From a virus, in IMG/VR virus record IMGVR_UViG_3300037468_000505, positions 1 through 32,744 of that record: a stretch of DNA of 32,744 bases. One strand, given 5' to 3'. Positions 1 to 32,744 of the stretch are shown here, in pieces (the first letter of the stretch is position 1; every line of letters begins with the position of its first letter). The position numbers and the translations under genes are program-made. The notes beneath the pieces were generated by a model. That model ran no database searches. It was not told where the DNA came from and worked only from the letters and a program-made list of their open reading frames with translations.

Positions 1-541
1 TCCACCGAAGATCTTGCACGACTTCTGCTGCGAGGAACGGACCCAGACCATCGAGCGTCTTGAGATCGGTCCATGCTCCGCGAAGAGTCGTCCACTGATT
101 GAAATCAGGAACATTCTCCTGCGCGTACTCTGCGTACGAGAGAACCCCATCGAGTTTGTTGAGACCTTCTGGAGTGCGGATCATGTACGCACCAGTGACG
201 ATGGGACGAACATTGTAGAGACGCTCTGCTGCGATAGTGTTATCCCATCCGGTCAGCAACAAGTCCTTCACGATCTCGCCGACACTGGGCTTGTTGAACC
301 ACCGGTAGATCGCGATCGCCAGTGTGATGTCGGTTTGGCTGCGATGCTGAGCCGACATCGGGCCACGCACGTTATCACGCAACCACGTCGTGCTCGCATC
401 GTCTTCACGAAAGACGTTGCAGAACCGCCACTCCTGGAATATCGGATCGTCGGACCATGGTTTCTTCGCTCCGTCGCGCCTTCGGAGCAAGATCCGATAT
501 CGTTCACGAGCCGTGTCGAAGAAGAGTCCTACGTTTTGCAT
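1..541 (-). CDS. Thymine-hypermodification family protein (aGPT-Pplase1 / 5-hmdU-kinase helical-domain type), partial
   Basis: This frame is open from an ATG at 541 to the window edge (180 codons), so the C-terminus is missing. The start has a GGGAG site six bases upstream and overlaps the end of the kinase gene by 13 bp. The protein begins MQNVGLFFDTARERYRILL. It contains a KPWSDDPIFQEWRFCNVFREDD block near residues 28-50, a GAYMI segment and a GLGPFLAAEVVQDL segment near the cut. These match my memory of the helical DNA-glycosylase-like proteins that accompany 5-hydroxymethyl-dU DNA kinases in phages with hypermodified thymine. In that family the protein helps replace the pyrophosphorylated hydroxymethyl group with an amine or amino acid. 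It is the last visible gene of the operon and follows the kinase, as expected. The family is fairly sure; the exact clade and reaction are inferred. Confidence 0.72.
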   Translation of the reverse strand, partial: MQNVGLFFDTARERYRILLRRRDGAKKPWSDDPIFQEWRFCNVFREDDASTTWLRDNVRGPMSAQHRSQTDITLAIAIYRWFNKPSVGEIVKDLLLTGWDNTIAAERLYNVRPIVTGAYMIRTPEGLNKLDGVLSYAEYAQENVPDFNQWTTLRGAWTDLKTLDGLGPFLAAEVVQDLRW

Positions 542-1104
542 GGATCTCCCAGCTGAAATGCCTCAACACACATGTTCAGCGCTTCCTGACGGTTGATGTG
601 ATGGAAGTCCACACCGAGGCTCTTGAACCGAGCGATCTGTGGAAGCAGTCCCTTGAGCTTGCCACGGGTGTTCGCAGGATTGAGAGGACGGACATCTCCT
701 CTTGCATCACGGCGCGACTGGACGCCGGCCAAACACGTCTCGAGATCAGTGTTCAGCATGATGACGATGAGCCGGTTCTTCTCCTTGAGTGCTGTTGCAC
801 GGACAACATCGCTGGCAACAATCAGCCCTTCAAAGATCACATCGAAATCAAGAGCGGTGTGATCATTGATGAGCGAGAAGATGTAGTCCAATCCGTTGAG
901 CGTGTCGCAGCCACCACACGGCGATTCGTAGTGGCCCGGGACAAACAACGGATTCCCTTCTTTGCGATAGAGCTCGTAGCCGATTGGTCGGTTCCGATCT
1001 TCGCGATGCACAGGGAACTTCTCATCGTATCGAGACATGATGTCCCGAACGATCCAGCTCTTCCCGGACCCACTCGTGCCACGGAGATTGATGCAAGTGC
1101 TCAT
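529..1104 (-). CDS. P-loop kinase, probable 5-hydroxymethyl-dU DNA kinase
   Basis: This 191-residue protein starts at ATG 1104, with AGAGGT upstream; longer in-frame starts would overlap the preceding gene. Walker A is GTSGSGKS at residues 9-16. An IFEGLIV segment and a hydrophobic RLIVIML strand follow. A later RSRR/ARG-rich region around ETCLAGVQSRRDARG fits a lid or substrate-binding arginine cluster. Size and motifs fit phage 5-hmdU DNA kinases, which phosphorylate hydroxymethyl-uracil bases already in DNA so that the pyrophosphate can be displaced by a nucleophile. It lies one base after the methyltransferase gene and directly before the partial hypermodification gene, and that context carries much of the assignment. 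A generic polynucleotide or nucleotide kinase is the alternative. Confidence 0.72.
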   Translation of the reverse strand: MSTCINLRGTSGSGKSWIVRDIMSRYDEKFPVHREDRNRPIGYELYRKEGNPLFVPGHYESPCGGCDTLNGLDYIFSLINDHTALDFDVIFEGLIVASDVVRATALKEKNRLIVIMLNTDLETCLAGVQSRRDARGDVRPLNPANTRGKLKGLLPQIARFKSLGVDFHHINRQEALNMCVEAFQLGDPCKT

Positions 1105-1105
1105 G

Positions 1106-1708
1106 CTACCTCTTCGTGAAAATCTGGACGTTGTTCGGATACCACCGAGCTCTTCCGCACACTGAATCCCACAACTGACGAATGGAAATCGTGTCCTCTG
1201 CGTTGAAGTCCCATCCGCGTTTCTCGAACTTCCCACACCACCACACTTGCGACTTGAGGTTGACGTGACCAGCACCCTTCTGTCCCGGAGGTGCTGCAGT
1301 GAAGATGATCCGGCTCATCGCATTGAAGCACAACGATGCGACAAGACCTTCTGCTGCTTCTTCAGGAAGATGCTCTGCGACTTCAGTGCACCACACGTAG
1401 TCGAACTTCGCTCCCAAGATTTCCAGTGGCTTCTGAAGATCGGCATGCATCAGCATGCCATTCTGAAATGTGACCGTATCATTCAGCATGATGTCCACGC
1501 CGACGCTCGGAATGCCGAGCAGCGCAGCCATCCGCACAGTGTAGCCGAGACCGCATCCAACATCCAGGAATGACAGAGGCTTGCCGAAATGAGTGAACAC
1601 AGCAAGCAACGCTGCTTGAATCTGGATGTGATGGATCTGACGACGGTGCTCCCACAGCTTCGGATCTTCCGATACCATCCCACCGCCAGGCGATTCGTAG
1701 AATTTCAT
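1106..1708 (-). CDS. SAM-dependent class I methyltransferase
   Basis: ATG at 1708 overlaps the TGA of the glycosyltransferase gene (ATGA) and has a GGAAA site upstream, so I prefer it to the in-frame start at 1741. The 200-residue protein has motif I FLDVGCGLGYT (about 48-57), an acidic motif II VGVDI (69-73) and the CTEVAEHLPEE stretch (107-117) typical of Methyltransf_11/23-type small-molecule methyltransferases. No DNA-methylase catalytic motif (DPPY, PC) is visible, so it probably does not methylate an ordinary DNA base. Next to a glycosyltransferase-like gene inside a DNA hypermodification operon, it may methylate a sugar or amine on the modified thymine. The fold is certain; the substrate is inference. 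Confidence 0.85.
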   Translation of the reverse strand: MKFYESPGGGMVSEDPKLWEHRRQIHHIQIQAALLAVFTHFGKPLSFLDVGCGLGYTVRMAALLGIPSVGVDIMLNDTVTFQNGMLMHADLQKPLEILGAKFDYVWCTEVAEHLPEEAAEGLVASLCFNAMSRIIFTAAPPGQKGAGHVNLKSQVWWCGKFEKRGWDFNAEDTISIRQLWDSVCGRARWYPNNVQIFTKR

Positions 1709-2466
1709 CGTTTCCAATCTGGCCCAGCAACGAGCCGCCAATTCGGGATCGTCTGCATTCCGTCATCCATCGTGCGAGTGCCTTTGCACGTGACCGTGTC
1801 CGAAAACCGTCCGAGGATGATGGCCTTCGCTTCTTCCTGAATATCGGGAGTCTTGCTCATCGACGAATCACGAAGCGACTTCCGCTTGTCGAGACCAATG
1901 TAGTTGACACGACCGACAGCCCCATCGTGCTTGCGATGTGCCGCCGACCGATAGACATCCTCGTATGCGCGAAGGCGCTCGTCGATGAACCAGGACGGAT
2001 CCTCTGCAGCACAGCAGAGATGAGCTCCTCCGTGGATGAGTCCATAGCTTCTCTTGAATCCGCTACCGAGCCAAATCCTGATGCTCGTGTTGCAGAATCC
2101 AGCGAGCGTGACGTTGAGCACTTCCGCGCACTCGCGAGCAGCGATCGCTGCTTCCAGCACACTGAAGAACTGCCCCTTCTCTCGGCCGACGAAGAAGTTC
2201 TCCGTCAGGTCATCATCGGTCCTGAAGTAGAACTTGTATCCGTGCCGAAATGCGACTCGGTAGCACTCCGCACTCTGCGGTATCATGCCAGTCTTGCCGA
2301 GTTCAACCGAGACGTTCGGGAACTGCGCAGCCCACGCTTTCTGATCTTCGTAGACACGAGGATCAGCGATGATGATCGTTGGCAGCTCAGTTCGGTGAAA
2401 TTCCAGAGTCCGCAGCGGAGGCTTTCTCCGCGACGGAATCACGAAGACAGTGTCAGTGAGATTCAT
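1705..2466 (-). CDS. Glycosyltransferase-like protein (GT-A type)
   Basis: This protein has 253 residues and starts at ATG 2466, overlapping the upstream gene by 14 bp. It begins with VFVIPSRRKPPLRTLEF, the beta-strand/loop start seen in GT-A nucleotide-sugar enzymes. It carries a FRTDDDLTENFF segment with three aspartates at residues 84-86, which fits the metal-binding DxD motif. A conserved-looking GLIHGGAHLCC segment and a YEDVYRSAAHRKHDG segment follow. The arrangement resembles phage glycosyltransferases proposed to decorate modified bases, but I cannot assign a CAZy family by eye. Its position between a radical SAM enzyme and a methyltransferase in the hypermodification operon suggests it adds a sugar to the modified base. 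A capsid or protein acceptor cannot be excluded. Confidence 0.6.
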   Translation of the reverse strand: MNLTDTVFVIPSRRKPPLRTLEFHRTELPTIIIADPRVYEDQKAWAAQFPNVSVELGKTGMIPQSAECYRVAFRHGYKFYFRTDDDLTENFFVGREKGQFFSVLEAAIAARECAEVLNVTLAGFCNTSIRIWLGSGFKRSYGLIHGGAHLCCAAEDPSWFIDERLRAYEDVYRSAAHRKHDGAVGRVNYIGLDKRKSLRDSSMSKTPDIQEEAKAIILGRFSDTVTCKGTRTMDDGMQTIPNWRLVAGPDWKR

Positions 2467-2836
2467 CGTTCACCAAATGATGACGCTGGATGTTTCCGAC
2501 AGTGATTGTCTTGATCTTTCCGTTGTTGCGAAGAACAGCAAGAGCTTCGCTGATCTTTCGTTCTCCGACTTTCTTGTCATCAAAGATCCATCCGATACTG
2601 TTCGAATGAAGATCTTCATTGGTGCATCCATCATGGTTTCTGATGAACAACAATGTGTGTATTTGAACTGCTCCAGCAGTGTTGTCCGGTGCGATTTCAT
2701 CGATGTAGTCGACGACAGCGCGTGCCTTGAAAGCACACTGCTTGTATTCTTCTACAGATCTCGGATGCTCCAACTCCATGATTTTGATGGTGGTATTGCT
2801 GATCCGATCTCGTCGTTCTGGAAGTCCCATTGTCAT
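2453..2836 (-). CDS. Small protein, possible winged-helix fold
   Basis: This 127-residue protein starts at ATG 2836. The start overlaps the radical SAM stop codon (ATGA) and follows a strong GGAGG site; the in-frame TTG at 2845 is less likely. I do not recognise the family. The C-terminal half (HTLLFIRNHDGCTNEDLHSN, then KVGERKISEALAVLRNNGKI) reads like a helix-turn-helix or winged-helix unit. No catalytic motif or membrane segment is visible. It sits mid-operon between the radical SAM and glycosyltransferase genes, so it may be a DNA-recognition or accessory subunit for the modification enzymes. That role is inference from position only. Confidence 0.72.
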   Translation of the reverse strand: MTMGLPERRDRISNTTIKIMELEHPRSVEEYKQCAFKARAVVDYIDEIAPDNTAGAVQIHTLLFIRNHDGCTNEDLHSNSIGWIFDDKKVGERKISEALAVLRNNGKIKTITVGNIQRHHLVNDESH

Positions 2837-3831
2837 TTCCTCCAAAGTGGAACGAAGGTGGTGTAGTTGGCATCGGTCATCTTGATCTGCTCTTCAGTCG
2901 GCGGATCGTAGACCGGGAGAAGTCCAGAACGCGGTGCTGCTGGTGCATCGCATTCCGCGCATATGCCCCATGCGCGATCCTTTTGCATGAGTCGCGCGCG
3001 AGCGGCCTCGAACAGCGGATGAACCCAGATATCCCTGAGCGAGAACTGGTTCACGTTTGCGATGATCATCTGTTTTCGCCAGTCATCGCAACAGAGGGTC
3101 ACAGATCCGTCCCACGCGACAGTCATCTCACGAAATGGCCGTGCGCAATTTCGCTTGAGAGGTCCGGAAATGGACTTGGTCTCGTTTGCGCCAGCGTGCG
3201 TCTTGACCATCCGGCTCCCGTGCGTGCCGTCGCGCACTGACAGGTCATCCATCAACACCACTGTTTGGTGCCACTTGTGGTGATTGCTGTAGGGACTGAT
3301 GCTGTTCGGCATGAGGTCGACGAAATAGTCCAGCACTTGAATGTTCTGCAAGGACCGAGCTTCGTCGATGAGTTGCTGTCTGCGTTCGGCCGGATAGTAG
3401 GTGTCGAGCAGCACGAAATTCAGTCCTGCTTTGAACATCAGGTCCATCTGTTGCTGCATCCGTGTGAACGGTCTTCCTGGCGGAGTTCGCAGCGTGTCTC
3501 CGTTCGTCGTGACCATCATGCTCGCATCAGGGAGTCGGTCCCGAAATGCCATGAAGATATCGAGATGCTTCGGATTCATGAGCGGCTCTCCGCGCATCGC
3601 GAATTCGATTCTGGCCTTCGGGCAGAACTCCTTCATGTCGTTCGCGATCTTCGTCGCGAGTTCGAGCGACATGTGCTTGTATCCACCAGGACCATTGCGG
3701 ATGGCAGTGAGTCCGCAGAAGTGACAGAGTCCTCCCGGTCCGCTGCCATGACGCATGGAGCATCCCTCTGTCAGTTCCGGCTGGATGACCCACGGACGAC
3801 CACCTTGGTCAGCTCGTTGCTGTTTCACCAC
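2833..3831 (-). CDS. Radical SAM / SPASM-type enzyme
   Basis: This gene starts at GTG 3831 (or GTG 3828, which forms a GTGA overlap with the phosphatase stop); GGGAG lies just upstream. The first ATG downstream would remove the first cluster cysteine. The 332-residue protein carries Cys24, Cys36 and Cys39 in TEGCSMRHGSGPGGLCHFCG, an unusual CX11CX2C version of the radical SAM CX3CX2C cluster motif. A GEP-like RGEPLMNPKHL follows (SAM-binding), then a SPASM-like cysteine-rich C-terminus (NCARPF, TLCCDDW, GICAECDAP) that would hold auxiliary iron-sulfur clusters. In Pseudomonas phage M6 a radical SAM enzyme rearranges a glycyl adduct on thymine into a carbon-linked form. A similar isomerase role is plausible here but unproven. 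Confidence 0.85.
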   Translation of the reverse strand: MVKQQRADQGGRPWVIQPELTEGCSMRHGSGPGGLCHFCGLTAIRNGPGGYKHMSLELATKIANDMKEFCPKARIEFAMRGEPLMNPKHLDIFMAFRDRLPDASMMVTTNGDTLRTPPGRPFTRMQQQMDLMFKAGLNFVLLDTYYPAERRQQLIDEARSLQNIQVLDYFVDLMPNSISPYSNHHKWHQTVVLMDDLSVRDGTHGSRMVKTHAGANETKSISGPLKRNCARPFREMTVAWDGSVTLCCDDWRKQMIIANVNQFSLRDIWVHPLFEAARARLMQKDRAWGICAECDAPAAPRSGLLPVYDPPTEEQIKMTDANYTTFVPLWRK

Positions 3832-4283
3832 TGCGCTCCCTGTGACAGGACGTATCGTTCGAATCTCGAATTCTTCAGGATCTTCGGTCTGAGCAACCGA
3901 GCTTCTTCAATCAGGACGTGCGGTTCTCGACCAGTGTGCATGGTCAGAGCACGGAGCGCCACCAGAGCACTGCGATTGTATCCGCTGTCGCAGTGGATCA
4001 GCACACCATACTGATGCATGCATGTAGCGACTTCCAAGGCAAGATTTTCAACGATGTCGGTCTTGATTGGATTCTCTTTGCTATCGGACATCGGGATATG
4101 CCGATATTTGAAACCAATGTTGTGCGCCATGTTTTCGAGTGCTTCGTCCGGGATGATCGCGACATTGATGATCATGCGGATCTTCCGCTCTTGGCACATC
4201 CTGAGCACGTCGCCGAAATAGAGACCCTTCGTGTGGCCACGCATGAACAGCCGAGGATGCAGCTCAATGAACTTCGGTTCCAT
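3825..4283 (-). CDS. Cysteine-based phosphatase, dual-specificity-phosphatase-like
   Basis: This 152-residue protein starts at ATG 4283 after an AGGAGA site, overlapping the preceding gene by 20 bp. The active-site loop is VLIHCDSGYNRSALVAL, a full HCX5RS signature with Cys98 as nucleophile and Arg104 as phosphate ligand. A possible general-acid aspartate lies in the HIPMSDSKEN loop near residue 67. The size matches minimal DSP/PTP domains with no extra module. Nothing in the sequence gives the substrate. Encoded between a hypermodification enzyme and the radical SAM enzyme, it could hydrolyse phosphate or pyrophosphate from 5-phosphomethyl-uracil in DNA or from a nucleotide intermediate. A host phosphoprotein is the ordinary alternative. 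Confidence 0.8.
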   Translation of the reverse strand: MEPKFIELHPRLFMRGHTKGLYFGDVLRMCQERKIRMIINVAIIPDEALENMAHNIGFKYRHIPMSDSKENPIKTDIVENLALEVATCMHQYGVLIHCDSGYNRSALVALRALTMHTGREPHVLIEEARLLRPKILKNSRFERYVLSQGAQW

Positions 4284-5247
4284 GTTCTCTCCTGACAGGG
4301 TTTCTGAGATCGGTCGTCTTCTTGTAGTCGTAGAGATAGTCGGACCACGTGTAACCGAAATCCGCGAGTACGAATCCCAGTTCCTTGCGCACTCCATCCC
4401 ACCCCTGAATCTCACCGAGAGACCATGCAGGCGAAATCAGTGGCCGCACGCGCATGTGATCGGTCTCTCCGAATTTCCAGTAGTCCTTGATGGCAGACTC
4501 GTAGGTGAGCTCTGAGTCGAGAGACTTGCCAGGATGTTGGCGATGTGAAGAATACGATGCCTTGTATTCGCACAGCATGACTTCGAGTTCGAAGACTGAA
4601 ATGTGAGTGCCGTGCGATGTTAGCTGAGCATGAGCAGTCTTCGCCATGCTCTCAGCATCGGCGATGGCAGTCTTCGACTTGTCGTACGGATCATGCTTCG
4701 CATCCGGGAACAGCACCGCAATTGCCGAACGTGGGCTCCATCCGCCGGCAGCACGGATGTCCGCATGAGGGACCTTCGTGAATCCGAGCTGATACCACAT
4801 CTCGACAAGCTTCGTTGCTGCGTATCGGCCGACGTGCGGAAGTCCCTTTGCGAATGACCACACCTCGTCGAACTCCGAGTTCGCGAGATACTTCTGTGCT
4901 CGGAACGTCTCTGCATATCCCACGAGATACTGGTCCATCCGCTCAGGGCTCTTGACCGTTCGTCGTTCCTTGCGAGTTCGAAGACCCTTCCAGTGCTTGT
5001 CCAGCCACGATAGCGGACCGAGAAGCGGAGCTGCGAGATACGACTCGCCTGAAATGCTGCGCCACATCGCTTCTGCAGACGGAACGTTGTAGAAGCCGAC
5101 GTAGAGAGCTGTTCTCCAGAGTTTCTCCTCTGGAGGCAAGCCCTCGCACATCTTCAGCACGGCCTTCATGTGCGGATCTGGCCCACCCGTCATCTTCTCG
5201 AAGATGCAGAACTCCTCGAAATGCTGCCAGTGCTGCTCAGTTGTCAT
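4264..5247 (-). CDS. Putative DNA base hypermodification protein (aGPT-Pplase2-like)
   Basis: This 327-residue protein starts at ATG 5247, which shares one base with the preceding stop (TGATG). The N-terminal half has LWRTALYVGFYNVPSAEAMW (about 44-63) and a central GLPHVGRYAATKLVEMWYQLGF segment (about 134-155). The second resembles the helix-hairpin-helix region of DNA glycosylase-like folds. The C-terminus has a cysteine/tyrosine-rich segment (VFELEVMLCEYKASY). These features match the large thymine-pyrophosphorylase-like family of phage DNA hypermodification operons, which couples an amine or amino acid to pyrophosphorylated 5-hydroxymethyl-uracil in DNA. A second member of the broader group is at the window edge, so this phage carries the usual pair. 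The family is fairly confident; the attached group is unknown. Confidence 0.78.
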   Translation of the reverse strand: MTTEQHWQHFEEFCIFEKMTGGPDPHMKAVLKMCEGLPPEEKLWRTALYVGFYNVPSAEAMWRSISGESYLAAPLLGPLSWLDKHWKGLRTRKERRTVKSPERMDQYLVGYAETFRAQKYLANSEFDEVWSFAKGLPHVGRYAATKLVEMWYQLGFTKVPHADIRAAGGWSPRSAIAVLFPDAKHDPYDKSKTAIADAESMAKTAHAQLTSHGTHISVFELEVMLCEYKASYSSHRQHPGKSLDSELTYESAIKDYWKFGETDHMRVRPLISPAWSLGEIQGWDGVRKELGFVLADFGYTWSDYLYDYKKTTDLRNPVRREHGTEVH

Positions 5248-5519
5248 CAGAATACCTCGAGAACGATGTTGGGACGACCGTGCATGTCGGTTGAGTTCCT
5301 GATCTTCGTGAGCATCCCTGTGAAATCAGGATCGAAGTGGTTCAACACCGGCTGTTGGCCAAATCCGTGCAAGACCTCGATGTTGCACGCAGGACACTTC
5401 CAGAGGTCTGCAGCGAAGACTTGATAGGGTGTTCCGTCATCTCGAAGGAAGTGCGCATAGATACCCGCACGTTCCATCCGCATTACGCGTCTACAATCAC
5501 GACACACGATTGGTGGCAT
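5247..5519 (-). CDS. Zinc-ribbon protein, first gene of the hypermodification operon
   Basis: ATG 5519 follows a GGAGGG site and lies 28 bp downstream of a strong promoter -10, so it is the first gene of this transcript; longer in-frame starts would read across the promoter. The 90-residue product has two CXXC pairs, CRDC (6-9) and CPAC (42-45), spaced to bind one zinc ion. Between them lies AGIYAHFLRDDGTPYQVFAAD. No known family is recognised. A structural zinc ribbon suggests nucleic acid or protein binding. It overlaps the aGPT-Pplase2-like gene by one base, implying a role in the same pathway. Confidence 0.75.
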   Translation of the reverse strand: MPPIVCRDCRRVMRMERAGIYAHFLRDDGTPYQVFAADLWKCPACNIEVLHGFGQQPVLNHFDPDFTGMLTKIRNSTDMHGRPNIVLEVF

Positions 5520-5546
5520 GAGGCCCTCCGGCCATTCGCAGCTTGT

Positions 5547-5575
5547 ATTATACCCTAAATTCGGTCTGCTGTAAA
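5547..5575 (-). promoter_or_regulatory. Sigma70-type promoter for the hypermodification operon
   Basis: On the minus strand TTTACA (5570-5575) and a perfect TATAAT (5547-5552) are separated by exactly 17 bp. The -10 is preceded by GGG. The same -35 hexamer, spacing and -10 occur at 12105-12133 and 12252-12280. Transcription should start near 5540 and read genes 5519 to 1. Confidence 0.85.
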
Positions 5576-5592
5576 GCGAAATCCATCTACAC

Positions 5593-6120
5593 CTATCTGA
5601 GCAGGGAGAAATGATTGAGGAAGGCTCGTTCGGCTTCTTGCCAACCCCATGGTTCCCACCCTCCAACAATTTCTTCTTCACGTTCGGTTGGTTTGGCGTA
5701 GTCAAGATGACGAATCGGATAGATGTCGAATCCTTTAGACGCTTCGTATCGCACCATGAGCTGATCGGCTGCTTCAACATCCTTCGACATGACTGGATTG
5801 CAGCCAAACTTCTCGTAGATCTGGCGCTGAAGTCGATCTTCTGCCTCGCGATACAGCGAGAATGCTGGATCTTTCTTGAGCCACTTCGTGATGTCTCCAA
5901 GATATGCTTCACTCGCATCGTGGAGCAATCCTTGGAGAGCATGCTCACGAAAGACCAAGCTGCACACGAAGACGGAATGCTGTGCTACTGAGATTGGAAA
6001 TTTCGTGTGGCCAGCAAATCGGTTGCACAGCGCCAACGCGTGCGCGATGTCCTTGATGTCGATGTCCTTTGGCTCCATCGCCATAGGATTGACAAACCTG
6101 TTCGTGAATGTGGTGATCAT
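5593..6120 (-). CDS. HD-domain phosphohydrolase (YfbR-like 5'-deoxynucleotidase type)
   Basis: This protein has 175 residues; ATG 6120 overlaps the upstream stop (ATGA). Metal-binding HD residues are visible as AQHS (His48), LLHDASEAYLGD (His67, Asp68, Glu71, Asp76), and a later D in EAADQLM. Length and motif order fit the HD family that includes YfbR 5'-deoxynucleotidases and phage dNTP/dNMP phosphohydrolases. In phages with altered bases such enzymes often remove the competing canonical nucleotide, so degradation of dTMP or dUMP species to favour hydroxymethyl-dU is a reasonable guess. The substrate is not visible in the sequence. The next promoter downstream (5547-5575) separates this gene from the modification operon. 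Confidence 0.8.
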   Translation of the reverse strand: MITTFTNRFVNPMAMEPKDIDIKDIAHALALCNRFAGHTKFPISVAQHSVFVCSLVFREHALQGLLHDASEAYLGDITKWLKKDPAFSLYREAEDRLQRQIYEKFGCNPVMSKDVEAADQLMVRYEASKGFDIYPIRHLDYAKPTEREEEIVGGWEPWGWQEAERAFLNHFSLLR

Positions 6121-6401
6121 TCCTCTGGTGCCTTTGGCATGACCGCGAAATCCGGATTGTCCACACGAATTCGGTGCTGTTCCGCTTCCTGGTTGATTGT
6201 GAACGGAAGTTCTGGCTCGTTCTCTTTCGACCTGATCTTCGGTTCAACATCGTATCCCAAGTGGTGGAGATAGTGCTTCGTGATGAGAAAGAGTTGAACC
6301 GACATGCTGACTCGATTCTTCGCTGCCTCCTCTCGAAGTGCGTCCTTGACTTCCATCGTGAGATGGAATGAGGTCATGACATTACGATTGGCGACAACCA
6401 T
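6117..6401 (-). CDS. Small protein with ribbon-helix-helix-like N-terminus
   Basis: This 94-residue protein starts at ATG 6401, with GAGGAG eight bases upstream, and overlaps the nuclease gene by 20 bp. Residues 9-48 (MTSFHLTMEVKDALREEAAK, then SMSVQLFLITKHYLHHLGYD) read as strand-helix-helix, the layout of Arc/MetJ/CopG-type DNA-binding proteins. The C-terminal half is charged and probably flexible. It could be a regulator of early genes, but no operator can be linked to it. Fold confidence is moderate. Confidence 0.7.
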   Translation of the reverse strand: MVVANRNVMTSFHLTMEVKDALREEAAKNRVSMSVQLFLITKHYLHHLGYDVEPKIRSKENEPELPFTINQEAEQHRIRVDNPDFAVMPKAPEE

Positions 6402-6786
6402 CTCTTATTCTCCTCAGAACTAGCTCATGTGAAATGCCTTCTTCGATGTATGCCATAGATCCTGTGGCGAGAAACACAGTAAGATCACGAGCATACACCA
6501 CGATCGTTTCCATCTCGCCAAAATCGTCTTCTCGCCAAATCACGTAGAACGCTCGCTTGCCAGCATAGTCCAGACGCTGCATCGAGATTCGTTGAAGACC
6601 AGTGTCTGAGAATGTGATACGACCACGGATGAACTTTGCTTCAATCCATGTCGTCGTGTTCGCATAGGTCACCGAAATATCTGGAACACCACCAGTCAGC
6701 TTGTCTTCGTGCCGAAAGACTACGGAACTCGGGATCTTCTTCCGTAGGAACTTGACGAGCTTCGACTTGAGATCTGCTTCGTTCAT
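6382..6786 (-). CDS. PD-(D/E)XK nuclease, VRR-NUC / resolvase-like
   Basis: This 134-residue protein starts at ATG 6786. GGVPDISVTY (32-41) and WIEAKF (47-52) give the Asp36 ... Glu49-X-Lys51 active site of the PD-(D/E)XK superfamily. The GG-PD start and small size fit stand-alone VRR-NUC or Holliday-junction-resolvase-like phage nucleases. A likely job is resolving branched DNA during replication or packaging. It is encoded beside the HD hydrolase and upstream of the modification operon. The nuclease fold is clear; the structure it cleaves is not. Confidence 0.8.
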   Translation of the reverse strand: MNEADLKSKLVKFLRKKIPSSVVFRHEDKLTGGVPDISVTYANTTTWIEAKFIRGRITFSDTGLQRISMQRLDYAGKRAFYVIWREDDFGEMETIVVYARDLTVFLATGSMAYIEEGISHELVLRRIRDGCRQS

Positions 6787-6795
6787 GGCATAATC

Positions 6796-6969
6796 TCAGC
6801 GAGAGTCATGCTTCTCTTTCTTCGCTGGTGGCTCTTCGGAAATGATCCCCCACATTCCTCCCATTCCAGCCCAATGAGCGTAGCATCTCCCACATTTGCA
6901 TTTCCACCCAAATGCAGGATAGTCTGGGAGTTTCGTTCCGCACGTCGGACATTTCTTCTGGCCTGGCAT
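6796..6969 (-). CDS. Zinc-ribbon mini-protein
   Basis: ATG 6969 shares one base with the preceding stop (TAATG), so I reject the longer in-frame start at 7143. The 57-residue product has CPTC (7-10) and CKC-G-RC (24-29), giving four or five cysteines for a zinc ribbon. A Gly/Met/Trp-rich stretch (HWAGMGGMWG) and a charged tail follow. The function is unknown. It belongs to a run of four tiny coupled genes (6796-7394). Confidence 0.7.
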   Translation of the reverse strand: MPGQKKCPTCGTKLPDYPAFGWKCKCGRCYAHWAGMGGMWGIISEEPPAKKEKHDSR

Positions 6970-7097
6970 TATCGCTTCTGCTCCGCTTTGCACTTGTCGC
7001 ACACAGCGTATGTCACTGTCTTTGCAGGATCTGCACAGCGACACTGCGAAATCACTGCCTTGCACACAGAACACAGCTGAATGTAGTGTCCAGTCAT
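6969..7097 (-). CDS. Cysteine-rich mini-protein
   Basis: This 42-residue product starts at ATG 7097, with GGTGGA upstream, and its ATG overlaps the TGA of the 37-residue membrane protein gene. It contains CSVC, CRC and CDKC (six cysteines), enough for one treble-clef or zinc-ribbon site. No family is recognised. The in-frame ATG at 7133 has GGGAG only two bases away and is less likely. Confidence 0.65.
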   Translation of the reverse strand: MTGHYIQLCSVCKAVISQCRCADPAKTVTYAVCDKCKAEQKR

Positions 7098-7207
7098 GAT
7101 TTCCACCAAATGCGGAAGATGATCGTGATGCATGCTCCCACAATTGCGATGCACAACACAGTGATGATGTATCGAGCGACGATGTCAGCGATGATCTCGC
7201 TTATCAT
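7094..7207 (-). CDS. 37-residue single-pass membrane protein
   Basis: This short gene is coupled on both sides. ATG 7207 lies inside the end of the 69-residue gene, with GGAG eight bases upstream. Its TGA (7094-7096) overlaps the ATG of the next gene. The product begins MISEIIADIVARY, then has a hydrophobic helix IITVLCIAIVGACITIIF (about 14-31) and ends RIWWKS, giving a positive C-terminal flank. Function is unknown; inner-membrane localisation follows from the helix. Confidence 0.62.
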   Translation of the reverse strand: MISEIIADIVARYIITVLCIAIVGACITIIFRIWWKS

Positions 7208-7394
7208 TCGCATGCTCCATTTGGCGCAGTCTCCGAAGAGCCGCGCGACTTCCGGACTTCTCCATTGCCGAGTACGACTTTGATGGCTTCCCAGTCACCA
7301 TCTTCATCCCGAGACGCTTCATGCTGCCAATGAGTGACGGCATGTGCGTGGCTTTTGCGAAGGCTTCAGCATCGACTTCCTTCATCTTCGTCAT
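7185..7394 (-). CDS. Small basic protein, unknown
   Basis: This 69-residue protein starts at ATG 7394, overlapping the DNA polymerase stop (ATGA), with AGAGG upstream. It is lysine- and arginine-rich (KRLGMKMVTGKPSKSYSAMEK, then SRAALRRLRQMEHANDKRDHR) and has no cysteine or membrane segment. A nucleic-acid-binding accessory of the polymerase is possible, but only from charge and position. The family is not recognised. Confidence 0.68.
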   Translation of the reverse strand: MTKMKEVDAEAFAKATHMPSLIGSMKRLGMKMVTGKPSKSYSAMEKSGSRAALRRLRQMEHANDKRDHR

Positions 7395-9160
7395 GATTTT
7401 GCCTCTGCCCAATTTGATCCTGTCGAGCACTCCCACAGGATCGGCACCTTCAAGGGAAATGCTTGTTCGTTGAGGATCTTCTCGACCTTCTTGGCGGATT
7501 CTTGGTCCGGAACATCCCCATCGATTTCGTCGTGAACAGTCATCCGCATTGTGAGTCCAGTTTCAGCACGACGCTTGTGGAGTTCGACGATCTTGATCTT
7601 CATGATGTCGGCTGCTCCACCTTGGATCACAGAGTTGAGTGCCTTGTGCGACCGATCACCATCAGGGAACCGCGCTCTCCGTCCCAACAACGTCCGCACG
7701 AACCCACGATTCTTCGCGAGGTTCGATGCCTTCTTCAGCAGTTTTCCGACTTCAGGGAACATCCGCTCGTAGATGCGAAGGATCACTTCTGCTTCGCCAA
7801 GAGTCACTTCCAGCATCTGCGCGAGCTTGGCATCACCGGCTCCGTAGAGCCTCGCGAAATTACAATCCTTCGCACGACGATAGGGCAAATCCGGGAGATA
7901 CTTCTTCACCATCTCCCACACGAAATTATGATAGCTCTGCATCGGATTCTGCCGATACGCTTCGAGCACAGCAGGATTGCCTGCATAGTTCGCGAACAGC
8001 CGATACTCGATCTGCATCGCATCGGAGCAGAAGAACAGACCGTGTCTAGCGATGTAGAGCTTTCGGACGATGAAATCCGAGTTCCCGAATGCTAGTTCTT
8101 GTTTCGAAGGAGTCATCACCTGCTGAATATTCTTGTCCGAGCAAGAAAATCGTCCTGAGACTGTTCCTCCTTCGTCTGTGCGTAGCTGATGTAGAGAATA
8201 CCGCAACAGGCCGTCAGGCCCAATAGCATCAGCATAGGCCACCAAGAACTTGCTCCTGAGCGACGCATACTTTCCTGCCCTCCTCGCGAGCTGCACCATC
8301 GGGTTATCGATGTTCTTGAGCACCAAATCAGTGAACGATGGTGTTCCTGCTTCGGTGAAGTGCGTGATAGGAATGTTGTAGTGCCGAAATAGTCGTTTCC
8401 AACTTGTTGGACTATCGGGATTCATCACGAATCCCACTTCTCGTGCGATCGTCCAGATGCAATCGAGCCACACTCGTTTGCTCTCTTCGCACCATCGGTT
8501 CAGCAACTCCACATCGAGCGGAGCCGCGTTCTTTTCCATTTCGCATATCGGAAAGATGAGGTCGCTTTCTAATGTGCGAACACGATCGAGATCTTCCGCT
8601 GCCATCCGAGGAGTCAACACATCGTAGAGCTCACCCACCAGCCGAGCATCTTCTTCTGCATAGCGTGCCACTTGGCCGGCGTGGTAGAATTTCATCCGAG
8701 TCTTGTCGAGATCCTCGCCTAACTTGCCACGACCGAGGTAGTCTTTTCCCAATGAGTTCAGATTGAATTCTCGACGATGGTCATCCAACAGAGCCGCGAA
8801 ATGCTGCACGTCTTCGAGGACACATCCTTGCGCTTCTAGATCGATACCCCACTCGCGAAATTGATGGTTGTCGAATCTGATATTCGCACCGACAAGACGC
8901 TTGCCACGAAGCTCTCTCTGAGCCCATCTCTTCATGGTGGCTTCATCAAGATTGCCACCACCAACATGACCCCACGGATAGTATCCGCACGGACCACCTT
9001 TCACGTAGATGGACGTCCCGATTGGTCGATCACCAGCCCACCACTTCAGTCCTGTCGTCTCTGTATCGATGTGGATCGTATCCCATCGGTCCAGACACGG
9101 AGGCTCTGTTGGTCTCCACGCATGATCCGTTTCGGCGAGCAGGTCAAAGAGACTTGGCAT
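7391..9160 (-). CDS. polA: Family A DNA polymerase with 3'-5' exonuclease
   Basis: This 589-residue protein is the replicative or repair polymerase of the phage. The proofreading domain (about 25-185) is intact: HIDTETTG (Asp32, Glu34), NIRFD (Asp97) and YAEED (Tyr167, Asp171). The polymerase domain has motif A CSDAMQIEYRLF (Asp380), motif B RRAKDCNFARLYG (Arg429, Lys431, Phe435, Tyr439) and motif C VHDE (His543-Glu545). Phe435 sits where E. coli Pol I has Phe762, which disfavours dideoxynucleotides. There is no 5'-nuclease domain. Motif A is slightly divergent, with CSDAMQIE in place of the usual DYSQIE. The start is ATG 9160, four bases after the upstream stop. It would have to copy hypermodified template if the downstream operon works as proposed. 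Confidence 0.96.
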   Translation of the reverse strand: MPSLFDLLAETDHAWRPTEPPCLDRWDTIHIDTETTGLKWWAGDRPIGTSIYVKGGPCGYYPWGHVGGGNLDEATMKRWAQRELRGKRLVGANIRFDNHQFREWGIDLEAQGCVLEDVQHFAALLDDHRREFNLNSLGKDYLGRGKLGEDLDKTRMKFYHAGQVARYAEEDARLVGELYDVLTPRMAAEDLDRVRTLESDLIFPICEMEKNAAPLDVELLNRWCEESKRVWLDCIWTIAREVGFVMNPDSPTSWKRLFRHYNIPITHFTEAGTPSFTDLVLKNIDNPMVQLARRAGKYASLRSKFLVAYADAIGPDGLLRYSLHQLRTDEGGTVSGRFSCSDKNIQQVMTPSKQELAFGNSDFIVRKLYIARHGLFFCSDAMQIEYRLFANYAGNPAVLEAYRQNPMQSYHNFVWEMVKKYLPDLPYRRAKDCNFARLYGAGDAKLAQMLEVTLGEAEVILRIYERMFPEVGKLLKKASNLAKNRGFVRTLLGRRARFPDGDRSHKALNSVIQGGAADIMKIKIVELHKRRAETGLTMRMTVHDEIDGDVPDQESAKKVEKILNEQAFPLKVPILWECSTGSNWAEAKS

Positions 9161-9164
9161 CGTG

Positions 9165-9419
9165 CTACTTCGGCATTTCCGGTTTCGTGCTCATCGTCAG
9201 GCATCCCTTGAAAACCGACGCAGATCCTCTCCCGTAATTTCTTGCCGCTTCATCTGCAACAGCTTCGGCCATCTCCATCGCATGTTCTCGGTTATCAACC
9301 ACAGAAACTCGCTTATCTCCTGTGGCAGTGTGCCGAACGACAACCCAGACAATGGACGAATGCTTGAGCATTGTTTTCGGAGCACGATTGCGTTTCTTGA
9401 CTGTTGCGATTGCTGGCAT
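9165..9419 (-). CDS. Small protein, unknown
   Basis: This 84-residue protein starts at ATG 9419, three bases after the HNH gene and four bases before the polymerase gene. The N-terminus is basic (VKKRNRAPKTMLKHS). A beta-like IVWVVVRHTATGDKRVSVVDN segment and an Ala/Glu-rich helix (AMEMAEAVADEAARNY) follow. This could be a small alpha/beta binding domain. I recognise no family. Confidence 0.68.
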   Translation of the reverse strand: MPAIATVKKRNRAPKTMLKHSSIVWVVVRHTATGDKRVSVVDNREHAMEMAEAVADEAARNYGRGSASVFKGCLTMSTKPEMPK

Positions 9420-9422
9420 GAT

Positions 9423-9749
9423 TCACTTCTTTGGTGGTTTCAGGCCACACTGAGAGCAATCCGCGCCCTTCTTGCGATTTTCTTCCTTCGTGAGCCACTG
9501 CATGTTCAGAGGCCAATCCAATCCACAGCACGCAAGAGGACAGACGTGATCGACTTCGTACCCACGACATCGCTTTGTGGATCCCTTGTCCCACCCACCG
9601 GGACATGGATTCGCTTTCATGAAATCCGCGATAGCTTTCTCTGATCGGTGCTGTCCAGCTCCCTGGCACGGGTATCGTGGTGCTTTGGTCTGCGTGAAAA
9701 CGCTCGAACAGAACAACACGCACAAGACAGCGATGAGAACTTTTCTCAT
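9423..9749 (-). CDS. Exported HNH-type endonuclease-like protein
   Basis: ATG 9749 has GGGAGG seven bases upstream; the longer in-frame start would include that site, so I reject it. The 108-residue product begins with a Sec-type signal (MRKVLIAVLCVLFCSSVFTQ). It then has a domain with CRGYEVDHVCPLACCGLD, MQWLT and ENRKKG. VDH gives the central HNH histidine and the N...WL...N..K pattern matches small HNH nucleases. Several cysteines (CPGG, CRG, CPLACC, CSQC) suggest zinc binding or disulfides. No lipobox is visible. Export points to periplasmic DNA, for example DNA of competing phage during entry, but that role is inference. Confidence 0.75.
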   Translation of the reverse strand: MRKVLIAVLCVLFCSSVFTQTKAPRYPCQGAGQHRSEKAIADFMKANPCPGGWDKGSTKRCRGYEVDHVCPLACCGLDWPLNMQWLTKEENRKKGADCSQCGLKPPKK

Positions 9750-9817
9750 GGTCGCGCCTCCCAAGCATTACAGCCGTTGCCGAGCGTCTCGCATTGTGGT
9801 TTCTCGCTCATCGGATG

Positions 9818-10159
9818 TTACGACCGTTCCGGCCAGTGCCACGTCCCAGGTCCAGTGCCTTCAAGCACACTCAGCGCCCAAAAGACATCTGTGCCATCGA
9901 GGAACACCTGTCCGTTGGCGCATCCGTCCGGCCAGATTCGCACAGCCATCATCGCGAAAACGTCATGCTCGGCGACCGAATTGCCGATATGCGCTTGCGC
10001 GCCTTCCGGCCAGACCGAACGCATCGGTGGTCCACTCGTCAACATTCCTTGCTTCATCCGATCGGCGATCTCTCTGCTCGTCGTTCGCCGTCGGTTGATT
10101 TGGGCAGCATCAGCCGCCGACAACACATAGTGCACAATTCGTCCCAGTGTGATGTTCAT
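9818..10159 (-). CDS. Conserved phage protein of the TLGRIVHYVL type, unknown function
   Basis: This 113-residue protein starts at ATG 10159, overlapping the upstream stop (ATGA). It opens MNITLGRIVHYVLSAADAA and closes with GQVFLDGTDVFWALSVLEG then GTWHWPE. I remember this pattern from many unrelated phage genomes, always as a small protein of unknown function. It is predicted soluble and beta-rich. The 68 bp between it and the HNH gene hold nothing recognisable. Confidence 0.78.
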   Translation of the reverse strand: MNITLGRIVHYVLSAADAAQINRRRTTSREIADRMKQGMLTSGPPMRSVWPEGAQAHIGNSVAEHDVFAMMAVRIWPDGCANGQVFLDGTDVFWALSVLEGTGPGTWHWPERS

Positions 10160-10548
10160 GACTGATCCTTTTCCAATCTGAAGAGTCCGTCCACGATGAC
10201 CTTGGCTTGGTCAAGCGTCTTCGCCCAGCTGACGTGCTTGCCATTCGGATCGTCTATCCACCAGTCCTTGTAGTATCCGACCCGAAGTGCGTATCCTTTG
10301 TAAATCTGAGTCTTCGGTTCTGGATCGACTAACTCCACCATTTTGTAGACGATGCGACGTCCTTCATCCTTTGAACACCCAGGGAGAAGGAACATCGCAA
10401 CGATCACAGCCGAATCGAATCCGTCTTCTAGCGCCACGAGCAGATCAGCGATGGGTGGTGTTCCAATTTCTGTTCCATCGCACATCGTGCATCGTGTCGG
10501 TCCAAGGATAGAAATCTTGCCTTCTTCACTCCTGCAATTTGGGCACAT
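10156..10548 (-). CDS. Protein with N-terminal zinc ribbon, unknown
   Basis: This 130-residue protein starts at ATG 10548 with GGTGGA upstream, overlapping the preceding ORF by 23 bp. CPNC (2-5) and CTMC (20-23) form a compact zinc ribbon. The middle (IADLLVALEDGFDSAVIVAM) is probably helical. The C-terminus (YKGYALRVGYYKDWWIDDPNG, then KTLDQAKVIVDGL) looks like a small alpha/beta domain. No enzymatic motif is visible. Function is unknown. Confidence 0.72.
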   Translation of the reverse strand: MCPNCRSEEGKISILGPTRCTMCDGTEIGTPPIADLLVALEDGFDSAVIVAMFLLPGCSKDEGRRIVYKMVELVDPEPKTQIYKGYALRVGYYKDWWIDDPNGKHVSWAKTLDQAKVIVDGLFRLEKDQS

Positions 10549-11182
10549 CGATCCACCGAATGTTCTTTTTCTTCAACATTATGTCGATGAAGATCGTCTT
10601 CATCGGGTGGTTGGGAACCTGATCTATCGTCGGTGTCCCAAGTTTCACGATTTCTTTGTAGAATGCGAGGGCTTGTCCTCCGAGTCCTTCTTCTGTGAGC
10701 GGTTCCAAGTGAAGGGGTTCGAGATCGGGTATCTTCTTCCGATCTCCCACGCGATGACCAGAAGCCACACGATCCACATCGCCCAAATCCACTTCATCTT
10801 GCCTCCTCACCGCACTGCCAAGAACGATTGCTTCGTGTTTGGTCAGCATCACAACGTCGCCGACCTTCCACGGATTTCGTCCCGAAAGCATCGTCATGGT
10901 CTTGCCCTGTGGCGCTTGCACGACATAGGGCACAGACTCCGTCTCCCTTAATTCCGAGAGGAAAGTCTTGTTCTTCTCCGACAGACTCTCTTCGTCTATC
11001 GTGTAGAAATCCACGAACGGCGATGTGACGATCGCGGATGTTGGTCCGAGAAATCGAGAGTCCTTGGTGTCGCCCTGATCTGGAAGACTGAGCACGTATG
11101 CGGCATACTTCGTGACACGCTCTACATACACGACTCGTCCGGTCACAGAGAGCTGCACCACCGAGCCTTGAGTCAGCATCAT
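10526..11182 (-). CDS. Unknown protein containing a nested out-of-frame ORF
   Basis: This frame is open for 218 codons from ATG 11182, which overlaps the upstream stop (ATGA). The first ~130 residues look like a normal beta-rich domain (QGSVVQLSVTGRVVYVERVT ... WKVGDVVMLTKHEAIVLGSA). From about residue 130 the sequence turns unusual (RRQDEVDLGDVDRVASGHRV), exactly where a 50-codon membrane-protein ORF with a strong ribosome site begins in another frame (10645-10797). The last 40 codons look natural again and could be re-initiated at GTG 10648, which overlaps the nested ORF stop. So the true product may be one 218-residue protein, or the C-terminal segment may be separate. Confidence 0.65.
   Translation of the reverse strand: MMLTQGSVVQLSVTGRVVYVERVTKYAAYVLSLPDQGDTKDSRFLGPTSAIVTSPFVDFYTIDEESLSEKNKTFLSELRETESVPYVVQAPQGKTMTMLSGRNPWKVGDVVMLTKHEAIVLGSAVRRQDEVDLGDVDRVASGHRVGDRKKIPDLEPLHLEPLTEEGLGGQALAFYKEIVKLGTPTIDQVPNHPMKTIFIDIMLKKKNIRWIDVPKLQE
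10645..10797 (-). CDS. Nested 50-residue membrane protein
   Basis: ATG 10797 is preceded by GAGGAGGCAAG, one of the best ribosome sites in this arm. The product is MKWIWAMWIVWLLVIAWEIG, a Trp-rich transmembrane helix, followed by RRYPISNPFTW and a Lys/Ser/Asp-rich tail. Codons use G or C at third positions as in neighbouring real genes. The stop (10645-10647) overlaps GTG 10648 in the enclosing frame. It lies wholly inside 10526-11182 in a different frame. Function is unknown; Rz1-like or other membrane accessory roles cannot be judged without a lysis cassette nearby. Confidence 0.58.
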   Translation of the reverse strand: MKWIWAMWIVWLLVIAWEIGRRYPISNPFTWNRSQKKDSEDKPSHSTKKS

Positions 11183-11376
11183 ATGCTGAGCAACTCTTGG
11201 ATCATCGCTGCGAGTTCGTGAATCGCATCGTTGATCTCATGGACAGTCCTGAATTCGTGGATGGAAAATTCACGACACTCTTGTTCGATCCACTCGCGGC
11301 GAGATCGTCGTTCGTAGAGATCCCAAGGCACACCTGATGCCTTGGGATGTATCTCTTGATACTCGCTCAGCGTCAT
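11179..11376 (-). CDS. Small helical protein, unknown
   Basis: This 65-residue protein has ATGA overlaps at both ends (starts at 11376, ends at 11179). It is strongly helical and charged (LYERRSRREWIEQECREFSI, then HEINDAIHELAAMIQELLSI), and the last 20 residues look like a coiled coil or amphipathic helix. No family is recognised. Confidence 0.7.
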   Translation of the reverse strand: MTLSEYQEIHPKASGVPWDLYERRSRREWIEQECREFSIHEFRTVHEINDAIHELAAMIQELLSI

Positions 11377-11609
11377 GCCGATCTCCTGCTCGGTTTCTTC
11401 CCCGATGGCGCCTTCACATGAGGTGTTTGAGAAGAAGACTTGACAGGACGGATCTTGATCTTACGGGCAGGAGGAACGTATCGTGGGTTATGCCTGTTAC
11501 AGATCCCCACACGATGCACGGGTTTCCCATTGTATGAGTCCTCGACAGTGTTTGGGAGAGAATGAACTCGAAGAACTCGTTGGCAGGACGAACAGAAAAA
11601 TCGTTTCAT
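11373..11609 (-). CDS. Small zinc-finger-like basic protein
   Basis: This 78-residue protein starts at ATG 11609 with AAAGG nine bases upstream. CSSC (6-9) and a CNRH pair (about 37-40) could bind zinc. The C-terminal half is very basic with Ser/Pro (RKIKIRPVKSSSQ, KKPSRRS), suggesting nucleic acid binding. Function is unknown. Confidence 0.7.
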   Translation of the reverse strand: MKRFFCSSCQRVLRVHSLPNTVEDSYNGKPVHRVGICNRHNPRYVPPARKIKIRPVKSSSQTPHVKAPSGKKPSRRSA

Positions 11610-11640
11610 GGGCCAGACCTTTCGGTGCTATGGCAAAGAG

Positions 11641-11686
11641 AGGGATGCTGGCCGAGGAGGATTCATTCACCGCAACCAGCATCCCT
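11641..11686. repeat. 11-bp perfect inverted repeat in a small intergenic gap
   Basis: AGGGATGCTGG (11641-11651) and its exact complement CCAGCATCCCT (11676-11686) flank 24 bp. It lies in the 127-bp gap between the first and second genes of the leftward early transcript. In RNA it would form a long-loop hairpin. No T-run follows on the minus strand, so it is not a classical terminator. It may be a processing or attenuation site or a protein-binding dyad. Confidence 0.6.
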
Positions 11687-11736
11687 GGGTGCGACAAGCT
11701 CACTGAGGTTCCCAACAGCAAGCTTCGTCGCAGACC

Positions 11737-12057
11737 TTACATCGTGGCGACGACCTTCGCAGCGACCTTCTCGGCCTTCGCCGACGCCTTCTCGAACTGC
11801 GCCTGCAGCTTCTCGGCGCGAGCCTTCGCCTTCTCGTAGCGAGCGGCGATCCTGGCCTGCTTCTGCTCGGCGGTCTCTGCGCGCTTCACGGCCTTCGGGT
11901 CCGGAGGAGCCCAGGTCTCGCACGCGATCTCGATCGTGTCCGGCGCCACACCGTCCACGAACGCCTTGCGATTGAAGATGACCTTCGCTCCCGTCATCTC
12001 GTCGACGTACCGCCCACCACCCTTTGCTCCGTCCTTGACCTTCTTCAGCGTCGCCAT
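11737..12057 (-). CDS. First leftward early gene, Ala/Lys-rich coiled-coil protein
   Basis: ATG 12057 follows AGGAGA by eight bases and lies about 40 bp after the predicted transcription start, so I use it instead of the longer in-frame start at 12081. The 106-residue product has an N-terminal basic domain (LKKVKDGAKGGGRYVDEMTG) and a small beta region (AKVIFNRKAFVDGVAPDTIE). From about residue 60 a long Ala/Glu/Lys helix (EQKQARIAARYEKAKARAEK and onward) resembles a coiled coil. Codon third positions are strongly G/C. A histone-like or DNA-binding role is possible. The family is not recognised. Confidence 0.75.
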   Translation of the reverse strand: MATLKKVKDGAKGGGRYVDEMTGAKVIFNRKAFVDGVAPDTIEIACETWAPPDPKAVKRAETAEQKQARIAARYEKAKARAEKLQAQFEKASAKAEKVAAKVVATM

Positions 12058-12104
12058 GCTTTTCTCTCCTGTTGTTGACACGAGTTGATTACGACTTGAA
12101 CACT

Positions 12105-12133
12105 ATTATACCCCAGAATGTTCATGTTGTAAA
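12105..12133 (-). promoter_or_regulatory. Leftward early promoter
   Basis: On the minus strand TTTACA (12128-12133), a 17-bp spacer ending GGGG, and TATAAT (12105-12110). The start site is expected near 12098. It should drive the entire leftward arm from 12057 onward, since nearly all downstream genes overlap. Confidence 0.85.
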
Positions 12134-12251
12134 GGTGTTTCGGTCATCTTTCCATCGCACGAGAACATGATCTCTCCCATGTGATGCGCACGCGTGCTCG
12201 CGCGTGAAGAAATAAACGTGTAGCCAGCGGCCTTCAACACCTCTTTCTTGA
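12134..12251. promoter_or_regulatory. Divergent intergenic region with palindromes
   Basis: This 118-bp block between the two divergent promoters has no plausible gene. It contains a dyad ACATG-N8-CATGT (12165-12182) and a perfect 10-bp palindrome GCACGCGTGC (12188-12197) followed by more CG-rich alternation. These are candidate binding sites for a regulator acting on both promoters. No specific protein can be linked. Confidence 0.5.
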
Positions 12252-12280
12252 TTTACATCCGACGGGTAGTACGGTATAAT
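12252..12280 (+). promoter_or_regulatory. Rightward replication-gene promoter
   Basis: TTTACA (12252-12257), 17-bp spacer ending CGG, and TATAAT (12275-12280). Same hexamers and spacing as the two leftward promoters. The predicted start near 12287 gives a leader of about 140 nt before the primase ATG. Confidence 0.85.
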
Positions 12281-12324
12281 AGCTCTTCAAGACCCGGTGC
12301 GGTTCACGCCGCCGTTGCTGACGA

Positions 12325-12384
12325 TCGTGTCCTAACCACGAGAGTCAGACTGGGTCTCCTCTCTTCTCACGAGTTAGGATCGTG
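12325..12384 (+). promoter_or_regulatory. Paired dyads in the 5' leader of the primase transcript
   Basis: Two 17-bp units lie in the leader. The first is TCGTG-TCCTAAC-CACGA (12325-12341). The second is CACGA-GTTAGGA-TCGTG (12368-12384). Each has complementary 5-bp arms, and their centres are reverse complements of each other, so local hairpins compete with one long stem. Between them AGAC/GTCT can also pair. This could be an operator pair or a regulatory RNA structure. Confidence 0.5.
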
Positions 12385-12427
12385 CCAGCATTCAGCACTC
12401 CTGACATCGTTCTCGCAAGGTTCCCCG

Positions 12428-13426
12428 ATGTATCGAGAATTTCTACAGGCACTCCATCCCACAGGATATCGCGACTTCCGAGCATTCGGAGACGAAAACG
12501 CTGTCCTGAGCGAGCACGCCAACAACTACCAAATCTTCCGCGATTGGGTGAACAAGCAGGTCGATGCTGGTAGAGATGTGTATGTTGGTGTTGCGACTCG
12601 GAACAAACCACAGGGTCGCAAGCTCGCTGACTGCGCCGAACTCCATGCCCTATTCGCGGATTTCGACTTCAAGGACATATCGGAAGAAGCCATATTATCG
12701 AACCTGAGTCGGTTCGTCTATCCATCCATCATCGTTAGATCGGGAGGCGGACTTCACGTCTATTGGCTGCTACACCAACCCATTGACTTGCAAAAGGACG
12801 CAGGACTTGCCAAAGAAGTCCTCACAGCTCTTGCGCGATTCTTGGGCTCCGATCCCAAGGCGTGCGTCCCATCCTTCATCCTCCGCGTTCCCGGCACCAA
12901 GAATTTCAAGTACGACCCTCCTCGTCCTGTCGTGATTCAGGACTTCAGCATCACACGGAGATACACACTCTCCGATTTGGTCTCGTTTCTGGATCCCGCT
13001 TCTCCCGCTCCCTCCCGCCAGGAGAAGATGCCTCCGATTCCACACGGAGTGAGTCTCCCGGATCGCATCCAGATGGCGAAAACATGGTTGGAGTTCCAAG
13101 ATCCTGCCATCCAGGGACAGGGAGGTGACAGTCGCACCTACATGATCTGCTGCTCAGTCATCATCGGCCATGATATTCCTCCCGAACATGCTCTCCCGAT
13201 CCTGAGCGACTGGAACAGTAGGTGCTCTCCGCCATGGGAGCGCAATGATCTTCTCACCAAGATCAAATCGGCCGTCAACTCCGGACTCGGAGCCAGAGGA
13301 GAGAAACTCTGGTTGCACGAGTCCTCCCCACGTCCTCACTTCATTCCCTCAATTGAAGACTTTGAACTCAGCGCCAAAATCGAAGATCTTGTGATCTCGA
13401 CGCGCAAGATTAGGAGGGCGAAATGA
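12428..13426 (+). CDS. Archaeo-eukaryotic-type DNA primase / Prim-Pol
   Basis: I start this gene at ATG 12428 (AAGG upstream); the longer frame to 12248 reads through the promoter. The 332-residue protein shows AEP core motifs: FADFDF (catalytic Asp78 and Asp80), RSGGGLHVYW (about 104-113, with His110) and RVPGTKNFK (about 153-161). The C-terminal part (GDSRTYMICCSVIIGHDIPP, then SDWNSRCSPPWERNDLLTKI) is helical and resembles primase C-terminal (PriCT-like) domains. It should prime DNA synthesis for the family A polymerase. The next gene is a RecA-fold ATPase with a 4-bp ATGA overlap, forming a compact primase-helicase unit. Confidence 0.9.
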   Translation: MYREFLQALHPTGYRDFRAFGDENAVLSEHANNYQIFRDWVNKQVDAGRDVYVGVATRNKPQGRKLADCAELHALFADFDFKDISEEAILSNLSRFVYPSIIVRSGGGLHVYWLLHQPIDLQKDAGLAKEVLTALARFLGSDPKACVPSFILRVPGTKNFKYDPPRPVVIQDFSITRRYTLSDLVSFLDPASPAPSRQEKMPPIPHGVSLPDRIQMAKTWLEFQDPAIQGQGGDSRTYMICCSVIIGHDIPPEHALPILSDWNSRCSPPWERNDLLTKIKSAVNSGLGARGEKLWLHESSPRPHFIPSIEDFELSAKIEDLVISTRKIRRAK

Positions 13427-14577
13427 GTCGTCTTCCGACTCTTGCTGAAATACGCAAGTCGAAAGTCTACAACGAAGAAGTTCTCAAACGTGCGACAGCG
13501 CATATCATACAGCAAGAAGCGGATCGTGTCGTTGCTGAAATCACCGGAGTCCGTTTCAATGGTCTAGACGACAAAGCATACTCCGATGCGACTCAGGTCA
13601 TCGCAGAAGGTCGAGCCATCGCCGAGAAAGGCATCCACTACATTGTGGATGGCATGATTCCGGATTACGGAATGCTCGGGATGCTCGTCGCCTACGCGAA
13701 GGTCGGGAAGACGACGATGGGCCACGCGCTCGGCGCATGCATCGCCAATGGCACTCCGTTCTGCGACCGAAAAGTCCAGCAGCGTCGAGTGCTCATCATC
13801 GCATCAGAAGATCCTCCCGAATACACCGCATGGGTGGCACGTCATCTCAAGGTCGAACCTGACATGATGACGTTCTATCGGTCTCCTGTCCTGCTCGACG
13901 ATCGTGGTCTTGATGACCTCAGCAATGCGGTGGTCAAAGGGAAGTATGGCATCTTGTTGATGTCATCATGGCAAGCGGTCATCCGAGGACTGATCAAAGA
14001 TGAAAACGATAATGCGGGTGCTGTTCAAGTCATTGAGAAAGTCAAGATCGCCACGAGAGACTGTGCCATCCCTTGGCTCATCGACGCCCACTCAGGACGA
14101 GGCGAAGATCAATCTGACGACGCAGATCCTATCCGAGCACTTAGAGGTGCTTCTAGCGCAGCAGGATCAGCGGATTTTATGCTATCTCTCCGATATGCAG
14201 ACGGTCCGTTCGATCCGAAGAGAAGACTCTCAGGCAAAGGACGATTCGTAATGTTCGAGTCGCAGACCATCGTCTACGATGAAAACAACGGGGCATTCGA
14301 ATCACTTGGCACAACGAAGAACGTCGCTGTTGAACAAGTATGGGATATGATCATCTCGACAGGTGCGATCACAAGCAATCCGCAATCTGCGAACAAGATC
14401 GGAGTCGCAGCAGGGATTGGTAGCAAGGGCAGGATATCTGGAAACGACATGAGACTCGTGAAGCAAGCGCTCAGGTCGCGAAAAGAAGTGATGCGGACAT
14501 CGTCAGAGCTGCATGGAAAGATGATAGAGTTGTTCCACATTGGTCAAGCTGCAGAGGTTACTCCGACATTACTGTAA
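13423..14577 (+). CDS. RepA/AAA_25-like RecA-fold ATPase, probable replicative helicase
   Basis: This 384-residue protein starts at ATG 13423, overlapping the primase stop. Walker A is VAYAKVGKTTMG (Gly95, Lys96, Thr97), with Ala90 where the first glycine is usual. VLIIASEDPPEY (123-134) matches the ASED motif of RepA-like hexameric helicases. The Walker B strand is YGILLMSSWQAVIRG (175-189); the usual aspartate is replaced by Met/Ser, so the metal-coordinating acid is not obvious. WLIDAHSGRGE and RGASSAAGSADFMLSLR follow, matching the HxxKG/RG.s...D core of the family. It probably unwinds DNA with the adjacent primase. A recombination mediator role is the alternative. Confidence 0.88.
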   Translation: MSRLPTLAEIRKSKVYNEEVLKRATAHIIQQEADRVVAEITGVRFNGLDDKAYSDATQVIAEGRAIAEKGIHYIVDGMIPDYGMLGMLVAYAKVGKTTMGHALGACIANGTPFCDRKVQQRRVLIIASEDPPEYTAWVARHLKVEPDMMTFYRSPVLLDDRGLDDLSNAVVKGKYGILLMSSWQAVIRGLIKDENDNAGAVQVIEKVKIATRDCAIPWLIDAHSGRGEDQSDDADPIRALRGASSAAGSADFMLSLRYADGPFDPKRRLSGKGRFVMFESQTIVYDENNGAFESLGTTKNVAVEQVWDMIISTGAITSNPQSANKIGVAAGIGSKGRISGNDMRLVKQALRSRKEVMRTSSELHGKMIELFHIGQAAEVTPTLL

Positions 14578-14585
14578 CTCGTTCG

Positions 14586-14761
14586 GCGGGAGAAGTTCAT
14601 TGGTTCCTATCTTACAAGGTCAATGGCTTCCCGCTCCCGCCTATAGGGTAAGGCGGGAAGGCGGGATGAATCCCCCGCCTCCCGCATGACCCTACAGCTG
14701 TGGGATACGCCATCCCGCTTCGGTCCCGCCTCTTCCCGCTCATGAAAAAAGGCGGGAAGAG
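14586..14761. repeat. Array of ten GCGGGA/TCCCGC motifs with nested hairpins
   Basis: In the 229-bp gap after the helicase gene, GCGGGA occurs at 14586, 14653, 14661 and 14752. Its complement TCCCGC occurs at 14629, 14635, 14680, 14713, 14724 and 14734. Hairpins are possible at 14653-14685 (12-bp stem with one bulge, short loop) and 14730-14761 (10-bp perfect stem, 12-nt loop containing six A). Neither is followed by a T-run. Three more TCCCGC motifs lie inside the primase gene around 12996-13020. The pattern resembles an iteron or single-strand origin next to primase and helicase genes, or a recombination element. Confidence 0.6.
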
Positions 14762-14806
14762 AACGTCAAGGTCAGATGTAGAAACCTTTGATTGGGAGAG
14801 CATAAC

Positions 14807-15013
14807 ATGGATGAAGTTGATCTCGTTCCTCTGATGGCATCATCGATTCTTGGGCATCTTATACGACAAGATAGTGATGAGTCATCTCGTTTGCATGGAC
14901 GTCGTGGCACAGATGAGGAACTTGTTCATCGGTCTGTAGATCTTGCTATAAAGATCTATCATAGAGCTCAAGATAAGTTCATCGGAAATTTCATATCCGA
15001 GAACAAGGAATGA
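14807..15013 (+). CDS. Small protein, unknown
   Basis: This 68-residue protein starts at ATG 14807 with GGGAG nine bases upstream. It is acidic at the N-terminus (MDEVDLVPLMASSILGHLI), then helical (EELVHRSVDLAIKIYHRAQD). No family is recognised. It ends in an ATGA overlap with the next gene. Codon use is less G/C-biased than the replication genes. Confidence 0.7.
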   Translation: MDEVDLVPLMASSILGHLIRQDSDESSRLHGRRGTDEELVHRSVDLAIKIYHRAQDKFIGNFISENKE

Positions 15014-15216
15014 AACAGGACTATCTCACAGACGATTGCCAGAGACTGCGTGATAGACCATCTGAGGACCGTCTGTCGTGTCCTAGTCACCATCGTTACA
15101 TGATTGTTGAAATCACACCCGAGCGTCTGCTGTTTCGGTGCGAACGATGTCTCCGATATCTTGAGTCTTTGCGTCGCATCGCACGAGGAGACCCGAATCA
15201 GAATTCGCTCTTCTAA
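15010..15216 (+). CDS. Small zinc-finger-like protein
   Basis: This 68-residue protein is translationally coupled to the preceding gene (ATGA). CPSHH (24-28) and CERC (44-47) could bind zinc; YMIVEITPERLLF lies between them. It is Arg-rich throughout. Function is unknown. Confidence 0.7.
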   Translation: MKQDYLTDDCQRLRDRPSEDRLSCPSHHRYMIVEITPERLLFRCERCLRYLESLRRIARGDPNQNSLF

Positions 15217-15242
15217 TATCCTGACTTGCTGAAACTATTGTC

Positions 15243-15272
15243 TTTACATTCCGGCCACGATAGCGGTATCCT
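15243..15272 (+). promoter_or_regulatory. Possible promoter for packaging and head genes
   Basis: TTTACA (15243-15248) matches the -35 of the three strong promoters. The best -10 is TATCCT (15267-15272) with an 18-bp spacer and the same preceding GG. It is weaker than the others and lies 45 bp before the small terminase gene, so it may serve later genes or need an activator. Confidence 0.5.
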
Positions 15273-15316
15273 GATCTTGGGTTGGGTTGGGAAGGTCAAG
15301 AGGGCCGTGTAGACCG

Positions 15317-15721
15317 ATGCGAAGACCAGACGACACCGCTCCGTGGGAAGCTCCACCCGCTGTGGCGAAGGTGCCATCAGCCCACGGACAGAATCGCATC
15401 ACACGCGAAGCAAGACTTGCGGCTGCTCAGATCGTTGATGATCCTGATTACAGAGCCATGATGCTGGAGAGAGCGAAGAAGGGTTTGCTCCATCCTGGTG
15501 TCGAGATGATGCTCTGGTACTACCGATACGGAAAGCCGAAGGACGTCTTCGAGATCCAACCATCTGGTCAGTCATCCGACCTTCGTGATGCTTCTGCAGA
15601 AGAGCTCGCTGCTCGTGCACAGCTCATTGCAGAAGAGCTCCTGAAAGCGAAAGAGTTCTCGGAACAAGCCGAACAAGCTGCGGATCGCGGCAGATTCACT
15701 TCGTCCACAAAGACTCACTGA
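15317..15721 (+). CDS. Probable terminase small subunit
   Basis: I start at ATG 15317; a TTG start at 15287 in frame is possible and neither has a good ribosome site. The product has about 134 residues. It has an N-terminal disordered segment and a helical core (NRITREARLAAAQIVDDPDY then RAMMLERAKKGLLHPGVEMM). A WYYRYGKPKD element follows, as often seen in small terminases, and then a Glu/Ala-rich C-terminal helix. It lies immediately upstream of the large terminase with a one-base TGATG overlap, and the assignment rests partly on that. It would recognise phage DNA for packaging. Confidence 0.75.
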   Translation: MRRPDDTAPWEAPPAVAKVPSAHGQNRITREARLAAAQIVDDPDYRAMMLERAKKGLLHPGVEMMLWYYRYGKPKDVFEIQPSGQSSDLRDASAEELAARAQLIAEELLKAKEFSEQAEQAADRGRFTSSTKTH

Positions 15722-17208
15722 TGTTGGATGATCGTCTGTCGGAAGTTGTGGATCGCGCTGCCACTGAACTCACGCTGATTGAGGCGGAGCTCAGGAGACG
15801 GAGCTACCAAACAAATCCGACACTCTGGGCGAGAGATCGTCTTGGCGATGTGTTGTGGTCCGCCCAGACCAAGATCCTCAACTCTGTCCGCGACAACCGC
15901 AAGACAGCGGTGATGTCATGTCACGAAATTGGCAAGTCATTCATCGCTGCTCGCGCGGCAGGATGGTGGCTGGACACGCATCCGCCAGGCGAAGCATTCG
16001 TCGTGACCTCTGCTCCGAGTGCGTCGCAGGTCCGATCAATCCTTTGGCGTGAGATCGGTCGCATGCATGCCAAGGGAAATCTGCCAGGACGAGTCAACCA
16101 GACATCGTGGTACATCACGATGCCAGCTGGCAACGAGGAGCTCGTCGCCATCGGTCGGAAGCCTGATGAGTACGATCCCACCGCCTTTCAAGGCATACAT
16201 GCGCGATACGTACTCTACATCTTCGACGAAGCGAATGGCATCCGCGGAAATCTGCACGAAGCAGCGGACTCACTGATTGCGAACGACGAAGGCAAGGCAC
16301 TCCTCATCAGCAACCCGGACGATCCTGCTGGCGAGTTCTATGAGATGTGCAAGCCTGGCTCTGGAGTGAACGTCATCTCAATCAGTGCGTTCGATTCGCC
16401 GAACTTCACAGGCGAGACTCTTCCGGACAGCATCAAACGACAGCTCATCGGCAAAGTCTACGTCGAAGAGAAGAGACGCAAGTGGGCTCCGTTCTGGGAA
16501 TGGAACAAGGAAGACACTGCTGTTGCGCCATTGAACGGCAATGGCACGAGCGGTGTCAATCCGATGTGGATGAGCAAAGTCCTCGGGCAGTTCCCGGAAG
16601 TCCCGGAAGCTGGTGGTCTCATCCCGATCACGTGGATCAAGGCAGCACAGTCGCGCAATCTGGATCCCACGCATCCGAGTGAGTTGGGCGTTGATGTGGG
16701 CGGAGGCGGAGACTCATCGTGCATCGCGCATCGGAGAGGCCCTGTCGTTCGCATCATGCTAGAAGACCACAATCCTGACACGATGCAGACGTGCGGCAAT
16801 GTGGTCGCCAATCTGAAATCGTGTGGAGCAACCATCGCGAAGGTTGATGAGATCGGCATCGGTCGTGGTGTCGTTGATCGTGGCAAGGAACAGGAGCTCC
16901 CGATCATCGGCATCAATGTGGGTGGATCTCCTATCGACAAGGAGGCGTTCGCCAATCTCCGTGCCGAACTGTGGTGGAATGTCCGCGAACGATTCGAATC
17001 TGGCGAGGTTGATCTGGATCCTCTTGACGACGACTTGGCAGCGGAACTGTGCTCGTTGAAATATCGTCGCACCAGCAATGGCAAGATCCAGATCGAGTCC
17101 AAGGAAGAAGCGAAGAAACGCGGCATTCCTTCGCCGAACAGGGCAGACGCTGTGATGCTGGCGTTCGCAGTGCCGAAGTCTGTTCCTGAGGAGTTCTTCG
17201 TATGGTGA
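15721..17208 (+). CDS. Terminase large subunit
   Basis: This 495-residue packaging motor and nuclease has an N-terminal ATPase with Walker A SCHEIGKSF (66-74; Lys72) and Walker B YVLYIFDEAN (Asp169, Glu170). A SNPDDPAGEF coupling motif sits near 198. The nuclease domain has GVDVGGGGD (Asp325), AKVDEIGIG (Asp376) and NRADAVMLAF (an Asp near 472), the three acid positions of the RNase H-like fold. The first Walker A glycine is replaced by Ser/Cys, as in other phage terminases with a CHxxGKS pattern. It overlaps the small subunit by one base and the portal gene by seven. Confidence 0.95.
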   Translation: MLDDRLSEVVDRAATELTLIEAELRRRSYQTNPTLWARDRLGDVLWSAQTKILNSVRDNRKTAVMSCHEIGKSFIAARAAGWWLDTHPPGEAFVVTSAPSASQVRSILWREIGRMHAKGNLPGRVNQTSWYITMPAGNEELVAIGRKPDEYDPTAFQGIHARYVLYIFDEANGIRGNLHEAADSLIANDEGKALLISNPDDPAGEFYEMCKPGSGVNVISISAFDSPNFTGETLPDSIKRQLIGKVYVEEKRRKWAPFWEWNKEDTAVAPLNGNGTSGVNPMWMSKVLGQFPEVPEAGGLIPITWIKAAQSRNLDPTHPSELGVDVGGGGDSSCIAHRRGPVVRIMLEDHNPDTMQTCGNVVANLKSCGATIAKVDEIGIGRGVVDRGKEQELPIIGINVGGSPIDKEAFANLRAELWWNVRERFESGEVDLDPLDDDLAAELCSLKYRRTSNGKIQIESKEEAKKRGIPSPNRADAVMLAFAVPKSVPEEFFVW

Positions 17209-19172
17209 TGAGCATTCCAACACCTCAGCAGTCATCGGAGCTCAGATCGCTGACCACTGCTCTGCTCGAACGATATCAGTTCATGCGACAGGCAGGGATC
17301 TCGTTCAACGGATCGCGCGACATGTATGAGGTCCTCGGATATCCGAGGATCTTGTCGGTCAAGGAGTATCGTGATCGCTATGCTCGTGGTGGCATCTCGA
17401 AGCGCATCGTTGAAGCATATCCGAAGGCGACGTGGCGTGGTGGTGTGAAGCTCCAAGAGGACGAGGATCCGAAGGTCACGACTGCGTTCGAGAAAGATTG
17501 GGAGGATCTCGAAAAGAGACTCAAGATCTGGACCATGCTCCAGAGAGCGGATACTCTTGCTGGTCTGAGCACGTATTCGATCCTCCTGATTGGTGGTCCT
17601 GGCAACTACGACGAGGAGCTCCCGAAAGGCAAGCCAGGACAGATCCTGTTCCTGACTGCGTTCGCCGGAGGTGGTGGTCCTGGTCTGACTCAGGGAGCAT
17701 CGAGCAGTGCGAACTACGTGGATGCGACCATCCAAGAGTTCGATCAGGATGTGACTTCTCCTCGGTTCGGACTCCCGACGAGATACCAGTTGCGCCGACT
17801 GGATCTCGTGTCGCCTCAGTTCCAGAAACCAGTGCACTGGTCGCGTGTCATCCACATCGCCGAGGGTCTTCTCGACAACGAGGTCTACGGGATTCCTGTC
17901 CTCGAGAACATCTGGAATCTGCTCGACGATCTGGACAAGGTGACTGGTGGTGGAGCCGAAGCATTCTGGTTGCGAGCGAATCAGGGACTGCATCTGAACG
18001 TTGACAAGGATGCTGCTCTGTCCGATCCAGAGAAGGCCGCGATCAAAGAACAGGCGGAAGAGTATCAGCATCAGATGCGTCGGATCTTGCAGACCAGGAA
18101 GGTCGAGGTCACGCCGCTCGGATCTGACGTTGCGCAGTTCGGACCTCAGGCTGATGCGATCCTCACTCAGATCGCCGGATCGAAGGGCATCCCGAAGCGC
18201 ATCCTGATGGGCAGCGAGATGGGACAGCTGGCGTCAGGACAGGATGCGGACAACTGGAACACGCAAGTTCAGGATCGTCGGACGGGCTATGCTGGTCCGA
18301 GCATCGTGCGTCCTCTCGTTGACCGACTCATCGAGTACGGATATCTGCCCACACCGAAGGACTACGACGTGGTGTGGCCGACGATCGAGTCGCTCACGGA
18401 GACCGAGAAGGCTGCTGGTGCTGGTCAGTGGGCGAACGTCAACAAGACGATGGGAGTCACGATCTTCACGGACGACGAGATCAGAGAGAAGTGGTATGGT
18501 CTCGATCCGTTGACCAAGAAGCAGAAGACTCCTGTTCCGCCACCTCCTCCGGAAGCTCCTGCTCCGCCTCCTGCACCTCCTGGTGTGTTTGGTGGACCTC
18601 CGAAGATTGATCCGAAAACTGGCAAGCCGATCGAGGACGAGATCGATCCGAAGACAGGCAAGCCACTCAAGACTGCGGAGTCCGCTGATCTGCGATACGA
18701 TGAGAACGGCGAACTCATCACGGATCCGAGCGAGATCGACGCGACTGAAATTCTTGATGTGAATGGAGAACCTGTTCGTCCCGAGGCACTCGCTCTTCTC
18801 GAAGCAGCCATCGAGAGCGATGACCTCGATGGCATCGCACGTATCATCGGACTCGATAGTCCTGGGAGTGAGCCTCTGCGTCTGACTGTTGCGCAAGAAG
18901 ACTTCTTGGTGTATCGTGCTGTGGAAGCCGATGTGCTTCCGCAAGTTGGCACGACGATCGTCAGCAGAGAAGAGGTTCTCACATCTTGGAACCGAGATGT
19001 GATGCAGTCACATGTTGAGCACGAGCTCGATTCTGATGCGCAGATCGTGGACATCTTGATCCCAAGAGGAGCGCGTTTCTCTGAGGTTCGCAACGGAAGT
19101 GAAGATGAGATTCTTCTTCCTCGTGGATCTCGTTTCCTTGTGACTGCTCCCGACAAGCTGACCTTGCTGTAG
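17202..19172 (+). CDS. Portal protein with C-terminal ADP-ribosyltransferase-like domain
   Basis: GAGGAG lies eight bases before ATG 17202. Of 656 residues, about 1-430 read as a DUF1073-type portal. Segments include GGISKRIVEAYPKATWRGGV, LSTYSILLIGG, VTGGGAEAFWLRANQGLHLN and a GIPKRILMGSEMGQLASGQD stretch. A Pro-rich hinge follows (about 444-470), then two IDPKTGKP repeats. The last ~110 residues look like an R-S-E class ART fold. Arg572 sits in FLVYRAVE, a TSW element lies at 594-596, and EDEILLPRGSRF carries the E-x-E pair Glu634/Glu636. Portal dodecamers would therefore carry twelve such domains. The portal call is strong; whether the ART is active is not shown by sequence, as the STS motif is degenerate. 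Confidence 0.88.
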   Translation: MVMSIPTPQQSSELRSLTTALLERYQFMRQAGISFNGSRDMYEVLGYPRILSVKEYRDRYARGGISKRIVEAYPKATWRGGVKLQEDEDPKVTTAFEKDWEDLEKRLKIWTMLQRADTLAGLSTYSILLIGGPGNYDEELPKGKPGQILFLTAFAGGGGPGLTQGASSSANYVDATIQEFDQDVTSPRFGLPTRYQLRRLDLVSPQFQKPVHWSRVIHIAEGLLDNEVYGIPVLENIWNLLDDLDKVTGGGAEAFWLRANQGLHLNVDKDAALSDPEKAAIKEQAEEYQHQMRRILQTRKVEVTPLGSDVAQFGPQADAILTQIAGSKGIPKRILMGSEMGQLASGQDADNWNTQVQDRRTGYAGPSIVRPLVDRLIEYGYLPTPKDYDVVWPTIESLTETEKAAGAGQWANVNKTMGVTIFTDDEIREKWYGLDPLTKKQKTPVPPPPPEAPAPPPAPPGVFGGPPKIDPKTGKPIEDEIDPKTGKPLKTAESADLRYDENGELITDPSEIDATEILDVNGEPVRPEALALLEAAIESDDLDGIARIIGLDSPGSEPLRLTVAQEDFLVYRAVEADVLPQVGTTIVSREEVLTSWNRDVMQSHVEHELDSDAQIVDILIPRGARFSEVRNGSEDEILLPRGSRFLVTAPDKLTLL

Positions 19173-19186
19173 ATCTGGAGACGATT

Positions 19187-19408
19187 ATGGAAACAGCGAT
19201 GTGCGCATACTGTAAGCACTTCAATGGCGAAGTGCGAGACGAGAACGTTTGCGCTGCGTTTCCAGACGGGATTCCCGATGAGATCGCTTACGAGAACGCG
19301 GATCACACCAAGCCGTTCAAGGGCGATCACGGAATTCGATTCGAAGCACTTCCTGGTTTCGAAGACATGGTAGTGTCGGGTCAGGACGAAGACGAAGAAA
19401 CGGAATAA
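19187..19408 (+). CDS. Small Cys-containing phage protein (CxxC, CAAFPDGIP)
   Basis: This 73-residue protein starts at ATG 19187 with GGAGA upstream. CAYCKHF (6-12) and CAAFPDGIPDEI (22-33) are followed by HTKPFKGDHGIRFE and a very acidic tail (EDEDEETE). I remember similar small proteins near phage head genes with no assigned role. Three cysteines and two histidines could hold zinc. It sits between portal and metalloprotease genes in the head operon. Confidence 0.75.
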   Translation: METAMCAYCKHFNGEVRDENVCAAFPDGIPDEIAYENADHTKPFKGDHGIRFEALPGFEDMVVSGQDEDEETE

Positions 19409-19411
19409 TCC

Positions 19412-20434
19412 ATGAACAGATTCCGGTTCTTGTGGAGGAAGAGCGAGATAGATCTTGAGCTGGTTGCTCTTGGAGGAGCAGGCTCTGGAAACTTTGGGCA
19501 CGAGGGTCGTCCTGGCGAAGTTGGTGGATCTGGTGGATCTGGTGGTGCTGATTCGTCCAAGGAACGGCCATCAGCAGGGTTCGTGCAGAAGATCCATCAG
19601 ATGGCAGCAGATGGTCGCACTCCGGAAGAGATCAACGCGAAATTTCGCGGTGGTCCTGAAGGATGGGTCACTAACATCCTGTCGAACTACAATCCTGATG
19701 GCACTCCGAAAGAGGGCTTTCAGAAACCAAAGGCAGTGAAGAAAGAGAAGAAGGAAGAGAAAGAGAAGAAGGAACCTGTTGCTCCGAAGCCAGGAAAACC
19801 TGAGGAAGAGGAAAAGCCTCCTTCTGGCAAGATCTATATGCCGAAGGATCCGAGTAAGATGTCTCATTCGGAACTCGTGGCAGAACTCAAGAAGTGCGGT
19901 GTGGACGTGCAAGGAGCAAGCACCTACAGTGGCTCTTCTCAAGTTGGTCTGAAATCGATGGTCCAAGCGCAGATCGCGATGAGGGAAGCTGGCATACTAC
20001 CGACAGATTGCATTCTTGCGTTCCAGAGACTGGGTCCTCACACGTATGCCAATGCTCGCTCGTCGACAAAGACGATCACGGTCAATTCGCGCCATTCGTC
20101 TTGGCAGAGCGAGTCATCGATGGCAGCTGCCATGTTAAGAGACGCATCAATCGGTTGGCATCCGACGAATAATTCTAGCAGCGTTCTTGTCCACGAGATG
20201 GGTCATCTGTTGCATGGGAAATCCAATCCCAGCGAATTCCAGCAGTGGAAAGCAACGCGACTTGGCGGTGGAAAGAAAATCGCGATGTCGATCAGTCGTT
20301 ACGCTGCCAAGAATTCTCGAGAGTTTGTTGCGGAGACGTTCACCAAGGCAGTGTTCCACGGAGCATCCAAGATATCGGATAGTGCCAGGAGTTTGTACAA
20401 GAAACATGGCGGTCCGTATCTCGGCAAACATTAA
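19412..20434 (+). CDS. Zinc metalloprotease with N-terminal long GGxGSG linker
   Basis: This 340-residue protein starts at ATG 19412. Residues 21-45 are a long linker copy (GGAGSGNFGHEGRPGEVGG, then SGGSGG). A Lys/Glu/Pro-rich spacer follows (about 105-140). The C-terminal domain has VLVHEMGHLLHG (zinc ligands His261 and His265, catalytic Glu262) and a third acidic ligand in SREFVAETF (Glu304 or Glu308). These make a gluzincin/metzincin-like metallopeptidase. A SELVAELKKCGVDV segment before it resembles a short SAP-like helix pair. Encoded between portal and MuF genes, it is probably a virion or head-packaged protein. It could be an injected effector or act on linker-bearing neighbours; substrate unknown. 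Confidence 0.82.
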   Translation: MNRFRFLWRKSEIDLELVALGGAGSGNFGHEGRPGEVGGSGGSGGADSSKERPSAGFVQKIHQMAADGRTPEEINAKFRGGPEGWVTNILSNYNPDGTPKEGFQKPKAVKKEKKEEKEKKEPVAPKPGKPEEEEKPPSGKIYMPKDPSKMSHSELVAELKKCGVDVQGASTYSGSSQVGLKSMVQAQIAMREAGILPTDCILAFQRLGPHTYANARSSTKTITVNSRHSSWQSESSMAAAMLRDASIGWHPTNNSSSVLVHEMGHLLHGKSNPSEFQQWKATRLGGGKKIAMSISRYAAKNSREFVAETFTKAVFHGASKISDSARSLYKKHGGPYLGKH

Positions 20435-23400
20435 TGCTTGATCAGTCGTTCGACACATCGGCGAAGGCAAGACTGATCCTGGCTGCGATCTTGCGTGTGA
20501 ACGCAAAGAGGCAGTCGGCAGCTGATCTTGCGAAGAGACGTGCACTGCGTCCTGTGCACGGCATTGCCGATGCGATGCGTTCCGAACTGAAGCGAGCATT
20601 CCTCAAGTCATTCAACAAAGACGAAATCAACGACGAAGCATCTGCTCTCGCTGCTGTAGATCGCAACTACGATGTCTTCAATGGCTTCCTGATTGGTCTT
20701 CTGCATCGCGGAGTCATCGCGTCTGGTCAGGTCCACTCGAAACTCGGCATCCGAACTCTTGGTGGTCCTGGGAGTGGTCCTCAGAAGGGTGATGGGACTT
20801 CGCGACCAGTAGTCATATCGGATAGCTTGGCTGGTCATAAGGGAATGGAGATGGTTAGTGTCAAAGACATCTCCAAGTATGCTACTGAGGATCGACGTAT
20901 CCAACCGAAGTCTGAAGCCAACATCACTGAGCCGACTCAATCGTTGTTGCCACGACTCACCAAAGAATTGCAAGATGGTGCTGCCATCCAAGAACCTCTT
21001 GTGATTGCGTACGATTCGTCTACTGGGAAGATGCTGCTTGCCGATGGGAACACGAGGCTTGCAGCAATCGTCGATGCTGGATTCACCCACGCGCCTGTCA
21101 TCATATCTCGGCAGAGTTTGCATGGATTTGGCAAAAAAGCACCGACTGAGCCACAAAAAGAAGCGGCAGTCAGCAATTGGCTTCTTCCTTCTAAGCTTGG
21201 TCTGAAAACACTCAAGAGAACGTCTCGGATTGCTGCTGATATCCGCACTCTTCTTCCTAGGGATCAGCACTTCTTTGACTCGTCGAATCCTGCGTCCATC
21301 GAGTGGGCGCGCGAGCATGCCGGGAAGCTCATCACTGGCATGAAGGAAGATGCGAAGGCTGCTGTTCGCACGATCATTGCGGATGGCATTGAGCAGGGAC
21401 GATCAGTCAAGGACACGGCCGAACTTCTGAAGGATGCTGTTGGTCTGACCGAGCGCCAAGGCAATTCACTCCTTGATCTTCGAGATCAACTTGAAGAAGA
21501 GGGATTGAGCAAATCCGAAATCCGTGACGAACTTGCTGCTCGCTCCGAAGAGATGACGGATGATCGCGCCGAAGTCATCGCGCGCACCGAGACGATGGCC
21601 GCAGCGAATGAAGGACAACAAGAGCTCTGGGATCAGGCCATCGAGAAAGGGCTGCTCACAGGAGCAGAGATGAAGGAGTGGATCTACACTCCTGACGGCA
21701 ATGCGTGCGACGATTGCGAAGAGCTCGACGGACAGACGGTGCCTGTGGATGAGGAGTTCCCGGACGGAGATCCTCCTCTGCATCCGAACTGTCGGTGCAC
21801 GTTTGGCATCTCGGCATCCGATGAGCGCACGTTGATTGCGCGAAATCTTGGTGGTCCTGGGAGTGGTCCTCAGAAGGGCGACGGCCCGATGGCTGGCGAG
21901 AAGCCAGGACAGCATACTCCTGCGGCGCAGCAACGTGTGATGGCATATCTGTCCAAAGAGACAGGAATGCAGTTCGCAGCGCACGGCTCGGTAGGAAAGG
22001 GAAAGACGTCCAAGAACGACATGGACATCACTGTTCCAGATCCTACAAGAGGCATGACGGAGGAGCAGAAGAACGCGTGGGAAGAGAAACAGAACGAGGA
22101 CTACAATGCCCATCAGCAGGAGCTGATGGACAAGGTTGATCGTGGCGAAATCTCTTACGAGGAAACGTTCACAGGAGATCCTCCCGACCTTCTCGGCAAT
22201 GCCATGGAGAAGATCGGATTCTTGCACGAGAAGGACATGGAATGGGGCGGAATCTATGTGTCCCGTTTCGTGAACAAGAAGACACGGCACACGATCGAGA
22301 TCTGGCAGAAGGGACAGGAAAAGAGCTACTATCTCGAAGCTGCTGAGGATGCTCCCGATGCGATCAGAGTGTGGCTGTTGCGCGAGCCTCGTGTGCTTGG
22401 TGGTCCTGGCTCTGGGAACTTCGGCCACGAGGGTCGTCCTGGTGAAATCGGCGGGAGTGGTGGGAGTGGTGGCAATCCGAATGAAGGCACAGGACTCCCA
22501 TCTGGATCTGTGGAAGACGGATTGAATGTCGAACACCCCGATGTGGCTGCCGAGCTCGAGCGTTACACGATCAACAACGACAGACGCGGGATTGCAGATG
22601 CTCTGGCTCAAGACGACTATCCGGCTTACTCGGATCATCTACAGCTCCTTCTGAAATCTGTGTATGGCGACGAGCCAATCGCTGTGATTCGGAAGGAAGG
22701 ATACACTGGCACGCGTGGGTCCAAGGCGGCGGTCGAGTATAAGTCGGTGACTACCAACCCGTCGTGGTCTGGAACGAAGTTCTTCATCTCTCGCCAGGAT
22801 GTGGTGCTGGCTGGCAACGAGTCCGAGGGAGAGCTGATTGTCAAGTCCATTGCGCTGCGCAAAGCTGAAGGGCGCGTGCTTGGTGGTCCTGGCAGCGGAC
22901 CGCAAGGCGGAAGAAGCAAGTTGGAGAAGGACTATGTCGCATCGCTCAAGCAGAATGGATTGAACGCTCCGGAGACCAAGGCTGCGTTTGATGCTCTTCA
23001 TGCCCACGACATGCGTGGTCAGACGAGCACGATGTACTTCCATGGCACGTCGTCCCAAGCTGCTGATAAGATCCTGAGCGAAGGTCTCATCCCGAAGGGA
23101 AGCAAGGGAGCGGATGAGTGGTTGTTGAAGGAGAGCGGTGAGTCATGGGAAACAGCGCAGATAGACGATCGGGAAGTCGCTGTGTTCATCACGCGGAATT
23201 TCTACACTGCTGAAGAATACGCGGACCACGCAAAGGAGATTAATCCTGGTAGCAAGGCTGTGGTTCTCCGCGTTGATGTTCCGAAATCAGCAGAAAGCAA
23301 TCTTTCCTTCGATGAGTTCTCGGCTGATCCGACTGGCGCTGATGTCTACTACAAAGGCAAGATCCCCAGGGAATGGATCAGTGTTGTCAGCAAGGTTGAG

Positions 23401-24330
23401 AAGGTCAAATCACTCGCAGATGGGAGCGATCCGTTCTTCTTCGTGATCCTTACGGATGAGAGTGAGCCGCGCGATGCGGGAGGACCGGGGTCTGGGAACT
23501 TCGATCATGAGGGAAGACCAGGAGAGGTCGGAGGAGCTGGTGCGAGTGGCGGATGGAGCGGACCGAAGACTGATCAAGACAAAGAGCGCATCACGAAGCT
23601 CGGTGTGCCACCAGCATGGACGGATGTTCGGTTGAATCCTGATCCGAGTGGAGATCTGCAAGCGACGGGCGTCGATTCGAAGGGACGCAAGCAGTATCTC
23701 TATTCGGCTGAGCATTCAGAGCGTGCATCTGCCGAAAAGTTCGAGCGACTGAAGGAGTTCAACAAGGAAGTCGGACAGATCCAAGAGAAGATCCAAGCTG
23801 ATCTGGACAATCCGAATTTGAGCCAGAAGGATGCCGAGTCGGCTCGTGCGCTCTATCTGATCTCGAAGACAGGATTCCGAGTTGGATCCGAAGAAAGCAG
23901 CGTGTATGGCGCGACGACGTTGCGTGCTGAGCATGTGAAGATCGATGGAGAGAAGGTCGCATTCAGTTTTGTCGGCAAGCACAATGTTCCGATCACCAAG
24001 GAGATCGAGGACAAGCAACTCGCGACGATCTTGAAGCCACGCGTGGATGCTGGTGGTCGGCTGTTCCAGACCACTGATACGGATGTGCGCGACTACCTAC
24101 ATGCGCGCGATGGGGACTTCAAGGTCAAGGACTTCAGAACGTGGCAGGGCACTGCGCGTGCGATGCAGGAAGTGAAATCGCTGAAGGCTCCGAAGACGGA
24201 TCGCGAATTCAAGATCGCGCGCATGACAGTGGCACGTGCAGTCGCTGCGCATCTCGGCAACACGCCGAAGGTCGCGCTCGACAGCTACATCAGTCCGACG
24301 GTATTCTCGAAGTGGAAGTCGAGACTGTAG
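20434..24330 (+). CDS. Giant modular MuF head protein with ParB-like, nucleotidyltransferase, ART and topoisomerase IB modules
   Basis: This 1298-residue protein reads as follows. Residues 1-109 are helical. A short linker sits at 110-121. Residues ~122-235 form a ParB/sulfiredoxin-like domain (LLADGNTRLAAI; Asp204-Arg208). Residues ~285-470 are the MuF domain (CDDC 425-428, HPNCRC 450-455). After a linker at 473-484, ~485-655 is a Pol-beta-type nucleotidyltransferase (GSVGKGKTSKNDMDI; Gly518, Asp529, Asp531). After a long linker (656-680), 681-816 is ART-like (Arg753, SVTT 771-774, Glu798-Glu800). After a linker at 817, ~827-1015 is an H-Y-E type ART (FHGTS His870, FYTAEEYA). After a long linker (1016-1040), ~1041-1298 is a topoisomerase IB (FRVGSEE Arg1149, GKH Lys1182, DFRTW Arg1235, SYISP Tyr1285). 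MuF proteins sit in phage heads and some carry toxin domains; this one carries five extra modules. Confidence 0.88.
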   Translation: MLDQSFDTSAKARLILAAILRVNAKRQSAADLAKRRALRPVHGIADAMRSELKRAFLKSFNKDEINDEASALAAVDRNYDVFNGFLIGLLHRGVIASGQVHSKLGIRTLGGPGSGPQKGDGTSRPVVISDSLAGHKGMEMVSVKDISKYATEDRRIQPKSEANITEPTQSLLPRLTKELQDGAAIQEPLVIAYDSSTGKMLLADGNTRLAAIVDAGFTHAPVIISRQSLHGFGKKAPTEPQKEAAVSNWLLPSKLGLKTLKRTSRIAADIRTLLPRDQHFFDSSNPASIEWAREHAGKLITGMKEDAKAAVRTIIADGIEQGRSVKDTAELLKDAVGLTERQGNSLLDLRDQLEEEGLSKSEIRDELAARSEEMTDDRAEVIARTETMAAANEGQQELWDQAIEKGLLTGAEMKEWIYTPDGNACDDCEELDGQTVPVDEEFPDGDPPLHPNCRCTFGISASDERTLIARNLGGPGSGPQKGDGPMAGEKPGQHTPAAQQRVMAYLSKETGMQFAAHGSVGKGKTSKNDMDITVPDPTRGMTEEQKNAWEEKQNEDYNAHQQELMDKVDRGEISYEETFTGDPPDLLGNAMEKIGFLHEKDMEWGGIYVSRFVNKKTRHTIEIWQKGQEKSYYLEAAEDAPDAIRVWLLREPRVLGGPGSGNFGHEGRPGEIGGSGGSGGNPNEGTGLPSGSVEDGLNVEHPDVAAELERYTINNDRRGIADALAQDDYPAYSDHLQLLLKSVYGDEPIAVIRKEGYTGTRGSKAAVEYKSVTTNPSWSGTKFFISRQDVVLAGNESEGELIVKSIALRKAEGRVLGGPGSGPQGGRSKLEKDYVASLKQNGLNAPETKAAFDALHAHDMRGQTSTMYFHGTSSQAADKILSEGLIPKGSKGADEWLLKESGESWETAQIDDREVAVFITRNFYTAEEYADHAKEINPGSKAVVLRVDVPKSAESNLSFDEFSADPTGADVYYKGKIPREWISVVSKVEKVKSLADGSDPFFFVILTDESEPRDAGGPGSGNFDHEGRPGEVGGAGASGGWSGPKTDQDKERITKLGVPPAWTDVRLNPDPSGDLQATGVDSKGRKQYLYSAEHSERASAEKFERLKEFNKEVGQIQEKIQADLDNPNLSQKDAESARALYLISKTGFRVGSEESSVYGATTLRAEHVKIDGEKVAFSFVGKHNVPITKEIEDKQLATILKPRVDAGGRLFQTTDTDVRDYLHARDGDFKVKDFRTWQGTARAMQEVKSLKAPKTDREFKIARMTVARAVAAHLGNTPKVALDSYISPTVFSKWKSRL

Positions 24331-24331
24331 A

Positions 24332-25759
24332 ATGACTGATCAGGAACTCATGGACGAGCTCTTCGAGACCGTGCACTTCACGGGAGACGTGAAGTCGTGG
24401 CACGACATGATCGAAGAGACGGAAGCCAGCGACGATGAGCCTGAGTTCCGTGCTGCGGGCGGTCCTGGGAGTGGTCCTCAGAAGGGCGATGGCAGTTCGA
24501 AGATTCCTGGCACGAAATACACCAAGAATCAGCTGCTCGATTCTGCTGAGAAGGCTGGATTGTCGCTGTATGGTCCTCGCAACGAGGACTTCGAAGAGGG
24601 CGGATCTGGTCTGATCTTTGATCGTGAAGAGACCACCGTTGAATTGATCAACATCGATAGTCTCGAACCAGAAGATACGAGTCCAGACGATACTGAGGGA
24701 GGAGTCACTTCCTCTTTGGCAGACGACTTCGAGTATCAGTTCTTTCCGTCCACCGACGAAGGAAGGGATGTTTCTACAGAATCAATTCGTGGGCTGACAC
24801 CGGACGCCGATGGCAAGATCTATCTGTACACTGCCAATTACGGTGTTCGCATCATCGACACGAAGAACTCTTCTAAGGAAATTCGCACTCTTGGTGGTCC
24901 TGGCTCTGGGAACTTCGGCCACGAGGGAAGACCAGGAGAGGTCGGTGGTGCTGGGTCGACTCCTGGTGGTGTCAGCAAAGAACGTGTCCGTGTTGACCAC
25001 GCGATGAACAAAGCCATTACGAAGTTGGGACTCGGAAATCCCAAGTGGCCATCGAAGGCAACGTATGGGCAGCGCGGTGCGATGAAGGCCAGCATGGTCG
25101 CGAAGCTCGGACCTCAGATGGCGAAGTCATCTGATCTCATCATCAGGGAAGAAGAGTCTGCCGAAAAAGCTGGCGCTCGCGTTGTGCAAGAGAATCTCGA
25201 TTCTTGGGCAGGATCATCGAACAACGTGACGATGCAGACGGCGATTCGTGATGAGTTTGATGTGGAAGGCGCGAGAATGGATCATCTCGGCCACTCATAC
25301 ACTCCGGTTGATCCGAAAGAATTGGCGCAAGGTCGCGCATACTCTCGCATCGAGTACGAAAACACGCAGAAGTTCTTGAGGGATAACAAGATCGAATACG
25401 TGTCAGTGTATCGTGGGCAAGGAGCGACGGCGTTTCCTGGGCACTACGACGGACCCGCGACGATCATGATGCAACCAGCGAACTCATGGTCCACGAGTCT
25501 GACTGTTGCGTCGAAATTTGGTGGTGGGAAGATCATCATGGCAGCACGAGTGCCAGCATCGCGCGTGCTCAGCACTGCAGCGTCTGGTCGTGGCTGTTTG
25601 AACGAGTCCGAAGTCATCATCTTTGGTGGCAAGATGACGGTGCATGCTGTGTCAAGATCCATCGGTGATTGGAAGAAGCGGATCGTCGGTGTGCAGCGTG
25701 GATCGCGGAAACCAAGAACCAAGAAGTCAACATTGACTTCGATGCCGAATGCTGTCTGA
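24332..25759 (+). CDS. ADP-ribosyltransferase effector with two GGPGSG linkers
   Basis: I use ATG 24332, one base after the MuF stop, not the upstream frame overlapping the topoisomerase module. Of 475 residues, 1-42 are acidic. A short linker is at 43-54. Residues 55-187 are an unrecognised acidic module. A long linker starts at 188. The C-terminal domain (about 210-475) has all three R-S-E ART motifs: VSVYRGQG (Arg361), SWSTSLT (Ser387-Thr388-Ser389) and NESEVII (Glu425-Ser426-Glu427). The ESE pair fits arginine-specific mono-ADP-ribosyltransferases. T4 Alt is a known head-packaged ART injected with DNA, and a similar role is plausible. It is encoded between MuF and prohead protease genes. 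Target is unknown. Confidence 0.85.
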   Translation: MTDQELMDELFETVHFTGDVKSWHDMIEETEASDDEPEFRAAGGPGSGPQKGDGSSKIPGTKYTKNQLLDSAEKAGLSLYGPRNEDFEEGGSGLIFDREETTVELINIDSLEPEDTSPDDTEGGVTSSLADDFEYQFFPSTDEGRDVSTESIRGLTPDADGKIYLYTANYGVRIIDTKNSSKEIRTLGGPGSGNFGHEGRPGEVGGAGSTPGGVSKERVRVDHAMNKAITKLGLGNPKWPSKATYGQRGAMKASMVAKLGPQMAKSSDLIIREEESAEKAGARVVQENLDSWAGSSNNVTMQTAIRDEFDVEGARMDHLGHSYTPVDPKELAQGRAYSRIEYENTQKFLRDNKIEYVSVYRGQGATAFPGHYDGPATIMMQPANSWSTSLTVASKFGGGKIIMAARVPASRVLSTAASGRGCLNESEVIIFGGKMTVHAVSRSIGDWKKRIVGVQRGSRKPRTKKSTLTSMPNAV

Positions 25760-25944
25760 TGGCGAAAACCATTCCTGATCTTCGTGATCCGTATGAAGGC
25801 GAGATCCCGGACGGCATTCCGGTGATCGATATCGACGCCGACATCGAGGATGCTGATTGGCCGAAGCGCACGAACGATGTGTTCTTCGACAAGTCGCATC
25901 CGAAGGCTGCAAAGCCGGACAAGAAATCTGGAGGCAAGAAATGA
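25759..25944 (+). CDS. Small acidic protein, unknown
   Basis: This 61-residue protein starts at ATG 25759 in a TGATG overlap with the ART stop. The N-terminal two-thirds are acidic (DLRDPYEGEIPDGIPVIDID, ADIEDADWPKR) and the tail is Lys-rich (KAAKPDKKSGGKK). The IPDGIP motif echoes the small protein at 19187. Function is unknown; it may be a head accessory. Confidence 0.68.
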   Translation: MAKTIPDLRDPYEGEIPDGIPVIDIDADIEDADWPKRTNDVFFDKSHPKAAKPDKKSGGKK

Positions 25945-27611
25945 ATGGAGAGTTGCGCACTCTGGCTGTCTTTCTCGAGCCAGAGCAACTTCGCACGTGC
26001 GATCATCTCGGCCACGAGCATCTCGTGGTGCCTGTGGTCGCACTGATGGAAGGCGTGATTCAGGCAGTCAATGCCAGCACTCCGGAATTCGTGTCGGCAG
26101 CGGAGCTGTCTATTGCACCTCAGGGATGGAACGGAAGACCTGTGCTTCCTCTTCATCCTGCTCGTGGTTCGTATCGTGTGTCGGCAAACGATCCCGAAAT
26201 CGTGGCGTCGCATCGCTTCGGCACTGTGTTCAACACTCGCATCGAAGGCAAGAAACTGAAGATGGATGCGTGGCTGGACAAGGTCCGTGCTGCCGAGCTC
26301 GGTGGCGATGCGCAGAAGGTCATCGAGAGACTCGAAGCAGGGAAGCCAGTGGAGGTCTCTGTTGGTGCGTTCGTGACTGCGGAAGAGAAGAGTGGATCGT
26401 TCAACGGGAAGTCATACAGTGCTGTGTGGCACGCTATCGTTCCGGACCATCTCGCGATGCTTCCTGAAGGCACTCGTGGTGCGTGCTCCAATGAGATGGG
26501 ATGTGGTGCTCCGAGGACAGCGGAAGATCTCGTGACTGCTGGTGGTCCTGGGAGTGGTCCTCAGTCTGGTGGTGGATCAAGTGCGGACGATGCCAAGAGC
26601 TTTGAGAACAATACGTTGCCATTGCGCAGCAAGGCAAAGTTTGGAGATCAGGTGGTGGCTTTGGTAGATGGCAAAGTCATCCAAGGCAACATCGCTCGTC
26701 CTGGAACGAAACCGGGAACATACGGGATCAAGCAGAAGGATGGCACTGTGGTTGATGTGCCAAAGTCCGATTTGAGGATGCCGAAAGGTGGATTCAAAGC
26801 TCGTGAACTCGAAGGTGCGGAAGATCTCGTGACTGCTGGTGGTCCTGGCAGCGGACCGCAGGCAGGCGGTGGAGTGAAAACACGCGAAGCTGCCCTTGCT
26901 CGTGCAGAAAAGCACTCTGACGCGGTGTCTGCTCATCGCAAGGCTTCTGAACTTCTCGAACGTGCAGAGAAAGCCGAGAAAGGAATTGGTCCAAGATCCA
27001 GCATTGATGCTGTCAAGGCAAGTGCCGCTCGTGCTAGCGCAAAAGCGAAAGAGATGAGCAAAGATCTTGGAGTGACAGATCTAAAGGGGAATGACAAGGA
27101 TCTTCACTCAACTCTCGCTTCGCACCATTTGGCTCGTGAACGGCACTATCGCACTATTTCGAACAAGATGCCAGTTGTTGCTGAAGTAAGGGATGCTGGT
27201 GGTCCTGGGTCTGGTCCTCAGTCTGGCGGCAGTCGTGGTCTCGCGATTCCTCGCCTCGGTGGCCTGACGACGAAGTTCGAGAACGCAACGGATGACATGA
27301 AGGTCAAGATCGCCGACAAGATCGGTGTGTCGCTCGGCTCGGTGTATCGCGAAGGTGGTGATTTTCAATCTGCTGCGTCTGCTGTTCTCGGCAAGGAAAC
27401 AGTGGACAAGATCGTCGGGAACGTCGTCGCGAAGGCGAAGTCGGAATTCAAGAACCAGCCCAACATGCTGCGAAGTCGGATGCATGCGGCTGAGTCAGTT
27501 GTTGGCAAGATGATGGGCAGCGGCAATGCGAAAGGCATGGCAGTGACGATGCTCATCGCTCACACGTATCGCGAGACGGCGTCGCGTTATGCGAAGAAGG
27601 GAGGGAAATAG
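25941..27611 (+). CDS. Prohead protease (DUF2213-like) with three linker-joined C-terminal modules
   Basis: ATG 25941 follows GGAGG and overlaps the preceding stop. Residues 1-195 form the protease: LSIAPQGWNGRPVLPLHP, FGTVFNTRIEG, then EVSVGAF (Ser140, probable nucleophile) and IVPDHLAMLPEGTRGAC (His170). These are the core of DUF2213/prohead maturation proteases. Short linkers at residues 201, 300 and 420 precede three modules. The first (213-299) is a small beta-rich, KOW/SH3-like domain (KFGDQVVALVDGKVIQGNIA). The second (312-419) is a helical Ala/Lys-rich domain. The third (432-556) is helical with no recognised motif. The next gene encodes the scaffold whose C-terminus is often fused to this protease, so protease and scaffold appear split here. 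Confidence 0.85.
   Translation: MNGELRTLAVFLEPEQLRTCDHLGHEHLVVPVVALMEGVIQAVNASTPEFVSAAELSIAPQGWNGRPVLPLHPARGSYRVSANDPEIVASHRFGTVFNTRIEGKKLKMDAWLDKVRAAELGGDAQKVIERLEAGKPVEVSVGAFVTAEEKSGSFNGKSYSAVWHAIVPDHLAMLPEGTRGACSNEMGCGAPRTAEDLVTAGGPGSGPQSGGGSSADDAKSFENNTLPLRSKAKFGDQVVALVDGKVIQGNIARPGTKPGTYGIKQKDGTVVDVPKSDLRMPKGGFKARELEGAEDLVTAGGPGSGPQAGGGVKTREAALARAEKHSDAVSAHRKASELLERAEKAEKGIGPRSSIDAVKASAARASAKAKEMSKDLGVTDLKGNDKDLHSTLASHHLARERHYRTISNKMPVVAEVRDAGGPGSGPQSGGSRGLAIPRLGGLTTKFENATDDMKVKIADKIGVSLGSVYREGGDFQSAASAVLGKETVDKIVGNVVAKAKSEFKNQPNMLRSRMHAAESVVGKMMGSGNAKGMAVTMLIAHTYRETASRYAKKGGK
26520..26848 (+). repeat. 32-bp exact direct repeats flanking a module
   Basis: Bases 26520-26551 and 26817-26848 are identical, each encoding AEDLVTAGGPG. 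They bracket the KOW-like module of the prohead protease gene, with a period of 297 bp (99 codons, in frame). This is the layout left by insertion or duplication of a cassette at a linker. Confidence 0.85.
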
Positions 27612-28855
27612 TGGCTCTCAATGTGACGCAGTCAGACATCGACGATGTCGAAGCTGCGATCGATGCCGAGCTGAAATCTTCGCGTAATGCGGAGGAGCTC
27701 GCAAGAGAGGAGAAACCGATGGGTCTACGGGAGAGGGTCGAAGCCTTGCTTCGGGGAGCAGCCGATCCCGAAGACTCGGCTGAATTGGTGCAGCTTTCAA
27801 CTCTGAAGTCCATGCTTGATCAGTCTGCGGTGTCTCTCGAGGAGGCATGTGGTTTGGTCGATGCCATGATCGCAGAGGAGGGAGCGGAAGCACCAACAAC
27901 GGAGGACGAGAAAGCGGATGAAGAACTCGAATCTGCTCGTCTCGATTCTCTACAGTCGTTCTGCATGCAGATCATGGGATCGGTATCCGGAGTCCTTTCG
28001 CTTGCGCGTGAAATGTCGTGTCCTCCGCCGTCTCCGATGGTGATGGAAGAGGAAGTGAAGGCTGCTGTCGGCAAGCGCAACTCTTCGAAGGATCTGGAAA
28101 CGATCCAGAGGGTGCACGATCATTCCGTACTGCTCGGTGCAGCATGCGCGAAGAGTCGTGCCGCAGAAGTTGCGGATCCGATAACGGATCCTACCACTGT
28201 CACGGATCCAGTGACGGATCCGACACCGATCACAGATCCAGTCGTGGATCCCGTGATTGACACGAAGTCAGAAGAGCCTGCGGCCGTGTTGGCCGAGGCA
28301 CCCAACGCGGAAGTCGCGGCTCCCGCAGATGCGCAGTCGTGTGGCTGCGAAAACAACAAGGAGAAAGAACCAATGACGGCAGAACAGAAAGCAGAGGCGA
28401 TCAAGACGCTGATGGCGTGCAAGCACAGCGGATTCTCGCCGGACGATCAGACCATGCTCGAGACGGCATCGGATGCCCGCATCGAGAGCTTCCTGGTTGC
28501 GGCAGAGGCTCGTCGCCAGGACGCCGAGAAGGTGCGCGAGCCGAAGGCGCTCACCACGGAGGAGTTCCTCAAGATCGCTCCTCCCGAGCTGAAGGCTCTG
28601 GTCAATCGCCAGCAGCGCCAGGACACCGAGCAGAAGGCCGCTCTCGTGTCGTCGCTGAAGGCGGCTCAGGAGGAGTACTCCGAGACCGAGCTGTCGGCGA
28701 TGCCGATCGAGTCTCTCGAGAGGCTCGCTCGCATGTCGCGTGTCAAGGTCGACTACAGCGGACGTGGCGTCGTCCGTGCGGCAACGGAGGACGTCTATCG
28801 GAATCCGCCCGACAGCTACGCGCTCGCGCTGGCGGCTCGCAGGAAGTCGGCGTAG
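27611..28855 (+). CDS. Head scaffolding-type protein with TDP repeats
   Basis: GTG 27611 shares a base with the protease stop (TAG/GTG) and follows GGGAGGG. The 414-residue protein is acidic and helical. A Thr-Asp-Pro repeat region lies at about 190-216 (ITDPTTVTDPVTDPTPITDP), then a Cys pair (SCGCENN near 240), then a long helical segment. The C-terminus (VDYSGRGVVRAATEDVY, then YALALAARR) resembles the tail of phage scaffold proteins that is often fused behind DUF2213 proteases. It precedes the cement and major capsid genes. It should guide capsid assembly and be removed by the protease. Scaffold is inferred from order and C-terminus. Confidence 0.72.
   Translation: MALNVTQSDIDDVEAAIDAELKSSRNAEELAREEKPMGLRERVEALLRGAADPEDSAELVQLSTLKSMLDQSAVSLEEACGLVDAMIAEEGAEAPTTEDEKADEELESARLDSLQSFCMQIMGSVSGVLSLAREMSCPPPSPMVMEEEVKAAVGKRNSSKDLETIQRVHDHSVLLGAACAKSRAAEVADPITDPTTVTDPVTDPTPITDPVVDPVIDTKSEEPAAVLAEAPNAEVAAPADAQSCGCENNKEKEPMTAEQKAEAIKTLMACKHSGFSPDDQTMLETASDARIESFLVAAEARRQDAEKVREPKALTTEEFLKIAPPELKALVNRQQRQDTEQKAALVSSLKAAQEEYSETELSAMPIESLERLARMSRVKVDYSGRGVVRAATEDVYRNPPDSYALALAARRKSA
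28176..28250 (+). repeat. GGATCC-rich tandem repeat inside the scaffold gene
   Basis: Five GGATCC and one AGATCC occur in about 75 bp (first near 28173, last near 28246), encoding the T/V-D-P repeats. This is an irregular tandem repeat with spacings of 12-18 bp. It is a likely site of length variation. Confidence 0.7.
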
Positions 28856-28884
28856 GAGCCGAATCAGCAACAGGAACTTTCTCA

Positions 28885-28901
28885 GACGGCATGTAACCGT
28901 C
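28885..28901 (+). other. Small hairpin before the cement gene
   Basis: GACGG (28885-28889) and CCGTC (28897-28901) form a 5-bp stem with a 7-nt loop, followed by AGAAGGAG and the cement ATG. In the 62-bp gap between scaffold and cement genes it could protect the 5' end of a processed message. No promoter is evident here. Confidence 0.4.
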
Positions 28902-28917
28902 AGAAGGAGAACGAATC

Positions 28918-29355
28918 ATGGCAGTCACGCAGCTCGATCCGGGCACCATCCATCTCGGTGGCCCGGTGACCGAAGAGAACACCATCGCGGCGTCCGCGGC
29001 GATCACGCCCGGACATCTCGTTCTGCTGTTCAACAACGGCGGAGTGATCCGCGTCAAGAAGCACGACGCCGCATCGGTGGCCGCGGTTCGCGCGGTCGCG
29101 TGCGAGCAGTCGATGCTGAACAAGGACGTCGACGACGACTACGCCGCGAACGACCTCGTCGAGCAGAAGATCGGCGCACCGGGCGCGAAGTTCTGGATGT
29201 GGATCGCGAGCGGCCAGACCATCGTCGCCGGCAACAAGCTGGAGTCCGCGGGTGACGGCACCCTCAAGGTGTTCAACGCCGGGATCGCACTGTTCCAGGC
29301 GCTCGAGAACAAGACCGCAACCGCTCTGACGCGCATCCGCGTCGAGGTCGTCTAG
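28918..29355 (+). CDS. Capsid decoration / cement-type protein
   Basis: This 145-residue protein starts at ATG 28918 after AAGGAG. It is beta-rich with a GHLVLLFNNGGVIRVKKHDA segment and a late AGDGTLKVFNAGIALFQALE stretch that resembles structural cement proteins of tailed phages. Position between scaffold and major capsid genes supports it. Third codon positions are almost all C or G, matching high expression. A minor head protein is the alternative. Confidence 0.72.
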   Translation: MAVTQLDPGTIHLGGPVTEENTIAASAAITPGHLVLLFNNGGVIRVKKHDAASVAAVRAVACEQSMLNKDVDDDYAANDLVEQKIGAPGAKFWMWIASGQTIVAGNKLESAGDGTLKVFNAGIALFQALENKTATALTRIRVEVV

Positions 29356-29400
29356 GCCAGGTTCGCAGGAACCAGGACCCAGATAGAAAGGACAAGCCAA

Positions 29401-30447
29401 ATGTTCGACGCAATGCGTTTCACGGCCACGAACGACAAGTCGCCCATCGCGGGTGCGTTGCTTCGTGCTCTCAGCGAGACCGGCGAACTCTCCATCGCCT
29501 CTCTGAGGACCCTGTCGCCTCTGAGCGACAAGGCCCAGGTGATGGTGGACAAGGCGGTCATCGAAGTCGGTCTCGAGCGTCTGCAGTTCGTTGCGGACCT
29601 CCTGGCCGAAGGGCTCACCTATCCGCTCGCAGATCCGCTGTCGGTGACGCAGCTGGAGTGGGAAGCCATCAACAAGGTCGGCACGGCGCAGCGCCAGATG
29701 TCGCCCAGTGCGCGTGGTGAAAACCAGCTGCTGGACCGCGTCATCGAGCGTCTGCCGATCTACCTCACGACCGACGACTTCAGCATCGGAATCCGGACGC
29801 TGAAGATGTCGCAGCGCGTGGGGACGCCGCTCGACACGAGCCTGATCAAGCAGGCCACGCGTCGGGTCAACGAGGCCATCGAGGATGCGGCGATCAACGG
29901 CGCGACCACGCTGGACGGCCAGGCACTGGTCGTTGGCGGATACGCTGCTCCCGGTCTGCTCAACGCACCGCACGCGAACACGGATGCGCTGACGGCCGAC
30001 TGGACCGGCTCGAACACCATCGGCACGACCGGTCCCGCGATGGTGACCGACGTGCTGGTGGCGATCGACGCTCTCCAGGACGACAAGAAGTTCGGTCCGT
30101 ACAACCTCTACATCGGGACGAAGGCCGGGAATCTCATCGAGGGAGATTTCAAGGTCAACACGTCCGACACCATCCGTCAGCGTCTGGAGAGGATCCAGGC
30201 TGGCGGACGTCCGATCAACATCCGCGTTGCGGATCGCATGCCCAACGCAGCGACGGGGACCCAGATGGCGCTCGTGCAGATGACGAGCGACGTGGTGGAG
30301 ATGGTGACAGGCCAGTCGCCCACGGTGATCCCGTGGACTTCCCAGGACGGCTTCACGCTGTACTGGCTGGTCATGGCCATCATGATCCAGCGCGTGCGCG
30401 CGGACTACGACAGCAACTCGGGCGTCTACCTGGGCGTCAAGTCGTAA
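29401..30447 (+). CDS. Major capsid protein (HK97-type fold family)
   Basis: This 348-residue protein starts at ATG 29401 with AAAGGA upstream. Segments match phage major capsid proteins. They include a helical region (DKAVIEVGLERLQFVADLLA), IGIRTLKMSQRVGTPLDTSL then ATRRVNEAIEDAAINGATTL, KFGPYNLYIGTKAGNLIEGD and a late QDGFTLYWLVMAIMIQRVRA strand. Position after protease, scaffold and cement genes and strong G/C third-position bias support it. No obvious N-terminal delta domain is present, consistent with a separate scaffold. The exact MCP subfamily is not assigned. Confidence 0.88.
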   Translation: MFDAMRFTATNDKSPIAGALLRALSETGELSIASLRTLSPLSDKAQVMVDKAVIEVGLERLQFVADLLAEGLTYPLADPLSVTQLEWEAINKVGTAQRQMSPSARGENQLLDRVIERLPIYLTTDDFSIGIRTLKMSQRVGTPLDTSLIKQATRRVNEAIEDAAINGATTLDGQALVVGGYAAPGLLNAPHANTDALTADWTGSNTIGTTGPAMVTDVLVAIDALQDDKKFGPYNLYIGTKAGNLIEGDFKVNTSDTIRQRLERIQAGGRPINIRVADRMPNAATGTQMALVQMTSDVVEMVTGQSPTVIPWTSQDGFTLYWLVMAIMIQRVRADYDSNSGVYLGVKS

Positions 30448-30506
30448 CCCAATCTTCTCAGTCGTGACACAACGTCAGTTTGTCGCGTGAACCTGAGGGA
30501 TCTTGA

Positions 30507-30550
30507 ACGCCGGAGCACTAGGCGTGACAGCCGGGAGAGACCGGCCTTTT
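30507..30550 (+). terminator. Two hairpins after the capsid gene, weak terminator
   Basis: ACGCC (30507-30511) pairs with GGCGT (30521-30525). GCCGG (30530-30534) pairs with CCGGC (30541-30545) and is followed by CTTTTCT. The second stem plus T-run could act as a leaky intrinsic terminator that lowers expression of tail genes relative to capsid. The stem is only 5 bp. This is the main content of the 116-bp gap 30448-30563. Confidence 0.5.
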
Positions 30551-30563
30551 CTGGAGATCGAAC

Positions 30564-31145
30564 ATGGCACCGATCATCAACGCAACTGTGGCCGATCCTG
30601 CGGCCAACTCGTATTGCACTCACGATGAGGCTGATGCCTACTTCGATTCTCGTCTTCCCATCGTTCCTCCGTGGATCGCATCGGGAGAAGCAGTCGCACT
30701 CGTGATGGCATGTCGTTCTCTCGAATCTTCGCTGTTCCCATCCAAGCTCTTCGTTCCCGCGAGTGGCGGACACGATGCGTACTATCGGCAGCGCCGAACG
30801 TGGACGGGCTTGCCAGCAACGACAACGCAGAAGCTGGCATGGCCGCGCACGGGGATGGTAGATCGGAATGGAAATGAGATACCGTCCAATGTGATCCCGC
30901 AAGAGCTGAAAGATGCTCAGTCGGAATTCGCAGGGCAGCTTCTCAAGACAGATCGCACGCTCGACAACGACGTCATCGTTCAGGGCATCACATCTCTTCG
31001 TGCTGGTCCTGTGTCTCTTTCGTTCAAACAGGACGGAATCTTCGCTCAGGTGATTCCTGATGCGGTTCTGAACCTGATTCCGCCATCGTGGTTGACCGAC
31101 GAGATCATCACTCCTGCGTACGGTGCTGAATTCGACGTGGTCTGA
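30564..31145 (+). CDS. Head-tail connector (DnaT-like / gp6-type adaptor)
   Basis: This 193-residue protein starts at ATG 30564 with GGAG eight bases upstream. It has the pattern of phage head-closure adaptors of the DnaT-like group: NSYCTHDEADAYFDSRLP at the N-terminus, then a RQRRTWTGLPATTTQKLAWP segment. A DRNGNEIPSNVIPQELKDAQ segment follows, where the chain re-enters a helix. The C-terminal part (SLRAGPVSLSFKQDGIFAQV then IPDAVLNLIPPSWL) is typical. It would attach below the portal. The next gene is a fibre-like protein. Confidence 0.8.
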   Translation: MAPIINATVADPAANSYCTHDEADAYFDSRLPIVPPWIASGEAVALVMACRSLESSLFPSKLFVPASGGHDAYYRQRRTWTGLPATTTQKLAWPRTGMVDRNGNEIPSNVIPQELKDAQSEFAGQLLKTDRTLDNDVIVQGITSLRAGPVSLSFKQDGIFAQVIPDAVLNLIPPSWLTDEIITPAYGAEFDVV

Positions 31146-31151
31146 TCACAA

Positions 31152-32744
31152 ATGGCCGATACCAAGATCACTGCATTCCCCGAGGTTATAACGCCGGCTG
31201 GGACCGACGTGCTACCCATCGTGTCTTCGGGAGTGAACAAGAAGATCACGGTGCAGAACCTCGCAGTTCAGGGACCAGCGGGTCCTGCTGGGCCTCGTGG
31301 ATTGACAGGTCCTGTTGGCACTGGTGCAGAAGGACCGCAAGGACCTCAAGGCATACAAGGATCGGGAGGACCCATTGGTCCAGAAGGTCCCATTGGTCCC
31401 GAAGGGCCAACAGGACCTCAAGGCATTCAAGGATCGGGAGGACCCATTGGTCCCGAAGGTCCACAAGGACCTGCGGCTGATCCGCATGCGCTGCTTTCCG
31501 CTGAGCACACTGATACGACTGCGGATGCTGTAGAACGAGGAGATGTCCTCATCGGTTCTGGTGCGATCACACCAGCGTGGACGCGTCTACCAAAAGGCAC
31601 TCTCGGTCAAGCTCTCGTAATGGGTGCGGATGAGCCAGGATGGGATACCATTGTTGCATCTGGTGAGCCTGGTCCAGAAGGACCCGAAGGTCCACAGGGT
31701 GATCAGGGTATCCCAGGTGTTGATTACACTCCTGAAAATCCGTTGCTTGAAGAGCATGGTGGGACTGGTGAGACGACCTTTTCCAAGGGCGATCTGCTCC
31801 GTGGTGATGTCGGTGGTGGACTTACGAAACTTGGGATTGGCGCAGATGACAAGTTCCTGAAGATCGTGTCCGGAGATATGTCGTGGGAAGCTGGTGGTGC
31901 TGGCCCACACGCGCTTCTGTCTAGCGAACATACAGATACTGCCGCAGCGAGTCCAACACGAGGCGACATCATTGTTGCCAAGGGCGCATCTCCGGCGTGG
32001 TCCGCACTCGCGAAAGGATCGAGTGGCAAAGTCCTGAAGATGGGCGCGGACGAACCTGCGTGGGACGATGAAGCGGGTGGTGTGGAGACCGATCCACTCT
32101 TCGCACTGACGAAACACTACGGCTTCGTCGACAATGCGGAGACGAGCATCGCGTGTGCGGCCGTGGGCGATGGCACCTATCGCTTCACGCTCGGGTCTGT
32201 CGGTGCGACGTGGCGCTACTTCCGCAACGGTGTCCTCTGCACGATCACGGGCGCGAAGACGGTGCTGCTCGCCGGCACGAATCCACCAGACGAGGGAGTG
32301 CACTACATCTACATCGACAGCGAAGTCGGGACGCTGGTGGATGGACCCGCGTGGACGTTGCTCGACACCAAGGTTCCGGTCGCTGGGATTATCTTCCACG
32401 GCGCAGAAACGCCGACGTTCTGGATGGCCGACGAGCGGCACACGTGTCTCATCGACCGGAAGATGCACTACTACGAGCATACTTCCGAAGGCACGAAGCA
32501 CATCTACGGCGGCACACCAGACGAGTACTCCGTCGCACCCGTGAGTCCGGTTAACGACGAGAACACCTTCAGCCTCGACGTGTGTCTGCTGCTGGACGAA
32601 GACCTCTCGCACATGATTGCTCTGCTGGCCGATGGCGACGGTGCGACGGCGAACTACTGGATCTTCTACCGCTCGGCCGCGTCCACATGGCTGTGGGAAA
32701 AGCTGGCGATGCCCTACCGCTGGACGAATGCAGGGTACATCCAG
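31152..32744 (+). CDS. Collagen-like tail or fibre protein, partial
   Basis: The frame is open from ATG 31152 to the window edge (531 codons), so the C-terminus is missing. The ribosome site is weak and the start follows the connector stop by six bases. Residues ~1-40 form an N-terminal attachment region. Collagen-like Gly-X-Y repeats cover about 41-109, including a duplicated [14 protein letters not shown] unit. [21 protein letters not shown] domain follows, then a short second collagen segment ([16 protein letters not shown], near 171). A second copy of the HALLS domain ([20 protein letters not shown]) comes next. The rest (from about 310) is a distinct beta-rich domain with [15 protein letters not shown] and [11 protein letters not shown]. 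Probably a host-binding or tail structural protein. Confidence 0.8.

Follow-up and report, generated by a model that had tools for sequence, protein, structure and literature searches.

Our analysis of the window, the complete IMG/VR record IMGVR_UViG_3300037468_000505 of 32,744 bases, identified at its left end an operon that, judging from its gene families, is almost certainly devoted to a thymidine hypermodification based on 5-hydroxymethyl-dU (5-hmdU). Set against dozens of related viruses, it points to inositol or a derivative, rather than an amino acid, as the added group, and we lean towards a pathway in which a cyclitol is put on hmdU and then oxidised, glycosylated and perhaps methylated. 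A broader proposal, to which we give an even chance, is that inositol or aminocyclitols are attached to the DNA of a widespread phage branch through the 5-methylene of thymine by means of a phage inositol-phosphate synthase (MIPS), a phosphatase and a DNA transferase specific for cyclitols, and that the window's sub-branch adds a BtrN-like oxidation and a glycosylation, giving an aminoglycoside-like group. To our knowledge, the known 5-hmdU hypermodifications by this enzyme family all start from amino acids or amines. No report of inositol in phage DNA modification was found in a literature search; an earlier mention of phage MIPS together with the ADDT transferase may exist. If true, the cyclitol branch would be a new DNA chemistry, would offer new enzymes for DNA labelling and would explain what phage-encoded inositol-phosphate synthases, annotated today only as metabolic genes, are for. 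A mass match to glucosyl-hmdU (the base J nucleoside) would be ambiguous and need not mean glucose, of which inositol is an isomer: inosityl-oxymethyl-dU, C16H24N2O11 with a calculated mass of 420.138 Da, has the same formula. For the N-linked inosamine form the calculated mass is 419.154; a hexose would add 162.053 and a phosphate 79.966.

The nine overlapping genes claimed by an earlier note on this DNA were all found on the minus strand between positions 1 and 5519, overlapping or 1-2 bases apart (Table 1). They encode a 5-hmdU kinase and its helical partner, a distant ADDT, a dual-specificity phosphatase (DSP), a radical SAM (rSAM) enzyme with a twitch domain, a GT-A glycosyltransferase, a SAM methyltransferase and two small proteins, a set that is indeed unlike those of phages phiW-14, ViI or M6. 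The promoter described as perfect is a real promoter pattern, but one that departs from the consensus at one of 12 positions.

Table 1. Features of the operon and its upstream region (positions in the window).
Feature	Position	Strand	Basis
g1, HMUDK_hel (aGPT-Pplase2-type), kinase helical partner	1..541	-	PF18723 4e-23; 3' end lost at contig end
g2, P-loop 5-hmdU DNA kinase	529..1104	-	PF18748; Walker A GTSGSGKS; GHYESPCGGCDT motif
g3, predicted SAM-dependent methyltransferase (Rossmann)	1106..1708	-	PF13489 3e-7
g4, GT-A-fold glycosyltransferase, DDD motif, distantly TAGT-like	1705..2466	-	AF2 model vs PDB
g5, small protein, weak DUF5457	2453..2830	-	PF17540 E 0.0022, under cut-off
g6, radical SAM, twitch auxiliary cluster, BtrN-like	2833..3831	-	SPASM 1.6e-12, Radical_SAM 1.1e-7 (Pfam)
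g7, dual-specificity (Cys) phosphatase (DSP), active-site HCDSGYNR	3825..4283	-	PF00782 9e-11
g8, distant ADDT homologue; proposed cyclitol transferase to phosphorylated 5-hmdU	4264..5247	-	PF18724 1.4e-4; hhalign; trees
g9, small Cys-rich (zinc-ribbon-like) protein	5247..5519	-	CxxC pairs in sequence; no family over cut-off
Sigma-70-type promoter pattern of operon, TTTACA-17-TATAAT	5547..5575	-	11/12 positions
g10, HD-domain deoxyribonucleoside 5'-monophosphate phosphatase, upstream	5593..6120	-	phrog_318 3.9e-46

The P-loop kinase and its aGPT-like helper each fall in a Pfam family of their own, both over the cut-off: g2 in PF18748 (HMUDK_HMUD1; 27.7 bits against 27) and g1 in PF18723 (HMUDK_hel; 82.6 bits against 25). 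The latter, together with the ADDT g8, accounts for the two hypermodification-family proteins that had been announced. HMUDK_hel was present in 98 phage records, including M6-like, PaMx11-like and PhiW-14 phages. GenBank phages yielded no match to the window, g8 or g4 at the DNA or protein level, and IMG/VR none to g8 or g6 in pattern scans with single sequences; the family was then reached through a degenerate kinase motif, and related operons contain kinases 48-52% identical to g2. The dUMP hydroxymethylase (thymidylate-synthase family) was found in 9 of the 12 records searched and adjoins the g1 homologue in close relatives. It is absent from the window contig, which stops within g1, and by analogy with those relatives the gene is expected just beyond the left end; as the window is the whole record, the advice to look left of position 1 finds nothing there in that record. 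In many relatives the hydroxymethylase, the kinase or the transferase has a g10-type phosphatase close by, and g10 probably helps to replace dTMP by hmdUMP. A role in host metabolism or in modifying the surface, and not phage DNA, is highly improbable for these genes: MIPS, glycosyltransferase and methyltransferase families do occur in sugar and lipid metabolism, but here the hmdU kinase, helper, ADDT and hydroxymethylase share the same operons.

Against the Pfam ADDT model PF18724, with a curated cut-off of 26.2, g8 scored 22.1 bits and a relative in the record of locus L157 25.4 bits, and profile-profile comparison of g8 with canonical ADDTs (hhalign) gave an E-value of 4.1e-6 and a probability of 87. 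The window's ADDT lies inside a deep clade apart from the M6/PaMx11 glycine-type ADDTs (tree support 98/92 and 98/81), and the branch from this clade to canonical ADDTs measures 3.27 changes per site. Two glycine-type ADDTs have solved structures, one of them named a glycinyltransferase. Among 64 distinct ADDT loci, the M6/PaMx11 partners (PLP, M6 rSAM, FAD lyase and AcT) were present in 0 of the 14 with a DSP versus 33 of the 50 others (p 6e-6), and MIPS was present in 8 of those 14 versus 0 of the 50 (p 7e-7). This genome context speaks against an amino acid as the nucleophile used by g8, and the amino-type thymine product foreseen in the earlier note becomes less likely. The note's remark that the operon has no PLP decarboxylase was correct: the PLP HMM has no match anywhere in the window or at a DSP-ADDT locus. 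It is rather unlikely that an amino acid or amine is added as in M6, PaMx11 or ViI, with the rSAM enzyme, glycosyltransferase and methyltransferase tailoring the side chain; in its favor, g8 is distantly homologous to glycine-type ADDTs and no inositol gene occurs in the window, but the very long branch, the company of MIPS in place of amino-acid-tailoring partners and an rSAM enzyme outside the M6 family all argue against it.

The clade-wide association of window-type ADDTs with MIPS and DSP, read from the sequences, favors a cyclitol. Starting the search from MIPS instead, we found a window-type ADDT, a DSP and a kinase within 4 kb of 33 of the 34 distinct phage MIPS in the main clade, and a Cr30-type ADDT with 6 of 31 distant ones. 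The MIPS of Menderavirus, with no nearby ADDT (PF18724 absent), was not taken as support. The order MIPS-rSAM-ADDT-DSP-kinase-helper-hydroxymethylase was found in L113/L141 and a similar one in L157, the rSAM being of the window's family, which in two operons has MIPS on one side and ADDT on the other. Locus L117 has genes for a GFO/IDH/MocA protein and a DegT/StrS aminotransferase beside ADDT-DSP, and GFO is also found in L136 and L152; such proteins act in routes from inositol to inosamine. MIPS (PF01658) had no match in G000, G001, G003 or G012, and neither the window nor G001, its nearest relative (53 kb), has a MIPS, GFO or DegT gene. The window, which does carry a window-type ADDT, DSP and kinase together in one operon, would belong to the MIPS-bearing inositol branch by its ADDT and DSP clade only. 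Its ADDT subclade (the window, L090/L091, L092 and L111) nests with moderate support among MIPS-bearing subclades in a second tree, where MIPS counts are biased because many ADDTs had been found via MIPS. This subclade has no MIPS and keeps the DSP, and three of its four members have the rSAM enzyme, a pattern also expected if MIPS-bearing relatives use inositol and the subclade, having lost MIPS, switched to another sugar or polyol phosphate as nucleophile, with the DSP dephosphorylating it and the rSAM enzyme and glycosyltransferase acting on the polyol. We consider such a switch quite unlikely, as rSAM enzymes of this family also occur within operons that have MIPS (L113, L157).

The phosphatase g7, correctly called a Cys phosphatase from the sequence alone, matches PF00782 (DSPc) at 42.1 bits against a cut-off of 33.5, and its residues C98, G101, N103 and R104 are invariant in 11 relatives. 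DSP follows the ADDT clade and not MIPS, Cr30-type MIPS loci having none, and may therefore act on phosphorylated DNA intermediates instead. One variant compatible with the cyclitol reading is that it dephosphorylates DNA-bound 5-phosphomethyl-dU, for proof-reading or density control, the rest being as proposed; fusions of DSP to the kinase (L119) and to ADDT (L115, L155) agree with this and with the cyclitol reading alike. We hold the variant possible rather than probable, since MIPS yields a phosphate ester, which calls for a phosphatase, and 33/34 main-clade MIPS operons have a DSP. No classical inositol monophosphatase (PF00459) scored over the cut-off as a substitute in loci without DSP. 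A DSP sought in the record of L123 was not found, and L128, seemingly without one, has a weak partial match at the contig end (E 0.003).

Enzyme g6 is a radical SAM protein as claimed, although its "SPASM" part is better described as a twitch domain with one cluster. Its profile matches BtrN best (4.8e-25), the butirosin 2-deoxy-scyllo-inosamine dehydrogenase. The AlphaFold model (pLDDT 72; below 50 in the first-cluster loop) aligned with BtrN plus 2-DOIA at Z 22.3, with the other BtrN entry at 20.8 and with the next best structure at 14.4, so that among rSAM enzymes BtrN has the fold nearest to the model. The auxiliary cysteines 229, 247, 291 and 294 align with the four of BtrN, while the radical SAM triad (C24, C36, C39) has the unusual spacing CX11CX2C instead of the CX3CX2C of BtrN. 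The two proteins are 18-20% identical, and the substrate of g6 is possibly attached to DNA. BtrN oxidises 2-deoxy-scyllo-inosamine (PMC9012708). A predicted fold of this kind is by itself no proof of a cyclitol substrate. A kinship with the rSAM step of M6, to which the earlier note had pointed, was rejected: the M6 enzyme is of a different family with no match to g6, and its HMM matches neither the window nor any of the DSP-ADDT loci.

The GT-A-like glycosyltransferase, a guess from sequence, was confirmed by the AlphaFold model of g4 (pLDDT 80, pTM 0.83), which matched GT-A glycosyltransferases of the PDB throughout (best Z 10.9); a PDB search with the GT profile gave no sequence match. Against TAGT (PF20691), g4 scored 12.3 bits (E 0.16), under the curated cut-off of 27.5, its best relative reaching E 0.001, and the DDD at residues 84-86 is invariant in five relatives. 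The SAM methyltransferase g3 was likewise borne out by its Pfam match. Its HMM finds only g3 itself, with no relative in the comparable operons searched, and g5 has none in related operons; another methyltransferase lies between ADDT and DSP in L114.

Our inference for the cyclitol reading, from the substrate through the reaction order to the structure of the end product, is as follows. By analogy with known pathways, 5-hmdUMP from the phage hydroxymethylase would be incorporated into DNA, where g2, the kinase, would phosphorylate the hmdU hydroxyl with the help of g1. Next, transferase g8 would replace the phosphate by a cyclitol and not by an amino acid, the candidates being myo-inositol, myo-inositol phosphate and an inosamine, and g7 would dephosphorylate the inositol phosphate either ahead of the transfer or after it. 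The BtrN-like g6 would oxidise a ring hydroxyl to a ketone, g4 would add a sugar and g3 may methylate. Most relatives would make the inositol phosphate with the phage's own MIPS; since the window's subclade has none, the cyclitol or its phosphate would there be taken from the host.

Among known systems, the M6/YuA-type (5-NedU) Pseudomonas phages (here LKO4) share with the window the 5-hmdU kinase, HMUDK_hel, an ADDT homologue and an rSAM, as well as a hydroxymethylase (in the window's case expected beyond the contig end) and an HD phosphatase near the DNA polymerase (gene list from phage SN1, PMC9476957). The window differs in having an rSAM of another family, no PLP enzyme, an additional DSP, glycosyltransferase and methyltransferase, and an ADDT in a separate deep clade. 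The kinase and HMUDK_hel of PaMx11/Abidjanvirus are the closest among cultured phages, with about 40% identity, but FAD enzyme and acetyltransferase genes stand where the window has DSP, rSAM and glycosyltransferase. The cultured Caulobacter phage Cr30 (KF301602) shares with the window an ADDT, a TAGT-like glycosyltransferase and a P-loop kinase in the vicinity; its ADDT (1.3e-52), glycosyltransferase and MIPS are adjacent. Its ADDT fits the Pfam model far better than g8 and belongs to another lineage; no DSP or BtrN-like rSAM was found in its cluster and no HMUDK_hel in its genome. Bacillus phage SP-15 carries glycosylated dihydroxypentyluracil (PMC5977210), a sugar-bearing thymine replacement as proposed here, although the base and the gene cluster differ.

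The nine overlapping or almost abutting minus-strand genes at the left end of the window very probably form a thymidine-hypermodification operon. The window is the entire IMG/VR record (32,744 bases); an HD-type dNMP phosphatase and a DNA polymerase lie upstream of the operon, and terminase, portal and head genes in the right part show it to be a tailed phage. The kinase partner (g1, truncated by the contig end), kinase (g2), methyltransferase (g3), twitch/SPASM radical SAM enzyme (rSAM, g6) and dual-specificity phosphatase (DSP, g7) scored above the Pfam cut-off, and the amino acid:DNA transferase (ADDT) match of g8 below it. Both the operon described in the earlier note and its general interpretation as hypermodification were right: g1 gave matches to the helical partner of the kinase in M6-like, PaMx11-like and PhiW-14 phages, a thymidylate-synthase-like hydroxymethylase adjoins its homologue in relatives, and profile comparison found g8 collinear with canonical ADDTs (E 4.1e-6, probability 87), sharing the motifs ERR, G..K and ExxLCxxK. 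PHROG 800, labeled terminase small subunit, matches the kinase at 1.3e-17, and the g1 match in PP931173.1 carries the same label; this PHROG is probably a mislabeled DNA-modification family.

Coordinates of the features discussed
Feature	Sequence	Position	Strand	Basis
Operon promoter TTTACA-17-TATAAT	window	5575-5547	minus	sequence pattern
Kinase (g2)	window	529-1104	minus	Pfam
rSAM (g6)	window	2833-3831	minus	CX11CX2C
ADDT-DSP fusion	L115	9989-11500
ADDT-DSP fusion	L155	10470-12347
DSP-kinase fusion	L119	11068-12132
Tandem kinases	L121	10031-11154
Tandem kinases	L156	11044-12143
GT, epimerase, second glycosyltransferase	L132	9992-13213
ADDT, TAGT-like GT, MIPS	Cr30, L140 (KF301602)	5723-9170
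MIPS, deazaguanine genes	IME-SM1, L139 (KR560069)	7320-12620

Direct searches for g8 relatives in GenBank phages, and a single-sequence pattern scan of IMG/VR, found none. A degenerate pattern of the kinase motif GHYExxCGGCD recovered 82 viral contig stretches, including L067, with the order ADDT-DSP-rSAM-GT...HD...kinase-helper at 44-63% identity; further relatives were added with the resulting rSAM, ADDT and glycosyltransferase (GT) alignments. HMM-based neighborhood maps uncovered a recurring ADDT-DSP-kinase module, with DSP at times fused to ADDT or to the kinase (Table), and no relatives of g3 or g5 in the compared operons. The rSAM and GT are each optional, with rSAM lacking GT in L092 and L113, GT lacking rSAM in L102/L121 and L136, and both present in the window and L090/L091. 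Two operons carry tandem hmdU-type kinases, perhaps one for each phosphate of a pyrophosphate. In L132, a window-family GT precedes an NAD-dependent epimerase and then another glycosyltransferase, with HMUDK_hel and a hydroxymethylase close by.

In many related operons, the ~360-residue gene preceding ADDT encodes myo-inositol-1-phosphate synthase (MIPS; PF01658, E about 1e-33 to 1e-38). Among 64 distinct ADDT loci, MIPS lay within 6 kb in 8 of 14 with DSP versus 0 of 50 without (p 7e-7), and M6/PaMx11 tailoring partners in 0/14 versus 33/50 (p 6e-6), p values that overstate independence as the loci share descent. The amino-type thymine guessed earlier is, on these counts, probably wrong. Because the loci share descent, and because those with and without DSP came mostly from different searches, we searched in reverse from MIPS. 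Among 65 distinct viral MIPS, a main clade of 34 (at least 54% identity to the L113 MIPS) had window-type ADDT, DSP and kinase within 4 kb in all members except L173 (33/34), and Cr30-type ADDT accompanied 6 of the 31 more distant ones. L113/L141 read MIPS-rSAM-ADDT-DSP-kinase-helper-...-hydroxymethylase, and L157 is similar with no helper recognized; the rSAM of both arrangements belongs to the window's family.

The window ADDT fell in a clade of 15 (support 98/81), comprising 14 with DSP and L128, whose DSP match is weak, partial and at a contig end. That clade belongs to a superclade of 22, and a branch 3.27 changes per site long (100/100) divides this larger group from 42 canonical ADDTs. 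MIPS accompanies 33 of 43 ADDTs in an enlarged tree, a biased count since many members were reached via MIPS. The window's subclade of four, all without MIPS, is nested among MIPS-bearing groups with moderate support (82/88, 88/76), and MIPS loss there is the simpler history, although a large part of these sequences came from the MIPS search.

The best solved relative of the rSAM family profile was BtrN (4.8e-25), with which the core and four auxiliary cysteines line up. Against the complex of BtrN with 2-deoxy-scyllo-inosamine, the g6 AlphaFold model (pLDDT 72) scored Z 22.3 over 236 residues at 2.7 A; the next protein reached 14.4. BtrN oxidizes this aminocyclitol (PMC9012708). In the window's subclade the first cysteine motif carries an eight-residue insertion (CX11CX2C; seen in the window, L067 and L092), which distant relatives lack (CX3CX2C). 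The M6 radical SAM enzyme belongs to another family. For the GT, a PDB sequence search gave no match and family similarity to TAGT is weak; its model (pLDDT 80, pTM 0.83) fits GT-A enzymes, mannosylglycerate synthase being the top match (Z 10.9), and DDD 84-86 is invariant among relatives. The GT of L136 adjoins a GFO/IDH/MocA oxidoreductase and ADDT; in L117, ADDT-DSP is followed by GFO/IDH/MocA and DegT/StrS-type aminotransferase genes. Such a pair converts myo-inositol to scyllo-inosamine in aminocyclitol antibiotic pathways. Gene families, operon layouts, associations and folds are shown by these comparisons; we infer the substrate, the succession of steps and what DSP does. In the proposed pathway a cyclitol would be placed on hmdU, then oxidized, glycosylated and perhaps methylated. 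The DSP might dephosphorylate inositol phosphate or act on a phosphorylated DNA intermediate; both roles are possible since it accompanies ADDT even where MIPS is missing and is missing at Cr30-type MIPS loci.

Caulobacter phage Cr30 offers a cultured test case for the pairing: its ADDT (1.3e-52), TAGT-like GT (8.5e-4) and MIPS are adjacent, with a P-loop kinase 2 kb beyond. The genome also carries a thymidylate-synthase-family gene and no HMUDK_hel. Its ADDT and GT are annotated as hypothetical proteins. This ADDT is of a different lineage from the window's, and most of what else it matched comes from phages of Salmonella, Vibrio and Klebsiella, so that ADDT and MIPS were probably joined more than once. 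In Stenotrophomonas Menderavirus IME-SM1, MIPS is flanked by folE and QueC-like/QueE genes, a 7-deazaguanine context in which one could imagine a deazaguanine carrying inositol. In L207-L210, L213, L216 and L217, whose contigs reach 293 kb, MIPS lies ~2 kb from a thymidylate-synthase-family gene with no ADDT recognized, possibly another route to inositol modification.
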